Assembly (NCBI RefSeq): GCF_007004065.1
Contig: NZ_VFSV01000004.1
Coordinates: 1-64,000 of the forward strand
Reading direction: 5' to 3'
DNA: 64,000 bases
DNA from: Palleronia caenipelagi
GTDB taxonomy: Bacteria; Pseudomonadota; Alphaproteobacteria; Rhodobacterales; Rhodobacteraceae
Made by a program: the position numbers and the translations under genes. Below the pieces are notes generated by a model. That model was not told the origin of the DNA. It worked only from the letters and a program-made list of their open reading frames with translations, and did not search any database. Positions 1 to 64,000 of this stretch are shown here, in pieces. Positions within the stretch are counted from its first letter, which is position 1. Each line of letters starts with the position of its first letter.

Positions 1-511
1 CCGATATGCAAACGTCCGTCAGTCGAATGACCAGAACCGCCCGCATATCTCTTCAGATACTCGCAATTTCAAAGAGCTACCGACACAAAACTCAACAGAT
101 GCGCCCTAAACTAACGGCGCGCCCGCCTCATAATGTCCCGATGTCAGACCGCCTCATAAACACCAACTCAAGACCATCGTCAACCCGAAAGTTAACCGCC
201 CCGTGTCAGCGTCGCCTCAGCGACCCCCCCAACCGCGCCTCAGCGCCGCCGGTGAAAGGGCTTCTAAGTGTACCATGAAGACGCCGCAAGCAGTTTTTTC
301 AAGAAATTGACGCAAAGCCGCCAGAAAACGTTTTTACATGATTTTCAGCCCACATATCGTTGATCCAGAACGCCAATACGCCAAATCTTGAAACAATCAG
401 TCCGACGAGCATGAGGATCGGCGATACGCCGAAGATCGCGTGACGCGATTTCCACTTCGTCAAACCCGCCAAACACGAAAATCCCGACTCAAGGCGGGGG
501 GAATCGGAATC
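1..511. other. Non-coding or unassigned left edge
   Basis: I see no convincing gene here. An open frame at 6-278 (+) reads as a low-complexity Arg/Pro/Ser/Thr-rich peptide with no family resemblance and is probably spurious. The stretch from about 290 to 380 is noticeably more AT-rich than the coding DNA around it. The next gene, msrQ, ends at 512 on the minus strand, so the right part of this region is its 3' flank. No clear hairpin terminator is visible. Confidence 0.5.
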
Positions 512-1141
512 TCACGTAGTTTTAGCGGCTGGTTTGACCGGCCACGGGATGCGTAGACCCGGGACGCGCAAAGTGATCAGCGAAATGATTCCCACCAGAT
601 ACAGCAATGGCTCCAGTTCCCACACCTTTTGCACCATGACGAAGTGAACCGCTCCCAGCACAGCAATGGGATAGGTGAGCTTGTGCAGTTTCCGCCACCG
701 CATCGGGCCCATCTTGCGGATCGACAGGTTGTTTGAGGTCACTGCCAGCGGAATCGCCAGCACAAAGCCCACCATGCCGATGGTGATATAAGGCCGCTTC
801 ACGATATCCGCCCAGATCCGGTCGATGCGTTGCAGGTCGAGAATCGCCCAGGCGAGCAGATGACAGACGACCCAAAAGAAGAAGACGAGTGCCATGGCCC
901 GTCGGTATTTCACGAGTGACACGCCGGTGAGCTTGCGAAGCGGTGTCACCGCGAGGACCGCCACCAGCATCTGCATAGCTGCCAGACCCAGTGCCCGTTC
1001 CAGCGCGTTGATCGGCTCAACGCCCATCTGCCCGGTGATCGCCAGATAGAGATACCAAAGCGGGACGCCGAGACCGAACACATAGACCGGCCAGGTCGGA
1101 ATGCGCCGAAGGCCCCCGTTTATGCGCTGCGCGAAGGTCAT
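512..1141 (-). CDS. msrQ: MsrQ, heme-binding membrane subunit of the MsrPQ methionine sulfoxide reductase
   Basis: This is a 209-residue polytopic inner-membrane protein of the YedZ/ferric-reductase-like family. In the known system it passes electrons from the quinone pool or flavin through heme to periplasmic MsrP, which repairs oxidised methionines in envelope proteins. Hydrophobic segments run through the whole length. Candidate heme-ligand histidines are His94 (VVCHLLAW), His153 (RKLHKLTYP) and His166 (GAVHFVM). Length is normal for the family. Its start codon overlaps the msrP stop by one base (TGATG), so the two are probably translationally coupled. Assignment rests on family pattern and on pairing with msrP. 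Confidence 0.93.
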   Translation of the reverse strand: MTFAQRINGGLRRIPTWPVYVFGLGVPLWYLYLAITGQMGVEPINALERALGLAAMQMLVAVLAVTPLRKLTGVSLVKYRRAMALVFFFWVVCHLLAWAILDLQRIDRIWADIVKRPYITIGMVGFVLAIPLAVTSNNLSIRKMGPMRWRKLHKLTYPIAVLGAVHFVMVQKVWELEPLLYLVGIISLITLRVPGLRIPWPVKPAAKTT

Positions 1142-2049
1142 CAGTAATTGGCCCTCAGATCCATGCCTTTATACAGCCCGCCGACCTCGGCCTCGTAGCC
1201 GTTGAACATCAGCGTATCGATTCGAGCCGACAGGAGGCCTCCGCCAATCCGGCGCTCGGACGCCTGACTCCAGCGCGGGTGGCTCACCTCCGGGTTTACG
1301 TTGGCGTAAAAGCCATATTCACCGGGTTGCGAGCGATTCCAGCTCGTGGGCGGCTGGGTATCGGTCAGGGTGATCTTGACCACCGATTTGATCGACTTGA
1401 ACCCATATTTCCAGGGCACCACCAGACGCAGGGGCGCGCCGTTCTGGTTCGGGATCGGTTTACCATAAATACCGGTAGCCATGATCGTCAGCGGATGCAT
1501 CGCCTCGTCGAGACGCAGCCCCTCTACATAAGGCCATTGCAGCGACCGGGTGCGCTGACCCTGCATCTCCTCAGGTCGGTAGAGCGTCTCGAAGGCGACA
1601 TATTTCGCGCCGGACTGCACACCCGCCATGTTCAGCAGGTCAGCCAGTTCAAAGCCGTTCCACGGAACGACCATGGACCACGCTTCGACGCAACGCAGAC
1701 GATAGATCCGCTCCTCTATGGTCATCTTCTTCATGATATCGGCGAAGGCATAGGCGCCGGGGCGTTCAACCATGCCGTCGATGGTCACCGACCACGGGTT
1801 AGTGGTCAGGCTGCCTGCGTTTCGCTTGGGGTCGTCCTTGCCGGTGCCGAATTCGTAGAAGTTGTTGTAAGAGGTGATCTCTTCGTAACTGTTCGGCTCA
1901 AGCCCGCCCTTGGCCTCCGCCACGACCGGAGCCAGCCCCGCCCCCAGACCAAGGGCCCCCGCACCGAGCATCAGCTGGCGCCGGTTCAGAAAGGCGTTGT
2001 AGGGCGTCACATCGTCTTGCGTCAGGGTATTCGTCCAGCGGCCCGCCAT
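1141..2049 (-). CDS. msrP: MsrP, periplasmic molybdopterin methionine sulfoxide reductase
   Basis: This is the catalytic subunit of MsrPQ, 302 residues from the chosen start. It has a twin-arginine signal (Arg23-Arg24 followed by a hydrophobic stretch ending near AEA), so it should be exported folded with its cofactor. The sulfite-oxidase-type fold follows, with the likely Mo-ligand cysteine at residue 120 (YRLRCVEAW). I chose the ATG at 2049 because a GGAGG ribosome site lies 5 nt upstream. An in-frame ATG at 2061 overlaps that site and is less likely. The protein needs molybdenum cofactor; moaE and moaD are encoded about 7 kb away. Confidence 0.94.
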
Positions 2050-2167
2050 GGGATCCTCCATAAATCGTTAGGAGACAAAATAACTTGACGGCGCCAGCAC
2101 TCAAATGAAACTCCCGTGAGAAGATGTAGCTTTCCCGCAATGGCGGGACCGGACCCGGGATTTTTCC

Positions 2168-2746
2168 ATGCTGATCGTGACCGCCCTCCTCGCCTATCTG
2201 CTTGGCTCTATTCCCTTTGGCATCCTTATTGCCCGGATCATGGGGCTTGGGGATTTGCGGCAGATCGGGTCTGGTAACATCGGCGCGACCAACGTTCTGC
2301 GGACCGGCAACAAGCTCGCCGCCGCACTGACTCTGATCGGAGACGCGGGCAAGGGCGCCGTCGCTGTGCTGATCGCCCGGGCGCTGGTCGGCGAGGATGC
2401 GGCGCTGGTTGCGGGGGTCGCGGCCTTCGTCGGGCATTGCTACCCAATCTATCTGCGCTTTAAGGGTGGCAAAGGCGTAGCGACCTTTATCGGAACGGTG
2501 CTGGCTCTGCACTGGCCTTACGGTCTGCTGGCAGTCGCCACTTGGATTGCGATGGCGGGCGTGTTCCGCATCTCATCGCTCGCGGCTCTGACGGCGTCGG
2601 CCCTCATTCCACTGATTGCACTGCTGTTCGGAAACATAAAACTGGCGGTGGCGCTCGGCCTGATGACGGCGGTGATCTACCATCGCCATGCCGCCAACAT
2701 CACGCGTCTGCGTGCGGGCACCGAGCCGAAAATCGGAAAAAAGTGA
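2168..2746 (+). CDS. plsY: PlsY, acyl-phosphate:glycerol-3-phosphate acyltransferase
   Basis: This 192-residue integral membrane enzyme transfers an acyl group from acyl-phosphate to glycerol-3-phosphate, the first committed step of phospholipid synthesis. Diagnostic PlsY motifs are present: LGSIPFG near residue 12, GSGNIGATN near 36-44 and the glycine-rich KGGKGVATF near 98. Hydrophobic segments alternate with these loops, as in the family. It is divergent from msrP with a 118 bp gap, and a strong hairpin follows the stop. Confidence 0.95.
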   Translation: MLIVTALLAYLLGSIPFGILIARIMGLGDLRQIGSGNIGATNVLRTGNKLAAALTLIGDAGKGAVAVLIARALVGEDAALVAGVAAFVGHCYPIYLRFKGGKGVATFIGTVLALHWPYGLLAVATWIAMAGVFRISSLAALTASALIPLIALLFGNIKLAVALGLMTAVIYHRHAANITRLRAGTEPKIGKK

Positions 2747-2761
2747 TCCCGGCCCGGTCGG

Positions 2762-2790
2762 GCGCTCCGGAGGTTTGCCCCCCGGAGCGC
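2762..2790. terminator. Intergenic hairpin between plsY and a lipoprotein gene
   Basis: A perfect 9 bp inverted repeat (GCGCTCCGG ... CCGGAGCGC) with an 11 nt loop lies between two convergent genes. No T-run follows on either strand, so it is either a weak bidirectional terminator or a 3'-end-protecting hairpin. Confidence 0.45.
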
Positions 2791-2800
2791 GGATCGGATC

Positions 2801-3064
2801 TTACGGGCAAGCAGCCGTGTAACGCTGACCATTGGCGTTTTCATACACGCACTGGCCGTTGTTGTTCTGGCCGATGTAGTTGCCCGCAGCGGCACCCACA
2901 GCGGCACCCACCAGCGCACCAGCAGCGCGGTCATCGTCACCGGACACAGCGAGACCGGTCGCCGCGCCAAGAGCCGCGCCAGTCAGCGCACCCTGATTGT
3001 TACCACCGGACTGACAGCCAGCCACAAGGGCGACCAGCGGAAGGGCGATGAGAAACTTTTTCAT
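2801..3064 (-). CDS. Small glycine-zipper outer-membrane lipoprotein
   Basis: This is an 87-residue predicted lipoprotein. A short signal peptide ends in a lipobox with Cys17 (LVAGC) as the lipidation site. The mature part contains Gly/Ala-rich zipper repeats (for example GAALGAATG and GALVGAAVGAAAG) typical of glycine-zipper/2TM proteins. I chose the ATG at 3064 because it places the signal peptide at the N-terminus; a longer upstream reading has no signal character. The function is unknown; such proteins usually sit in the envelope. The C-terminal tail has two cysteines (QCVYENANG...AACP). Confidence 0.8.
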   Translation of the reverse strand: MKKFLIALPLVALVAGCQSGGNNQGALTGAALGAATGLAVSGDDDRAAGALVGAAVGAAAGNYIGQNNNGQCVYENANGQRYTAACP

Positions 3065-3157
3065 AATATTTGCTCCGTTTAGCGTTTCGCAGCTGCCTGA
3101 ACGCGACAGCGACATCAACGCCCCGATCTATGCCCCGTTTTCCGGTGACATCCAATA

Positions 3158-4528
3158 TCAATAGGAAAATTCACCGAAGACCTGCGTAACGTCACCACTC
3201 CAGAGGCCATCATAGCGCTCGATCAGCTCATCCGCCGGAACCTTGCCTGTCTCGATGCTTTCCTTCAGCGCGTTGAGGAAATGGGTCTCGTCCGGTACGA
3301 GACCCCCTGCTCCGGCACAAGCCCGCGCCCTCAGTCCAGCGTTGGCGATCTCGACCGACTGACGCGCCAGTTCGTGCATGGATACCCCACCAGCTTCGGC
3401 CTGCAATCCGTGGATCGAGGCCTCGACCCTTAGCGCGTCGCGGGTTTCCGCATCCCACCCCTTGACCAGATCCCACGCCGCGTCGAGCGCGCTGTCGTCA
3501 TAGAGCAGCCCGACCCAGAAGGCCGGAAGCGCGCAGAGCCGCCGCCACGGACCGCCATCGGCACCGCGCATCTCGATGAACTTCTTGATCCGTGCCTCCG
3601 GGAATATCGTCGTCAGGTGGTCGGCCCAATCTGAGAGGGTCGGCTTTTCACCCGGCAACGCAGGTAGTTCGCCCTTGAGGAAGTCCCGGAAGGACTGCCC
3701 GAGCGCATTGATATACTGGCCCTCGCGATAAACGAAATACATGGGCACATCGAGCGCGTACTCGACCCAGGCCTCGAAGCCGAACCCGTCCTCGAACACA
3801 AATGGAAGCATCCCGGTCCGGTCCGCGTCCAGATCCCGCCAGATCCGCGCGCGCCAGGATTTGTGACCGTTGAGCTTGCCCTCCAGGAACGGCGAGTTGG
3901 CGAACAGCGCGGTGGCGACAGGCTGCAAGGCCAGCGCGACGCGCAGCTTCTTCACCATGTCCGCTTCGGAGGAGAAGTCCAGATTCACCTGCACAGTACA
4001 GGTGCGGCGCATCATCTGGGTGCCCAGTGCGCCAACTTTCTGCATGTAGCCGTCCATGAGCTTGTAGCGCCCCTTGGGCATCAGCGGCATCTCGTCATGA
4101 GTCCAGTGCGGTGCCGCGCCAAGCCCGATAAAGCCCACACCGATCTCGTCGGCGATCTCCTTCACCTGAGCGAGGTGATTGTTCACCTCATCGCAGGTCT
4201 CGTGGATCGTCTGCAGCGGCGCGCCGGAGAGTTCCAGCTGTCCACCCGGCTCCAGCGAGATATTCGCCCCGTCCTTTTCCAGCCCGATCAGACGGCCCGC
4301 CTCCTCGACAGGGGCCCAGCCAAAGCGGTCGCGCAGCCCGGACAACATGGCGAGAATCGAGCGATCCCCCTCATAGGGCAGCGGTTTGAGGGTCTCGGTG
4401 CAGTAGCCGAATTTCTCGTGCTCGGTGCCGATGCGCCACTGATCGCGGGGCTTGCACCCGTCGGCCAGATACTCGGCCAGTTGCTCATGGCGCTCGATGG
4501 GGCCCCCGCCCGACTGAGGTATGGACAT
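3158..4528 (-). CDS. gshA: Glutamate-cysteine ligase (plant/alphaproteobacterial type)
   Basis: This 456-residue cytoplasmic enzyme makes gamma-glutamylcysteine from glutamate, cysteine and ATP, the first step of glutathione synthesis. It belongs to the GCS2/plant-like class: the N-terminal IGTEHEKFGY motif, the LEPGGQLELSGAP active-site segment and the RRTCTVQVNLDF segment are all visible, and the length fits. The start at 4528 has a GGGA-type ribosome site 5 nt upstream. It probably lies at the end of a minus-strand unit with the membrane-protein gene and rsmE upstream. Confidence 0.95.
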   Translation of the reverse strand: MSIPQSGGGPIERHEQLAEYLADGCKPRDQWRIGTEHEKFGYCTETLKPLPYEGDRSILAMLSGLRDRFGWAPVEEAGRLIGLEKDGANISLEPGGQLELSGAPLQTIHETCDEVNNHLAQVKEIADEIGVGFIGLGAAPHWTHDEMPLMPKGRYKLMDGYMQKVGALGTQMMRRTCTVQVNLDFSSEADMVKKLRVALALQPVATALFANSPFLEGKLNGHKSWRARIWRDLDADRTGMLPFVFEDGFGFEAWVEYALDVPMYFVYREGQYINALGQSFRDFLKGELPALPGEKPTLSDWADHLTTIFPEARIKKFIEMRGADGGPWRRLCALPAFWVGLLYDDSALDAAWDLVKGWDAETRDALRVEASIHGLQAEAGGVSMHELARQSVEIANAGLRARACAGAGGLVPDETHFLNALKESIETGKVPADELIERYDGLWSGDVTQVFGEFSY

Positions 4529-4576
4529 CGGATCCCTTTCTCTTGCTGGATCGCCTTCGCACCTGTGCGCAAGACC

Positions 4577-5095
4577 TCACGAAGTCAAGCGCGGCTGCGG
4601 CCTGTGCCAGACCGACTTTAGCTCCGTCGAAGCATGGCGCAACGCCGAGAGCGCCCTTTCCTCCGACAAACCCGGCAGGGCGACCACGGCATCGAACAAG
4701 CGCTCTGCCCCTTCGGCATCCGTCGGAATCGTCAGGCGCTGCCTGGTCGTATCGGTGAAATGCCACCGCAGGGTACCCGCCGGAGACCGGGACACCGCGA
4801 CGGAAACCAGCGCTTCGACCGACAGAACACCGCCGCCGAACCCGTCGAGATAGGTGATCTGGCGCTCATCCACCGTCACGATCCCCGCGCCGCCGCCATC
4901 TCCGGGGCGCATCAGGCGCAGGATCCCGCTTCGCAGGACCGCCGCGCCCGCGACGATCAACGTCACGCCGACCCAGCGTAAGACGCCAAAAGATGTCACC
5001 GCCCACCACAGCCCCAGCGTCAGCAAGGCCGCGCCGAACGCCGCTTCGCGCCAGCGCATCAGGACCGGTATCAGTTCGGGACGGATCAGCGCCAT
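4577..5095 (-). CDS. Conserved-looking membrane protein of unknown function
   Basis: I do not recognise a named family. The 172-residue product has two hydrophobic segments near residues 17-35 and 39-58. A soluble C-terminal domain of about 110 residues follows, beginning with a short beta-rich stretch (GIVTVDERQITYLDGFGG). This layout resembles small PH-like or YdbT-like bacterial membrane proteins, but that is only an impression. It starts 3 bp after the rsmE stop and lies 48 bp before gshA, so it is almost certainly co-transcribed with both. Confidence 0.75.
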   Translation of the reverse strand: MALIRPELIPVLMRWREAAFGAALLTLGLWWAVTSFGVLRWVGVTLIVAGAAVLRSGILRLMRPGDGGGAGIVTVDERQITYLDGFGGGVLSVEALVSVAVSRSPAGTLRWHFTDTTRQRLTIPTDAEGAERLFDAVVALPGLSEERALSALRHASTELKSVWHRPQPRLTS

Positions 5096-5098
5096 GAT

Positions 5099-5818
5099 TT
5101 ACCAATCCCCCAACGCAGCTTGCCACAGGGTCAGGGCGGCGACGGCGGCGGTGTCGGCGCGCAAAATACGGGGGCCGAGGGAGACCGGGCGCGCCGCATC
5201 CATCCCATGGAGCCGGGTGCGCTCGGCCTCGGAGAATCCGCCCTCCGGACCAATGAGGATCGCCCAAGCGCCGGGCGTCTCAGCGGCCAGCGACGAAGCG
5301 GCGCCAACCATGCGCTCGTCGCAGAACATCAGCCGCCGCGCCGGGTCCCACCCGTCGAGCACCGCCCTGAGCCGCGCAATGTCGGCAACCTCGGGCACAA
5401 AGGTGCCACCACATTGCTCCGCCGCCTCGACTGCGTGAGCTTGCAGGCGATCCTGGCGAATCCGCTCGGAATTGGTGAACTCGGTCTGCACCGGGCAAAT
5501 CCGCGCAGCCCCCAGCTCGGCGGCTTTCTCGACGATAAAGTCGGTCCGCGTCTTCTTGATCGGCGCGAAGAGGAGCCAAAGATCCGGCGGATCGCGCTGC
5601 TCCGCCACCTGCTCAAGGCATTTCAGGCTGCCGCCCCGCTTACCCGCTTCGTCGATTCGTGCCGACCACGCGCCGTTCTGGCCGTCGAACACCTCGATCA
5701 GATCCCCCTGCCCACGACGCATCACGCCAAAGAGGTAATGAGCCTGATCCCGGGTCAGAGGAACCGATTGCCCCGCGCCCAGCGGGTGATCTAGATAAAG
5801 ACGAATGACAGAAGCCAC
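5099..5818 (-). CDS. rsmE: RsmE, 16S rRNA m3U1498 methyltransferase
   Basis: This 239-residue SPOUT-class methyltransferase methylates U1498 in the decoding centre of 16S rRNA using S-adenosylmethionine. The N-terminal PUA-like part is followed by the knot region with GPEGG at 190-194 and LGPRILRADTA at 214-224, both diagnostic. The only reasonable start is GTG at 5818, because the family begins almost directly with the IRLYLDHPLG segment. The frame stays open far upstream without coding character. The start is 15 bp from the divergent ubiA start, so the two share a very tight control region. Confidence 0.92.
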   Translation of the reverse strand: MASVIRLYLDHPLGAGQSVPLTRDQAHYLFGVMRRGQGDLIEVFDGQNGAWSARIDEAGKRGGSLKCLEQVAEQRDPPDLWLLFAPIKKTRTDFIVEKAAELGAARICPVQTEFTNSERIRQDRLQAHAVEAAEQCGGTFVPEVADIARLRAVLDGWDPARRLMFCDERMVGAASSLAAETPGAWAILIGPEGGFSEAERTRLHGMDAARPVSLGPRILRADTAAVAALTLWQAALGDW

Positions 5819-5833
5819 GACAGGACAGATCCC

Positions 5834-6784
5834 TTGACTGAACGTATTGAGACGAAAGGCCAGGTGGCTGATGCCGTCAAGGGCAACTGGGTCGATCATT
5901 GGGCCCCCGAGCCCACGCGCCCCTATCTGCGCCTCTCCCGCGCCGACCGTCCTGTCGGGACATGGTTGCTGCTGCTGCCGTGCTGGTGGGGGCTGGCGCT
6001 GGCCGCGGCCCACGGGGGTGAGGTGAGCGGTCTGACCTTCTGGATTGCGCTGGGCTGCGCCATAGGAGCCTTTCTGATGCGCGGCGCGGGCTGTACTTGG
6101 AACGATATCACCGACCGGGAGATCGACGGCAGCGTCGCACGAACCCGATCCCGCCCGATCCCGTCGGGTCAGGTGACCGTGAAACAGGCGCTGGGCTGGG
6201 CTGTCATACAGTCCCTGATCGCCTTCGGCATCCTGCTGACCTTTAACGGAACCGCAATCGCGCTGGGGGTCCTGTCGCTGCTGCCGGTCGCGGTCTATCC
6301 ATTTGCCAAGCGGTTCACGTGGTGGCCACAGGTTTTTCTCGGCATCGCCTTCAACTGGGGCGCGCTGTTGGCCTGGGCTGCGCAGGACGGCGGATTGCAC
6401 CCGGCGGCCGTGCTGCTCTACCTCTCCGGCATCGCGTGGACTCTCTATTACGACACGATCTACGCCTATCAGGACATCGAGGACGACGCCCTGATCGGGG
6501 TGAAATCCACCGCCCGGTTGTTCGATTCTCGCCCGATACCGTGGCTGATCAGCTTTGCCGCCGCAACGGTAGTGCTGATGGCAGGGGCTGTGATCTGGGC
6601 GCTGGGCAGCGATCCGCGCCTCTGGATAGCGCTGGCCGCGCCGGTGGGGCTGGGCGCCCACCTACTGTGGCAGTTGCGGCGCTTTGACCGTACCGACCCC
6701 GCCGCGTGCATGGTACTGTTCCGTTCCAACCGCGATGCCGGGCTGATTGCCGCGATGTTTCTCGCCGCAGCGGCGCTCCTGTGA
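5834..6784 (+). CDS. ubiA: UbiA, 4-hydroxybenzoate polyprenyltransferase
   Basis: This 316-residue multi-pass membrane prenyltransferase attaches the polyprenyl tail to 4-hydroxybenzoate in ubiquinone synthesis. It carries the two Asp-rich motifs of the family: NDITDREID near residues 94-102 and YQDIEDDALIG near 213-223. The LSRADRPVGTW entry segment is also typical. The start is a TTG at 5834; a GTG a few codons downstream is the main alternative. It is divergent from rsmE with almost no spacer. Confidence 0.94.
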   Translation: MTERIETKGQVADAVKGNWVDHWAPEPTRPYLRLSRADRPVGTWLLLLPCWWGLALAAAHGGEVSGLTFWIALGCAIGAFLMRGAGCTWNDITDREIDGSVARTRSRPIPSGQVTVKQALGWAVIQSLIAFGILLTFNGTAIALGVLSLLPVAVYPFAKRFTWWPQVFLGIAFNWGALLAWAAQDGGLHPAAVLLYLSGIAWTLYYDTIYAYQDIEDDALIGVKSTARLFDSRPIPWLISFAAATVVLMAGAVIWALGSDPRLWIALAAPVGLGAHLLWQLRRFDRTDPAACMVLFRSNRDAGLIAAMFLAAAALL

Positions 6785-6845
6785 TGGACGCGACACGGTC
6801 CGGCGTCTATGAGACCGGGTGTCGGGAATAGCAGAGACCGTGCCC

Positions 6846-8711
6846 ATGAAGATAAAGCCTCTTCTGGCGACGCTTGTCGCTTTCGTGCTGGCCTTGGGGA
6901 TCGCCGTGTTCGGGGCCCGCTTTGCCGTGTTTCAGATCGAGTCGCGGTCCGTCGCGGCCATCTATGAGACGCTCACCGAATCTGGATACGATTGGGCCGA
7001 AGTAACGGCGGACGGGTTGCAGATCCGCATGAGCGGAACCGCCCCCGATGAAGCCAGCCGCTTTCGTGCTTTGAGCGAGGCCGGGAAAATCGTCGATGGC
7101 ACGCGGATTGTCGATGAAATGGCCGTCGCACAAACCGCAGATATCGGGCTGCCGGACTTCTCGGTCGAGCTGCTGCATTCCGGCGAAGGGCTGACCCTGA
7201 TCGGGCTGGTGCCCAGCAGCATGGACCGGACCAGATTTCTGCAGGATCTGGTGCGAATCGTGGGACAGCGCCCGGTGACGGACCTGTTGCAGACAGCGGA
7301 TTTTCCGGCACCGGACGGCTGGGACGATGCTCTGGAGTTCGGCCTCGACGCCCTGCGCCGCAGCGAAAAGGCCAAAGTCTCCATCGCCCCGGACCGCGTC
7401 GGCGTGACCACCATGGCCGAGAGCAACGAAGCCAAAGCGCGGCTGGAGCGGCTCCTGACCACTGCCGCGCCCTCGGGAATTGAGGTTGCGCTCGACATTT
7501 CGGCACCCCGCCCGGTGATTACTCCGTTCCTGTTCCGAATGGTGAAAAGCCCTGATCGTGTCCGCTACATCGCCTGCTCTGTCCCGGATGAGGCCGCGCT
7601 GAAACGGGTGAAATCGGAGGCGGAGAAGCTGAGTTCTGTTATCCCGATCTGCACAACAGGGCTTGGCGTTCCCGCCCCGGACTGGATTGATGTGGTCCTG
7701 ATGGGGATGTCCAGCATGGCAGATGTGGCGGACGGGACCCTCACCTTGTCCGATCTGGACATGACGTTTGACGCTGGCGCTGAGGTAGAGAATTTCTCGA
7801 CCGTCGTCGCCGAGATGCGGCGGAACCTGCCCGAAGGTTACACGCTCACGGCAACACAGGAAGATCTGGAAATCGAGGCAGAGGAAACCCCCGCCGAATT
7901 CATGGCGTCGCTGAGCCCTGATGGCCGCGTGGAGATCAATGGTCGTATGGCCTCCAATCTCGACCGGAACAGCGTGACAACCTTTAGCCGTGCCATCTTC
8001 AGCGGCACCGAGGTCGACCCAACAATCGAGATTTCCGACAACGTTCCCGCTGGGTGGCTGCCCACGGTTTTGGCGGCCCTCGATGCCCTGTCGATTCTGG
8101 ACCATGGGGCGGTGACCGTCCGCGAGACAGGCATCACCCTCAGCGGCACCAGTGGCGACCGGAACGCAGAATCGAAAATCGCAGGACTGTTGACGGGCCG
8201 CCTCAGTGACGGCGCCCAGTATCGGATCGACGTCGAATACGACAAGCGGCTGGACCAGACTCTGGGCCTGCCGAGTCCTCAGGAATGCGTCGATCAGATC
8301 AACGGCGTGTTACAGACGCGGCAAATCACGTTCGACCCCGGCTCAGCCGATATCGACGCCGATTCGCGCGAGAGCATCGAAAAGATCGCCGAAGTCATGC
8401 GCAAATGCCTCGATATCCAGATGGAAGTCGGTGGCTACACCGACAGTCAGGGACGCGAGGAAATGAACCAGTCCCTCAGCCAAAGCCGCGCCGAAGCAGT
8501 GCTGGTGGCCCTGCAATCCCGCAGGATCCCCGTGGGCAATCTGGTTGCGACGGGCTACGGCGAAGCAAACCCGATCGCCAGCAACGACACTCCCGAGGGC
8601 CGCGAAGCCAATCGTCGGATTGAATTTCGCCTTCTCAGTGACGAGGCCGTGACGGGAGATGAACCGGCTTCGGAGAACGCCGAAACAGAGGAGGCTGAGA
8701 CGGCCGAATGA
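6846..8711 (+). CDS. Large OmpA-family envelope protein with N-terminal periplasmic repeats
   Basis: The 621-residue protein starts with a membrane anchor or signal segment (residues 5-25). A long region of about 450 residues follows, containing repeated BON/OsmY-like modules, for example stretches reading LTESGYDWAEVTADGLQIRMSG and GAVTVRETGITLSGTSGD-like elements. It ends in a peptidoglycan-binding OmpA domain near 490-605, with TFDPGSADID, VGGYTDSQG and NRRIEFRL. I chose the ATG at 6846 over an upstream GTG because it begins directly at the hydrophobic segment. It overlaps the next gene by 4 bp. A role in linking envelope layers is inferred only. Confidence 0.85.
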   Translation: MKIKPLLATLVAFVLALGIAVFGARFAVFQIESRSVAAIYETLTESGYDWAEVTADGLQIRMSGTAPDEASRFRALSEAGKIVDGTRIVDEMAVAQTADIGLPDFSVELLHSGEGLTLIGLVPSSMDRTRFLQDLVRIVGQRPVTDLLQTADFPAPDGWDDALEFGLDALRRSEKAKVSIAPDRVGVTTMAESNEAKARLERLLTTAAPSGIEVALDISAPRPVITPFLFRMVKSPDRVRYIACSVPDEAALKRVKSEAEKLSSVIPICTTGLGVPAPDWIDVVLMGMSSMADVADGTLTLSDLDMTFDAGAEVENFSTVVAEMRRNLPEGYTLTATQEDLEIEAEETPAEFMASLSPDGRVEINGRMASNLDRNSVTTFSRAIFSGTEVDPTIEISDNVPAGWLPTVLAALDALSILDHGAVTVRETGITLSGTSGDRNAESKIAGLLTGRLSDGAQYRIDVEYDKRLDQTLGLPSPQECVDQINGVLQTRQITFDPGSADIDADSRESIEKIAEVMRKCLDIQMEVGGYTDSQGREEMNQSLSQSRAEAVLVALQSRRIPVGNLVATGYGEANPIASNDTPEGREANRRIEFRLLSDEAVTGDEPASENAETEEAETAE

Positions 8712-9043
8712 ACCGTACCGAATTCATTGTTGCCACGGCACTGATCCTGTTTGTGGCCTTCGCGCTGGGCTGGTTTGCCAATTGGCTCGTGCACAGGATG
8801 ACCCGGGTTCAGCAGTCTGATCTGAACGAACTCGACAATCTGGCACGCGGACTTCACGAAGCCGAAGAACAGCGCGATCAGGCGATCGCCTATGTCCAAG
8901 AGCGCGAAGCCGAGATAGCGAACCAACTCAGGGCAACGGAGGCCGAGTTGCAGGCCACCATGGACACCGTGCGCCAACTCAGGTCGGAAAACGAAGAAAT
9001 GCGGGACTATATCGAGCAGATTCAAGCCCGCTCGGGCGGCTGA
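8708..9043 (+). CDS. Membrane-anchored coiled-coil protein
   Basis: The 111-residue product has one N-terminal transmembrane helix (about residues 6-25). A heptad-rich, highly charged coiled coil follows for most of the remainder, rich in Glu, Gln, Arg and Leu. It matches no named family I can identify. It starts inside the stop region of the OmpA-type gene (ATGA overlap), so the two are very probably co-expressed and may act together at the envelope. Its stop abuts the convergent moaE stop with no gap. Confidence 0.8.
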   Translation: MNRTEFIVATALILFVAFALGWFANWLVHRMTRVQQSDLNELDNLARGLHEAEEQRDQAIAYVQEREAEIANQLRATEAELQATMDTVRQLRSENEEMRDYIEQIQARSGG

Positions 9044-9487
9044 TCACCAGCGGGAGAGGGCGTCTTCGTCCTCGTCGCGCGCTGCGACCCATGAGGCCCC
9101 GTCGCGAGTGACCTCTTTCTTCCAGAAGGGGGCCCGGGACTTCAGGTAATCCATCAGGAACTCAGCTGCCTGAAACGCATCAGCCCGGTGCCTGGCCGCT
9201 GTCGCGACCATCATAATCTGATCCCCGGGCGCCAGCGGGCCGTGTCGGTGAATCACTAGCGCATCACCCAAAGTCCAGCGCGCTGTCGCCTCGGTCACCA
9301 TGGCCTCAATCGCCAAAATCGTCATCGCAGGATAATGCTCGATCTCAAGTCTCTGTAGATCGCCCGCATCATTGTCCCGCACCACCCCGGTAAAGGTGAC
9401 CACCGCCCCCAGATCGCGCCGCCCTGAAGCAAAGCCTGTCAACTCGGCCCCCGGATCAAGGGGCTCTGACTGGATGCGAACGGCCAT
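9044..9487 (-). CDS. moaE: MoaE, molybdopterin synthase catalytic subunit
   Basis: This 147-residue subunit, with MoaD, converts cyclic pyranopterin monophosphate into molybdopterin by inserting two sulfurs. The family hallmarks are visible: VTFTGVVRDND in the N-terminal third, the HRHGPLAPGD segment and the lysine-bearing PFWKKEVTRDGASWV segment near the C-terminus that holds the catalytic lysines. It lies 4 bp downstream of moaD in a pgsA-moaD-moaE unit. This supplies cofactor for enzymes such as MsrP in this window. Confidence 0.95.
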   Translation of the reverse strand: MAVRIQSEPLDPGAELTGFASGRRDLGAVVTFTGVVRDNDAGDLQRLEIEHYPAMTILAIEAMVTEATARWTLGDALVIHRHGPLAPGDQIMMVATAARHRADAFQAAEFLMDYLKSRAPFWKKEVTRDGASWVAARDEDEDALSRW

Positions 9488-9491
9488 CGGC

Positions 9492-9743
9492 TCAGCCCCC
9501 CGTCATGGGAGGAAAGAGCGCAACCTCCCGCACCCCGGGTAACGGATGGTCAAACTCCACCAATTGCTGATCCGCCGCTGCGCGAATCGCGCCGAGATCG
9601 GAGAGGGCAAGGTCATATCGATCTTCCCGCGCTCGCAGCTCGCTAATCAGCTCTGCAATCGTCGCGGCATCTGTCTCCACCGTCTCACGAGGCAGACCGA
9701 TCCGCTCACGCACCCAGGCGAAATAGACGAGATCCACCTTCAT
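9492..9743 (-). CDS. moaD: MoaD, molybdopterin synthase sulfur-carrier subunit
   Basis: This is an 83-residue ubiquitin-like protein ending in Gly-Gly (PPMTGG), the C-terminus that is adenylated and thiocarboxylated to carry sulfur to MoaE. I chose the ATG at 9743, which gives the normal family length; the same frame remains open upstream but there overlaps pgsA in another frame. The start overlaps the pgsA stop by 4 bp and the stop is 4 bp before moaE, so the three genes are probably translationally coupled. Confidence 0.93.
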   Translation of the reverse strand: MKVDLVYFAWVRERIGLPRETVETDAATIAELISELRAREDRYDLALSDLGAIRAAADQQLVEFDHPLPGVREVALFPPMTGG

Positions 9744-10297
9744 ACCGGGTCCTTCACATAGGGCAGCGCCTTGGAGAAATAGTCCCAGCCGGTGATCAGC
9801 GTCAGCGCGGCGGCGGCCCACAGGAGCGCGGCGCCTGCGGCAAATACCGCTCCGCCCAAGGCCCCGCTGGCAAACAGCACCGCAATCGCGACCATCTGCA
9901 CCGTCGTCTTCCACTTGGCGAGCTTGGTGACCTTCAACAGCTTTGCATCGGCACCGAGGAACTCCCGCAGCCCCGAGACGAAAACCTCCCGGAACACGAT
10001 CAGCGCGGCGGGAACCAGGACCCAACCGCTGAGCCCCGACAGCCCGCCCAGCATCATAAGCGAGATGATCACCATCGCTTTGTCTGCAATGGGGTCGAGC
10101 ATCGCGCCGAACCGGCTTTCCAGATTCCACGCCCGGGCGATATACCCGTCGAACCAGTCCGTCACCGACGCGCCGACAAAGAGCGCAAAGCCCAACCAAT
10201 CGGCGGCGGGCCGGTCAAAAATGACGAAAACGAGGGCCACGGCAGGGGCGGCGATCAACCTGATGACAGTCAGGATATTTGGCAAGGTCCAGCGCAT
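9740..10297 (-). CDS. pgsA: PgsA, CDP-diacylglycerol-glycerol-3-phosphate 3-phosphatidyltransferase
   Basis: This 185-residue inner-membrane enzyme makes phosphatidylglycerol phosphate, the precursor of phosphatidylglycerol and cardiolipin. The complete CDP-alcohol phosphatidyltransferase motif D-x2-DG-x2-AR-x8-G-x3-D-x3-D is present around residues 47-72 (starting DWFDGYIAR, ending DPIAD). Several hydrophobic helices surround it. The start MRWTLPNILT is typical. It is the first gene of the pgsA-moaD-moaE unit. Confidence 0.95.
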   Translation of the reverse strand: MRWTLPNILTVIRLIAAPAVALVFVIFDRPAADWLGFALFVGASVTDWFDGYIARAWNLESRFGAMLDPIADKAMVIISLMMLGGLSGLSGWVLVPAALIVFREVFVSGLREFLGADAKLLKVTKLAKWKTTVQMVAIAVLFASGALGGAVFAAGAALLWAAAALTLITGWDYFSKALPYVKDPV

Positions 10298-10351
10298 ACC
10301 CGACAGATAGGCGCAAAGCCCGGCGGGGGGAAGCGGGAGATACGGGATTTC

Positions 10352-11650
10352 CTACTCTGAGGTCTCTTCGACTGGCTCAGCAGGTGCCTCGTCGCGCAAA
10401 CGTTGCAGGAGGGCAAGTGACGGGAAGCCATCCGCAGGCAGCGCCGCGTCGGTCTGATAGGCCCGAACGGCAGCAAGGCTGCGCGGGCCGAGCTTGCCGT
10501 CTACCCCACCGGTGTCGAAGCCCGCTTCGGTGAGGCGCCTCTGCAACTCGGCGCTCTCCGTAGTCGTCAAAGTGCGTTCATCCCGGGGCCACGCCGCAAC
10601 AAGCTCAGCCCCGCCTGCCAGACGGTCCGCCAGCAGACCGATGGCGAGCGCGCCCTGAATGCCACCTTCGCTGGCCGCCAAGGCATCAAATGTACCCGAG
10701 ACGATAAAGGCTGGACCAAGGGCGCCCGCAGGCAACAGAAGTCGGGTCAGACCCAGCTCAGACCGAAGGTCTGCACCACCGGCCCCCGTCACGCCGTCGT
10801 CGCGCCACTCGGCGACCGCCCGACGCGCGCGACCGCCCGCCAGATCGTAGTCGAAGCCATCAGGCAACCGCACTTCCTGCCCCCATGGCACTCCGGGACG
10901 CACCCCCTGCGCCCTTAGCATCGCCGCTACATTGCCCATGGCGTCCACGGGACTTCTGCCAGCCAGCTGCACACGGCCATCCCCATCAACGTCCTGAGCC
11001 CAGAGCACAAGGTCAGTCGGACGCATGTTCATCGGGCCCAGCCCACCCGATGCGCTGCCTCGCGCATCCTCGGGAGCCAGCGCGCCGGTGGAGTGCAGCA
11101 TCAACAGCGCCACCAGCTGAGCCTCGTGATAGGCCCGCGCCGGACCCGACGCCGCACGACTTGCCAGCACGTCAACGGATCTAGGCCCGGTCCGCGTCGT
11201 CCCGAGATCGCTTTGGAGGCCCCAAATGGCGGCGAGCAGATGCCGGTCCACGCCGTACTGCGCCTCCACATCACCAAACATCCGCGACCGACGTTGCAAC
11301 TGCCATCGTCCCGCACCGATCCGCCCACTTGTAAGCGCGTCGTCGATAACCTCCCAAATGGGCTTGTCCAGTCTCGGCGGCTTGAGCGGCACATAGGTGA
11401 CCGAGGCCATCTCGGCGTCAAAGACGGCACGATCTACGCCCTGCGCCAGCGCCCGCCCTCGAAAGGCCGAAAGCCAACGCTCAAGGACCGCATCATCTTC
11501 CGACGTCGTTTCCACATCTGTAGTCTGGGGCTGAGGCACTGCGGTGGCAGCCACATCCGCATCGATTTCGACCCGCCCAGGCTCCTGCGCCTGCGCTATA
11601 ACCCCGGAGCCAATACTCCAGACAATGATCGACAGCAGCACGCTGCGCAT
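10352..11650 (-). CDS. MltB-type lytic transglycosylase homologue with the catalytic Glu replaced by Gln
   Basis: The 432-residue protein has a signal peptide (residues 1-20), an SLT_2/MltB-like domain (about 52-350) and a C-terminal PG_binding_1 module (about 370-425). In active MltB-type enzymes the catalytic glutamate sits in a segment like AIWGxE. Here the segment reads AAIWGLQSDLG, with Gln146 encoded by CAA at 11213-11215. The second signature segment (normally close to GAMGQTQFxPS) is also changed, to GGLGPMNMRPT. It is therefore probably inactive as a lyase but may still bind murein. The start at 11650 was chosen to expose the signal peptide. Confidence 0.82.
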   Translation of the reverse strand: MRSVLLSIIVWSIGSGVIAQAQEPGRVEIDADVAATAVPQPQTTDVETTSEDDAVLERWLSAFRGRALAQGVDRAVFDAEMASVTYVPLKPPRLDKPIWEVIDDALTSGRIGAGRWQLQRRSRMFGDVEAQYGVDRHLLAAIWGLQSDLGTTRTGPRSVDVLASRAASGPARAYHEAQLVALLMLHSTGALAPEDARGSASGGLGPMNMRPTDLVLWAQDVDGDGRVQLAGRSPVDAMGNVAAMLRAQGVRPGVPWGQEVRLPDGFDYDLAGGRARRAVAEWRDDGVTGAGGADLRSELGLTRLLLPAGALGPAFIVSGTFDALAASEGGIQGALAIGLLADRLAGGAELVAAWPRDERTLTTTESAELQRRLTEAGFDTGGVDGKLGPRSLAAVRAYQTDAALPADGFPSLALLQRLRDEAPAEPVEETSE

Positions 11651-11809
11651 GAGGGACTCTCCGTCTGACCCCAGTCTGAGACCTGATCGTCCAAATAACG
11701 TCACGCGACTGGTGGCCCTAACTTGTGGCGGGACGGGTCTCATTCTGCAAGTCTTGGGTCAGTCCCTGCTCAGGGGATTCAACCAGATGTGAACATAAGG
11801 AAGACCATT

Positions 11810-12985
11810 ATGGACGAGATCGTCATCCTCTCCGGCGCCCGCACCGCAATCGGCACCTTCGGAGGCAGCCTTGCAGCGACGCCCCCTGCCGAGCTTGCAA
11901 CGCAGGTGTCGAAGGCAGCGCTTGAGCGCGCGGGCGTCGAAGGCGGCCAGATCGGCCATGTCGTCTTCGGCCATGTGATCAACACCGAGCCGGGCGACAT
12001 GTATCTCAGCCGCAAGGCCGCGATGAATGCCGGCATCCCTGACACCACCCCGGCAATGAACGTGAACCGTCTCTGCGGGTCCGGCGCGCAGGCCATCGTC
12101 AGCGTGATCCAGAACCTTGCCATGGGCGATGCCGATTTCGGTCTCGCAGGCGGCGCCGAATCCATGAGCCGCTCGCCCTATATCGTCCCCGCCATCCGCT
12201 GGGGTCAGAAGATGGGCGACACTTCCGCGCAAGACATGATGCTGGGCGCGCTGAACTGTCCCTTTGGCACCGGTCATATGGGTGTGACGGCCGAGAACGT
12301 GGCGGATGAGCACAATGTCAGCCGCGAAGACATGGACGCCTTCGCCATGACTTCGCAGGAGCGCGCCGCGGCCGCCATCGCCGACGGACGCTTCAAAGAG
12401 CAGATCGTCCCTATCGAGGTACGGGTGAAGCGCGACATGGTGCCTTTCGACACGGATGAGCACCCCAAGGCGACCTCGCTGGAGAAGCTCGGCAGCCTCA
12501 AGCCGGTGTTCCGCAAGGATGGCGCAGTGACGGCGGGCAACGCATCGGGCATCAATGACGGCGCCGCATCGCTGGTCCTCGCCCGTGCAGACGCCGCCGA
12601 AAGGGCCGGTCTGACCCCGAAATTCCGCATTCTCGGCTACGCTCATGCTGGCGTCCGCCCCGAGGTTATGGGCATCGGCCCGATCCCGGCGGTGCAGAAA
12701 CTTCTGGAGAAAACCGGCCTGAGCCTCTCGGATGTGGATGTGATCGAATCGAACGAAGCCTTCGCCGCGCAGGCCATCGCAGTGAACCGGGGCCTCGGCT
12801 TTGACACGGACAAGGTGAACCCGAATGGCGGCGCGATTGCGCTGGGTCACCCGGTGGGCGCCACCGGCGCGATCATCACCGTCAAGGCGATGTACGAGCT
12901 GGAGCGTATCGGCGGACGTAACGCCATCATCACCATGTGCATCGGTGGCGGTCAGGGCATCGCGCTGGCAATCCAGCGCATCTGA
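11810..12985 (+). CDS. Acetyl-CoA C-acetyltransferase (thiolase II)
   Basis: This 391-residue cytoplasmic thiolase condenses or cleaves acyl-CoA units (acetoacetyl-CoA formation/cleavage). The nucleophile is Cys89 (NRLCGSGAQA). The downstream catalytic motifs NEAFAAQ, GGAIALGHPVGATGA and the second cysteine in CIGGGQG are all intact. The ATG at 11810 follows an AAGGAAG-like ribosome site. There is no phaB/phaC or beta-oxidation partner next to it, so I cannot tell whether its role is polyhydroxybutyrate synthesis, ketone metabolism or fatty-acid degradation. A strong terminator hairpin follows. Confidence 0.93.
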   Translation: MDEIVILSGARTAIGTFGGSLAATPPAELATQVSKAALERAGVEGGQIGHVVFGHVINTEPGDMYLSRKAAMNAGIPDTTPAMNVNRLCGSGAQAIVSVIQNLAMGDADFGLAGGAESMSRSPYIVPAIRWGQKMGDTSAQDMMLGALNCPFGTGHMGVTAENVADEHNVSREDMDAFAMTSQERAAAAIADGRFKEQIVPIEVRVKRDMVPFDTDEHPKATSLEKLGSLKPVFRKDGAVTAGNASGINDGAASLVLARADAAERAGLTPKFRILGYAHAGVRPEVMGIGPIPAVQKLLEKTGLSLSDVDVIESNEAFAAQAIAVNRGLGFDTDKVNPNGGAIALGHPVGATGAIITVKAMYELERIGGRNAIITMCIGGGQGIALAIQRI

Positions 12986-12997
12986 CGCAACCCGCGA

Positions 12998-13780
12998 TCA
13001 GGCCGCCGCGGTGGCGGCCTTTTCGCTACGAAAAAACACCGGCTCGGCCTCGGTGCTGTCCTCCGGGACATAGGTGTAGCCCCCGAGGTCGAAATCGCGC
13101 AGGGCCGCCGGGTCGGTGATCCGGTTTTCACAAACGAATCGCGCCATGGCACCCCGGGCTTTCTTGGCGTGGAACGAGATGACCTTGGCCACGCCGCTCT
13201 TCTCATCTAGAAAACGCGGCGTGATCACCGGCAGGCCCAGCGCGTCGGTATCCACAGCGCCAAAATACTCCGTACTGGCGCAGTTCAGAAGAGCCGCGCT
13301 GCCAGCCACCTGCGCATCCTTGCGCAACTGCTCCGCAATCCGGGACCCCCAGAACTCATAGAGGTTTTTGCCCCGCTCGGTGCTAAGCCGCGTACCCATC
13401 TCAAGACGGTAGGGGCGGATCCCGTCCATGGGGCGCAGGACACCATAGAGTCCCGACAAGATCCGCAGATGATCCGCCGCGAAATCCCGCGCCGGATCGT
13501 CCAGCGTCGCCATCTCCAGCCCGGTATAGGTGTCGCCCGCAAAGGCCAGCGCAGCCGGACGGAGGTCGTCGGGATTCTCCTCCGCCATTGCCCCGAAGCG
13601 GTCGTAGTTCAGCCTGGCCAGCTTATCGCTGAGCCCCATCAGCTTCTTCAGATCATTGACCGACAGCTCCCGGCCCCGCGCGGCCAGCAACGCTGCCTGA
13701 TCGCTGAGACGTGGCAGGGTCATTCCGTCTGTGGGGACGTCCCAGTCAAGACGCTTGGCGGGGGAAACAACAACGAGCAT
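12998..13780 (-). CDS. yaaA: YaaA-family peroxide-stress protein
   Basis: This 260-residue cytoplasmic protein of the DUF328/YaaA family is known to limit oxidative DNA damage by lowering free iron under peroxide stress. Family hallmarks are the N-terminal VVSPAKRLDW, the FAGDTYTGL segment and the LSGLYGVLRPMDGIRPYRLEMGT segment. I chose the ATG at 13780, which starts directly with the conserved strand; the longer frame upstream is not conserved in character. The last codons (Ala-rich) are built from the terminator of the opposing thiolase gene. Confidence 0.9.
   Translation of the reverse strand: MLVVVSPAKRLDWDVPTDGMTLPRLSDQAALLAARGRELSVNDLKKLMGLSDKLARLNYDRFGAMAEENPDDLRPAALAFAGDTYTGLEMATLDDPARDFAADHLRILSGLYGVLRPMDGIRPYRLEMGTRLSTERGKNLYEFWGSRIAEQLRKDAQVAGSAALLNCASTEYFGAVDTDALGLPVITPRFLDEKSGVAKVISFHAKKARGAMARFVCENRITDPAALRDFDLGGYTYVPEDSTEAEPVFFRSEKAATAAA
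13000..13023 (+). terminator. Intrinsic terminator of the thiolase gene
   Basis: A 7 bp GC stem (GGCCGCC / GGCGGCC) with a 5 nt loop is followed by TTTT, 14 nt after the thiolase stop. The hairpin lies inside the last codons of the convergent yaaA gene. Confidence 0.8.
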
Positions 13781-14172
13781 CGGGGCCTCCTTCTCCTGTC
13801 GGGATGGGTACGGGCCCCTACATGCGACAGACGCGCCCGCTTTTCCACACTGCATCTGGTCACACGTGCCGCCATCACATCGCCAAACGAGAAGCGGGCC
13901 GGGGGATCAAACCCCGACCCGCGCCCACTCTGAAATTGTGCCGGGTCTCTCTCGACGGGGCTGGTTGGGAGAGTACCGCTCCGTCGTAAGTGCCACTGAC
14001 CCGACACCTGCCATCACTATGGCAGCGAAAAGGTTGACAATTTCCTTAGACCGTGGCCGATCCGATAATTTCTCGCCAACCCTGTCCAATTACCTGGACC
14101 GCATACACAGAAACCGATTGCACCCGCCTCAGGCTCGTCTACTGCGGCGCCGGAATGACTGTGGAGCCCCTC
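13781..14172. other. Divergent intergenic region with inverted repeats
   Basis: A 392 bp gap between yaaA (leftward) and the trehalase gene (rightward). I see no gene here. It contains a hairpin-forming repeat at 13894-13922 (GCGGG-C-CGGGG paired with CCCCG-A-CCCGC) and a TTGACA hexamer at 14034-14039 that could be a -35 element, although no good -10 sits at 16-18 bp. Regulatory sequence for both genes is likely; a small RNA is possible but unsupported. Confidence 0.45.
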
Positions 14173-15603
14173 ATGATTCGGATGGAGCAGAGCCTGGGAG
14201 AGTTGTTCGTGGACCTGCACCTGTCCGGTCACTGGGCTGACGGTAAGGAGATCACGGACTCCGTCCTGCTGAGCCCACCAGACCAGATCCTCGCCGAATA
14301 CCGCGCCGAAAAGGATGCCGGCCCGGTGGATCTGCGCGCGTTCTACGACCGCCATTTCCGCCCGGTCCGCCATCCGGAAGACAGCTTTCGCACAAACCCC
14401 GAGGACACGCCGCTCGATCACCTGAGCCGGGTGTGGCCAGTTCTGATCCGACCCGCAGAAACCCGCGATCCCGCCTCGACGCGGATCCCGTTGCGTCATC
14501 CCTACGTGGTCGTGGGCGGGCGGTTTCAGGAGGCCTATTACTGGGACAGCTATTTTTCTCAGCTGGGCCTGTTGCGCAGCGGTCAAACCGACATCGTGCG
14601 ATCCATGCTGGATAATTTCGCCGACTCGATCGAGAGGTTTGGGTTCATTCCAAACGGGTTCCGCAGCTACTTTCTGACGCGCTCGCAGCCGCCCTTCTTT
14701 GCGGCGATGGTCAAGGATTTCGGAGACGCCACCGGCGATACGGCGGGCGCGCTGGCCCGATACCTGCCCGCCATGGAAGCCGAATACCGGTTCTGGACCG
14801 AAACGGACCACACCCATGACGGGCTTGCGCGCTATTGGGACCAGCAGGACAGCCCCCGCCCCGAGATGTACGGCGCCGATGTCGAACTGGCCGGTGACAC
14901 CCCCCGTCCGGACTTGCTCCGTGACCTGCGCGCGGCGGCCGAAAGCGGCTGGGACTTCTCGTCTCGCTGGCTCACCGATCCAAAGGATCTGACCACCATC
15001 CAGACCACGAATATCTGGCCCGTGGATCTCAATGCGATTCTGCTGAAGACAGAGCGTATCCTTGACCGCGCCCGCCCCGGCGTGGGCTATGCCGACGCCG
15101 CCGAGGCGCGCGCCACCGCGATTCGCGCGCGGATGTTCGACACCGAACGTGGCTATTTTTTCGACCGGATCATCGATAGCAACAGCCTGTCCCGGATCAA
15201 CAGCGCTGCCGGTCTGTTCGCCCTCTGGGCGGGCGCCGCGACGCAGGAGCAGGCCGATGCGGCAGCCGACCACGTGCGCCGGACCCTGCTGGCACCGGGA
15301 GGGCTTCTGACCACAGATATCCAGAGCGGCGAGCAGTGGGACAGTCCCAATGGCTGGGCGCCCCTCCAATGGATCGCCATTCAGGGCCTGCGACGGTATG
15401 GCCACGACGATCTCGCTTCGGAGATCCGGCGTCGCTGGCTGAAAACCTGTGATACGGTGTTCTACAACCACGGCAAATTCGTCGAAAAGTACAATGTATT
15501 GGAGCCCGGCTCCCCTGCGGGTGGCGGTGAATACAGGCTTCAGGACGGGTTTGGATGGTCAAACGGCGTCTATCAGGATCTGGCGCTCGAAGCCCCTGCC
15601 TGA
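14173..15603 (+). CDS. treF: Cytoplasmic alpha,alpha-trehalase (GH37)
   Basis: This 476-residue protein of glycoside hydrolase family 37 hydrolyses trehalose to two glucose molecules. Both trehalase signatures are present: the first around GGRFQEAYYWDSYF near residue 115 and the second around QWDSPNGWAP near residue 390. No signal peptide is visible, so a cytoplasmic TreF-like enzyme is likely. I chose the ATG at 14173 because a GTGGAG ribosome site precedes it by 6 nt; ATG 14155 and GTG 14053 are in-frame alternatives. Its 3' end overlaps the convergent cobK by 31 bp. No trehalose synthesis or transport genes are nearby. Confidence 0.9.
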   Translation: MIRMEQSLGELFVDLHLSGHWADGKEITDSVLLSPPDQILAEYRAEKDAGPVDLRAFYDRHFRPVRHPEDSFRTNPEDTPLDHLSRVWPVLIRPAETRDPASTRIPLRHPYVVVGGRFQEAYYWDSYFSQLGLLRSGQTDIVRSMLDNFADSIERFGFIPNGFRSYFLTRSQPPFFAAMVKDFGDATGDTAGALARYLPAMEAEYRFWTETDHTHDGLARYWDQQDSPRPEMYGADVELAGDTPRPDLLRDLRAAAESGWDFSSRWLTDPKDLTTIQTTNIWPVDLNAILLKTERILDRARPGVGYADAAEARATAIRARMFDTERGYFFDRIIDSNSLSRINSAAGLFALWAGAATQEQADAAADHVRRTLLAPGGLLTTDIQSGEQWDSPNGWAPLQWIAIQGLRRYGHDDLASEIRRRWLKTCDTVFYNHGKFVEKYNVLEPGSPAGGGEYRLQDGFGWSNGVYQDLALEAPA

Positions 15604-16340
15604 CCGGAGATCCACTCCAGCACCTCTGCGACTGTTGCCAGCTCGTGGCGCTCGGGCATCGCAGGGCGGTCGATCATCACCACGGGCAGGCCAAGCGTGC
15701 GAGCCGCATCGAGCTTTGCCCGTGCGCCCGAGCCACCCGCATTTTTCGACACCACCAGCTCGATCCGGTGCTCTTGCATCAGCGCCCGGTCACCGGCCTC
15801 GGTGAACGGGCCGCGAGAAACGACGACCTCGGCCTCAGGCACCGGCAGGGCCCCTTTGGGCGGATCCACAAGACGGAGCAAGTACATGTGCTGAGGATGC
15901 ACAGAGAATTCCGCCAGATGCATCCGTCCCACAGCCAGCATGACCCTTCGCCTAGGGCCGGCCAGCGCGTCCACAGCCCCTGCCATATCCGACACTCGGA
16001 TCCAGTAATCGCCGGGCTGCGGCTGCCATTCGGGACGACTGAGCGCAACCATCGGCACACCTGCCCGCAACGCCCCTTCGACCGCATTCCGGCTCATCTG
16101 CGCGGCAAAGGGATGCGTCGCGTCGACCAGATGGGTGAATTCGCCCTGACGCACATACTCTGCCAGACCCTCAGGCCCCCCAAACCCGCCCACCCGCTGG
16201 GGCAAGGGCTGGCGCACCGGACGCTCAACCCGACCCGCAAAGGAAATCTCGCCGGACATCCCAGCCTCTGCCATCGCCCGGCAGAGCGCGGTCGCTTCGG
16301 TGGTCCCACCCAAGACCAGAACATGGGGCACATTTGTCAT
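15573..16340 (-). CDS. cobK: CobK, precorrin-6A reductase
   Basis: This 255-residue enzyme of aerobic cobalamin synthesis reduces precorrin-6A to precorrin-6B with NADPH. Typical features are the N-terminal VLVLGGTTEA nucleotide-binding strand, LVDATHPFAAQMSRNA near residues 71-86 and VVSKNAGGSGARAKLDAA near the C-terminus. I chose the ATG at 16340, which starts at the conserved first strand; the frame is open far upstream but is antisense to cobL there. It is divergent from cobL and overlaps the trehalase 3' end. Confidence 0.94.
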   Translation of the reverse strand: MTNVPHVLVLGGTTEATALCRAMAEAGMSGEISFAGRVERPVRQPLPQRVGGFGGPEGLAEYVRQGEFTHLVDATHPFAAQMSRNAVEGALRAGVPMVALSRPEWQPQPGDYWIRVSDMAGAVDALAGPRRRVMLAVGRMHLAEFSVHPQHMYLLRLVDPPKGALPVPEAEVVVSRGPFTEAGDRALMQEHRIELVVSKNAGGSGARAKLDAARTLGLPVVMIDRPAMPERHELATVAEVLEWISGQAGASSARS

Positions 16341-16434
16341 TTCTTCGGCATGCCCCGAGGCCCCGCCCGGCACAAGAGCCACTTGCGGCGGCGGCTCCGC
16401 CATGACACCAACCCGAAGGGTCCGAGGGCGAGCA

Positions 16435-17625
16435 ATGACGACACACTGGCTGACAATCCTGGGCATCGGCGAAGATGGCGTGGACGGGCTATCGGCGCGT
16501 GCTCGCGCGGCTCTTGAGACCGCCGAGATCGTCATGGGCCCACCGCGCCACCTGTCCCTGCTGGCCCCGCTCCGCGCAGAGACCTGCGAATGGCCTGTGC
16601 CATTTGCTGATGGTATCCCACAGCTGATGGAACTCAGAGGGCGCCGCGTCGTGGTCCTCGCCTCAGGAGATCCGTTCTGGTTCGGCGCTGGTTCGGTTCT
16701 GACCCGCCACCTCGACCCCGCCGAATGGAACGCGATCCCGGGTCTGTCCTGCTTTTCCCTCGCCGCAGCACGGCTGGGCTGGCCGTTGGAACGGACCACA
16801 TGCCTCGGCCTACATGCCGCATCGCTCTCCCGTCTCCGCCCGCATCTGGCCAGGGGCGCCCGGCTTATCGTCACCCTGCGCGATGGCGACGCCGTCCCGG
16901 AGCTTTGCGATTTTCTCTGCGAAACAAGCTTTGGCGACACGAGGCTCATCCTCTGCGAGGCCCTCGGCGGCCCGCGCGAACGCCTGACCCGTGTCACAGC
17001 GTCAGACCGGCCAGAAGGCCCCTTCGCCCACCCGCTGGTCGCAGCCTTGGAGATCGGCGACGGCCCCGCGCTGAGCCTTGCACCGGGGCGCCCGACCGAT
17101 AACTTCCAGCATGACGGACAGATCACCAAACGCCCCGTCCGTGCCCTGACCCTCGCCGCCCTCGCGCCGCGTCCGGGCGAGCACTTGTGGGATATCGGGG
17201 CGGGCTCAGGCTCGGTTGCGCTGGAGTGGCTCCTGTCGCATCCGACCCTCACCGCCACTGCCATCGAGCGCCATCCCGAGCGCGCCGCCCGTATCCACCG
17301 TAACGCTCTGGCATTGGGTCAGGACCGTATCTCTGTCGTTGAGGGCAAAGCGCCCGATGCCCTCGCGGGCTTGCCAGACCCCGACGCGATCTTCGTCGGG
17401 GGAGGGCTGAATGCCACCCTGCTGGCAACCCTCCGCCAGACCGCTCCCGGCGCACGCCTCGTCTCCAACGCAGTGACACTGGAAACCGAAGCCCTACTGC
17501 TCCGGACCCATGCGGAGCTTGGCGGCGACCTCCTGCGCATCGATTTGTCCAGCCCCGCGCCGCTCGGCAGCTTCACCGGCTGGCAGCCTGCACGCCCAAT
17601 CCTGCAATGGAGCGGCAGGCTGTGA
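16435..17625 (+). CDS. cobL: CobL, precorrin-6B C5,15-methyltransferase (decarboxylating)
   Basis: This 396-residue fused bifunctional enzyme methylates C5 and C15 of precorrin-6B and decarboxylates the acetate side chain to give precorrin-8. The N-terminal CbiE-like tetrapyrrole methylase half contains [10 protein letters not shown] and [13 protein letters not shown]. The C-terminal CbiT-like half contains the SAM-binding motif [14 protein letters not shown]. Both halves are intact. The start at 16435 fits the family N-terminus. It overlaps cobE by 19 bp, heading a cobL-cobE-cobM-cobB operon. Confidence 0.94.
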
Positions 17626-17981
17626 TCGTCGCGGGCTTCGGATTTCGCAGTGGCGCCACGGTCCAAAGCCTCGCGAGCGCACTGGCTGCCACCGGCATCA
17701 CGCCCGACGCGCTCGCCAGCATCGCCGACAAATGCGCCAGCCCCGCCTTTGTCACACTTGCCGGACGCCTGAATCTTCCGATCATACCAGTGCCCCCCGA
17801 AGACCTGCCTCGCAGCACCCCCACCCGTTCCACAGCCTCGCTGGCCGCCCGCGAGACCGGCTCCGTGGCCGAAGCGTCGGCCCTGGCTGCCGCCGGGCCG
17901 GGCGCGCACCTTCTCATCGCCAGACAGATCGCCCCCGACCGTCAGTCCACCTGCGCCATAGCCGAAGGAGCTACCCCTTGA
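17607..17981 (+). CDS. cobE: CobE / CbiG C-terminal-domain cobalamin biosynthesis protein
   Basis: The 124-residue protein resembles CobE, the stand-alone equivalent of the CbiG C-terminal domain. The N-terminal [12 protein letters not shown], the [12 protein letters not shown] segment and the Ser/Thr-rich [14 protein letters not shown] segment match the family pattern. In the aerobic pathway CobE is required in vivo, but its exact step is not settled. It is embedded between cobL (19 bp overlap) and cobM (4 bp overlap), so co-translation is expected. Confidence 0.85.
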
Positions 17982-18772
17982 CCGTCCATTTCATCGGCGC
18001 GGGCCCCGGCGCCCCCGATCTCCTGACCCTGCGCGGCCGCGATCTCATCGCACAGTGCCCCGTCTGCCTCTATGCTGGCTCACTGGTCCCGAAGGAAATC
18101 CTCGCCCATTGCCCCGAAGACGCCAGGATCGTGAACACCGCGCCCCTCGATCTCGACGAGATCGTCGCAGAAATCTCAGTCGCCCACGCGCAGGGTCAGG
18201 ATGTCGCCCGCCTGCATTCCGGTGATCTCTCGGTCTGGTCCGCCATGGGCGAACAGCTCCGCCGCCTCGACGCGCTCGGGATCCCCTATACGGTGACACC
18301 CGGCGTGCCCGCCTTCGCTGCCGCCGCCGCCACCCTCGGCGCCGAGCTTACCCTGCCCGGCGTCGCACAATCCGTGATCCTGACCCGCACCCCCGGACGC
18401 GCCTCCTCCATGCCCGAGGGTGAAACCCTCGCCAATTTCGCGGCCACCGGCGCAACCCTCGCGATCCACCTGTCAATCCAGAACATCACCAGCGTCGTCG
18501 AGGCCCTCACCCCCCATTACGGCGCCGACTGCCCCGTGGCGGTGGTCTACCGCGCAACCTGGCCTGACGAACAAGTCATTCACGCTCGCCTCAACACCGT
18601 CGAAGCCGCGCTGCCCGAAGGCATCACCCGTACGGCACTCATCCTCGTGGGGCACGCCATCGGGGCCACTGATTTTGCCCAAAGCCGCCTCTACGCGCCC
18701 GATTACGACCGCCGCTACCGTCCCCAAAGCGCCGACAGCCCGTGGATTGACTGGATCGATGACAATGCCTGA
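17978..18772 (+). CDS. cobM: CobM, precorrin-4 C11-methyltransferase
   Basis: This 264-residue SAM-dependent tetrapyrrole methylase methylates C11 of precorrin-4. Motifs [18 protein letters not shown] (N-terminus), [12 protein letters not shown] near residue 75 and [13 protein letters not shown] near 105 identify the family. The start is a TTG at 17978, overlapping the cobE stop (TTGA), with an AAGGAG ribosome site 7 nt upstream. This fixes the start despite the rare codon. An open frame continues upstream but is out of phase with cobE and not conserved. Confidence 0.92.
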
Positions 18773-18859
18773 ACACCGCCTGACCGTCTCTTTGAGTTGG
18801 AAAATACCCAAATCCACCATTGGCCAGACGAGCCCCACATCGCAAAGGCGATATCACAG

Positions 18860-20167
18860 ATGACAAACGGCCTGATGATCTCCGCGCCCGCCTCAGGGAC
18901 CGGCAAGACCACGGTCATGCTCGGGCTCCTGCGTGCCTTGCGCAACCGTGGCCTCACGGTGCAACCGTTCAAGTCCGGTCCCGATTACATCGACCCGGCC
19001 TTTCACCGCGCCGCCTCCGGCCGGGCGTCTTTCAACCTCGACAGCTGGACGATGGCACCCGACCTGCTCGACACGCTCGCAGCCCACGCACATGACGCGG
19101 ATGTCTGCATTGCCGAGGGCTCAATGGGCCTTTTTGACGGGGTCGCAACTCAGGGCCGCACGGGCCATGGCGCGTCCGCAGAGATCGCCCGCCGCTATGG
19201 CTGGCCAGTGATCCTTGTCATCGACGTGGGCGGGCAGGCGCAATCGGCGGCAGCCACCGCGCTCGGCTTTGCGTCTTACATGCCTGATCTGCCCTTTGCG
19301 GGCGTCATCCTGAACCGCGTCGCCTCCCCCCGTCACGAACGGCTGACCCGACTGGGCATGGAGCGCGCGGGCATCGACGTGCTGGGCGTCCTGCCGCGCA
19401 AAGGCGACCTCGCCCTGCCCGAACGACATCTAGGTCTGGTTCAGGCTGTCGAGCACCCGGATCTGGAAACCGCGATCGAAGGCTATGCCGAATTCCTCAG
19501 CGCCCATGTGGATCTCGACCGGATCATCGCCGCCGCCAAGGCACATGGGATCGCTCCCGCCAACACGCCGCCCCTGAACCCGCCCGCTCAGCGGATCGCA
19601 CTGGCGCGGGATGAGGCGTTCTCCTTTACGTATCCTCATCTGCTCGACGCGTGGCATGCGGCAGGAGCAGAGATCCTGCCCTTTTCGCCACTGGCTGACG
19701 AAGCCCCAGATCCCGACGCCGATCTGGTCTGGTTGCCTGGCGGCTATCCCGAACTCCACGCAGGTCGCCTCGCCGCCGCCGGGATCTACCGCACTGCACT
19801 CCGCCGCCATGCGGAAACGCGCCCGGTTCACGGAGAGTGCGGAGGTTACATGGCGCTGGGGGAGACACTGATCGACAAGGACGGCACCGCGCACCAGATG
19901 GCGGGCCTCCTCGGCCTCGTCACCAGCTATGAACAGCGAAAATTCCACCTCGGTTACCGGCGCGCCGTGCTCCGCCATCCCCTGCCCGGCCTGACCCCCG
20001 GATCGGCTTTGCGAGGTCACGAGTTCCACTATTCAACGATCCTAGAAGCACCGGACACACCGCTCGCAGATGTCTTCGACGCGGATGGCAACCCGGTGCC
20101 GGAGACCGGCTCGGTGCGTGGGCCGGTGACGGGGACTTTCTTCCATCTCATCGCGCCAGAGACGTGA
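18860..20167 (+). CDS. cobB: CobB, hydrogenobyrinic acid a,c-diamide synthase
   Basis: This 435-residue enzyme amidates the a and c side chains using glutamine and ATP. The N-terminal synthetase has the P-loop SAPASGTGKTT at residues 8-18 and KSGPDYIDP. The C-terminal class I glutamine amidotransferase domain has the nucleophile Cys327 (HGECGGYM). I chose the ATG at 18860, which starts at the conserved strand with an AAGGCG element upstream; a TTG at 18797 is less likely. It is the last cob gene here; cobN, cobG-J and cobQ are not in the window. Confidence 0.93.
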   Translation: MTNGLMISAPASGTGKTTVMLGLLRALRNRGLTVQPFKSGPDYIDPAFHRAASGRASFNLDSWTMAPDLLDTLAAHAHDADVCIAEGSMGLFDGVATQGRTGHGASAEIARRYGWPVILVIDVGGQAQSAAATALGFASYMPDLPFAGVILNRVASPRHERLTRLGMERAGIDVLGVLPRKGDLALPERHLGLVQAVEHPDLETAIEGYAEFLSAHVDLDRIIAAAKAHGIAPANTPPLNPPAQRIALARDEAFSFTYPHLLDAWHAAGAEILPFSPLADEAPDPDADLVWLPGGYPELHAGRLAAAGIYRTALRRHAETRPVHGECGGYMALGETLIDKDGTAHQMAGLLGLVTSYEQRKFHLGYRRAVLRHPLPGLTPGSALRGHEFHYSTILEAPDTPLADVFDADGNPVPETGSVRGPVTGTFFHLIAPET

Positions 20168-20241
20168 GATCTGGCGCGGTCCCCCACAATACAGTATGAG
20201 CGCTCCGGTTTCAGCCGACTATCGGCCTGCGGAGAAAGCCC

Positions 20242-21075
20242 ATGTCAAACCCCGCCATCATCTGCGTCGCCATCACCGGATCCGTCCCGACCAAGGCGGA
20301 TAATCCCGCCGTTCCGGTCACTCTCTCCGAGCAGATCGAATCGACCCACGCCGCCTTTGAGGCCGGGGCCGCCATTGCCCACTGCCACGTCCGCGATGAC
20401 GAAGGCAAACCGACCTCTGACGCCGAGCGATTCGCCCGACTGAAAGAGGGCATAGAGGCCCATTGCCCCGGCATGATTATCCAGCTCTCCACCGGCGGAC
20501 GCTCCGGCTCGGGGCTGGAGCGCGGCGGAATGCTGCCCTTGCGACCCGATATGGCGTCCCTGTCGGTTGGCTCCAACAACTTCCCCACCCGGGTCTACGA
20601 GAACTCCCCCCAGCTCATCGAATGGCTGGCCTACGAGATGCGGACCTATGATGTCAAACCCGAGATCGAGGCCTTCGACCTGAGCCACATCTACCACGCG
20701 AAGCTGATGCACGACCGCGGCGAGATCCCCGAGACCCCCTATGTGCAATTCGTCATGGGTGTGAAAAACGCGATGCCGGCGGTCAAGCGCGTCTTTGATT
20801 TTTATGTGGAAACCGTGCATGAGCTCTTCGGTCCCTACGCCCCCTGGTGCGCCGCAGGCGTTGGTCGTCATCAGGCCGAAGTGAACAAATGGGCAGCTGA
20901 GGCGGGTGGTCATCTGCGGACAGGTCTGGAGGACAACATCCGGCTAGACCGAGACCGGCTGGCGCCGTCGAACGCCGCTCTGGTCGAACGCGCAGTCGAG
21001 ATCGTCACCCAAGCCGGACGCCCGTTGGCCACCCCCACTGATGCCCGAAAAATCCTCGGCTTGCGAGACCGCTGA
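20242..21075 (+). CDS. BKACE-family beta-keto acid cleavage enzyme (DUF849)
   Basis: This 277-residue TIM-barrel enzyme belongs to the 3-keto-5-aminohexanoate cleavage family. Known members condense a beta-keto acid with acetyl-CoA to release acetoacetate and a new acyl-CoA. The metal-binding HxH appears as AHCHVRDDEG near residue 47, and the conserved GLEDNIRL near 231 is present. The substrate cannot be read from sequence; carnitine, lysine and amino-acid breakdown all use this family. It lies 74 bp after cobB on the same strand and 99 bp before the next gene, so it may be its own transcript. Confidence 0.88.
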   Translation: MSNPAIICVAITGSVPTKADNPAVPVTLSEQIESTHAAFEAGAAIAHCHVRDDEGKPTSDAERFARLKEGIEAHCPGMIIQLSTGGRSGSGLERGGMLPLRPDMASLSVGSNNFPTRVYENSPQLIEWLAYEMRTYDVKPEIEAFDLSHIYHAKLMHDRGEIPETPYVQFVMGVKNAMPAVKRVFDFYVETVHELFGPYAPWCAAGVGRHQAEVNKWAAEAGGHLRTGLEDNIRLDRDRLAPSNAALVERAVEIVTQAGRPLATPTDARKILGLRDR

Positions 21076-21174
21076 GCATCCCAGATTGAAATAATTCAAA
21101 GCTTAACCATTCGTGAGGAATTCTAGCATAGCGATAGTATAGTGAATCTAACCCGACATAGGACCCGATGAACC

Positions 21175-22050
21175 ATGTCCCGATTAATCTGTGCCGCCTT
21201 GCTTGCCCTGCTCCCGTTCTCCGCGACCGCAGACGAGTTAAAGATCATTCGCAGCCAGCTGAATCGGGGGAATCTTCTCGACTATGAACGTCTTCTGAAC
21301 GGCCGCGATCCTTTGGAGGTCGAAGACTTTGGCGCTTTTGCCGACAATCGGATGGTTGCCGAGCACTTCATCCTTCAAATTGCACCGGTGCTGGGCGGGT
21401 GCGACTGTCGTGTCGTCTATGAACCCTACGATGTAGAAACGCCGCACGCCCGCACAATCCAACAGATCCGAGAGGGCGCGACGCTGACCCATGGTGTCGC
21501 GGGATTCAGCGATGACAGCCGCTATAGAGACGATGTCTGGTTGAGCGATCCCATTCTGTCCGCAGATGATTTCTATGTCGGACTCTATACGCATGACGCC
21601 CGCGCCGAAGTTCTGGCGACCGAAGACGACGAAGACCTCAAAAATCTCCGCTATGCCGTCGGTCGGCACTGGGAAATCGATAATTTGGTTCTGGAGCGCA
21701 ACGGGCTGACGGCAATTCCGGCGGACAACTGGGAGAGTCTGGTACAGATGATCATTCGCGGTCGGGCAGATGTGGTAATGCAACCGTTCCAGACGGGACC
21801 CGGCATGTCCTTCGAAGAGATCGCCATCGGCGAAACCTTCCTGCCCATTCCCGGCGTGAAGATGAAGTTTGGTCAGGGCCGTCACTTCGTGGTATCAAAA
21901 ACACACCCTGACGGAGAAGCGTTTCTGGCAGCGCTCAACCAGGGCATCAAGATCCTGCAACAGGACGGGCTGCTGAATGAAATCATGACCAACGCGGGCG
22001 TCGTAAACCCAAACGCGGAGGACCTACGCGTGATATCTTTCACTGAGTAG
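21175..22050 (+). CDS. Periplasmic solute-binding-like sensor protein
   Basis: The 291-residue product has a signal peptide (about residues 1-19, ending at TADE). The remainder resembles a type-3 extracellular solute-binding fold similar to proteins found next to quinoprotein dehydrogenases and sensor kinases. Two close cysteines (GGCDCRV near residue 74) may form a disulfide or metal site. No ABC permease or ATPase is adjacent. It lies 4 bp before a hybrid histidine kinase, so I infer that it presents a periplasmic ligand to that kinase rather than feeding a transporter. Ligand unknown. Confidence 0.78.
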   Translation: MSRLICAALLALLPFSATADELKIIRSQLNRGNLLDYERLLNGRDPLEVEDFGAFADNRMVAEHFILQIAPVLGGCDCRVVYEPYDVETPHARTIQQIREGATLTHGVAGFSDDSRYRDDVWLSDPILSADDFYVGLYTHDARAEVLATEDDEDLKNLRYAVGRHWEIDNLVLERNGLTAIPADNWESLVQMIIRGRADVVMQPFQTGPGMSFEEIAIGETFLPIPGVKMKFGQGRHFVVSKTHPDGEAFLAALNQGIKILQQDGLLNEIMTNAGVVNPNAEDLRVISFTE

Positions 22051-22054
22051 CCGG

Positions 22055-24229
22055 ATGAGACGAAGGCGGGACCCCTCCAATACAGAAGGAAGCCGCACGC
22101 GATCCCTTCTCGCGCGTAAGATTTTCGGCGTCGTGTTGGTGGTCACTCTGATTACAATGACCCTGATTTCGCTCTGGGGATTTGTTGAAGAAACCGAGAG
22201 CCGCCGTGAAGACGAACGAAGCCGGATCATCGCCTTCATCGATGCAATCGGTCCCAGTTTCGCCCGGGCTGCCTGGCAGGTGAATAATGAGAGCTTGTCA
22301 GTCCTGCTGCAGAGCATTTATTCCCAGCAAGGTGTCGTCAGCGTCACTTTCAAGGATGAACTCGTTTCGCTTGGGGCGGGTCCACGCGATGTCTTCGAAG
22401 GCGACTCTTCCCGCTGTGGCGAGATTTTCGAGAGGGATTTTTCTGATTTTATTTTTTCAGATCAGCGCCTTGGGTCTGGGCAGCTCCGAATCTGCTACGA
22501 CGGAAAAAAAATCGCAGCCGCTAGCCCCTCCGAGCTTTTAGAGCAGATCATGCCCTTTGTCGCTGGAGTTTTCGTCACTGCGCTGTTGATCGCGTTTCTT
22601 CTGTCGAAGATGATCGCTCGCCCCCTGCACGATCTCTCGGAACATCTGTATCGCGGAGAAAAGATCGAGAATTTCAGGAGATATCCGGACAACCGCTACC
22701 GAACCTGCGACGAAATCGACCAGTTGGTCCACGAGCTAAAGAGCCGGACACGTCAGCTCGAATGGGAGCAAAAAGTAGTCGAAATTTCCATGCCAGAAAT
22801 GAAAGACATGTTCGTTCAGACAGACAAAGATCTGAACGTCGTGCGCAATAATTCTGCTTTCATGTCTGCCATAGGCTCCACCGGGGCACCGGTGCGCCTC
22901 GATGCGGTGTTTGACCGGCGAACGTTGTTGACGCCCGGCCTGCACGAGAATGTACCCGGTCCGAACGAACGGCTCTATGAAGTGCGCACTGTGTCCTTTG
23001 GAACCCCCAGTGATCGCGGCTTTCTTTATGTCATCCGCGACCAGACCGAACTGCAACGCAAACAGCAAAGCGCGATCCACGTCGAAAAAATGTCTGCGCT
23101 TGGCACGTTGGCCAGCGGCGTAGCGCATGATTTCAACAATGTGCTGACAGGAATTGTCGGCCATGCCGAACTGCTGATTGATCGGGGTGGCCTGCCCGAC
23201 GACTCGATGGAGATGCTCGCGAATATCGTGAACTATGCTCAACGCGGCGCTTCACTATCGCGGCAGATGCTGAATTTCGCCCAGCGGAAAAACCGTACCC
23301 ATCGAATTATCGACGCGAGGCAACCGCTTAGCAACCTTCAAGAGATTTCCGAACCCCTGATAGGCAAAGCCGTTGAACTGGAAGTGAATATCGAATCGGA
23401 CTCACAGATCGATGTGGACATAGGCTTGCTCGATTCGGCCCTGATGAATCTGCTGATCAACGCGCGGGATGCGGTGAAAGACAAAGACCGCCCGCGAATT
23501 CGGCTCCTCGTGACGGACGAGAATCGCTCCGGTCAACCGTTTGTGCGCTATTCCGTTGAGGACAATGGTCACGGCATTCCAAAGGAAATGATGGACCGCG
23601 TCCGTGAGCCTTTCTTTACCACAAAAACCTACGACGAGGGTTCCGGGTTGGGTGTCGCGATGGTGACGGCATTCGTCGAGCAATGCGGCGGATATCTCGA
23701 TATCGAGTCCGAAGTGGATAAGGGTACCAGAGCCAGCATCAGTCTGCCCGTCGCAGCCCGGAGCAACACTTCCAAATCATCCAAGCAGCAGACCGGCCCC
23801 AGACAGCTAGCCCATTCGATTTTTGGTCAGAGGGTCCTGATCATCGAAGATGAGCCAATCCTGCTGGACATGACGGAACTTATTCTCCGGCGCCACGGAT
23901 ACATAACGGTGTCTGTCGGCAGTGTCAGCGCCCTGCGTGTCGCCGGGCTCCACAAGGAACGGTTCGATCTCGTCCTCTCTGACGTCGTGCTAAAACACGA
24001 GACGGTACTCGATGCCCTGAAACTGTTTAAATCAGGGGGAAATACATCCCCCTTCGCTCTCATATCGGGAAATTTCCCTGTCGAAATCGATTCCGAAATT
24101 CGCGCCATGGGGAATTTCCCGAGGCTGGACAAACCTTTCCATAACGCAGATCTGCTGGCTTTCGTAGAGAATGCCATTGGCGATCAACAGCGCACAAAAG
24201 CGCTTTTACCAGAAGCCGAGAATATATGA
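22055..24229 (+). CDS. Membrane-bound hybrid sensor histidine kinase
   Basis: The 724-residue protein has TM1 at about 23-43, a periplasmic domain of about 115 residues, and TM2 near 165-185. A HAMP-like linker, a PAS-like segment around 250-335 and a kinase core follow, with phospho-acceptor His358 (GVAHDFNN), N box LMNLLINARDA and G box DNGHGIP. A C-terminal receiver carries Asp643 (LVLSDVV) and the conserved Lys in LDKPF. No DNA-binding domain is attached, so output needs another partner or is internal. It lies 4 bp after the binding-protein gene and overlaps the aldolase gene by 4 bp, which ties sensing to sugar metabolism. Confidence 0.9.
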   Translation: MRRRRDPSNTEGSRTRSLLARKIFGVVLVVTLITMTLISLWGFVEETESRREDERSRIIAFIDAIGPSFARAAWQVNNESLSVLLQSIYSQQGVVSVTFKDELVSLGAGPRDVFEGDSSRCGEIFERDFSDFIFSDQRLGSGQLRICYDGKKIAAASPSELLEQIMPFVAGVFVTALLIAFLLSKMIARPLHDLSEHLYRGEKIENFRRYPDNRYRTCDEIDQLVHELKSRTRQLEWEQKVVEISMPEMKDMFVQTDKDLNVVRNNSAFMSAIGSTGAPVRLDAVFDRRTLLTPGLHENVPGPNERLYEVRTVSFGTPSDRGFLYVIRDQTELQRKQQSAIHVEKMSALGTLASGVAHDFNNVLTGIVGHAELLIDRGGLPDDSMEMLANIVNYAQRGASLSRQMLNFAQRKNRTHRIIDARQPLSNLQEISEPLIGKAVELEVNIESDSQIDVDIGLLDSALMNLLINARDAVKDKDRPRIRLLVTDENRSGQPFVRYSVEDNGHGIPKEMMDRVREPFFTTKTYDEGSGLGVAMVTAFVEQCGGYLDIESEVDKGTRASISLPVAARSNTSKSSKQQTGPRQLAHSIFGQRVLIIEDEPILLDMTELILRRHGYITVSVGSVSALRVAGLHKERFDLVLSDVVLKHETVLDALKLFKSGGNTSPFALISGNFPVEIDSEIRAMGNFPRLDKPFHNADLLAFVENAIGDQQRTKALLPEAENI

Positions 24230-24897
24230 ACAGTAACGACATGCGGCAGGACATTATTGAGACCTGCCTCGCGATGAAGCGGATGGGGATCAATCAGGGA
24301 ACGTCGGGGAACGTCTCCCTGCGACAGGGTGATGGGTTTTTGATCACGCCATCCGGGATGCCATACGAGCTGATGCGCCCGGACGATATCGTGTGGATGG
24401 GGTTCGAAGGGCAACTCCAAGGGGGCAAACCATCATCTGAATGGCGGTTCCACCTTGATATCTTGCGGAATCGACCCGAGATTTGCGCGATTGTCCATTG
24501 TCATTCGGTCCATGCCACGGCGCTGGCGTGCCAGATGCGCGAGATCCCACCCTTCCACTACATGGTGGCCGTGGCAGGAGGGTCCTCCATCCGCTGCGCC
24601 CCCTATGCGACTTTCGGCACGCAAGAACTGTCAGATGCCGCGCTTCTCGCGCTAACCGACCGCAAAGCCTGTCTGCTCGGACACCATGGACAGATCGCAC
24701 TGGGCAAAGATCTGCGTTCAGCTCTCAATCTCGCAGTCGAGGTGGAGACCCTTGCGCAAACCTATCTGGCGGCCTGCGCCCTTGGCGAACCACCCCTACT
24801 GCCCGAGGAAGAGATTGATCGGGTCCTTGAGCAAATCCGCCGCTTGGGCTACGGGCTGTCGCCGAACGACCTCGAAGCCAAGGGGAATGACAGGTGA
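24226..24897 (+). CDS. Class II aldolase/adducin-family sugar-phosphate aldolase
   Basis: This 223-residue protein resembles L-fuculose-1-phosphate and related class II aldolases, which use Zn to split a ketose-1-phosphate into DHAP and an aldehyde. The visible elements are QGTSGNVSLR near residue 24, the catalytic Glu in PSSEWRFHLDIL near 72, the Zn-binding HCHSVHAT near 92 and the third His in LGHHGQIALG near 153. The substrate is not determined. It overlaps both neighbours by 4 bp (ATGA from the kinase gene; GTGA into the next), so it is firmly in this operon. Confidence 0.85.
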   Translation: MNSNDMRQDIIETCLAMKRMGINQGTSGNVSLRQGDGFLITPSGMPYELMRPDDIVWMGFEGQLQGGKPSSEWRFHLDILRNRPEICAIVHCHSVHATALACQMREIPPFHYMVAVAGGSSIRCAPYATFGTQELSDAALLALTDRKACLLGHHGQIALGKDLRSALNLAVEVETLAQTYLAACALGEPPLLPEEEIDRVLEQIRRLGYGLSPNDLEAKGNDR

Positions 24898-25538
24898 CAA
24901 CCGGACACGCGCAGATTGATCGTAGCACTCTTGCGGAGAAACTGGTGCCGCTGGCGCAGAAAAACACCCGCACGATCGTTGCATTTGCCGGTGGTCCCGG
25001 CGCTGGAAAATCCACCCTTGTCGAAGCTTTGCTTGCGGAAATCGAGACCAACGCGCCCGGCGCCGCCGCGATTCTGCCTATGGATGGCTATCATTACGAT
25101 GATCTCTATCTGGAGCCGAACGGACTTCGACCCCGGAAAGGCGCACCAGAGACCTTTGATGTCGGTGGGCTGCGGACCACTCTGGCGCGACTGCGCGCCG
25201 ATAACGAGTCGCGTGTTGCGGTGCCGGTCTTCGACCGCTCCATCGAGATTGCCCGCGCGGGCGCCCGGCTGATCCTGCCCCAGCACCGGCTGATCCTCGT
25301 CGAAGGCAACTATCTGCTGCTGGAACAGGATCCGTGGACGGACCTGCGTGAGATGTTCGATATGACGGTCTTTGTGGACGTGCCTCTCGACATCCTGCGG
25401 GCGCGACTGACGGAGCGCTGGAGCGATCTGCCCGCCGAGGAAGCCCGGCGTAAGGTCGACGAAAACGACCTGCCGAATGCCCGCTACGTCGCCGACAACT
25501 CCACGACGGCTGATTTCACCATCATGAATCATGGCTGA
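24894..25538 (+). CDS. P-loop kinase of the uridine kinase/phosphoribulokinase-like family
   Basis: This 214-residue kinase has a Walker A motif (AGGPGAGKST near residues 32-41), an acidic PMDGYHYDD segment near 62 and a VFVDVPLDILRARLTERW lid-like segment near 160. These match the family often annotated as nucleoside/nucleotide kinase-like or fructose-transport kinase FrcK. Its substrate is probably a sugar or small alcohol, inferred from the flanking aldolase and xylulokinase genes. The start is GTG at 24894, overlapping the aldolase stop. Confidence 0.8.
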   Translation: MTTGHAQIDRSTLAEKLVPLAQKNTRTIVAFAGGPGAGKSTLVEALLAEIETNAPGAAAILPMDGYHYDDLYLEPNGLRPRKGAPETFDVGGLRTTLARLRADNESRVAVPVFDRSIEIARAGARLILPQHRLILVEGNYLLLEQDPWTDLREMFDMTVFVDVPLDILRARLTERWSDLPAEEARRKVDENDLPNARYVADNSTTADFTIMNHG

Positions 25539-25610
25539 TCTCCGCTTGATGGCTTGAGGCCGCGTCCACGCCGGGGCAAGCATGGCTCTAGGACAAATGG
25601 AGGGCGCGGC

Positions 25611-27071
25611 ATGACGTATCTCGGCATAGATCTTGGCACGTCGGGGCTGCGAGCTCTGCTGATTGGCGCGGACGGTGCACCCATCGGGTCCGCCGAGGCC
25701 CACTATACCGTCGCCACCCCGCATCCCGGCTGGTCAGAACAGGATCCGGGTCACTGGATCCTGGCGCTGGATCAGGCAATCGAAACACTGCGCGCAACTC
25801 ACCCCGAATTTGCCGATCTGCGCGGGATCGGGGTCGCTGGCCATATGCATGGGGCGACTCTGCTGGACAGCGAAGGCGCCGTGATCCGGCCCTGCATCCT
25901 GTGGAACGACACGCGCTCTCATGCCGAAGCGGCCCACCTCGACGCTGTACCCCGCGTGCGGGAGCTGTCGGGAAATATTGTTTTTCCGGGCTTCACCGCG
26001 CCCAAGCTTGCCTGGGTCGTCACTCATGAGCCCGAGAATTTCGCGCGCATGGCGCAGGTCCTGCTCCCCGCAGCGTTCCTGAACCGGTACCTGACCGGCG
26101 AGGGCGTTACCGACATGTCAGACGCCGCCGGAACATCCTGGTTGGATGTGGGCGCACGGGAATGGTCAGCAGAGCTGCTGAAAGTGGGCGGCATGAGCGC
26201 CGCGCAGATGCCCCGTCTTGTCGAAGGCTGTGCCCCCGCGGGTGTCCTGCGCGCTGACCTTGCACGGCGGTGGGGCCTCGGGAGCGACGTGGTCGTAGCC
26301 GGGGGCGCCGGAGACAATGCGGCAGCAGCCTGCGGGATCGGCGCTCTGGAAGAAGGGCAGGGATTCGTATCGCTCGGCACCTCCGGCGTCATCCTCGCAG
26401 CGCGCGACGGCTACCGCCCCGCGCCGGAGACGGCAATCCATACCTTCTGCCATGCCGTACCCGCGCGCTGGTACCAGATGGCGGTGATGCTCTCGGCGAC
26501 GGACTGCCTGAACTGGCTGTCGCGGGTCACAGGTGCCAAACCTGCCGAGCTGACGTCCCCGCTGGGCGAGACACTCGCGGCCCCCGGAGCGCTGAGGTTC
26601 CTGCCCTATCTCTCGGGCGAGCGGACACCCCATAACGACGCAGCAATGCGGGGCGGCTTTGCCGGTATCGCCACATCGACCGACCGTGACGACATGACCC
26701 GCGCGGTGCTCGAAGGCGTCGCCTTCGGGCTACGCGACGGGTTCGAAGGGCTGCGGGCGACGGGCTGCGCTTTTGACCAGGTCACCGCGATCGGCGGGGG
26801 GACGGGCTCGCGCTACTGGCTGAAACTCATCGCCACGGTGCTGAACACGCCTCTGGCGCTGCCCAAAGGTGGCGAGTTCGGCGCAGCCATGGGCGCCGCC
26901 CGTCTGGGACAGATTGCCAGCGGCGGGGGCAGCGTCGAAGACGTCATCCGTCCGCCTGAAATCGCAGAGGTGATCGAGCCGGTTGCGGATCTGGTCGCAG
27001 CCTATGACGACAGCTACCATGCCTTCCGCGCCGCCTATGCCCCGATGCGGCAGGCGCAACTCGGGGTCTGA
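25611..27071 (+). CDS. xylB: Xylulokinase-type FGGY carbohydrate kinase
   Basis: This 486-residue FGGY-family kinase is predicted to phosphorylate D-xylulose or a related ketose at the expense of ATP. Motifs are LGIDLGTSGLRALL at the N-terminus, the substrate-loop GVAGHMHGATLLD near residue 77, LWNDTRS near 100 and the ATP-site IGGGTGSRYWLKLIATVL near 400. I chose the ATG at 25611, just ahead of the first conserved strand. It is the last gene of the sensor/aldolase/kinase set. Specificity for xylulose is a family-based guess; other pentuloses or polyols are possible. Confidence 0.87.
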   Translation: MTYLGIDLGTSGLRALLIGADGAPIGSAEAHYTVATPHPGWSEQDPGHWILALDQAIETLRATHPEFADLRGIGVAGHMHGATLLDSEGAVIRPCILWNDTRSHAEAAHLDAVPRVRELSGNIVFPGFTAPKLAWVVTHEPENFARMAQVLLPAAFLNRYLTGEGVTDMSDAAGTSWLDVGAREWSAELLKVGGMSAAQMPRLVEGCAPAGVLRADLARRWGLGSDVVVAGGAGDNAAAACGIGALEEGQGFVSLGTSGVILAARDGYRPAPETAIHTFCHAVPARWYQMAVMLSATDCLNWLSRVTGAKPAELTSPLGETLAAPGALRFLPYLSGERTPHNDAAMRGGFAGIATSTDRDDMTRAVLEGVAFGLRDGFEGLRATGCAFDQVTAIGGGTGSRYWLKLIATVLNTPLALPKGGEFGAAMGAARLGQIASGGGSVEDVIRPPEIAEVIEPVADLVAAYDDSYHAFRAAYAPMRQAQLGV

Positions 27072-27077
27072 GGCGGC

Positions 27078-30000
27078 TCAGTGAAAATCCCGTGATTTCG
27101 GGATGATCTGCACGTCGCGCGGGTGGCGGTGCGTGGGCTCTGGGACTGGCCGCGTGACCTCATCGGCGCGTGACAGCGGCGGGGTGAAATCCTGCCCCGC
27201 CAGCCGGACCAGCGCATCGCTGCGATCCCGCAACTCCCGCGCCACAACATGGATCACGTCCGAGCGCGGGTCACGCTGCACATGGCCCCGCACCTCCATC
27301 AGCCGCGCGGTCATCACGATCTTGCGAAACTGCGCCATGACCTTGGGCCAAACCACCAGATTCGCGGTGCCGGTCTCGTCTTCCAGCGTGACAAAGCACA
27401 CGCCTTTGGCGCTGCCGGGACGCTGGCGGATCAGCACCAGCCCGGCCAGCCGCACCGCCTGTCCCTGCCGCGCGCGGGTGAGCGCCGCCGTCGTCACATA
27501 GCCCTGCCGATCCATGGAGCGCCGCAGAAAGCGCATCGGGTGCGCTTTGAGCGACAGGCGCAGGGTCTGGTAATCCGCCACCACCCGTTCTGAGACCGGC
27601 ATGGCGGGCAGCGCGACCACCGGATCGGCGCCCTCGTCGCGGGTCTCGCGGAACAGGGGCAGATCCGGTGCGTCCTTCAGCCCCCGGATCGCCCAGAGCG
27701 CGGCGCGGCGGTCGAGTCCCAGTGACTGCATCGCATCCGCCGCCGCCAGGGTCTGCAAGGTCCCCCGGTCGAGCCGCGCACGATTCTTCAGATCCTCCGC
27801 ATCGGCAAAGGGCAGGTCCCGCGCGGCCATGATCCTCAGCGCCGCCGCCTGGGCCAACCCCGAGATCTGCCGCAATCCCAGCCGCAGCGCGTGGCTTCGC
27901 CCATGGGGCACCAGCGTGTTGTCCCACTCGCTGAAGCTCACATCCGGGTGCAGCACCTTTACCCCATGCTCCCGCGCATCCCGAACGATCTGCGCGGGCG
28001 CGTAGAACCCCATGGGCTGGGAGTTCAGCAGCGCGGCGGCGAAATGGGCCGGGTAATGGCATTTCAGCCAGGACGACACATAGACCAGCAGAGCAAAGCT
28101 CGCCGCGTGGCTCTCCGGGAAGCCATATTCGCCGAACCCCTTGATCTGGTTAAAGCACCGCTCCGCGAACTCCCGGTCATAGCCGCGACCGACCATGCGC
28201 CCGACCATCTTGTCCTGAAGCTGCTCGATAGTCCCGCGCGAGCGAAAGGTCGCCATGGCCTTGCGCAGCTCATTAGCCTCGGCGGCGTCAAACTCGGCAG
28301 CCACCATGGCGATCTTCATTGCCTGCTCCTGAAAGATCGGCACACCCTTGGTCCGCTTCAGAATATTGCGTAGCTCGTCCGGGTCATGCTCCGGGCCGGG
28401 GGTCGGATACTCCTCCGGCTCCTCGCCATTGCGGCGGCGCAGATAAGGGTGAACCATATCGCCCTGAATGGGGCCGGGACGGACGATGGCGACTTCGATC
28501 ACCAGATCGTAAAAACAGCGCGGTTTCAGACGCGGCAGCATGTTCATCTGCGCCCGGCTCTCCACCTGAAACACGCCGATACTGTCGCCCCGGCAGAGCA
28601 TGTCATAGACCGCGCCATCCTCGTCCGGGATGGTCGCAAGCTCAAAATCCCGACCGTCATGGACCCGGATCAGGTCGAAGCATTTGCGGATGCAGGTCAG
28701 CATCCCCAGCGCCAGCACATCGATTTTCAGGATGTTCAGAGCGTCGAGATCATCCTTGTCCCATTCGATAAAACTGCGATCCGCCATTGCGCCGTTGCCG
28801 ATAGGCACAGTCTCGGTAAGGGGGCCGTCGGTCAGGACGAAACCGCCCACATGCTGGCTCAGATGCCGGGGCAGGCCGATCAGTTCCTGCGCCAGCCGCA
28901 CGGTGCGCGACAGCACCGGATCGCTGAGATCCAGCCCCGCTTGCGCGGCCTGCGCCTCGCCCATATCCTGCCCCCAGCTGCCCCAGACGGTTTTCGCCAG
29001 CGCGCCGGTGATGTCGTCGCTGAGTCCCATGGCCTTGCCCACCTCGCGGATGGCGCTGCGGGGGCGGTAATGGATCACGGTGGCGCAGAGCCCGGCGCGG
29101 TGGCGGCCATAGGTGTCATAGATGTGCTGGATCACCTCCTCGCGCCGCTCATGCTCAAAATCCACATCGATATCGGGGGGCTCATCGCGTTCTTCGCTGA
29201 TAAAGCGCTCGAACAAGAGGTCATGCAGCGCCGGGTCCACAGCCGTGATCCCCAGCACATAGCAGACCGCCGAATTGGCCGCAGAGCCGCGCCCCTGACA
29301 GAGAATCCCGCGCGACCGGGCAAAGGTGACGATTTCGTGGATGGTGAGGAAATACTGGGGGATCTTCTTCTTGGCGATCATCACCAGCTCTCTGGTGATC
29401 TGGTCGCGAACCTTTGCCGGAACACCGTCCGGATAACGATCCGCCGTGCCCGCCCAGGTGAGCCGTTCAAGCTGGCTCTGCGCCGTCTCTCCCTCGGGCA
29501 CAGTCTCCTGCGGGTAATAGTAGGACAGATCGGTCAGGGCAAACCGGCACGCATCGGCGATCTGGCGCGTCGCGGCAATGGCATGGGGCCAGTCGACAAA
29601 GAGGCGACACATCTCGGCGGGGCTTTTCAGGTGCCGTTCAGCGTTGGCGGAGAGCAGGTAACCGGCCTGATGGATCGTGGTGCCCTCGCGGATGCAGGTC
29701 AGAACGTCTTGGAGCGGGCGTCGCGCAGGGGCGTGGTAGAGCACGTCATTCGTCGCCAGAATTCCCAAGCCCGCCGTCCGCGCCAGCCGGTCGAGCCGGT
29801 TGATCCGCGCCCGGTCATCGCCGCGATAGAGATAGCTCACCGCCACATGGCCCAGCCCCGGCAGACGCCGTCTGAGCCGCGTCAGAGCGGTCTCACTCCG
29901 CCCATCGGGGATCAGCACCAGCATCAGCCCGTCGTCCTGAGCGGCGAGGTCGTTGAGGGTGATCTGACAGGCGCCCTTATCCTGCCACGCGCCATCGGGG

Positions 30001-30362
30001 GTCTGCATCTTGCCCTTGGACAGGAGCTGCGACAGGCGGCCATAGGCGGCGCGGTCGCGCGGATAGGCGAGAAAGCTCTCGCCCGTGACGAGCTCCAGCC
30101 GACAGCCGATCAGCGGGCGGATCTGCGCCTTCGTCGCCGCCGCGTGGAACCGCACCACCCCCGCGAGGCTGTTCAGATCGGCAATCCCCAGCGCATCGTA
30201 GCCCAGCGCGTGGGCCGTGGCGATGAGCTCCGTCGCCTCCGACGCCCCGCGCAGAAAGGAAAACGCCGAGGCGAGGCCAAGCTCCACATAAGGGGCGCGC
30301 GGGTTGGCCGGAAATTCCCCGCTGAGACGCGGGCGCGGGGTGGAGGGAGGCGCGTCGGGCAT
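27078..30362 (-). CDS. dnaE2: DnaE2, error-prone DNA polymerase III alpha-type subunit
   Basis: This 1094-residue C-family polymerase is the catalytic part of the ImuA-ImuB-DnaE2 damage-induced mutasome. It has an N-terminal PHP domain (GLASAFSFLRGAS near residues 30-42), the polymerase active-site aspartates in PPDIDVDFEHERREEV near 410, a helix-hairpin-helix region near 830-900 and a C-terminal OB domain. Length is typical of DnaE2 and shorter than replicative DnaE1. The start at 30362 overlaps the imuB stop by one base (TGATG), giving tight coupling. Expression is probably controlled by LexA from the imuA promoter. Confidence 0.95.
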   Translation of the reverse strand: MPDAPPSTPRPRLSGEFPANPRAPYVELGLASAFSFLRGASEATELIATAHALGYDALGIADLNSLAGVVRFHAAATKAQIRPLIGCRLELVTGESFLAYPRDRAAYGRLSQLLSKGKMQTPDGAWQDKGACQITLNDLAAQDDGLMLVLIPDGRSETALTRLRRRLPGLGHVAVSYLYRGDDRARINRLDRLARTAGLGILATNDVLYHAPARRPLQDVLTCIREGTTIHQAGYLLSANAERHLKSPAEMCRLFVDWPHAIAATRQIADACRFALTDLSYYYPQETVPEGETAQSQLERLTWAGTADRYPDGVPAKVRDQITRELVMIAKKKIPQYFLTIHEIVTFARSRGILCQGRGSAANSAVCYVLGITAVDPALHDLLFERFISEERDEPPDIDVDFEHERREEVIQHIYDTYGRHRAGLCATVIHYRPRSAIREVGKAMGLSDDITGALAKTVWGSWGQDMGEAQAAQAGLDLSDPVLSRTVRLAQELIGLPRHLSQHVGGFVLTDGPLTETVPIGNGAMADRSFIEWDKDDLDALNILKIDVLALGMLTCIRKCFDLIRVHDGRDFELATIPDEDGAVYDMLCRGDSIGVFQVESRAQMNMLPRLKPRCFYDLVIEVAIVRPGPIQGDMVHPYLRRRNGEEPEEYPTPGPEHDPDELRNILKRTKGVPIFQEQAMKIAMVAAEFDAAEANELRKAMATFRSRGTIEQLQDKMVGRMVGRGYDREFAERCFNQIKGFGEYGFPESHAASFALLVYVSSWLKCHYPAHFAAALLNSQPMGFYAPAQIVRDAREHGVKVLHPDVSFSEWDNTLVPHGRSHALRLGLRQISGLAQAAALRIMAARDLPFADAEDLKNRARLDRGTLQTLAAADAMQSLGLDRRAALWAIRGLKDAPDLPLFRETRDEGADPVVALPAMPVSERVVADYQTLRLSLKAHPMRFLRRSMDRQGYVTTAALTRARQGQAVRLAGLVLIRQRPGSAKGVCFVTLEDETGTANLVVWPKVMAQFRKIVMTARLMEVRGHVQRDPRSDVIHVVARELRDRSDALVRLAGQDFTPPLSRADEVTRPVPEPTHRHPRDVQIIPKSRDFH

Positions 30363-31876
30363 CAGTCAAAGAACCCTTGCAGGAACCAGCGCGGATCCCC
30401 GCCCCGGCCATCGCCATGCAGCCCCTCGCGATAGATCCAGAAACGTCGCCCGCGCGCATCCTCGATGCGAAAATAATCGCGCAGTCGCGTGCCCGGACGG
30501 TCCTGCCACCATTCCGGCGCGATCCGCTCAGGTCCCTCGTAGCGGCTGACCCGCAACACCTGCCGCCGCCAGAGAAACTGTTGCGGCGGGCCGTCCGGCA
30601 CGGCGTAGAGCACCCGCACTTCCTCGGGTGGGTCCAGCAGACGCAGGGGACGCAGCAGCGCGGGGGGCGGGTCGGGAGGGGGGGCCAGCGGCGCAATCCG
30701 GGTCAGGCTGCGCTCGGGGATGTGACTGGCGCGCGGAGCGGGCTGCGAGATCCGCCCCGCGCCGAACCGCATGGTCAGCCGGTCGATCATCTGCGCCAGA
30801 TCCTCCTCCGCCTCAACCTCGCCGGTGAGGCTGGTCTGGCGGCCCGACAGGTGTTCGGTCCGGGTGGCCTCAAAGCTCAGCAGGTCGAATCCGAACCCCG
30901 GGTCGAGCGCTTCCACCCGCTCGGTGAACAGCTCCGCCAGCCGCACGGGATCGCGCACCGGCAGAGCGGTGGTGGCCCCGATCCGGCGGGTTTCGCCATC
31001 GGTGCGGTAAACGGTCAGGCAGAGCTGCCGCGCGCCCCGCTCCGCCCCGGCGAGCTGCGCCGCCAGATCGGCGGCCAGCGCGGGGAGGTGGTTGCGCGGG
31101 TCGAGGATCGGCTCCGGCAGGCTGAGGGTCGCACGCAAGGGAGCCTCGGCCTCCCGGCTGGAAATCGGCTCATCACTGCGCCCCATGGCCTGATCGAGGC
31201 GAATCAGCGGGTGCGTCTCCGCAGGCGTGCGGGTGAACCGGCGGGCGAGCGCGTTGCGTGGCAAGGCGAGCAGATCGCCCACCCGCTTTAGCCCCAACCT
31301 GTCCAGCAGACGCAGGGTGTCCCCGTTGAGACGGAGCGCAGCCACGGGAAGGGGGGCGAGCTCCTGCGGATCGCCGCAAATCGCGCGCTCCGGCCCGAAC
31401 CGCGCCAAGGCCCAGGCCGCCCCCCATGTGGGCGCGACCGCCAGCCGCGCGGTGAAGCCGAGCGTGGCCAGACGTCCCTCGATCTCAGCCAGCATCGGCG
31501 CTTCGCCGCCCCAGAGGTGGTCCGAACCAGTGCTGTCCATGACGATCCCGTCGGCTCCGTCGCGCGCCGTCCAGGGACACCAGCGCCGCGCCCAGAGCAC
31601 CAGCCGGTCGAGCGCGAGCGCATCGCCTTGCAGGTCGGCATACTCCACCCGGAGCCCCGGGCAGAACGCCTGCATATCCACCACTCGGGCGCCCGCACTC
31701 ACGCCCGCGAGCATCGCGGTGCGATTGGCGGCGTGGACGACGCGACCGTGCGGCCCCTCGGTCGCCAGCACGACCGGCACCTCATCCGAGGGCGGATCGC
31801 CCCGGCGCCGCGACAGGATCTGCCATCTCTCGATCGCGAAGCGGGGCAGAAAAGCGCAAACCACCCTTCGGGTCAC
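30362..31876 (-). CDS. imuB: ImuB, Y-family polymerase-like mutasome adaptor
   Basis: This 504-residue ImuB/DinB-like protein is known to bridge the beta clamp, ImuA and DnaE2 during translesion synthesis. The N-terminus (RRVVCAFLPRFAIERW) has no acidic catalytic residue where active Y-family enzymes have one. The DGIVMDSTGSDHLWGG segment also lacks the usual Asp-Glu pair, consistent with an inactive scaffold. I chose the GTG at 31876, which begins at the first conserved strand. This start overlaps the imuA 3' end by 95 bp, a long overlap. Confidence 0.9.
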   Translation of the reverse strand: MTRRVVCAFLPRFAIERWQILSRRRGDPPSDEVPVVLATEGPHGRVVHAANRTAMLAGVSAGARVVDMQAFCPGLRVEYADLQGDALALDRLVLWARRWCPWTARDGADGIVMDSTGSDHLWGGEAPMLAEIEGRLATLGFTARLAVAPTWGAAWALARFGPERAICGDPQELAPLPVAALRLNGDTLRLLDRLGLKRVGDLLALPRNALARRFTRTPAETHPLIRLDQAMGRSDEPISSREAEAPLRATLSLPEPILDPRNHLPALAADLAAQLAGAERGARQLCLTVYRTDGETRRIGATTALPVRDPVRLAELFTERVEALDPGFGFDLLSFEATRTEHLSGRQTSLTGEVEAEEDLAQMIDRLTMRFGAGRISQPAPRASHIPERSLTRIAPLAPPPDPPPALLRPLRLLDPPEEVRVLYAVPDGPPQQFLWRRQVLRVSRYEGPERIAPEWWQDRPGTRLRDYFRIEDARGRRFWIYREGLHGDGRGGDPRWFLQGFFD

Positions 31877-32429
31877 GGCTGACCTCCCATATGCCGGGGC
31901 GCTGGCTGCGGGATCGGAACAGCTCGGCCTGCCAGCGCGGGAGACCGGGCGCTTTGGGATCGTCGGGATGGGGCAGCGAGGGCAGCGATTCGACCTGCCA
32001 CCGCTCGCGCATAGCGCTCGAGCGGCGCGGTGCCCCATGGCGGATCAGCCAGCACGGCGTACCCGAACGCTCGGCCCGAAAGGCGAGCCGCTTGGTCGCG
32101 GTGAAATCCAGCACCGGCGGGTCCCCGTGGATCTCCGCGAGCACCGCTGCGAGACTGCGACAGCGCAGCCCCTCCTCCGCCGCAATCAGCGCGTCGCGCG
32201 GATGAGACAGGGTCACGTGAATGACCCTGAGCGTCCCCGTGACAAAGCCCGGCCTGCCCCCCTCCAGCGCGGAGAGCCTGTCCTGTACCCACAGGACACG
32301 CCCTGCCCGCACCCCGGACAAGGCCCCCAGCACGAATCCCATCCAGCCCCCGTCACCGGGACCTTTTGGGAACAGCTCTATCGAAGACGCTCCCCGGAGC
32401 GGGGGCGCCGTGTTGGAATGGGTCAACAT
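31782..32429 (-). CDS. imuA: ImuA, SOS mutagenesis protein
   Basis: This 215-residue protein of the ImuA/SulA-RecA-like family is the first gene of the mutagenesis cassette. Features are SIELFPKGPGDGGWMGFVLGALSG near the N-terminus, WVQDRLSALEGGRP, and a C-terminal TRP-rich, Arg-rich tail that overlaps imuB. I chose the ATG at 32429 because the SOS operator lies just upstream of it; the longer open frame would start upstream of that operator. In known systems ImuA is essential for DnaE2-dependent mutagenesis. Confidence 0.88.
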   Translation of the reverse strand: MLTHSNTAPPLRGASSIELFPKGPGDGGWMGFVLGALSGVRAGRVLWVQDRLSALEGGRPGFVTGTLRVIHVTLSHPRDALIAAEEGLRCRSLAAVLAEIHGDPPVLDFTATKRLAFRAERSGTPCWLIRHGAPRRSSAMRERWQVESLPSLPHPDDPKAPGLPRWQAELFRSRSQRPGIWEVSRDPKGGLRFSAPLRDREMADPVAAPGRSALG

Positions 32430-32453
32430 GGGCGATCCTGGCAGCGATTCTGT

Positions 32454-32468
32454 GTTCTTATTTTGTTC
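32454..32468 (-). promoter_or_regulatory. LexA operator (SOS box) of imuA-imuB-dnaE2
   Basis: GTTC-N7-GTTC, a perfect match to the alphaproteobacterial LexA box, starts 24 bp upstream of the imuA ATG in the 190 bp gap to the divergent oxidoreductase gene. The direct-repeat spacing is exact. Confidence 0.87.
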
Positions 32469-32619
32469 CCGACACAGCAGAGCGTCAAGCCCAATTCCCG
32501 ATCCGGCAGCGGCGGCGACGCTACGCGACGGAACGAACCGCTTTCGGTTGATCGCACCACGCTGCGGCCCATCTCGAACAGCAAGACGCCCCCGAGGCGC
32601 ATACACATCGGAGACCCCC

Positions 32620-33660
32620 ATGGCACAAGACGCTACGAACCGCCGCTTCGTCCTGAACAAACGCCCCACAGGCGAGCCCAGCCCGGATACGTTCCGGCTG
32701 GAAACCACCGACATCCCCGCCCCCGCCGAGGGCCAGATGTTGCTGCGCAACCATTACCTGTCCCTCGACCCCTATATGCGGGGCCGCCTCGATGACCGGA
32801 AATCCTATGCCGAGCCCGTCGCGCTGAACGAGGTGATGATCGGCGGCACCGTGTCGCAGGTGGTGGACTCCCGCCACCCCGACTACGCCAAGGGAGACTG
32901 GGTCGTGACCACCGGCGGCTGGCAGGATTACGCCCTGTCAGACGGTGCACTGACCTTTCCGCTGAAAACCGACATGGGCAACAAATCCTGGGCGCTGGGT
33001 ATCCTCGGGATGCCGGGCTTTACCGCCTGGGCCGGGCTGACCCAGATCGGACAGCCAAAAGAAGGTGAGACCCTCGTGGTCGCCGCCGCCACCGGCCCCG
33101 TGGGATCTGCGGTTGGGCAGATCGGCAAGCTCCTCGGCCTGCGTGTCGTCGGTGTTGCCGGGGGACCGGAGAAATGCGCCTATGCGATGGAAAACTTCGG
33201 TTTCGACGCCTGTATCGACCACAAGGCCGCCGATTTCGAAGAACAGCTCGCCAAGGCTACGCCCGATGGCATCGACATCTATTTCGAGAATGTCGGTGGC
33301 AGGGTGTTTGACGCAGTGCTGCCGCTTCTGAACATGGGCGCCCGAATCCCGCTCTGTGGCACCATCGCGACTTATAACAACGCCGACGAGCCCAGCGAGG
33401 GGCGTGATCGGACCGGCCTCGTCATGGCAAAGTTCCTGCAATCCCGCGTGACCGTGCGGGGCTACATCATCTTCGACGATTTCGGCCATCTTTACGGTGA
33501 CTTCATGAGTCAGATGTCGGGCTGGGTCGCGGAGGGCAAGCTCCACTATCTGGAACACATGACCGATGGTCTCGAAGACGCGCCCGAGGCGCTCAATCAG
33601 GTGCTGCGGGGCGAGAATTTCGGCAAGCGGGTGATCCGCATTACCGAAGACGCTGCCTGA
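32620..33660 (+). CDS. NADP-dependent medium-chain oxidoreductase (CurA/leukotriene-B4 dehydrogenase-like)
   Basis: This 346-residue zinc-independent MDR enzyme is predicted to reduce alpha,beta-unsaturated carbonyls with NADPH. The N-terminal substrate domain contains NHYLSLDPYMRGRL. The Rossmann part contains AATGPVGSAVGQIGKLLG near residue 155, and YFENVGGRVFDAVLPLL is typical of the family. No zinc-ligand cysteines are seen. I chose the ATG at 32620, at the normal family N-terminus. It is divergent from imuA, so the SOS box could influence it. A GC-rich terminator follows. Confidence 0.88.
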   Translation: MAQDATNRRFVLNKRPTGEPSPDTFRLETTDIPAPAEGQMLLRNHYLSLDPYMRGRLDDRKSYAEPVALNEVMIGGTVSQVVDSRHPDYAKGDWVVTTGGWQDYALSDGALTFPLKTDMGNKSWALGILGMPGFTAWAGLTQIGQPKEGETLVVAAATGPVGSAVGQIGKLLGLRVVGVAGGPEKCAYAMENFGFDACIDHKAADFEEQLAKATPDGIDIYFENVGGRVFDAVLPLLNMGARIPLCGTIATYNNADEPSEGRDRTGLVMAKFLQSRVTVRGYIIFDDFGHLYGDFMSQMSGWVAEGKLHYLEHMTDGLEDAPEALNQVLRGENFGKRVIRITEDAA

Positions 33661-33669
33661 AGGCAGATC

Positions 33670-33693
33670 GGGGGCGGCTGGCCCGCCCCCGTT
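33670..33693 (+). terminator. GC-rich terminator between convergent oxidoreductase and argG genes
   Basis: An 8 bp stem (GGGGGCGG / CCGCCCCC) with a 5 nt loop is followed by GTTT on the plus strand, 9 nt after the oxidoreductase stop. It may also slow transcription from argG on the other strand. Confidence 0.65.
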
Positions 33694-33697
33694 TCGC

Positions 33698-34915
33698 TCA
33701 GCCGAGCCGCTTGTTGCGGGCGGCGAGCAGTTTCAGACGCAGGGCGTTAAGCTGGATAAAGCCCGCCGCGTCTTTCTGATCATAGGCACCTGCATCGTCC
33801 TCGAAGGTCACGTGGGCCTCGGAGTAGAGCGAATGATCCGACCAGCGACCCACGGTGCGCGCGGAGCCTTTGTAGAGCTTCACCCGGACCGTGCCCGTGA
33901 CGTGCTCCTGGCTCTTGTCGATCAGCGCCTGTAGCATCTCGCGCTCGGGGCTGAACCAGAAGCCGTTATAGATCAGCTCGGCATAGCGCGGCATGAGTTC
34001 GTCCTTGAGATGCGCCGCGCCCCGGTCCAGCGTGATCTGCTCGATACCGCGATGGGCCTCCAGCAGAATGGTACCGCCGGGGGTCTCGTAGATGCCGCGG
34101 GATTTCATACCGACAAAGCGCCCCTCGACCAGATCGAGTCTCCCGATTCCGTGCTTGCCGCCCAGCTCGTTCAGCTTCGTCAGGACGGTGGCGGGGGACA
34201 TCGCCTCGCCATTGATGCTGACCGCGTCGCCCTTCTCGAACCCGATCTCGACGAATTCCGGCGTGTCGGGCGCATCCTCGGGGTTCACCGTGCGCTGATA
34301 CACGTAATCGGGCGCGTCTTCAGCGGGATCTTCCAGAACCTTTCCCTCCGACGAGGTGTGCAGGAGGTTCGCATCGACCGAGAACGGTGCCTCACCGCGC
34401 TTGTCCTTGGCAATCGGGATCTGGTTCTTTTCGGCGAAGTCGATGAGCTTCGTCCGACTGGTCAGATCCCATTCACGCCACGGGGCAATGACCTTGATCT
34501 CGGGGTTCAGGGCATAGGCGGCCAGTTCGAAACGCACCTGATCGTTGCCCTTACCGGTCGCGCCATGGGCCACCGCATCAGCGCCCTCGGCCTCGGCAAT
34601 CTCGACCAGACGTTTGGAGATCAGCGGACGGGCGATAGACGTGCCCAGCAGGTAGAGCCCCTCATAGACCGCGTTGGCGCGGAACATGGGAAAGACAAAA
34701 TCACGGACGAATTCCTCGCGCAGATCCTCGATATAGATGGCAGAGGCGCCCATCATCTCGGCTTTCTTGCGCGCAGGCTCCAGCTCTTCGCCCTGCCCCA
34801 GATCGGCGGTAAAGGTCACCACCTCACAGCCATATTCGGTCTGCAGCCACTTCAGGATGATCGAGGTATCGAGACCCCCGGAATAGGCGAGAACGACTTT
34901 CTTGGGTGCGGCCAT
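33698..34915 (-). CDS. argG: ArgG, argininosuccinate synthase
   Basis: This 405-residue enzyme joins citrulline and aspartate with ATP in arginine synthesis. It has the N-type ATP-pyrophosphatase P-loop [10 protein letters not shown] near residues 9-18, [13 protein letters not shown] near 118 and the citrulline/aspartate-binding [24 protein letters not shown] region in the middle (read as separate motifs). I chose the ATG at 34915; the frame is open further upstream but the family starts here. It stands alone on the minus strand. Confidence 0.96.
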
Positions 34916-35116
34916 CGGGACCCCCGTTTGCATGGTTATCTGGACGCCAAGGCGCTTAGCCCGTTTGGTCGTCCCGGGCAAGGTAAGCCTGAGTGGCGGA
35001 CGTCAGTGAAATCGTTGCATTCAGCGCATTGGCAGCGGCACAGCCGGCTCTAATGTGCCTACCTACAGCCAAAAGTTCGTCGTCGGACACGCTTCTCCGC
35101 GGGATAGACACAAAAC

Positions 35117-35154
35117 AAAAACCCCGGGTTCCTGCTCGGAAACCGGGGTTTTTT
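35117..35154 (-). terminator. Intrinsic terminator of the initiator tRNA gene
   Basis: A strong, nearly symmetrical hairpin (AAAACCCCGG ... CCGGGGTTTT type) ends in a T-run on the minus strand, 17-20 nt beyond the tRNA 3' end. Because it is A-rich on one side and T-rich on the other, it could work in both directions. Confidence 0.85.
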
Positions 35155-35170
35155 GCAGCCGTTATAAACT

Positions 35171-35247
<77 letters not shown>

Positions 35248-35339
35248 CCAAGTTCGTGTGGGATAGCCAATTCCCCGACCGCCCGCAAGGGGCCTCCAAC
35301 CATCTCACTCGCATGACAGCCATGTGCTCAACGCATGGC

Positions 35340-37592
35340 TCACCCCATATCGCAAGCCGCGATCACTGCCATGTTAAGGATATCGGACGCGCCCATATTG
35401 CTCGACGCCACCTGGATCGGTTTCCCGACGCCAGTCAGAATCGGCCCGATGATCGTTGCGCCGCCGATCTCCTGCATCAATTTGACCGAGATTGAGGCCG
35501 AGTGGCGCGCGGGCACCACAAGAATATTGGCCGGACCCGACAGGCGGCAGAACGGGTATTGAGTTAGAACATCGGCGTTCAGCGCCACATCCACCGTCAT
35601 CTCGCCGTCATACTCAAAATCGACGCCGCGCTTATCGAGAATACCCGGGGCCAGATGCATCTTTTCAGCCCGCTCAGACACCGGATAGCCAAAAGTCGAA
35701 AATGAGACGAAGGCGACGCGCGGTTCAAGACCCAGACCCCGTGCCACCGCTGCGGCGCGCTCCGCGATGTTGGCCAGATCTTCCTGGTCGGGCCACTCAT
35801 GGACCAGCGTATCGGCGATAAGCACGATGCGGTTGCCCCGGATCACGGCGGTGATCCCTACCGCACCATCTGTCGCGCGCGCATCGAACACCATGTTGAT
35901 CTGGTCGAGCACATGAGCTGATTTCCGTGTGGCGCCCGTGACCATCGCATCCCCGTGCCCATGAGCGAGCATACAAGCAGAGAACACATGCCGGTCCCGC
36001 GCCGCCATCCGATGCACATCGGCCCGGTCATAGCCTTTGCGTTGCAAGCGCCCGTACAAGTGCGATTTATAGGTCTCCAGATGCTCGGTATTGGCCGCAT
36101 TGACGATCTCGATGAGGCCAATCGAGTCCTCAAGACCCTCGGCAGCCAGTTTCTGACGAACATCCGCCTCGCGCCCGATCACCGCGGCTTCCCCAAGGCC
36201 CTCACGGACATAGGCAATAGCAGCCTTCAGCACCCGGATATCGTCGCCCTCGGCAAAGATCATCCGCGCCTGACGCACCCGGGCACGCGCAAAGAGGCTT
36301 TGCAGGATCGAAGACGTCGGATCCATCCGCGCCTGGAGGCTGCGGGTGTATCCCTCCATATCGACGATGGGCCGGCGGGCGACACCGGTATCCATCCCGG
36401 CCCGTGCCACGGCGGGCGGCACACGCCAGATCAGGCGGGGATCAAACGGGGTCGGGATGATGTAATCGCGCCCGAATTTCAGGCTGCGCCCGTAGGCCAG
36501 CGCCACCTCGTCCGGCACATCCTCCCGTGCCAGCTCGGCCAGAGCACGGGCACAGGCGATCTTCATATCGTCGTTGATCGCGCGCGCATGGATGTCGAGA
36601 GCCCCCCGGAACAAGTAGGGGAAGCCCAGCACGTTGTTGACCTGATTGGGATAATCGGACCGGCCCGTGGCGACGATCGCATCCGGGCGGACGGCCTGAG
36701 CCTCCTCGGGCGTGATCTCGGGATCGGGGTTCGCCATGGCGAAGATCACCGGGTTCTCGGCCATGCTCTCGACCATGGCCGGGGTCACTGCACCCTTGAC
36801 CGATACGCCGAGGAACACATCCGCGCCCTTCATGGCTTCTTCGAGCGTGCGCAGATCCGTGGCAGCCGCATGGGCAGATTTCCACTGGTTCATGCCCTCG
36901 GAGCGGCCCCGATAGATCACGCCCTTGGTGTCGCACATGATGCAGTTGTTGTGCCGGGCGCCCATAGCCTTGAGCAGCTCCAGACAGGCAATCCCCGCCG
37001 CACCGGCACCGTTCAGGACGATGCGCACATCTTCGATACGCTTACCTGACAGATGCAGGGCATTAATCAGCCCTGCCGCGCAGATCACCGCCGTGCCATG
37101 CTGGTCGTCGTGGAAGACGGGAATATCCATCTCTTCCTTCAGGCGGCTCTCGATCTCGAAGCACTCGGGCGCCTTGATGTCTTCGAGGTTGATGCCTCCG
37201 AAAGTCGGCTCCATCAGCCGGACGGCCTGACAGAACGCGTCCGGGTCTTCGGTCGCCAGTTCAATATCGATAGAGTTCACGTCAGCGAAGCGTTTGAAGA
37301 GCACCGACTTGCCCTCCATCACCGGCTTGGACGCCAGCGCTCCGAGGTTGCCGAGGCCCAGCACCGCCGTGCCGTTGGAGATCACCGCGACGAGGTTGCC
37401 CTTGTTCGTGTAGTCATAGGCCAGCCCCGGCTCCTCAAAGATCCGCTCGCACGGCACGGCAACACCGGGCGAATAGGCGAGGCTGAGATCTCGCTGCGTG
37501 GACATGGGCACGCTGGCGGCGATGTCGAATTTGCCCGGGCGGGGCTCCATGTGGAAGCGCAGGGCTTCTTCGTCGGTGAATTTCTTGGACAT
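35340..37592 (-). CDS. maeB: MaeB-type NADP-dependent malic enzyme with phosphotransacetylase-like domain
   Basis: This 750-residue enzyme oxidatively decarboxylates malate to pyruvate. The malic enzyme part has [11 protein letters not shown] near residue 40, [11 protein letters not shown] near 155 and the nucleotide-binding [15 protein letters not shown] near 190. The C-terminal 320 residues are the phosphate acetyltransferase-like domain seen in long MaeB proteins, thought to be regulatory and non-catalytic. I chose the ATG at 37592 at the usual [15 protein letters not shown]-terminus. It is divergent from mutS. Confidence 0.94.
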
Positions 37593-37753
37593 GATACCTC
37601 CGGTCTTCATCCCTTGTGACACCACACGCGCCGCAACTTCCAGCCCCGCGTACGTCTGTTAGCGCCCGCGCGGGCGCAAAACCTTGGGGAAGCGCCCCCT
37701 TGGACGTCGTTCTTATCCGCGCTAGGCACAAACCCGAGTGCTGGGAGATCAGA

Positions 37754-40393
37754 ATGGCCGACCAACCGACGCCGATGATGGCGCAATATCTGGAGATCAA
37801 GGCGGGCTACCCGGACGCTTTGCTGTTCTACCGGATGGGCGATTTCTACGAGCTGTTCTTCGACGATGCGGGCGCGGCGGCGCAGGCGCTGGATATCGCC
37901 CTGACCAAACGCGGCAAGCATCTGGGACAGGACATCCCCATGTGCGGCGTCCCGGTTCACGCCGCCGAAGGCTACCTGCTAACCCTGATCCGCAAGGGAT
38001 TCCGCGTTGCCGTCTGCGAGCAGATGGAGGACCCCTCCGAGGCGAAGAAACGCGGCTCGAAATCGGTGGTCAAACGCGACGTGGTGCGGCTGGTCACGCC
38101 CGGTACGCTGACCGAGGACAGCCTCCTGAACGCGCGGCAGCACAACTACCTCGTGGCCTGGTCCGAAGTGCGGGACGAGGCGGCGCTGGCCTGGGTCGAT
38201 ATCTCGACAGGTGAGCTGCGCACGACCCCCTGCCCCCGCGTCGCGCTTGGTCGCGAACTGGCCCGTCTGGCACCGCGTGAGGTGCTGGTGGCCGACGCCA
38301 TGGAACAGGAGCTGCGCCCGGTCATCGAAGAGGCAGGTGCCGCGATCACCGCCCTGTCGCGCGGGTCGTTTGACACCGTAAACGGGGAAAAGAGGCTTTG
38401 TTCCACGTGGAACGTTGGCGGGATGGAGGCCTTTGGCAACTTTACCCGGGCGGAGATTTCCGCACTGGCCGCGTTGGTCGACTATCTCGACATCACACAG
38501 AAAGGCAAAATCCCCCTGCTCCGCCCGCCCTTGCGCGAAGATCCAGGCGCGCTGGTCCAGATCGACGCCGCGACGCTGCGCAATCTGGAACTGACCCACG
38601 CGCTGTCTGGTGGACGACAGGGTTCGCTGCTCTGGGCGGTGGACCGGACGGTGACAGCAGCGGGCGGGCGGCTGCTGGAACGCCGTATCACCGCGCCCTC
38701 CCGGGACCTCGGCACCATCCAGCGCTGGCAAAGCGGCGTCACGGGCTTTGTCGAGGCGCCCCGGTTCTGCGAGACCGTCCGCGAATCCCTGCGCGCGGTG
38801 CCCGACATGGATCGGGCGCTCTCCCGTCTGTCGCTGGAGCGTGGCGGTCCGCGGGATCTGGCCGCGATCCGCGACGGGCTGGCTCAGGCCGAGGCGCTGG
38901 CGGGTGTCATCGCCGAGCAGGACGGGACTCCCGAAACCATCGCCAATCTGGGTGCCGCTCTCACAGGCCATGATGAACTGGCCAACATCCTCGATTCCGC
39001 CCTGATCGCTGATCCCCCCGCCCTGACCCGCGACGGCGGCTTTCTGGCCAGCGGTGTGGACGAAGAGCTCGACGAGGCGCGGCGGCTTCGGGACGAAGGC
39101 CGCTCGGTCATTGCGGGGATGCAAAAGGACTACGCCGAAGACAGCGGCGTGACCTCCCTTAAGATCAAGCACAACAACGTGCTGGGCTATTTCATCGAGG
39201 TGACTTCGACCCACGGCCCGAAACTGATGGCCCCGCCGCTGTCTGAGCGCTTCATCCACCGCCAGACCACCGCCAACGCCATACGCTTTACCACGGTGGA
39301 TCTGAGCGATCTGGAGCGGCGCATCCTGAACGCGGGCAGCCGCGCGCTGGAGATCGAAAAGCGGATCTTTGGCGAGCTTTGCCGCCGGGTGCTGAGAGTC
39401 GCCTCAGAAATTGGTGACACCGCCCGCGCCCTGGCCGAACTCGACGTGGCAAGTGCATGGGCGGCGTTGGCACAGAGCGAGGACTGGAGCCGCCCCGAGC
39501 TGGACCAGAGCCAGCGGTTCCTCATCGAAGGTGGTCGCCATCCGGTCGTTGAGCGTGCACTCAGGGCGCAAGGAGGTCAGCCCTTCATCGCCAACGATTG
39601 CGATTTGTCCGAAGGTGCTGGCCCCGCTTGCTGGCTGCTGACGGGCCCGAACATGGCGGGTAAATCGACCTTTTTGCGGCAGAATGCCCTCATTTCCCTG
39701 CTCGCGCAGGCGGGCGGCTATGTCCCGGCTAAGCGGGCTCAGATCGGGCTGGTATCGCAGTTGTTCAGCCGGGTCGGTGCCTCCGATGATCTGGCGCGCG
39801 GGCGCTCAACCTTCATGGTTGAAATGGTCGAAACAGCCGCAATCCTGAACCAGGCGGATAAAAACGCGCTGGTGATCCTCGACGAGATCGGGCGCGGGAC
39901 GGCAACCTATGACGGATTGTCCATCGCCTGGGCGACGCTCGAACACCTGCATGACGTGAACCGCTGTCGCGCGCTCTTTGCCACCCATTACCACGAAATG
40001 ACCCGCCTCGCAGACCGGCTCGACGGAGTGCGCACCGCGACCATGGTGGTTAAGGAATGGGAGGGAGAAGTGATCTTCCTGCACGAGGTGCGGCACGGCA
40101 ATGCAGACCGTTCCTATGGTGTGCAAGTGGCGCGGCTCGCGGGGCTGCCAGACGCGGTGATCGCACGGGCCAAGGTCGTTCTGGAAGCACTGGAAGAAGG
40201 CGAGCGCAACACCCGCAAGACAACGGTGATCGACGATTTGCCGCTGTTCTCTGCCGCACCCGCAGCGGCGCCTGCGTCCTCCCCGGCGCCTGTCAACTCG
40301 GCTCTCACAGATCGGTTATCAGAGATTCACCCCGACGAGCTGACACCCAGAGAGGCCCTTGATCTGCTCTACGAACTCAAGGGCCTCACCTGA
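37754..40393 (+). CDS. mutS: MutS, DNA mismatch repair ATPase
   Basis: This 879-residue protein recognises mismatches and starts methyl-independent mismatch repair. The mismatch-binding [11 protein letters not shown] is near residue 32 and the Walker [11 protein letters not shown] is near 630. The [12 protein letters not shown] and FATHYHEM signature segments of the ATPase follow. The ATG at 37754 has a GGGAG ribosome site. The frame is open upstream through the divergent gap, but that part is not conserved. A parS-like palindrome lies inside the gene at 38400-38413. Confidence 0.96.
38400..38413. promoter_or_regulatory. Variant parS-like 14 bp palindrome inside mutS
   Basis: GTTCCACGTGGAAC is a perfect palindrome. 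It differs from the canonical parS core at two symmetric positions (T to C and A to G). ParB binding here is possible but unproven. Confidence 0.4.
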
Positions 40394-40399
40394 CCGCGA

Positions 40400-41050
40400 T
40401 CAGGACGCGGGGGTGGAGCTGACGCCGACCTGAGCCGCACGCAGCAGACGGTCGTGGATCATGAAACCCTCGGCCATCACCTGAATGATCTCACCGGCCT
40501 TGGTGCCCGGAACCGGCGCCTCGAACATGGCTTCGTGCATCTTAGGGTCGAATTTGTCACCCAACTGGGGCGAGACGACCTCGACCCCGTGCTTGCGGAA
40601 CACGTTCTGCAGCTCGCGCAGGGTCAGTTCGACACCCTCGATCAGCGCGGCATTGGCTTCGCGGTTTTCCTCCGGGATAGCAGCGACGGCCCGCTGAAGG
40701 TTGTCATAGACCGGCAGCATATCCCGGGCCATCTTCGACCCGCCATATTGCTGCGCCTCGCGCCGCTCGCGATCCGCGCGCTTGCGCGAATTCTCGGCAT
40801 CCGCCAAAGCGCGCATGAAGCGCTCTTTATACTCGTCCCGTTCGGCTCGCAGTTCTTCGAGTTCGGCGGTCACGTCGTCCACGAACCCCTGGTCAACATC
40901 TTCATTTGCAAGCGCATCCAGATCCAGCAGCTCCTCCACCGCGGGCTCGGCTTTCTTCCGCTTGACCTTGTCCGCCTCGGACACACCGGTTTCCGCGTCG
41001 TGGAGCGCTTCCATCTCAGCTTCGATGTCGTTCTCGTTTTTGTCTGCCAT
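40400..41050 (-). CDS. grpE: GrpE, nucleotide exchange factor for DnaK
   Basis: This 216-residue co-chaperone releases ADP from DnaK. It has an acidic N-terminal half, a long helical segment rich in Glu, Arg and Lys (ELEELRAERDEYKERFMRALADAENSRKR-like region, residues about 60-95) and the C-terminal GEKFDPKMHEAMF-like and GEIIQVMAEGFMIHDRLLRAAQVGVS segments of the beta domain. It follows hrcA by 16 bp and is convergent with mutS (6 bp gap). Confidence 0.95.
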   Translation of the reverse strand: MADKNENDIEAEMEALHDAETGVSEADKVKRKKAEPAVEELLDLDALANEDVDQGFVDDVTAELEELRAERDEYKERFMRALADAENSRKRADRERREAQQYGGSKMARDMLPVYDNLQRAVAAIPEENREANAALIEGVELTLRELQNVFRKHGVEVVSPQLGDKFDPKMHEAMFEAPVPGTKAGEIIQVMAEGFMIHDRLLRAAQVGVSSTPAS

Positions 41051-41066
41051 CTCTGTTTCCGTCTTC

Positions 41067-42137
41067 TCAACCCCGACCGGAGAGCAGCCGCCCTACCAGT
41101 TGAGCCGTATAATCCACAATCGGCACGATCCGGCCGTAATTCAGCCGCGTAGGACCGATGACACCGACCGCACCGATGATCTTGCGATCCGAGTTCATAT
41201 AAGGAGACACGACCAAAGAGGAACCGGAAAGTGAGAAAAGCTTGTTCTCGGAACCAATGAAAATGCGCACCCCCTGCCCGTCCTCGGCCAGTTGCAGGAA
41301 TTCCGCGATGTCGCGCTTGCGCTCAAGATCTTCGAACAGCACCCGCACCCGGTCCAGATCGCTGTCATCGAAACCCTCGAGCAAATTCGCCCGGCCCCGC
41401 ACGATCAGTCGTTCCGTGGGTTCACCTTCATCTTCCCAGACGGCGATTCCAGCATCCACCATCACCTGAGCCAGCTGGTCGAGCTGCTGCCGGTGGCGCT
41501 GAATTTCATCCTTCATTCTGGTCCGCAGCTCCGAGAGCGTGCGGCCCTCCGCAATAGCGTTCAGGAAATTCGCCGCCTCGCGCATGGAGGACGGCGTCTG
41601 ACCCGGTGGCGGCGCGAAGACACGGTTTTCCACGTGACCATCGGCAAAAACCAACACCACCAACGCCCGGTCCGCGGCCAAAGACACAAATTCCACGTGA
41701 CGGATCGGGGCTTCGTGACGCGGCGCGAGGACGAGGCTGGCCCCCGCCGTCACCCCGGACAGCGCCGAGCCAACCCGATCGAGCAGCATCGAGACATCGC
41801 TCTCATTGGTGCCCATGGTCTCATCGATGCGGGCGCGGTCGGCCTCGCCCAGCTCGCTGACCTCCAACAGACCATCGACAAACAGCCGCAACCCGCTCTG
41901 CGTCGGCAGTCGTCCGGCGGAGGTGTGTGGTGATTCCAGAAGGCCCAGAAACTCCAGATCCTGCATTACGTTGCGGATCGTGGCCGCAGAGACCTTCTCC
42001 GTCATCGAGCGGGTCAGCGTCCGCGATCCAACCGGCTCGCCGGTGTCCAGATAGCCCTCGACTACACGCCGGAACACCTCTCGGGTGCGGTCATTCATCT
42101 CGCTGATTAGCGTGGAGGGTGAGCGGTCTTCTGTCAT
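41067..42137 (-). CDS. hrcA: HrcA, heat-inducible transcription repressor
   Basis: This 356-residue repressor normally binds CIRCE operators and controls groESL-type heat-shock genes. The N-terminal winged-helix part contains [14 protein letters not shown] and [26 protein letters not shown] near residues 30-80. The C-terminal GAF-like region ends with [22 protein letters not shown] chose the ATG at 42137, at the usual family position. No CIRCE sequence is visible upstream of it. It forms an operon with grpE and is divergent from rph. Confidence 0.95.
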
Positions 42138-42207
42138 CTGCGGTTTGCCGGGTTGCGCCTTAGTGGGTCGGAGACTTATCAGATCTCCAAAGAATGGGGA
42201 AATGAAC

Positions 42208-42918
42208 ATGCGGCCTTCCGGCAGACAGCTAAACGAAATGCGCGCGATTTCAATTGAAACAGGCGTGACCCGCCATGCAGAGGGTTCTTGCCTGATCCGC
42301 TGCGGTGACACTCATGTGCTCTGCACTGCCTCTCTTGAAGAGCGCGTGCCCCCCTGGATGAAGGGCTCCGGCAAGGGCTGGGTGACGGCGGAATACGGGA
42401 TGCTCCCGCGCTCCACCCACACCCGGAGCCGTCGCGAAGCCAAGAACGGTCAGAGCGGCCGGACCCAGGAGATCCAGCGTCTGATCGGCCGGGCGCTTCG
42501 GGCAGGCGTGGACATGCAGGCATTGGGCGAACGGCAGATCACCATCGATTGCGACGTGATTCAGGCCGATGGCGGCACCCGCTGTGCCTCGATCACCGGT
42601 GGCTGGGTCGCCCTGCGGCTGGCGGTCAACAAGCTGATGAAGGCCGGAAAAGTAACGACCGACCCGATCATGGACCACGTGGCGGCTGTGAGCTGCGGCG
42701 TCTATGCGGGCCAGACAATCCTCGATCTCGACTACCCCGAGGACAGCGAAGCCGCCGTGGACGGCAACTTCATCCTCACGGGTTCCGGGCAACTGGTCGA
42801 GGTTCAGATGAGTGGCGAAGGCACCACCTTTAGCCGGGCTCAACTAAACAGCCTGATGGATCTTGCCGAAGAAGGTACAAAGGCGCTGATCGAGGCACAA
42901 AGGGCTGCAATCGCATGA
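42208..42918 (+). CDS. rph: RNase PH, tRNA 3'-end processing phosphorolytic exoribonuclease
   Basis: This 236-residue enzyme trims tRNA precursor 3' ends using phosphate. Motifs are [12 protein letters not shown] at the N-terminus, the phosphate-binding [22 protein letters not shown] region near 70-90, and [17 protein letters not shown] near 112-128. I chose the ATG at 42208 because a GGGGA element lies 7 nt upstream; an ATG 6 nt earlier has it too close. It overlaps rdgB by 4 bp. Confidence 0.95.
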
Positions 42919-43523
42919 GGAAATTCACCGGGGATCGGCTCGTTGTCGCTACCCACAACACTGGAAAGCTGGAGGAGATCGGCGATCTCCTCTCGCCCTA
43001 TGGGCTGACGATCAGCAGCAACCGGGACCACGATCTGCCCGAGCCAGAGGAAACAGGCACAACATTCGTCGAGAATGCCCGGATCAAGGCCCACGCTGCC
43101 GCCAAGGCAACAGGTTTACCGGCACTGGCGGATGATTCCGGCATTGAAATCGATGGGTTGGACGGGAAACCGGGCGTCTATACGGCAGACTGGGCCGAGA
43201 CACCCACGGGCCGTGATTTTGCAATGGCCATGGCACGCGCCCATGACGAGCTGGTCGCCGGAAACGCGCCAAAGCCCTGGACAGCGCGGTTTTGCTGCAC
43301 ATTGGTTATGGCTTGGCCCGACGGTCACGACGAGGTTTTTCCCGGTGTCATGCCGGGTCAGATCGTCTGGCCGGGACGCGGCGACCAAGGGCATGGCTAT
43401 GACCCGATTTTCCAACCAGAAGGTCGCGATGAGACGTTTGGCGAAATGGATCGCTGGGAAAAGAACCGCATTTCCCACCGGGCCGATGCGTTCCGAAAGC
43501 TGGTGAATGGCCTCTTCGACTGA
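42915..43523 (+). CDS. rdgB: RdgB/HAM1 non-canonical purine NTP pyrophosphatase
   Basis: This 202-residue enzyme removes dITP, dXTP and similar damaged nucleotides by cleaving them to the monophosphate. Visible motifs are [13 protein letters not shown] near residue 11, [11 protein letters not shown] near 55, the substrate-binding [20 protein letters not shown] near 72-91 and [19 protein letters not shown] near the end. It is embedded between rph (4 bp overlap) and hemW (17 bp overlap). Confidence 0.95.
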
Positions 43524-44634
43524 GATCGGGCTTTATGTTCACTGGCCGTTCTGTCAGGCTAAATGCCCCTATTGCGACTTCAACTCACACGTCGTGGCAC
43601 GTGTGGATCAGAGCCGCTGGGCGCAGGCTCTGGTAACGGAAATTGAACGCTACGGCGCAGCACTACCCGGTGCGCGGGTCAAGACGATCTTTTTTGGCGG
43701 CGGCACCCCCAGCCTGATGCGACCGCAAACGGTCGAGGCCGTGATCGCAGCAGCGCAGAGGGTCTGGACGCTGGCCAACGATGCGGAGATCACGCTCGAA
43801 GCCAACCCAACCTCTGTGGAGGCCGATCGCTTCACGGGATATCGGATCGCCGGGGTGAACCGCGTCTCGCTTGGGGTGCAGGCCTTGAACGACACCGATC
43901 TGAAGCGTTTGGGACGCCTGCATGACAGCAAAGGCGCACTCAGAGCGCTCGAAGTGGCCCGCACTTGCTTCGATCGGGTCAGCTTTGACCTCATCTACGC
44001 GCGACAGTTTCAGACGCTTGAAAACTGGCGATCGGAGTTGAACGAAGCCTTGGGTATGGCTCCCGATCATTTGTCCCTTTATCAACTCACGATTGAACAA
44101 GGCACCGCTTTCGGCGACCGAGCCAACCACGGGCGTCTTCCCGGGCTTCCTGGCGAAGATCTTGCCGCCGATATGTGGGATGTGACGCAGGAGATGACCA
44201 CAAACGCTGGGCTTCCTGCCTATGAAGTCTCCAACCACGCTCAGCCCGGCGCCGAGAGCCGCCACAACCTCATCTACTGGCGTGGTGGAGACTATGTGGG
44301 AATCGGCCCCGGCGCGCACGGGCGCGTTCTGCAAGACGGAACGCGTTTCGCAACCGAGGCTGAGCGCATACCTGCGAAGTGGATTGCCCAGATCGAGTCC
44401 GGCGACGCGCCCGACATTCAAACCGCAATGAAATCCAGTGAAATTCTCGAAGAGCGGATCATGATGGGACTGCGTCTCTCCGAGGGCATCCCAGCCTCTC
44501 TTCTCAAAGATTACTTCAGGAAGTTGAATAGCTTGACTGACTTGGAGCTTGTGGAGGTCACAGAAAATCACGTCCGCGCAACCAGTACCGGACGACCGCT
44601 GCTCAACGCCATTCTTCGCGACATTCTTGTCTAG
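43507..44634 (+). CDS. hemW: HemW, radical SAM heme chaperone (formerly HemN-like)
   Basis: This 375-residue radical SAM protein has three cluster cysteines, Cys16, Cys20 and Cys23 (CQAKCPYC), and the glycine-rich FFGGGTPSLM near residue 61. Lacking the HemN-specific N-terminal extension, it is better called HemW, a heme-binding protein, than a coproporphyrinogen oxidase. RVSLGVQALND and YWRGGDYVGIGPGAHG match the family. It overlaps rdgB by 17 bp and its stop overlaps the convergent parB stop by 4 bp. Confidence 0.93.
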   Translation: MASSTEIGLYVHWPFCQAKCPYCDFNSHVVARVDQSRWAQALVTEIERYGAALPGARVKTIFFGGGTPSLMRPQTVEAVIAAAQRVWTLANDAEITLEANPTSVEADRFTGYRIAGVNRVSLGVQALNDTDLKRLGRLHDSKGALRALEVARTCFDRVSFDLIYARQFQTLENWRSELNEALGMAPDHLSLYQLTIEQGTAFGDRANHGRLPGLPGEDLAADMWDVTQEMTTNAGLPAYEVSNHAQPGAESRHNLIYWRGGDYVGIGPGAHGRVLQDGTRFATEAERIPAKWIAQIESGDAPDIQTAMKSSEILEERIMMGLRLSEGIPASLLKDYFRKLNSLTDLELVEVTENHVRATSTGRPLLNAILRDILV

Positions 44635-45539
44635 GAACGCTCACCTGATAGCAAGCGGCAAAGATCATCCAGCTCAGACAAGTTCGCGTAGGAAATCACC
44701 AACTTGCCGCGCTCTGTCTCGGGAACGTGATCTACCCGGACAGTCAGACCAAGATGCGCAGACAGATCCAACTCCAACGCACGTGTATCTGCGTCTTTTT
44801 CGGTCGGTCGATGCGCAGTTCGACGGGGCTTTGCAGGCTGCTTGCCGGCACGAACCAACTGCTCGGTTTCGCGAACGGACAGGTTCTGTGATACGACCTG
44901 ATGCGCCAATTCGGTCGCGTCATCAGAGGTAATCAAGGCCCTCGCATGGCCTGCGGTCAATTCACCCGATTCAATCTTAGCGAGAACGTCCACTGGCAGC
45001 TTCAGAAGCCTCAGAGAGTTCGCAATATGCGAGCGGCTCTTTCCAAGGGCCTCGGCCAGCTTCTCTTGCGTGTGGCCGAACTGCGACATCAGCTGTCGAT
45101 AGCCATTCGCCTCTTCGATCGGATTGAGATCAGCGCGCTGTATGTTCTCGATGATCGCAACTTCCAGAACCTCTGAGTCCGAAAAATCACGAATGATAGC
45201 AGGAACCTGGTGGAGCGCTGCTCGCTGCGCTGCCCGCCAGCGCCGCTCCCCTGCTACAATCTGGAACCGCTCAGACCGTTCAGGGTGCCGGCGGATTATC
45301 AAAGGCTGGATGATGCCGTGCTGCCGGATAGACGCCGTCAGATCTTCAAGGTCGCTTTCCGTGAAGGATCTCCGGGGCTGCTCCGGGTTCGGCTCAATCA
45401 ACTCGATGGCAATGTCGAGCCTGTCCCCGGAACGACCAGCCGGAGCGACCGCATCCGGTTGTGCTGCTACCGGCTCAAGGTCTGCCATCAGTGCCGACAA
45501 ACCACGTCCCAGTCCGCGCCGTTCCTTTCGTTCAGGCAT
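44631..45539 (-). CDS. parB: ParB, chromosome partitioning parS-binding CTPase
   Basis: This 302-residue protein binds parS and spreads as a CTP-dependent clamp to organise the origin region for segregation. It has an N-terminal basic ERRGLGRGLSALM motif, the arginine-rich/CTP-binding IVAGERRWRAAQRA near residues 93-106, and a helix-turn-helix near 140-175 containing HTQEKLAEALGKSRSHIANSLRLLKLP. The C-terminal dimer segment ends at the stop. It overlaps parA by 8 bp. Three canonical parS sites in the window are its presumed targets. Confidence 0.95.
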   Translation of the reverse strand: MPERKERRGLGRGLSALMADLEPVAAQPDAVAPAGRSGDRLDIAIELIEPNPEQPRRSFTESDLEDLTASIRQHGIIQPLIIRRHPERSERFQIVAGERRWRAAQRAALHQVPAIIRDFSDSEVLEVAIIENIQRADLNPIEEANGYRQLMSQFGHTQEKLAEALGKSRSHIANSLRLLKLPVDVLAKIESGELTAGHARALITSDDATELAHQVVSQNLSVRETEQLVRAGKQPAKPRRTAHRPTEKDADTRALELDLSAHLGLTVRVDHVPETERGKLVISYANLSELDDLCRLLSGERS

Positions 45540-46347
45540 GAACCCCTCCCGTCACATTGTTACGCTCAAGAAACTCGTGGACCAGTCGCATATAGGCCAC
45601 GCTTCCCTTCGAAGAGGGATCATACTGGTGAATGGTCTGAGCGTGAGACGGCGCTTCGCTGATCCGCACGTTTCTGGGGATGATCGTATTATATACGAGA
45701 TCTCCAAGTGTCTCGCGTGCATCGTTCATGACAGCTTGCGCCAGCCGGTTCCGACCATCGTACATGGTCAAAAGGACACCTTCGATGGCGAGATCCGGGT
45801 TCGCGGTCTGCCGGATTTCCCGGATGGTCATCATCAGCTGCGAGAGACCCTCGAGCGCAAAGAACTCACTTTGCAACGGTACCAGAACGGCATCAGCGGC
45901 GACCATCGCGTTCACCGTCAAAAGAGACAGAGACGGCGGGCAGTCGATGAGGATGAAATCGAGACCCTGCTCGCGGGTCGAGCTGTGCGCCAAAATGTTG
46001 TCCAGCAAAGAGGCCCGGCGCGACCTGGAGTGGAGCTCAAGATCTGCGGAACTCAGATCCGCTGTTGACGGAACAACATAGAGATTTTCGATCTCCGTGC
46101 TCACCATGGTATCAGCGAGCGTTTTGCCCTCTAAAAGCAAGTCGTATGTGGTCAGAACACGCTGGTCCGGCTCGACCCCCAAGCCCGTGGAAGCATTGCC
46201 CTGAGGATCCAGATCAATCACCAAGGTTTTATGGCCTTTGAGCGCCAGACCAGCGCCCAAATTGATAGCTGTCGTCGTTTTGCCCACGCCACCTTTTTGG
46301 TTGGCGATGGCAACAATACGTGGGGCTGATTTATCGTGCTGAGACAC
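45532..46347 (-). CDS. parA: ParA, chromosome partitioning ATPase
   Basis: This 271-residue Walker-type ATPase moves ParB-parS complexes during origin segregation. The deviant Walker A is ANQKGGVGKTT near residues 14-24, and DLDPQGNASTGLG, FILIDCPPSLSLLTVNA and GVLLTMYDGRNRL follow. I chose the GTG at 46347 over a TTG at 46389 because it fits the family N-terminus. It overlaps the rsmG stop by 17 bp and the parB start by 8 bp. Confidence 0.94.
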   Translation of the reverse strand: MSQHDKSAPRIVAIANQKGGVGKTTTAINLGAGLALKGHKTLVIDLDPQGNASTGLGVEPDQRVLTTYDLLLEGKTLADTMVSTEIENLYVVPSTADLSSADLELHSRSRRASLLDNILAHSSTREQGLDFILIDCPPSLSLLTVNAMVAADAVLVPLQSEFFALEGLSQLMMTIREIRQTANPDLAIEGVLLTMYDGRNRLAQAVMNDARETLGDLVYNTIIPRNVRISEAPSHAQTIHQYDPSSKGSVAYMRLVHEFLERNNVTGGVHA

Positions 46348-46924
46348 GCTGAACTCTCTGAAGGTCAAGGATGACAGATCCCTTTTCAATGGCTGAAGGG
46401 ATCAGGTCAATGTGGAAAGACCAGTCTTTTCGGGCAATTCTTATTTCCTCTTCGTGACGGACCCCCTTGGGAAATAGATAGCGCGTCGTCGCCATTCCGT
46501 GCCGTGATGCCAGCCCGAGAAGATCTGTCAATGGCGCCAAGGCTCTGGCAGACACCACCGGGGCGGCCTGGGGCTCTACGTTCTCAATCCGATCCGATAG
46601 TACGCGTGCATTCAGCGACAAGGTGCGACAGGCGTGACGCAGAAATGTCGCCTTTCTGAGATCTGATTCGATAAGTGTGACGGATATTTCTGGACGAGCG
46701 ATGGCCACAACGACACCGGGAAATCCGCCACCGCTACCGATATCGCACCAGGCGGAGACGTCTTCAGCCGGAATCAAAGATACTTGCAGTGAGTCCTCTA
46801 CATGACGAGCCCAGAGGTCGGCTAGAGTGGATCTTGCGACAAGGTTTATCCGCGGGTTCCACTGTCTGACAAGATCCGCAAATTCTTCGAGCCGCTCCTG
46901 TGTTTCACGTGAAACATGTGTCAT
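46331..46924 (-). CDS. rsmG: RsmG (GidB), 16S rRNA m7G527 methyltransferase
   Basis: This 197-residue SAM-dependent enzyme methylates G527 of 16S rRNA; loss of it can give low-level streptomycin resistance. Motifs are [13 protein letters not shown] near residue 22, [19 protein letters not shown] near 65-83 and VSARALAPL near 127. Codons 3-8 (HVSRET) are formed by a parS site. It overlaps mnmG by 4 bp and parA by 17 bp, continuing the origin-proximal operon. Confidence 0.95.
46901..46916. promoter_or_regulatory. parS centromere site inside the rsmG start region
   Basis: TGTTTCACGTGAAACA, a perfect 16 bp palindrome equal to the canonical parS sequence. It encodes residues 3-8 of RsmG, so the site constrains both DNA and protein. 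It lies about 1.4 kb from parB and 5.2 kb from the candidate origin. Confidence 0.95.
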
Positions 46925-48789
46925 GCTCGTAGTCTGATCTCACGGCTTCGTAGAGCAAGAAGAATTGCGTTCAAAGCCGCTGGCGTTACACCCTCAACCT
47001 TTCGAGCAGACGCAATCGATGTCGGCTGGGCCTTGCGCAATTTCTCTTTCAGTTCAGCAGACAATCCATGGATCGCAGCGAAATCCAAATCCCGAGGAAT
47101 TTCAGTCGTTTCTTCGGACCGAAGACGATCAACATCGCGTTGCTGACGCTCCAGATACTTGGCATAGATCGCTTCGCGGTGCAGCTGTGCGAGGACATCT
47201 GCTGGCAAATCACTGGCGCCCTCGACCAATTCACACACCTGACCGATCTCGACCTTTGGCAATCCGAGAAGTTCAAGCCCCGTCCGCTTACTTCCATCAA
47301 GCGCCAACTCAATCCCAACGGACCGGGCTTCTTTGCTTGAGTAGGTGTCGCGACCCAGCACCCGCCGCCCCTCATCCAACGACCGCAACTTTGCTTCGAA
47401 GGCCGAATGACGTTCCGCAGTGACAACGCCGAGATCGACACCAATCGGCGTCAAACGCTGATCCGCATTGTCCGCTCTCAGCGACAGCCGGAACTCCGCG
47501 CGCGACGTGAACATCCGATAAGGCTCCGTCACTCCGCGATGAATCAGATCGTCGATCAGCACGCCAATATAAGAATTTGATCGCGAGAATATCTCCATCG
47601 GCTCGTCTCTCGCAGAGCAGACGGCAAACATTGCTGCGACAAGGCCTTGCGCTGCAGCCTCTTCGTATCCCGTCGTCCCATTGATCTGACCGGCTAGCCA
47701 CAAGCCTGGAAGCGCCTTGAGTTGCAAGGTTGCATCAAGGGCGCGCGGATCAACATAGTCATACTCAATCGCATAGCCTGGCTGCACAATTTCAGCCCGC
47801 TCCAATCCAGCAATAGATCTCACGTAATCAAGCTGGACTTCAGCAGACAGCGACGTTGAAATTCCGTTAGGATACACCGTGTTGTCGTTAAGTCCTTCAG
47901 GCTCAAGAAAAACCTGATGGGAATCCTTGTCGGCAAACCTCGATATTTTGTCTTCAATCGACGGGCAATAACGCGGCCCAGAACCTGTGATGTTCCCGGA
48001 ATACATCGCAGACTCGGCGAGGTTTGCACGGATGATCTCGTGGGTTTTCGAATTCGTATGCGTGATCCCGCAGTGGATTTGCCGCGCAGCCGGTGCCTTA
48101 CTGAGAAAAGAGAGCATCACGGGTTCGGAGTCGCCCGGTTGGGATTCTAAACTATCCCAGTCGATGCTATCTTTCCGCAGACGTGGCGGCGTTCCTGTCT
48201 TGAGGCGCCCCATCGGAAGACCCAAGGACCGCAGGCGCTTCGCCAAAGCCGACGACGCGTCCTCGCCCATACGGCCACCACTTCGCATCTCGCGGCCGAT
48301 GTGAATGACTCCTCCCAGGAAGGTCCCTGTGGTCAAAACAACCGCATCGGCGCTCAGATCGCCATGCTGCGTCGTCACCACCCCAACAACGCGCCCATCC
48401 TGGACGCAAAGATCGACGACTTGATCCTCGATCACCTCAATCCCATGCGCGGCCACAGCCGCCTGCACAGCAGCACGATAGAGGGCTCGGTCCATCTGCG
48501 CGCGAGGACCTTGAACAGCAGGGCCTTTTGAACGGTTCAAGAGACGGTAGTGAATCCCGGCAGCATCCGCTGCCCGCCCCATGATACCATCCAGCGCATC
48601 GACCTCGCGGACCAGATGTCCCTTGCCGAGACCGCCAATCGCCGGATTGCAGGACATCGCGCCGATTGCTGCCTTATTCAAGGTTACCAACGACACGTCG
48701 GCGCCCATTCGGGCGGCAGCACCCGCCGCCTCCACGCCCGCGTGACCTCCTCCGACAACGATAATCTTTGTGTGTTTCACGTGAAACAT
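46921..48789 (-). CDS. mnmG: MnmG (GidA), tRNA wobble-uridine modification FAD enzyme
   Basis: This 622-residue enzyme, with MnmE, adds the carboxymethylaminomethyl group to U34 of several tRNAs. The FAD-binding [19 protein letters not shown] is near residues 11-29. [28 protein letters not shown] and [11 protein letters not shown] follow (as separate segments), and the C-terminal helical domain is complete. I chose the ATG at 48789; codons 1-6 (MFHVKH) are built on a parS site. The start is 1 bp past the mnmE stop. Confidence 0.96.
48773..48788. promoter_or_regulatory. parS centromere site overlapping the mnmG start codon
   Basis: TGTTTCACGTGAAACA, a perfect 16 bp parS palindrome. It covers all but the first base of the mnmG ATG and codons 2-6, giving the MFHVKH N-terminus. 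It lies about 3.2 kb from the candidate origin. Confidence 0.95.
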
Positions 48790-48790
48790 C

Positions 48791-50053
48791 CTACTTACCG
48801 ATACAGAATCGCGAGAAAATACTGTCCAACAGATCTTCCACGTCCACGTCACCGACGATCTCTGACAACGCTTGCGAAGCTTGCCGGATCTCCAAAGCGA
48901 TCAGCTCCGGGACCTCTTCACGCCTAATCATTTCAAGCGATTCCAGCAAGCCATTCAGCGCGCCCTCCATTGCCGCGACATGGCGGTCTCGTATCAAAAG
49001 ATGCTGCTGTGGGACCCGTTCCAGTAATGTGTCCGCGATCCAATCCAAAAGGCTTGTAACCCCAGCCCCCGTTGCACCAGACACCCCTCCCTGCTGACCG
49101 TTGTCATCCTTCGCAACAATCACCCGATCCACCTCCGGAACAAGGTCGTCGGATCCGGTGCTCAACCAAATACGCAGGTTCGCCCGCTCGGCACGCGCGA
49201 CCGCCAGATCAATGCCAGCAGCCTCCAACGGATCGCTGGTTTCCCGAAGGCCCGCTGTATCAAGGAATGTAACGGGCAGCCCGTTCAAGTCGACGCGGAG
49301 TTCGATTACATCCCGCGTAGTTCCGGCGATATCGGACGTCAGAGCCACATTTCGACGGGCAATCGCGTTCAGTAGGGTCGATTTTCCTGCATTCGGCGGC
49401 CCCATAATCGCAACCTCGAAGCCATCCCGGATTCGTTCCGCCGCATCGCTTCCACGCAACTCCGTCTTAAGATCTGCCACAACTGCACCCAACAAGCGCT
49501 CAACGTCGGGCACCACGTCCATGGGGACGTCTTCATCGGCAAAGTCGATTGTCGCCTCGAGCAACGCTGCGGCATCAACAAGCGCGCGCCGCCACCCGTC
49601 CACACGTTTCGACAACGCCCCAGACAAGACCTCTTGCGCTTGTTGCCGCTGAAACTCTGTCTCCGCGTCAATCAGATCAGCAAGCGCCTCCACCTGAACA
49701 AGATCGAGGCAACCATTCTCCAATGCACGCCGAGTAAATTCCCCAGGGTCCGCCAGCCTCAGATCCTGGGCCAGTTCGCGGAGAATCGCCTGAATGACCG
49801 CTTGAGATCCGTGAACCTGGAATTCAACGACATCTTCCCCGGTAAAGCTCGCCCCTTTCTCGAAGACCAGCACCAGAGCGGTATCCAGGAGGTCTCCATC
49901 CTTGCTGCGGATTTTCCGCAAAGCCGCCTGTCGCGCCATGGGCAAAGACCCACACATGGCGCCCGCAACATCGAAGGACCGAGGGCCGGTTAACCGGATT
50001 ACAGCAACACCCGCCTTACCTGGCGCCGTTGCCAGGGCATAGATCGTGTCCAT
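48791..50053 (-). CDS. mnmE: MnmE (TrmE), tRNA-modification GTPase
   Basis: This 420-residue GTPase partners MnmG in tRNA U34 modification. It has an N-terminal tetrahydrofolate-binding domain, and a G domain with [15 protein letters not shown] near residue 220, [14 protein letters not shown] and FLDTAGLRE. It ends in the catalytic C-terminal FCIGK. I chose the ATG at 50053 ([13 protein letters not shown]) over one 9 nt upstream because families start here. It lies between rho and mnmG in a leftward operon. Confidence 0.95.
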
Positions 50054-50068
50054 GGCGGGCAAGCCTCT

Positions 50069-51340
50069 TTAGGTATTCATTGAGTCGAAGAATTCCTGGT
50101 TCGTCTTGGTCTGCTTCAGTTTCCCGATCAGGAATTCGATGGCATCCGTCGTGCCCATCGGGTTCAAAATCCGACGCAACACATAGGTTTTCTGAAGATC
50201 CGGTTTGGAGACCAGCAAATCTTCCTTCCGGGTGCCTGATTTGAGGATGTCCATGGCCGGGTAGACGCGCTTATCCGCAACCTTGCGATCCAAAACAATC
50301 TCGCTGTTACCCGTCCCTTTGAACTCCTCGAAAATCACCTCGTCCATCCGGCTGCCGGTATCAATCAGTGCTGTGGCGATGATGGTCAGGGATCCACCTT
50401 CTTCGATGTTCCGGGCCGCGCCAAAGAAGCGCTTCGGGCGTTGCAACGCGTTGGCATCCACACCACCGGTGAGAACCTTGCCCGAGGACGGCACAGTTGT
50501 GTTGAAGGCACGGCCAAGTCTTGTGATCGAGTCGAGCAAGATCACAACATCTCGCTTGTGTTCGACCAAACGCTTGGCCTTCTCAATCACCATATCGCTC
50601 ACAGCAACGTGCCGGGAGGCGGGCTCGTCAAAGGTGGAGGAAACAACCTCGCCCTTTACTGAGCGCTGCATATCCGTGACTTCTTCGGGGCGTTCATCGA
50701 TCAACAGGACGATCAGGTAGCACTCTGGATGGTTCCGCTCGATGCTATGGGCAATGTTTTGCAGCAAAACCGTCTTACCCGTCCGCGGCGGCGCAACGAT
50801 CAGGGAGCGTTGCCCTTTGCCGATCGGCGCCACGAGGTCGATTATCCGGGCCGAACGGTCCTTCAGCGTCGGATCGTCGATTTCCATGTTTAACCGCTCA
50901 TCAGGGTAAAGCGGCGTCAGGTTATCGAATGCCACTTTATGACGCGCTTTGGACGGCTCTTCAAAGTTGATGCTCTCAACCTCTATCAGCGCGAAATAGC
51001 GCTCGTTCTCATCAGGACCACGGATCACCCCAGAGACCGTATCCCCCGTGCGCAAAGCATAGCGGCGGATCATCTCAGGGCTGACATAGATGTCATCCGG
51101 ACCCGGAAGGTAGTTTGCCTCGGGCGACCGCAGGAACCCGAATCCGTCCTGAAGCACTTCCAGAACCCCGTCCCCGCCAATGATCCAGTCATCATCAGCA
51201 CGCTCTTTGAGGATCGAGAACATCATCTCGCCCTTGCGCATCGTCGATGCGTTTTCAATCTCCAGTTCTTCGGCCAGTGCCAAAAGATCTTTGGGGCTCT
51301 GAGCTTTGAGGTCAGACAGGTTCAGGCGATCATCGCTCAT
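50069..51340 (-). CDS. rho: Transcription termination factor Rho
   Basis: This 423-residue hexameric RNA helicase ends transcription at Rho-dependent sites. The N-terminal Rho domain carries [22 protein letters not shown] near 56-77 (RNA-binding cold-shock fold). Walker A is [12 protein letters not shown] near 180, Walker B is [16 protein letters not shown], and the Q/R loop segments are intact. It is 15 bp upstream of mnmE. The 115 bp gap to hemJ probably holds its promoter; Rho genes are often autoregulated. Confidence 0.97.
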
Positions 51341-51455
51341 GGGAGATCCTCAATGCCGGATCAACCGGCCGCAATCGATGGTGATGTCATAAAACGGGAA
51401 GACGCCCACCGGACGGTGAGCAGCGCCAGTTAGCCTTACGTGCTCAGGATGTCAA

Positions 51456-51905
51456 TCAAAACGGCTTTGCAACAACCGAGATGACAATGACCACGAGGAG
51501 CAACGTCGGAAATTCGTTCCACATCCGATACGCGCGCCCACTTTTGTTATATTCACCGGCAGCAAGCTTCTTCCGTTCTGTCGCACACCACATGTGAAAC
51601 CAGGTCATAGCAATCACAGCGATGGCTTTCACCCAGGGCCAAACCGAAAGCCAGTTCACGGCCCCTGTCCCGATCAGCAAAAGACCGAACAGCCACGTTG
51701 AGATCATCGCCGGGTTCATGATCGCCTTGAGCAACCTCCGCTCCATGACCTGAAAGATGTCCTCCGTGGCAGGATTACCTTTAGCGCGCTCGACATGGTA
51801 CACAAACAACCGAGGTAAGTAGAACAACCCTGCCATCCACGACACGAAGGACAGGATGTGCAGAACTTTGATCCAGACATAGGACGAAGCGAGTAAATCG
51901 GTCAT
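51456..51905 (-). CDS. hemJ: HemJ, protoporphyrinogen IX oxidase
   Basis: This 149-residue membrane protein converts protoporphyrinogen IX to protoporphyrin IX in heme synthesis. Four hydrophobic segments are visible, with conserved His near residue 16 (VLHILSFVSWMAGLFYLPRLFVYH) and a C-terminal RAYRMWNEFPTLLLV segment typical of HemJ. It is the last leftward gene before the candidate origin. In many relatives hemE and hemH lie between hemJ and the origin; neither is present here. Confidence 0.92.
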   Translation of the reverse strand: MTDLLASSYVWIKVLHILSFVSWMAGLFYLPRLFVYHVERAKGNPATEDIFQVMERRLLKAIMNPAMISTWLFGLLLIGTGAVNWLSVWPWVKAIAVIAMTWFHMWCATERKKLAAGEYNKSGRAYRMWNEFPTLLLVVIVISVVAKPF

Positions 51906-52282
51906 GAGGTCTTCTACTCATAAAAATAGATAAGAAGAAAGATTGGGTTTGTAGTGGAACTGTGGACACTGTGGAAAGGTGTAAAATCGTCGAAATCTTC
52001 GTGGGTTTATCCACGTGGAAAACATTAGATCGAAGACAAATCCAGAACACACGATAAAATTATATTTTTCAATGACCTAGCAGGAGATTAACTGGCTCAA
52101 ACTTCTTGGAAAAGCCTGTGGAGAATTTCTCATCGCACAGTTGCTCTTCTTTTCCGTCCGAAGAGTCCTCCGCAGGGAGAGAAATTATCTTGATCTCCGA
52201 TTCCTGCTCTGGAAAAGCTGTCAACTCCAAAAAGGCTAAAAACCGTTCACGTCTTCCCCGGACTTCTCCACAAGGTGTCCCC
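51906..52282. other. Candidate chromosomal replication origin (oriC)
   Basis: A 377 bp gap separates divergent hemJ and maf. It is much more AT-rich than its surroundings, with an especially AT-rich patch at about 52046-52072 (GATAAAATTATATTTTTC). DnaA-box-like 9-mers with one mismatch to TTATCCACA lie at 52007-52015 (TTATCCACG), 52117-52125 (TTCTCCACA on the minus strand) and 52264-52272 (TTCTCCACA). Weaker boxes lie in 51960-51976. All genes to the left read leftward as far as parB; maf to dnaQ read rightward. The parABS and rho-mnmEG-rsmG neighbours fit the alphaproteobacterial origin region. Identification is inference. Confidence 0.55.
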
Positions 52283-52873
52283 ATGATCCTCCTCGCCTCT
52301 TCCTCAGAGACACGACGTCAGTTGCTTCGGAATGCAGGGATTGAGGTCACGTCCGAGTCGCCGCGCGTGGATGAAGACGCGATCAAGGATGCGCTAGTCG
52401 CGGACGGGGTGAAACCTCGCGACATCGCTGATGCGCTCGCGGAAGCCAAAGCCCGGAAAGTCGCGTTGCGTCACCCCGAGGCGTTCGTACTTGGCTGTGA
52501 TCAGGTCCTGGCGCTGGACGACAAGATTTTATCCAAGCCGCGGGACCAGTCAGAGGCGTGTGACCAGCTCCTGCATCTGTCCGGACGGTCGCATCGGCTG
52601 CTGTCGGCAAGCGTCGTTTACGAAGACGCACGCCCCGTCTGGAGGCACGTGGGGGAAGTGAGGCTTGAGATGCGGCCGCTCAGTACAGCCTATGTCGAGG
52701 AGTACGTGGCCCGGAATTGGGACACGATCCGCCATTCTGTTGGCGGATATCGTTTGGAGGAAGAAGGAGCCCGCCTCTTTACGCGTATCGAGGGTGACTA
52801 CTTCACTGTGTTGGGCCTGCCGCTGCTTCCGCTCTTGTCGTGGCTGATTGACCGGGGCTATCTGGACTCATGA
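52283..52873 (+). CDS. maf: Maf/YhdE-family nucleotide pyrophosphatase
   Basis: This 196-residue Maf-family protein hydrolyses non-canonical or canonical NTPs to monophosphates and is linked to septum control. It has the N-terminal LASSSETRRQLLRNAGI, VLGCDQVL near residue 72 and YRLEEEGARLF near 152. I chose the ATG at 52283; the frame stays open upstream through the AT-rich origin region, but that part has no Maf character. It overlaps aroE by 4 bp and is the first rightward gene after the candidate origin. Confidence 0.92.
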   Translation: MILLASSSETRRQLLRNAGIEVTSESPRVDEDAIKDALVADGVKPRDIADALAEAKARKVALRHPEAFVLGCDQVLALDDKILSKPRDQSEACDQLLHLSGRSHRLLSASVVYEDARPVWRHVGEVRLEMRPLSTAYVEEYVARNWDTIRHSVGGYRLEEEGARLFTRIEGDYFTVLGLPLLPLLSWLIDRGYLDS

Positions 52874-53703
52874 CGACGTCTATTCCACTTGCTGCCGTTC
52901 TTGGTGATCCGATCGCCCATTCCAGATCACCTGCCCTCCATGGTCACTGGTTGGCGAAATACGGGGTAAAAGGACATTATGTGCCGATCTGCGTGTCTCA
53001 GGCCGATCTGGCGGAATTTCTGGAGATGATGCCTCGCATGGGCTTTGTGGGATGCAACGTCACCGTTCCACATAAGGAAGCGGTCATTGATCTGTCTCAC
53101 AGCGTGTCGGATCGCGCTGCTTTGATTGGGGCCGCAAATACTCTGGTCTTCCGCGAGGACGGCACTATTCACGCAGATAATACAGATGGTTATGGGTTTA
53201 TCGAGAACCTCCGGCAGAATGCTCCGGACTGGGTTCCGACCGATGGTCCCGTAGCTGTTCTGGGTGCCGGAGGCGCTGCGCGGGCGGTTCTTGTCTCTTT
53301 GCTTGATGCGGGTGCGACGGAGATCCGGCTGGCCAATCGAACGCGGTCCCGCGCCGAGGCGCTTCGTCGGGAATTCGGCTCACGGATCATTGTCCATGAC
53401 TGGGTGCAGGCAGGCGCCATGTTGTCCGGTGCGGCAACTCTGGTGAATACGACGACACAGGGGATGGTTGGTAAGTCCGTTCTGAACATCCCGCTGGACA
53501 AGCTGCCGTCGAATGCTCTGGTTACGGACCTCGTCTATAACCCGTTGGAAACAGACCTTCTGTATCGGGCGCGGCAAAAGGGCTGCCGGACCGTGGATGG
53601 TTTGGGCATGCTTCTTCACCAGGCGGTTCCGGGATTTGAGCGCTGGTTTGGGGTACGGCCTGATGTGGATGACGCGCTCAGGGATGCGGTTCTGGCCGGA
53701 TGA
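52870..53703 (+). CDS. aroE: AroE, shikimate dehydrogenase
   Basis: This 277-residue enzyme reduces 3-dehydroshikimate to shikimate with NADPH in aromatic amino-acid synthesis. Motifs are LGDPIAHSRSPALHG near residue 10, GCNVTVPHKEAVIDL near 58 (catalytic Lys), the NADP-binding VLGAGGAARAVLVSLLDAG near 131 and NRTRSRAEAL. It overlaps maf and coaE by 4 bp each, part of the conserved maf-aroE-coaE-dnaQ unit. Confidence 0.95.
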   Translation: MTTSIPLAAVLGDPIAHSRSPALHGHWLAKYGVKGHYVPICVSQADLAEFLEMMPRMGFVGCNVTVPHKEAVIDLSHSVSDRAALIGAANTLVFREDGTIHADNTDGYGFIENLRQNAPDWVPTDGPVAVLGAGGAARAVLVSLLDAGATEIRLANRTRSRAEALRREFGSRIIVHDWVQAGAMLSGAATLVNTTTQGMVGKSVLNIPLDKLPSNALVTDLVYNPLETDLLYRARQKGCRTVDGLGMLLHQAVPGFERWFGVRPDVDDALRDAVLAG

Positions 53704-54293
53704 CCCGACCTTTTGTCATTGGTTTGACGGGTTCTGTCGGTATGGGGAAGTCGACGACAGCCGGGATGTTCCGGGAGTGCGGCGTCCCTGTGTGGGATGC
53801 AGATCAGGCGGTTCATGCTCTGTATAGGCCCGAATGCGCGGGATCCCGAGCGATTTCCGCACTCTACCCTGAAGCGGTTGGACCCGACGGAGTGGACCGG
53901 GCAGCGTTGTCTGCGTGGATTGACCAAGATGCCGGCGCGCTTTCGCGGATCGAGGAGGTAATCCACCCATTGGTGGCTGCAAACCGGCAGGCGTTTCTGG
54001 ATGATGCGACTGAACCCATTGTTTTGCTGGATATCCCTCTGTTGTTCGAGACCGGTGCGGATCGGCTTGCGGATCTGACGGTGGTTGTCTCCGCTCCGTC
54101 TGAGGTTCAGCGCGCCAGAGTCCTGGAGAGACCGGGAATGACTGAGGAAAAACTCGATTACATTCTGTCCCGCCAGATGCCGGATGCAGAAAAGCGGAAA
54201 CGGGCGGATCGGGTTATCCCAACCGTCAACCTTGATAAAACGCGGGCAGAGGTGGAGCGGCTGGTGTCGGAGTTGAGAGCGAACCATGCGTGA
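53700..54293 (+). CDS. coaE: CoaE, dephospho-CoA kinase
   Basis: This 197-residue kinase does the last step of coenzyme A synthesis. The N-terminal P-loop is LTGSVGMGKST at residues 9-19, with DADQAVHALY near 34, DIPLLFETG near 117 and RQMPDAEKRKRADRVI near the C-terminus. It overlaps aroE by 4 bp and dnaQ by 8 bp. Confidence 0.95.
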   Translation: MTRPFVIGLTGSVGMGKSTTAGMFRECGVPVWDADQAVHALYRPECAGSRAISALYPEAVGPDGVDRAALSAWIDQDAGALSRIEEVIHPLVAANRQAFLDDATEPIVLLDIPLLFETGADRLADLTVVVSAPSEVQRARVLERPGMTEEKLDYILSRQMPDAEKRKRADRVIPTVNLDKTRAEVERLVSELRANHA

Positions 54294-54975
54294 GATTGTT
54301 TTTGACACCGAAACCACCGGGATCGAGCCAGCACAGGGTGACCGGATCGTGGAGATCGGAGCGGTCGAGCTGATCGGTCACGTGGCCACGGGGCGGACCT
54401 TTCACGAATATATCAACCCGGAGCGCTCCATGCCCGATGAAGCTTTTGCGGTCCATGGTCTGGGTGATGAGTTCTTGCGCGACAAACCGCTGTTCCGGGA
54501 GGTCGGCCCGAAATTTCTGAAATTTATCGGTGATGCCAAGCTGGTCGCTCATAATGCCAGTTTCGACATGAAGTTCATGAACGCGGAGTTTGGCTGGATG
54601 GGTCTGCCCCCCCTGCCCGCGGATCGCGCTGTCGATACACTGGCCATCGCCCGGCGCCGGTTTCCGGGCTCCCCTGCGTCGCTTGATGCACTGTGCAGGC
54701 GGTTTGGGATCGACAACTCCGGACGCACCCTCCATGGCGCTCTTCTCGATAGCGAGATCCTGGCCGAAGTTTATCTGGAGCTGATCGGGGGACGACAGCC
54801 GGATTTTGGTCTGACAGGGCAGCAGTCCCGAAATTCTGGTACGACTACAGGGAATTGGCGCCCGTCGACTCGTCCTAGGCCATTGCCGTCGCGGGTTTCA
54901 AAGGCCGAAGCCGAGGCGCATGACGCGTTTGTCGCGCGCCTCGGGGAGTCTGCGCTCTGGAAGAGCTTCGACTGA
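54286..54975 (+). CDS. dnaQ: DnaQ, DNA polymerase III epsilon proofreading subunit
   Basis: This 229-residue DEDDh 3'-5' exonuclease has its first acidic motif FDTETTGIEP at residues 6-15, a second segment LVAHNASFDMKFMN near 85-98, and LHGALLDSEILAEVYLEL near 146-163 with the His/Asp of motif III. The C-terminal tail probably binds polymerase alpha. It overlaps coaE by 8 bp and abuts the convergent secB without a gap. Confidence 0.95.
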   Translation: MREIVFDTETTGIEPAQGDRIVEIGAVELIGHVATGRTFHEYINPERSMPDEAFAVHGLGDEFLRDKPLFREVGPKFLKFIGDAKLVAHNASFDMKFMNAEFGWMGLPPLPADRAVDTLAIARRRFPGSPASLDALCRRFGIDNSGRTLHGALLDSEILAEVYLELIGGRQPDFGLTGQQSRNSGTTTGNWRPSTRPRPLPSRVSKAEAEAHDAFVARLGESALWKSFD

Positions 54976-55488
54976 TCAGTTTGCCGGAGTGCCTTGAGCG
55001 GCCTGCTCTTTCTGGGCGCGCTGCATCAGCGTCTGGCGATAGAGTTGGACGAAATCCACCGGCTCCAGATTCAGCGGAGGGAAACCGCCCTCATGGGTGA
55101 TGTCAGCCACCAGACGGCGGACGTAGGGGAAGAGCTGCCGGGGGCCTTCGATCAGCAGGAACGGATGCAGCTGGTTTTCCTCGACATTCGACACTTGAAA
55201 CATGCCCGCATATTCCAGCTCCAGCAGGAACAGGGTGTTGTCGGTCTCTTTGTCACGGTTGCGGATGGTGAACTTGCACAGCACTTCGTACTGGTCTTCG
55301 TGATCCGGACGCTTGCGGGCATCAAGGCCAACCTGAACGCTCACGTCGGGCGTAACGTTCCCGGACTGGTTTTTCTGGGCGAGCACGTTCTCGAAAGACA
55401 TGTCGCGAATATATTGGGCCAAAGGCCGGATCTGGGGCGGAACCGCTTGCTGGGGGGCTTCGCTCGGGTTGGTGTTCTCATCTGCCAT
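54976..55488 (-). CDS. secB: SecB, export chaperone
   Basis: This 170-residue tetrameric chaperone keeps preproteins unfolded for SecA. It has an acidic/Pro-rich N-terminus, IRPLAQYIRDMSFENV near residue 22, LELEYAGMFQV near 105 and the C-terminal GGFPPLNLEPVDFVQLYRQ segment. It is convergent with dnaQ and lies 11 bp downstream of fxsA, probably as one leftward transcript. Confidence 0.95.
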   Translation of the reverse strand: MADENTNPSEAPQQAVPPQIRPLAQYIRDMSFENVLAQKNQSGNVTPDVSVQVGLDARKRPDHEDQYEVLCKFTIRNRDKETDNTLFLLELEYAGMFQVSNVEENQLHPFLLIEGPRQLFPYVRRLVADITHEGGFPPLNLEPVDFVQLYRQTLMQRAQKEQAAQGTPAN

Positions 55489-55499
55489 AAATGTGCTCC

Positions 55500-56018
55500 T
55501 TAATCGCTTGCATTGGAGCTATCATCCCCCGTCCGGCGGGTCCAGCCAGAGGGCTGACGGTTCGGGTCTGGCGGTGTGATATCGACGTCTTTGTACTCGC
55601 CCTCGATAATTGTCGGGTCGGGTCGGGGCCGCGTGTCTGGCCCGGTGCGCCCATAGGTAAAGCCGGCTGAGACAGTGACCCGCTCCCTGACCTTTCGGAA
55701 CAAAGCGCTGCGCACCCCCGGAATGAGCAAAGCAAACCCGCAGGCGTCGGTGAAAAATCCGGGTGTCAGCAACAGCGCGCCCGCAAACAGGATCATCGCC
55801 CCATGTGCCATAGGTTCGGACGGATCACTGAGGTCGTTCAGCGCGCCGCGGATCTGGCCCATAGCTAGCGCGCCCTGAGATCGCACCAGGGACGTGCCGA
55901 GAATGGCCGTGACCACGACAATCAGCAGGGTTGGCCACAGGCCGATGAGCCCTCCGATTTGGATGAACAGGGCGATCTCAATGAGCGGGACGGCGATGAA
56001 TGCCGCAAATAGCCACAT
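55500..56018 (-). CDS. fxsA: FxsA-family membrane protein
   Basis: This 172-residue FxsA family protein has two or three hydrophobic segments in its first 100 residues (starting WLFAAFIAVPLIEIALFIQIGG-like, with the GLIGLWPTLLIVVVTAILGTSLVR block) and a polar C-terminal tail. FxsA is known for reducing F-plasmid exclusion of phage T7 when overexpressed; its normal role is unclear. It lies upstream of secB on the minus strand. Confidence 0.9.
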   Translation of the reverse strand: MWLFAAFIAVPLIEIALFIQIGGLIGLWPTLLIVVVTAILGTSLVRSQGALAMGQIRGALNDLSDPSEPMAHGAMILFAGALLLTPGFFTDACGFALLIPGVRSALFRKVRERVTVSAGFTYGRTGPDTRPRPDPTIIEGEYKDVDITPPDPNRQPSGWTRRTGDDSSNASD

Positions 56019-56119
56019 GGCTGCACCTCCTTGTCACGGGTCCGGCAGTGGACTTGAGCCGTGCCCATCCCTAGATAGGGATGAATACTATCCCTTGCAC
56101 CCATATGATCCGAGGCGCC

Positions 56120-56782
56120 ATGAGTTCTTCTCTTATCCAACTGTTGGTTCTGGCCGGGATTGCGATCTTTTTGATCCTTCGGCTCAAATCTGTCCTTGGC
56201 ACTCGGGAGGGGTTTGAGAAACCTCCCTTGAGCCCGGATCAGGCCCCTGCCCGGCGGGCGCGTCCTGATCTGGAGGTGATCGAGGGCGGACCAGATCGGG
56301 ATATCACTGATCACGTGGAAGATGGGTCCGACAGCGCCAAAGCTCTTGCGGCAATGAAAATGGCGGAGCCGGGCTTCAATGTCAGCGAATTTCTGGGCGG
56401 CGCGCGGCAGGCCTATGAGATGATCCTGGTCGCGTTTGAGCGGGGTGATATTTCCGAGATCCGGGGATTCCTTGACGCTGACGTGGCCGAAGCCTTTGAC
56501 GCGGTGATCGCGGATCGTCAGGCGCAGGGATTGACCATCCAGAGCGAGATCGTCGGCGTCCGGGATGTGGAGCTGAAAGAAGCGGAATTCGACCGCACGA
56601 CGAAGGTGGCCGAAGTCACGGTGGCGTTCCTCGCCGAGTTGACGTCTGCTGTGCGCAATGCCGAGGGCGAGATCGTCGAGGGCGACCCCAACGCCATTAT
56701 CCGGCAGCGCGATGTGTGGACTTTCTCCCGCACCATGGGCAGCGACGATCCGAACTGGCAGCTGATCGCAACGGGCGGCTGA
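56120..56782 (+). CDS. Tim44/TimA-family putative adaptor protein
   Basis: This 220-residue protein has one N-terminal membrane helix (about residues 4-20) and a C-terminal Tim44-like domain containing GFNVSEFLGGARQAYEMILVAFERGD near 80-105 (read as separate segments), ADVAEAF and DVWTFSRTMGSDDPNWQLIATGG. In alphaproteobacteria this family is found next to secB/fxsA and is thought to work with the envelope. I chose the ATG at 56120, which follows a GAGG element; upstream in-frame ATGs at 56081 and 56105 are less likely. Confidence 0.85.
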   Translation: MSSSLIQLLVLAGIAIFLILRLKSVLGTREGFEKPPLSPDQAPARRARPDLEVIEGGPDRDITDHVEDGSDSAKALAAMKMAEPGFNVSEFLGGARQAYEMILVAFERGDISEIRGFLDADVAEAFDAVIADRQAQGLTIQSEIVGVRDVELKEAEFDRTTKVAEVTVAFLAELTSAVRNAEGEIVEGDPNAIIRQRDVWTFSRTMGSDDPNWQLIATGG

Positions 56783-56833
56783 TGCTGGCGCCGGAGCGTA
56801 CATCGTCGTTTTTGGCGTTTCTGAATGCCATCC

Positions 56834-56858
56834 AAGGCGGTCTTCGGGCCGCCTTGTT
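56834..56858 (+). terminator. Terminator hairpin with UUCG tetraloop after the timA-like gene
   Basis: A 9 bp stem (AAGGCGGTC / GGCCGCCTT, one G-U pair) closed by a C(UUCG)G tetraloop is followed by GTTT, 52 nt after the stop. The next gene starts 31 nt beyond the stem. Confidence 0.65.
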
Positions 56859-56885
56859 TGCCCTGTGCATGGATCAAAGCGCCTG

Positions 56886-57500
56886 ATGTCGCGCCGCCAC
56901 CGTTCTCTCAGGCCTGAGGAAGAGGCCCTCTGGAAGCTGATTACGGACCGGACCAAACCGATGCATCCGGACCGAAAGCCTCCTGAGGTCAAGTCACCTA
57001 TCAGAGCGAAGACTGAGGCCCCGGACGGCACACCCAGGTCTTCCGCCGCGCCGCCGCGCCCCATTGAGCCTTTTCAGCTCGGCAGTGACGCCCGGCATAG
57101 ACCGGAGACCCGAATGGCGATGCCGGATATCGCCGAACAACTGGCCCGGACTCCCGTCCAGATGGATGCTGGCCGGTTTCGTAAGATGCGATCGGGCAAG
57201 CTGGAAGTTGAGGGCCGGATTGATCTGCATGGCCTGACCCTCAGTGAGGCCCATCCTCGCCTGATGTCGTTCCTTTTTTCTTCCCATGCGGCAGGGAAAC
57301 GGCTGGTTTTGGTCATTACCGGAAAAGGGAAAGATCGGGATGACGGCACGGCTATCCCCGCCCACCGTGGGCTCCTGCGGCATCAGGTCCCGCACTGGAT
57401 CACGACCGGTCCAGCGAAGAGCATTGTCCTTCAGGTGACCCCTGCTCACCGCCGCCATGGCGGCTCTGGTGCGCTCTACATCTATCTCCGGCGTCGATAG
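56886..57500 (+). CDS. Smr-domain protein
   Basis: This 204-residue protein has a basic, low-complexity N-terminal half and a C-terminal Smr domain with the family's IDLHGLTLSEAHPRL segment near residues 115-129, LVLVITGKGKDRDD near 142 and a GGSGALYIYLRRR ending. Smr domains often have nicking nuclease activity. The ATG at 56886 begins with a basic MSRRHRSL. In many relatives mltA lies between the timA-like gene and smr; here a 103 bp gap takes its place. A parS site follows the stop directly. Confidence 0.87.
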   Translation: MSRRHRSLRPEEEALWKLITDRTKPMHPDRKPPEVKSPIRAKTEAPDGTPRSSAAPPRPIEPFQLGSDARHRPETRMAMPDIAEQLARTPVQMDAGRFRKMRSGKLEVEGRIDLHGLTLSEAHPRLMSFLFSSHAAGKRLVLVITGKGKDRDDGTAIPAHRGLLRHQVPHWITTGPAKSIVLQVTPAHRRHGGSGALYIYLRRR

Positions 57501-57516
57501 CGTTTCACGTGAAACG
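57501..57516. promoter_or_regulatory. parS centromere site downstream of smr
   Basis: CGTTTCACGTGAAACG: the perfect 14 bp parS core with C/G instead of T/A at the ends. It begins one base after the smr stop codon and lies about 5.2 kb right of the candidate origin, outside coding sequence. Confidence 0.93.
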
Positions 57517-57803
57517 TTGACCCAACTTGCCTGACTTTTGGGGCGATAATGTGCGCCCTCAGCGCCCCTCTCCAACGTACGGAGGTGCTTTCTTGAACTC
57601 TGATGGCGCTTTGTCCAAGAGATCAGCTCCTGATTTGACTGCAAACCTAATGAAACTCCACGCTCTATCCGAGCATCGGAGCGATGTTCTCGCGTGCGAT
57701 ATCTCTTGGTGACAATGGACAGGCGATCGTATGCTTCCGGCATTCGGTCCTCGATCCAGGTGGTGAACTCGGGAGTGGACCGCGCGGCAGGGAGGCAGCC
57801 GAC
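57517..57803. other. Intergenic region ahead of the hydroxyproline genes
   Basis: A 287 bp gap. I see no gene. It probably carries the promoter of the hydroxyproline operon (a TATGCT hexamer at 57730-57735 could be a -10 element, with a poor -35). A GGGAGG ribosome site at 57790-57795 sets the start of the next gene. Confidence 0.45.
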
Positions 57804-58763
57804 ATGCAAAAGACCATATTCACGGGCACGATGCCGGCGCTGATGACCCCTTGCACTGCAGACAGGACGCCCGATTTCGACGCTTTGGTGCGCAAGGGCC
57901 GTGAAATGATCGAGGCAGGTATGTCGGCCGTGGTCTATTGCGGCTCCATGGGAGATTGGCCGCTCCTCACCGATGCCGAGCGCATGGAAGGGGTTGCGCG
58001 GCTGGTAGCGGCTGATTTGCCCGTCATCGTTGGCACTGGCGCGATCAATTCGCGATCTGCCGTGGTCCATGCTGCCCACGCGCAGGAGGTGGGTGCCGCC
58101 GGGCTCATGGTCATCCCGCGTGTACTGTCGCGTGGATCATCTGCCGCAGCTCAAAAGAACCATTTCAAGGCAATCCTCAGCGCCGCTCCGGACCTTCCGG
58201 CGATCATCTACAACAGCCCGGTCTACGGTTTCGCCACCCGGGCCGAATTATTCTTTGCCCTGCGTGGCGCGCACCCCAACCTCGTGGGCTTCAAGGAATT
58301 TGGTGGGAAGGACGATCTGCGCTATGCGGCCGAGCATATCACTTCGATCAACGACGGTGTCACACTGATGGTCGGGGTGGATACGGAGGTCTATCACGGC
58401 ATCGTGAATTGCGGTGCGACAGGCACAATCACGGGGATCGGAACGGCTCTGCCCCGGGAGGCGCTGCTGTTAACGGCCCTCGCGCGGAAGGCCGCGGACG
58501 GTCACGCCGAGGCCCGGAGGCGCGCATTGGAGCTTTCGGAGGCGCTGGGGGTTTTGGCCAGTTTTGACGAGGGCGCGGATCTGGTCCTCTATTACAAGCA
58601 CCTTTTGGTTTTGAATGGTGAGGAGGAATACCGGCATCATTTCTACGAGACTGATGCCCTGAGTGACGCGCAGCGCGGCTATTGTGAGCAGCAATACGCG
58701 CTCTTTCGTCGCTGGTTCACCGACTGGTCACGGCAAGGCGGGATTGTCGCGGAATGCATGTGA
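57804..58763 (+). CDS. Dihydrodipicolinate-synthase-family protein, probable pyrroline-4-hydroxy-2-carboxylate deaminase
   Basis: This 319-residue aldolase-fold protein has the Schiff-base lysine in VGFKEFGG (about residue 165), a GSMGDWPLLTDAER segment near 49 and IIYNSPVYGF near 135. Members of this family that sit beside hydroxyproline epimerase genes deaminate the cyclic imine product of D-hydroxyproline oxidation to alpha-ketoglutarate semialdehyde. The assignment rests mainly on context: it overlaps the epimerase gene by 10 bp. I chose the ATG at 57804 because it has a good GGGAGG site. Confidence 0.83.
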   Translation: MQKTIFTGTMPALMTPCTADRTPDFDALVRKGREMIEAGMSAVVYCGSMGDWPLLTDAERMEGVARLVAADLPVIVGTGAINSRSAVVHAAHAQEVGAAGLMVIPRVLSRGSSAAAQKNHFKAILSAAPDLPAIIYNSPVYGFATRAELFFALRGAHPNLVGFKEFGGKDDLRYAAEHITSINDGVTLMVGVDTEVYHGIVNCGATGTITGIGTALPREALLLTALARKAADGHAEARRRALELSEALGVLASFDEGADLVLYYKHLLVLNGEEEYRHHFYETDALSDAQRGYCEQQYALFRRWFTDWSRQGGIVAECM

Positions 58764-59692
58764 TCGACAGCCACACCGGAGGCATGCCCACGCGGGTCAT
58801 TCTGGACGGCGGTCCAGATCTGGGCTCCGGGGCTCTGGCCAGCCGGGCGCGACGGCTTGCGCGGGATCACCGCGCGTTCTGTGATGGTGTCTTGCGGGCT
58901 CCGCGCGGGCAACCGGGTATGGTCGGGGCGCTGCTCCTGCCGCCAGATGACCCGGATTGCGCCACAGGTGTTATCTATTTTGACGCTGGAGCGGTGCTTG
59001 GCATGTGTGGCCACGGCACCATCGGGCTGGGCGTCAGTCTGTCATTTCTGGGCCGGCTCAGTCCCGGCGCAATTCGTGTCGAGACACCGGTGGGCGTGAT
59101 CCCCCTGACGCTTCTCGATAGAAACACCGTCCAATTGACCAATGTCGAAAGCTATCGGCTGCGCCAGAGCGTTCCGCTCGATGTGCCGGTATACGGTCGC
59201 ATGACGGGTGATCTGGCCTATGGTGGCAACTGGTTTTTCATTGTCGATCCGAGTCCTGTTCCCGTTCAGCCATCGAATATTCGCGTGCTGAACGATCTGG
59301 CTCTTGCCATTCGCGATGCGTGCGAGTCAGCAGGGATTACGGGCGCGTCGGGGGCAAAACTGGATCACGTTGTCTTGCAGTGTCAGTCAGATGATCCAAC
59401 CGTTCACGGGCGGAACTTCGTCCTGTGTCCCGATGATGAGTACGACCGCTCCCCCTGCGGCACGGGCAGTTCGGCGCGGCTGGCCTGTCTGGCCGCTGAC
59501 GGGCGATTGGCTCCGGGTGAGGAGATCGTGCAGGAAAGCGTCATCGGCAGTCGCTACCGCCTTTCTTATCAGCCGGGTCCGATGGGTGGCATCTTACCCA
59601 CCCTGACCGGCAGCGCGCATGTCATGGCCGAGGGTCGTCTGATCTTTGAGCCGGGTGACCCGTTTCGAGAAGGCATCCGCTATGCGTCCTGA
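58754..59692 (+). CDS. 4-hydroxyproline 2-epimerase (proline racemase family)
   Basis: This 312-residue proline racemase-family enzyme has both catalytic cysteines in place, AVLGMCGHGTIGLGV near residue 84 and SPCGTGSSARLAC near 236. This two-cysteine pattern is expected of epimerases and racemases rather than of the dehydratase branch, which has one changed. It should turn trans-4-hydroxy-L-proline into cis-4-hydroxy-D-proline. It overlaps the genes on both sides (10 and 11 bp), forming a single translation unit. Confidence 0.88.
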   Translation: MHVIDSHTGGMPTRVILDGGPDLGSGALASRARRLARDHRAFCDGVLRAPRGQPGMVGALLLPPDDPDCATGVIYFDAGAVLGMCGHGTIGLGVSLSFLGRLSPGAIRVETPVGVIPLTLLDRNTVQLTNVESYRLRQSVPLDVPVYGRMTGDLAYGGNWFFIVDPSPVPVQPSNIRVLNDLALAIRDACESAGITGASGAKLDHVVLQCQSDDPTVHGRNFVLCPDDEYDRSPCGTGSSARLACLAADGRLAPGEEIVQESVIGSRYRLSYQPGPMGGILPTLTGSAHVMAEGRLIFEPGDPFREGIRYAS

Positions 59693-60926
59693 AGCCAATA
59701 TCGTGGTCCTCGGTGCCGGGATCATTGGCATCAGCACTGCGCTCGAATTGCAAAAGCGCGGTTTCGCCGTTCTGGTCATTGATCGCGATCCGGTGGGTAT
59801 CGGCACCTCCTCTGGCAATGCGGGAGGCTTCGCGTTCAGCGATATCGAGCCGTTGGCTACCCCCGGCATCATCCGTAAAGCTCCGAAATGGCTGCTGGAT
59901 CCGTTGGGGCCTTTGTCGATCCCGCCGCGCTATGCTTTTCGAATAGCGCCATGGATGATGCGGTTCTGGCGTGCAAGCTGGCGTGATCGCAGCGCGGCTT
60001 CGGCCGTGGCGCAAGCGGCCCTCATGGCACATAGTCGCGCGGCTCTGGAGCGACAGATTTCTGATGTTGAGGGCGAGGATCTGATTGAGCGACAGGGGCA
60101 ACTCAACCTTTATGAGGGGGCAGCCGCATTCCGTCGCAGCAAACCGCTTTGGGAGGCGCGAGAGGCTCATGGCATCCCTTTCGCGCATCTTACCAGCCCT
60201 GAGGCGATTGCGGAGATCCAGCCCGGCCTCGACAGCCGTTTCACCCATGCCGCGTTCTCGCCCACATGGATGAACACGGTCGACCCCCGCCGCTGGCTGT
60301 GCCGTCTGGCGCACCGGTTTGAGGCGCGTGGGGGACAGATCATGCGCGGTGAGGTCCAGACGATCACTCCGATATCTTCGGGCATCCGTTTGATCGTTTC
60401 GGAGGGCGCTGTCGAAGCGTCCCGCGTGATCATTTCCGCCGGGGCGTGGTCCCATCATCTTGCACGACAGCTTGGCCACAGGATCCCGCTTGAGACGGAG
60501 CGTGGCTACAACACGACCCTGCCTGCGGGCGCGTTTGACTTGCGGACGTTCCTGACCTTTGGCGCCCATGGGTTCGTTGTTTCGCCGATCAATGGGGGCA
60601 TTCGAGTGGGTGGCGCGGTAGAGCTGGGCGGGCTCGATCTGCCTCCGAATTACCGCCGCGCTGAAATGCTTCTGACCAAGGCTCGAAGCTTCCTGCCGGG
60701 GTTGAAGACCGAGGGCGGGACTCAGTGGATGGGGTATCGTCCGTCGCTCCCGGACAGCCTCCCGGTGATCGACCGTGCACCCGGTCTCCCGCAGGTCATT
60801 TACGCCTTTGGTCACGGTCACCTGGGCCTGACCCAGTCCGCAGGGACCGCGGAGCTGGTGGCTGATCTGGTGATGGAGCAAACACCCGCGATTAATCTGA
60901 CTCCTCTTGCCGCGACCCGCTTCTAG
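59682..60926 (+). CDS. FAD-dependent D-amino acid (D-hydroxyproline) dehydrogenase
   Basis: This 414-residue FAD oxidoreductase of the DadA/HypDH type has an N-terminal IVVLGAGIIGISTALELQKRG nucleotide-binding strand (residues 7-27), GIGTSSGNAGG and a C-terminal GHGHLGLTQSAGTAELVADL region. With the epimerase and deaminase upstream, its likely substrate is cis-4-hydroxy-D-proline. I chose the ATG at 59682, 11 bp inside the epimerase gene. No semialdehyde dehydrogenase or transporter follows; an IS-rich scar begins instead. Confidence 0.87.
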   Translation: MRPEANIVVLGAGIIGISTALELQKRGFAVLVIDRDPVGIGTSSGNAGGFAFSDIEPLATPGIIRKAPKWLLDPLGPLSIPPRYAFRIAPWMMRFWRASWRDRSAASAVAQAALMAHSRAALERQISDVEGEDLIERQGQLNLYEGAAAFRRSKPLWEAREAHGIPFAHLTSPEAIAEIQPGLDSRFTHAAFSPTWMNTVDPRRWLCRLAHRFEARGGQIMRGEVQTITPISSGIRLIVSEGAVEASRVIISAGAWSHHLARQLGHRIPLETERGYNTTLPAGAFDLRTFLTFGAHGFVVSPINGGIRVGGAVELGGLDLPPNYRRAEMLLTKARSFLPGLKTEGGTQWMGYRPSLPDSLPVIDRAPGLPQVIYAFGHGHLGLTQSAGTAELVADLVMEQTPAINLTPLAATRF

Positions 60927-60944
60927 CCTCTGACCGTGCTAATT

Positions 60945-60978
60945 CATCGGTGGCCTCTCAAAACAGAGGACACCGATG
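60945..60978 (+). terminator. Long hairpin after the hydroxyproline operon
   Basis: The arms CATCGGTG-G-CCTCT and AGAGG-A-CACCGATG pair over 13 bp with one mismatch and a 6 nt loop, 18 nt after the stop. No T-run follows, so it may be a weak terminator or an end-protecting structure. Confidence 0.5.
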
Positions 60979-61117
60979 GTCCGGGCGTACTGATCGTCGG
61001 CGTGCAGGACTTCGTGTTGAATACACCCCCTGAGCAGGAGCACAGCATCCCCCAGTGCCATCTCTACGGTGAGCGTCCGTTGAACCCGACCTATCGCGTT
61101 TCGATTACGGAGGCTAA

Positions 61118-61141
61118 GTGTCCACGATCTCTAGTGGACAC
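61118..61141. repeat. Perfect inverted repeat upstream of the IS66-type remnant
   Basis: GTGTCCAC and GTGGACAC pair perfectly around an 8 nt loop, 13 nt before the remnant ATG at 61155. It may be part of the leader of the truncated element. Confidence 0.5.
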
Positions 61142-61154
61142 GATGAGGCACTCT

Positions 61155-61200
61155 ATGAGCAGGCGGAAGAAGCTATTTTGGGCCGACGAGGAGAAGCGGG
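61155..61200 (+). pseudogene. Truncated IS66-type accessory protein (TnpA) N-terminus
   Basis: The frame from ATG 61155 reads MSRRKKLFWADEEKR, which matches the typical N-terminus of IS66-family orf1 proteins. It is cut after 15 codons by the left end of the IS6-family element. The rest of the IS66 element is not in the window. Length is too short for certainty; the family call rests on this start motif alone. Confidence 0.55.
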
Positions 61201-62014
61201 GATGTTGTCACGTTAACAGTTGCAGGTTTGCGAACTTGCCGAGATCGGCATGGTCGGCCCAGATGTCGACATCGCTTATCAGCTACAAACGCCACCGCTT
61301 TCCGCCCGAAATCATCGCCCACGCGGTCTGGCTCTACGTCCGTTTCAATCTGAGCCTGCGCGAAGTCGAGGAGATGCTGCTCGAGCGCGGGATCGACGTC
61401 TCATACGAGACCGTCCGACGCTGGATGGTGAAGTTTGGTCCCGGCATCGCCCGAAATTTTCGCCGCCGCCAGGCGCACCCGGGCGACTTTTGGCATCTGG
61501 ACGAAGTCCGTGTGGAGATCTCGGGTCGTGTGTTCTGGCTCTGGCGCGCTGTGGATCAGGATGGGATGGTTCTGGACGAGATCTTGCAATCCAGACGTGA
61601 CAAACGGGCGGCGAAACGGCTTCTGAAGTCGCTGATCAAGCGCTACGGAAATCCCCGGCGGATCGCGACGGACAAATTGAGATCGTACGGCGCGGCGAAA
61701 CGCGAGGTGGCGCCCGGTCGCAAGCACCGGTCCCACAAAGGTCTGAACAATCGTGCCGAAAACAGCCATTTGCCGTTCCGCAAGCGAGAGCGATGCATGC
61801 AGGGATTCCGATCTCCGGGAGGCTTGCAACGATATGTGTCCTGCCACTCAGCCGTACGCAGCCGCTTCTCCGCTCCCGCCCGCCGCCGTTCCGCAGTTCA
61901 GATCAGATACCACCGCCTGGAAGCCTTCGACGCGTGGAAGGTCGCTGCGAGCATCGCTAGAACGGCGAACACAATCGCCTTCATGCGGCTCGCCACACTT
62001 AATGTGACAACACC
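61201..62014 (+). mobile_element. IS6-family insertion sequence, 814 bp
   Basis: The element is bounded by imperfect terminal inverted repeats: GATGTTGTCACGTTAA at 61201-61216, and GGTGTTGTCACATTAA read on the minus strand at 62014-61999 (14 of 16 match). It encodes one DDE transposase and has normal IS6 size. The flanking 8-mers (GAAGCGGG left, GCCGCAGC right) do not match, so there is no target-site duplication. The left flank is an IS66-type remnant and the right flank an IS1182-like fragment, which suggests IS6-mediated cointegration or deletion. Confidence 0.82.
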
Positions 62015-62060
62015 GCCGCAGCAGTTCGCTCTGCCGGAAGCGCCCGTGTCGGTTCTTTGA
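61263..62060 (+). CDS. IS6-family transposase
   Basis: This 265-residue DDE transposase has first Asp in FWHLDEVRVE (about residue 80), second Asp in IATDKLRSYG (about 138) and Glu in NNRAENSHLPFRKRERCMQGF (about 172, the K/R-rich tail typical of the family). The start is ATG 61263. The frame has no stop inside the element: it runs through the right inverted repeat and ends 46 bp beyond it, adding about 15 foreign residues. It is probably still active but is marked by this oddity. Confidence 0.85.
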   Translation: MSTSLISYKRHRFPPEIIAHAVWLYVRFNLSLREVEEMLLERGIDVSYETVRRWMVKFGPGIARNFRRRQAHPGDFWHLDEVRVEISGRVFWLWRAVDQDGMVLDEILQSRRDKRAAKRLLKSLIKRYGNPRRIATDKLRSYGAAKREVAPGRKHRSHKGLNNRAENSHLPFRKRERCMQGFRSPGGLQRYVSCHSAVRSRFSAPARRRSAVQIRYHRLEAFDAWKVAASIARTANTIAFMRLATLNVTTPPQQFALPEAPVSVL

Positions 62061-62381
62061 GAACGTAGAATGGTCGGGGATCTTGTCCGAAAGATCGAGG
62101 CGGCAGAACCACCGGTACGCGAGGTTCAGATGGACCTCCTCGCACAGCCTGCGCTCGGAGCGGATCCCGAAGCAGTACCCCACCAAAAGCATCCGGATCA
62201 GTAGCTCAGGATCAACGGAAGGGCGGCCAGTTTGGCTATAGAAATCGGCGAGATGGGACCGGAGACCGCTCAGGTCGACGAACCGGTCAATCGATCTCAG
62301 CAGATGGTTCTGAGGGACGTGATCTTCCAGTGAGACCTCGTAGAACAGCGCCAGCTGCGCTTCCTGCCTCGGTCCCATCAT
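62015..62381 (-). pseudogene. Truncated IS1182-like transposase (N-terminal fragment)
   Basis: The minus-strand frame begins at ATG 62381 (MMGPRQEAQLALFYEVSLED) and shows the typical IS1182/IS5-group N-terminus: DHVPQNHLLRSIDRFVDLS, GRPSVDPELLIRMLLVGYCFGIRSERRLCEEVHLN (in segments) and DHSTFSKNRHGRFRQSELLR. It is then cut by the right end of the IS6 element after about 122 residues. The catalytic C-terminal part is missing from this window. Confidence 0.8.
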
Positions 62382-62428
62382 CGCTGATCCTCCCGCTCTA
62401 CAACAGAAGTGAATCAGCGAACGACACC

Positions 62429-63144
62429 TCAATCAAGCAAGAGTTTTTCAACAAAATACGCCAACTGCTGATATTGGTCGATTTCGCCCATCATCGCCCG
62501 AATGCCCGTCTCAGCATTTTCCAGACCGCCATCGGCCACGGTGGCAGTGACCTCGGCGACAATCGCTTCCTGTCGCGCCCAGGTCTCTGCGGTCAGGCGA
62601 TCCGCTATGAACCCGGAGCAAAGGAACGCCAGCGGAATTCCGAGCGCCAGAAAAGCCCCGTACACCCCGAGGCTGCGGGGCACGCCGCCGAGTGGCCTCT
62701 CCCGACCGCTCGCCAGCACCGCGGCCCAGACGAGGCTGGCCCCGCGACCAAGGCGAACCCCACCGCGGCCAGCGGTCCCATGGCGACCGCCAGCACGCCC
62801 GAGACCAGCATCACCGCGAACACGACGCCCGCGATCCGCTCGATGGTGTCGTCGATGGGCTCCAGCACTTTCAGCGGTTGCGCCGATCCCTGCCCCACCA
62901 CCGACACCCCGACCTCGACCTCCTGCGCTGAGGAGAGGAAGGCGTTGAGCGTCCGAAGGGTGACGTATGTCGCGGAGGCCCCGATCGAGATGCGCGTTGC
63001 ATAATCCACCGCCCGGGTGGTGCTGGGCAGGGTCCGGGACGCGAACGCCGCCCCGATGGACAGGGCGGCGATCACGATCAGTGCGATGAGTCCGGCTTTG
63101 CGGCGGTCAGCCGTCGGCGCGGATGGTCGCGTTTTTGGGGTCAT
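62429..63144 (-). pseudogene. Frameshifted membrane protein of unknown function
   Basis: Two minus-strand frames join into one membrane protein. The first runs from ATG 63144 with hydrophobic segments (AGLIALIVIAALSIGAAFAS and AGVVFAVMLVSGVLAVAMGPL). The second ends at 62429 with another TM segment and a helical tail. The switch falls at the C4 run 62741-62744; one extra base there restores a continuous reading (VAGASLVWAAVLASG). The 3' end may also be altered by the adjacent IS1182-like insertion. No family recognised. The gene start overlaps the neighbouring oxidoreductase end by 38 bp. Confidence 0.65.
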
Positions 63145-64000
63145 AGGGCGAGTCCTCGGTGACTTCGGCATCATAAAGCTCGCGGAACATCCGCACCTTG
63201 AGCTTCGTGCCCGGCACCGCGAGATCGGGACGGACATAGCCCATGCCGATAGATTTGCCAAAGGCCACGGAATAGCCCCCGGAGGTCAGACGCCCGATCT
63301 TTTCGTCCCCCAGATAGAGCGCCTCACGCCCCCAGGGATCAGCGTCCTCAGGTCCGTCAATCAGCAGCGTCACGCATTTTGAACGGATGCCGGTTTCTTT
63401 CATAGCCGCTTTGCCGTGGAACTCCTTGGACAGATCGACAAAGCGCGGCAGATCGGCCTCCAGCGGCGTCGCGTCGCGGCCCAGTTCGTTGCCAAAGGCG
63501 CGGTAGGATTTCTCCTGCCGCAGCCAGTTCTGCGCCCGCGCGCCGACCAGTTTGAGCCTGTGCTTTTCACCCGCGGCCATCAGCTGATCCCAGAGATAGC
63601 TTTGCATCTCGATCGGATGGTGCAGCTCCCAGCCGAGCTCGCCCGTATATGCGACGCGGATGGCATGGACCGGGCACATGCCCAACTCGATATCGCGCGC
63701 CGACAGCCACGGAAAGCGCTTGTTGGACAGGGCCGTCTCGGGCTCGGGGTCCTTGATCAGCTCCTTCAGCACATCACGGGATTTCGGCCCGGCGATGGCG
63801 AACACGCCCCACTGGGTCGTCACATCCTGCACAACCACCATCTGGCCGGTCTCGGCCATGAAGTCCTCGGCGGCCTTCATCAGGTAATCGTGGTCATAGG
63901 CCTGCCAGGCACCAGCGGAGACGAGGTAATACTCCGTCTCGCCCTTGCGCACGATGGTGTATTCGGTGCGCGTCGTGCCTGCGTCGGTCAGCGCGTAGGT
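63107..64000 (-). CDS. GcvT-domain FAD oxidoreductase, C-terminal part (dimethylglycine/sarcosine dehydrogenase-like)
   Basis: The frame is open to the window edge, giving the last 297 residues of a larger protein. They form the folate-binding GcvT/aminomethyltransferase-like region seen at the C-terminus of dimethylglycine and sarcosine dehydrogenases: GVFAIAGPKSRDVL, RVAYTGELGWELHHPIEMQ and KSYRAFGNELGRDATPLEADL (separate segments), then the C-terminal barrel. These enzymes demethylate methylated glycines and pass the C1 unit to tetrahydrofolate. The N-terminal FAD part lies outside the window, so an alternative such as a DmdA-like or other GcvT protein cannot be excluded. Confidence 0.78.
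   Translation of the reverse strand, partial: TYALTDAGTTRTEYTIVRKGETEYYLVSAGAWQAYDHDYLMKAAEDFMAETGQMVVVQDVTTQWGVFAIAGPKSRDVLKELIKDPEPETALSNKRFPWLSARDIELGMCPVHAIRVAYTGELGWELHHPIEMQSYLWDQLMAAGEKHRLKLVGARAQNWLRQEKSYRAFGNELGRDATPLEADLPRFVDLSKEFHGKAAMKETGIRSKCVTLLIDGPEDADPWGREALYLGDEKIGRLTSGGYSVAFGKSIGMGYVRPDLAVPGTKLKVRMFRELYDAEVTEDSPYDPKNATIRADG

Follow-up and report, generated by a model that had tools for sequence, protein, structure and literature searches.

We identified a 377 bp intergenic gap between the genes hemJ and maf that is very probably the DnaA-dependent origin of replication (oriC) of the main chromosome of a Palleronia-like member of the Rhodobacteraceae. The window analyzed here comprises bases 1–64000 (64 kb) of a 174,822-bp contig, which is part of a draft assembly of 192 contigs (4.02 Mb), and the gap begins next to the hemJ start (51905, minus strand) and ends at the ATG of maf (52283, plus strand) (Table 1). 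An origin at this place had been proposed in the initial annotation of the window, and the proposal is supported by a cluster of DnaA boxes, the GC-skew minimum of the contig, a conserved core and a fixed gene order in relatives, among which Palleronia marisminoris is the closest named organism by HemJ (72% identity).

Composition, DnaA boxes and neighboring genes

The gap had been described as AT-rich and flanked by divergent genes, and both features were borne out: its GC content is 43.0%, compared to 61.8% for the window. Only 15 of 6363 windows (377 bp, 10-bp step) were as AT-rich or more, all of which start at 51751–51911 and overlap the gap; the lowest-GC window starts at 51864 (41.1% GC). 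Such AT-richness within the 64-kb window is what would be expected of the unwinding region of a DnaA-type oriC. The longest ORF of maf, from a TTG at 52106, would cross part of the origin. A search of positions 50000–54000 against Rfam detected no family at the gathering threshold. Two broad GC dips were observed in the window, one at 45–53 kb, which contains the origin genes, and one at 20001–26000 (~0.55, around a hybrid histidine kinase gene).

A second hallmark of DnaA-type origins, clustering of DnaA boxes above chance, was evident both from shuffled sequences and from a contig-wide matrix scan. Using TTATCCACA as the reference and counting 9-mers at ≤1 and ≤2 mismatches, we found three boxes with one mismatch and four with two mismatches in the gap, and no exact box anywhere in the window; the three one-mismatch 9-mers and two weaker ones reported initially were a correct, slightly low count. 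Dinucleotide shuffles of the gap contained on average 0.08 (≤1 mismatch) and 1.07 (≤2 mismatches) boxes, and none of 5000 reached three or seven; for single-base shuffles, the means were 0.11 and 1.26, and the fraction reaching seven was 0.0002. Because near-boxes are only slightly in excess across the whole window (41 vs 31 by chance), it is their clustering that counts. When the 174,822-bp contig was scanned with a matrix of 13 positions, trained on other genera (250 boxes, 83 gaps), the best 377-bp window started at 51951 with a score of 82.2 (runner-up, 37.7). In 106 gaps of relatives (copies and two from this genome included), there were on average 2.96 boxes at ≤1 mismatch vs 0.08 in shuffles, and only three gaps lacked them. 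In addition, 95 of 103 gaps had a box with ≤2 mismatches no more than 60 nt away from the start of maf, compared to 15.6 in shuffles.

With rho, mnmE, mnmG, rsmG, parA and parB on one side and aroE, coaE, dnaQ and secB on the other, the gap occupies the syntenic place of alphaproteobacterial origins (rho-mnmEG-rsmG-parAB and maf-aroE-coaE-dnaQ). UPF0093 (HemJ), Maf, AroE, Rho, ParA, ParB and CoaE were confirmed by Pfam; the names rsmG, mnmG, mnmE, dnaQ, secB and hemW were presumptively assigned from the sequences and gene order. Scanning with the parS reference TGTTTCACGTGAAACA, for which 0.10 matches are expected, yielded two perfect sites and one that has two mismatches but is still a perfect palindrome. 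All three are within 5.2 kb of the gap, in agreement with the three parS sites within about 6 kb noted earlier, and a fourth parS-like site with three mismatches is located at 38399.

Several other features of the window were observed. Directly past the parS-like site at 57501, genes of the DHDPS and proline-racemase families and FAD-dependent (DAO) genes form a cluster (Pfam, 57684–60926), which is perhaps involved in hydroxyproline breakdown. An IS240-type transposase ORF (60936–62060), located ~9 kb away from the origin, faces an ORF with a DUF772 transposase domain (61848–62432), and this pair (60936–62432) represents the remains of an insertion sequence. At a distance of 20 kb (27078–32038), a DNA polymerase III alpha chain gene is located beside an ImpB/MucB-type gene; the two are perhaps an error-prone repair cassette.

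Table 1. Features of the candidate origin and its surroundings (positions in the 64,000-nt window)
Feature	Position	Strand	Evidence or remarks
parB and parA	44631..46389	-	Pfam ParB_N, HTH_ParB, AAA_31
parS, perfect	46901..46916	+	TGTTTCACGTGAAACA scan; 5.0 kb from gap
parS, perfect	48773..48788	+	TGTTTCACGTGAAACA scan; 3.1 kb from gap
hemJ (UPF0093)	51456..51905	-	Pfam PF03653, E=3.9e-58
Probable oriC, intergenic between divergent hemJ and maf	51906..52282	.	AT-richness, top DnaA-box cluster, GC-skew minimum
AT-rich tract beside hemJ, likely unwinding region	51920..51944	.	84% AT over 25 nt; role suggested by adjoining core
Conserved core: A-rich tract, degenerate segment, first box, part of second	51923..51975	+	Model R1 and anchor comparison
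DnaA-like box GTGTCCACA, 2 mismatches, first of tandem pair	51961..51969	-	Box scan
DnaA-like box CTTTCCACA, 2 mismatches, second of tandem pair	51970..51978	-	Box scan
DnaA-like box TTATCCACG, 1 mismatch	52007..52015	+	Box scan
DnaA-like box TTTTCCACG, 2 mismatches, near-palindrome overlapping 52007 box	52014..52022	-	Box scan
IHF-like site TTTCAATGACCTA, 2 mismatches to WATCAANNNNTTR	52067..52079	+	Site where relatives match better; weak here
DnaA-like box TTCTCCACA, 1 mismatch	52117..52125	-	Box scan
Weak DnaA-like box TTTTCCAGA, 2 mismatches	52208..52216	-	Box scan
maf-proximal DnaA-like box TTCTCCACA, 1 mismatch	52264..52272	+	Box scan
maf, ATG start 52283	52283..52873	+	Pfam PF02545, E=6.3e-45
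parS-like, 2 mismatches, still perfect palindrome	57501..57516	+	TGTTTCACGTGAAACA scan; 5.2 kb from gap

GC skew and the position of dnaA

A GC-skew minimum had been suggested as a test of the proposed origin. We computed the cumulative skew of the 174,822-bp contig, which is 4% of the genome (the skew of this 192-contig draft was read on the contig scale), and found its minimum at 52305, within the beginning of maf. On the contig carrying dnaA, a stretch of 20 kb had a local skew minimum ~0.65 kb before the DnaA domain, so that an origin at dnaA would be compatible with the skew of this genome alone. If the origin were at dnaA, the gap would merely be a DnaA-regulated promoter region of hemJ and maf, a reading that we consider very unlikely. 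The location of dnaA at 316–467 of the contig in three of four relatives searched also points in its direction, though such a location is a deposit convention. For example, the records of two relatives, G016 and G008, start at dnaA, and a record start should not be equated with the origin because dnaA is 82 and 150 kb, respectively, from hemJ in these genomes (216 kb in a third relative, G026). Besides dnaA, 15 scattered DnaA-family matches were detected in G026, 14 of them near-equal in score, which may belong, as a helper gene, to a repeated insertion sequence.

The distribution of boxes speaks against an origin at dnaA: with the same matrix, the top cluster in the 20 kb around dnaA of this genome scored 23.0 vs 82.2 in the gap, and box clusters persist in genomes where hemJ or maf has been replaced. 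It is also at odds with the skew of the two relatives. G016 belongs to the same family and consists of a single contig of 3.56 Mb, from which we took 20-kb stretches, 14 of them at 250-kb steps and a fifteenth ending at hemJ. The eight stretches from 1.75 Mb to hemJ had negative skew and the six from 0.25 to 1.5 Mb positive skew, with −0.006 in the dnaA stretch. A local sum from 3.40 Mb round to 0.10 Mb, with the contig taken as circular and 1257 end bases omitted, had its minimum on the rho side at 3,475,899, separated by 1.1 kb from hemJ and by 1.6 kb from the gap; dnaA, at 316 and 81.6 kb from hemJ, is 83 kb away from this minimum. In G008, a near-complete genome of the same genus, the skew was summed from 3.0 Mb round to 0.02 Mb, and the minimum was found at 3,180,618, 81 kb off hemJ, in an uneven trough of ~3.09–3.18 Mb. 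Skew was positive in the stretches flanking dnaA on both sides, and sampled skew over the remainder was noisy. The skew in relatives is mixed, in that G016 backs the gap sharply and G008 roughly.

A conserved core and a middle site in the gap

The commonest 9-mers in 95 distinct gaps were CTGTGGATA (45), TGTGGATAA (44), ATCCACAGG (43) and AAGATGATG (40). On the hemJ side, the aligned gaps contained an A-rich tract, GATGATG, GTAGG, GCC, TGTGGATAA and often a second box. GATGATG was present within the first 150 nt of 65 of the 95 gaps, compared to 0 in the remainders of the gaps and 0.8 in shuffles. The core of the window retains GTAG (at 51951), the A-rich tract and the tandem boxes.

In relatives, this hemJ-side core resembles a DnaA-trio unwinding element. 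The published search rule for such elements requires that a DnaA box have three or more NAN triplets, on the right strand, within 16 bp (PMC8287927). The rule was satisfied in 70 of the 95 distinct gaps (74%) vs 11% of shuffles and 41% on the opposite strand, and part of the signal thus comes from composition and boxes. The window's own gap fails the rule: its longest NAN run is 2 (at the 52117 box) and only 1 at the tandem pair, whereas 16.5% of 2000 shuffles of this gap reached a run of three. TAGTAG was considered as a strict trio signature and dropped (11 of 95 gaps vs 2.9 in shuffles), and the case for trios in relatives is therefore based on the less strict NAN rule. Compared with the DnaA-trio system (PMC8287927), many gaps of relatives have the same layout (boxes, a short GC-rich spacer and an A-centered trinucleotide array on the expected strand); they differ in that the repeat of this family is more often GAT-GAT than TAG-TAG and in that the copy of the window falls below the three-triplet rule.

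A 70-nt, sequence-only model of the core (R1) was built from rows outside the genus set: of 59 anchored rows, 49 were used, and ten (eight near-copies and two seemingly misplaced ones) were removed before alignment. When this genome was searched at E≤10, with 150 of 370 first-look candidates scored, R1 had a single match, which is the core listed in Table 1 (E=1.37, weak; E=0.037 on the contig alone); at E≤1 and with stricter filters, it had no match in this genome. The E-value is weak, and it is the location of this match that carries the weight. At E≤1, and with match positions and origin loci compared by eye, R1 matched in the origin gap of 12 of 13 same-genus genomes (as the second match in G008; no match in G012) and of 16 of 22 other same-family genomes, at least five of these 16 being in the training set. 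The six other same-family genomes either had no match (G015, G027, G030 and G031) or had a single match, located elsewhere (G021 and G033). In G015, G021 and G033, we could not place the origin, and around the match in G033 a distant relative of aroE was the only origin gene found.

We also searched 18 origin loci of different arrangements (349 kb) and detected ten matches at E≤1, none of them outside the origin gap; they came from both Paracoccus, G022, G014, G028, G017, G024, G044, G050 and L065 (E=0.54). The eight loci without a match were G030, G027, G031, G012, G036, G047, G049 and G051. R1 was rejected as a class-wide origin finder: in only three of 24 genomes from other families did its match adjoin hemE or ppsR (G044, E=0.058; G050, E=0.55; G054, E=0.004), and the others had no match or matches elsewhere.

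Another conserved element was observed near the middle of the gap. The exact IHF consensus WATCAANNNNTTR occurred 16 times in 95 gaps, all at 40–50% of gap length (1.7 expected overall), and of 103 matches with ≤1 mismatch, 63 were in this interval (34.8 expected in all), related sequences entering these counts several times. In the window, an AT tract immediately precedes the IHF-like site at 52067, and IHF binding there would be a guess. The CtrA patterns TTAA-N7-TTAA and TTAACCAT were absent from the gap; in the 95 gaps, they occurred 5 times vs 1.1 in shuffles and 0 times vs 1.7, respectively. Neither CcrM GANTC sites (125 vs 147 shuffled) nor GcrA-type sites (19 vs 17 shuffled) were enriched in these gaps.

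Neighbors of the probable origin in relatives

Of 248 loci encoding a relative, the best 80, all of them named, were fetched with HemJ, as were 30 more, one of which was the window's own; with three added from this genome (two DnaA-family loci and one window copy), 113 loci were available, some species being represented twice. hemJ and maf were divergent in 106 of these loci, with a gap of 359–451 bp in 103 and 1.2–1.4 kb in three; the remaining seven comprised two Paracoccus, two loci where hemE is at the origin, one contig edge and the DnaA-family pair. A short hemJ–maf gap was thus present in 101 of 109 loci of relatives (own copies excluded, species copies included), a count that is favored by fetching with HemJ and has hemJ-less loci outside its reach. 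In genomes chosen independently of hemJ, the arrangement occurred in all 13 of the same genus and in 13 of 22 others of the same family. The initial annotation was right that the proposed origin adjoins hemJ and neither hemE nor ppsR, but there is nothing unusual in this position, since hemJ-gap-maf is the commonest arrangement among the relatives fetched.

Six arrangements were seen in 39 rows: hemJ-ori-maf (24, window included), hemE-ori-ppsR (seven, i.e., six from other families and G017), hemJ-ori-ppsR (G014 and G028), hemE-ori-maf (L065 and G030), hemJ-ori-aroE (two Paracoccus) and rho-ori-maf (G022 and G024). In the latter two genomes (L185 and L186), the origin abuts rho without hemJ, and only weak HemJ-like matches (26–27% identity) were detected genome-wide. 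The core of G030 is unsupported because R1 had no match and a single box with one mismatch was present in the stretch read. Among the 35 same-genus and same-family relatives, some of which are incomplete, ppsR was present in G014, G017 and G028, and the other 32 gave no match. A FastTree phylogeny of seven joined proteins from hand-picked rows required at least seven changes of arrangement (theoretical minimum, five). It was rooted with the six other-family rows, all of which carry hemE and ppsR, and thus an ancestral hemE-ppsR state depends on this rooting; the tree leaves the order of early losses undecided, and movement of the flanking genes is as possible as loss. Intermediates without hemE, ppsR, maf or hemJ at the origin appear mostly to keep the core. 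The relatives suggest an origin that kept its place, with the genes around it being lost or relocated one at a time.

The same arrangements bear on the possibility that the gap is a divergent hemJ/maf promoter region with DnaA boxes for transcription control and the origin some tens of kb away, which the divergent genes, the box near the maf start and the distant G008 minimum would fit, but which is extremely unlikely given a core that is recognizable whether its neighbor on one flank is hemE, hemJ or rho and that on the opposite flank ppsR, maf or aroE, and given seven boxes and a skew turn that exceed the needs of a promoter.

An oriC next to maf was reported in 2016 as conserved in Rhodobacteraceae (DoriC predictions; Ketogulonicigenium vulgare; PMC4793288). 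The direct adjacency of oriC and maf is the same here; relative to what we could access of that study, hemJ, the conserved core and the gene-loss intermediates are added (PMC4793288). A similar comparison was possible for the hemE-RP001/COG1806 origin of Caulobacter and Rickettsia, which shares the syntenic place (rho-hemJ and maf-aroE sides), the DnaA boxes and AT-richness with the window but differs in that the window lacks the hemE and ppsR (COG1806) flanks and the CtrA patterns (PMC1914354). In this genome, hemE is on another contig (C2), and no match to ppsR was detected (E≤0.001). According to two further reports, 101 Rhodobacteraceae origins were assigned in 2019 by skew, boxes and parAB proximity, with eight strains omitted (PMC6699656), and the origin region of Rhodobacter sphaeroides was imaged via ParB (PMC6315104). 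Our literature search found no paper pairing hemJ with oriC, and marker-frequency mapping of a chromosome origin in Rhodobacteraceae did not come to our notice. What is new is in the details, namely a conserved core that appears to have decayed here, the middle site at its fixed place and the intermediate arrangements, and the supplements of one study (PMC8287927) may already list trio elements.

For an origin in the gap, we propose that DnaA would fill the boxes and, from the tandem pair, spread into the AT-rich tract towards hemJ and open it. This opening may be likened to that by the DnaA-trio element of Bacillus subtilis, although the regular trio array of many relatives is unrecognizable here. 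IHF or a similar bender in mid-gap would join the maf-side boxes to the core; helicase loading would follow, and forks would depart in both directions. ParB bound at the three nearby parS sites (≤5.2 kb) would then separate the new origins, and hemJ and maf would be bystanders. A more far-reaching reading, which we offer tentatively and regard as somewhat doubtful, is that the alphaproteobacterial origin might be a self-contained unit (a trio-like core, an IHF pivot at a fixed place and maf-side boxes) that was kept in place, each of the four neighboring genes having been lost or relocated independently, and whose trio array might have decayed in this Palleronia-like organism below the published rule, such that opening would depend on the AT tract and the tandem boxes instead of a regular trio array.

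The likely origin is fixed in a draft genome by these results, and the series of flanks provides a case of an origin outliving its neighbors. The conserved core is a short testable target for origin opening in Rhodobacteraceae, including in a species that fails the trio rule.
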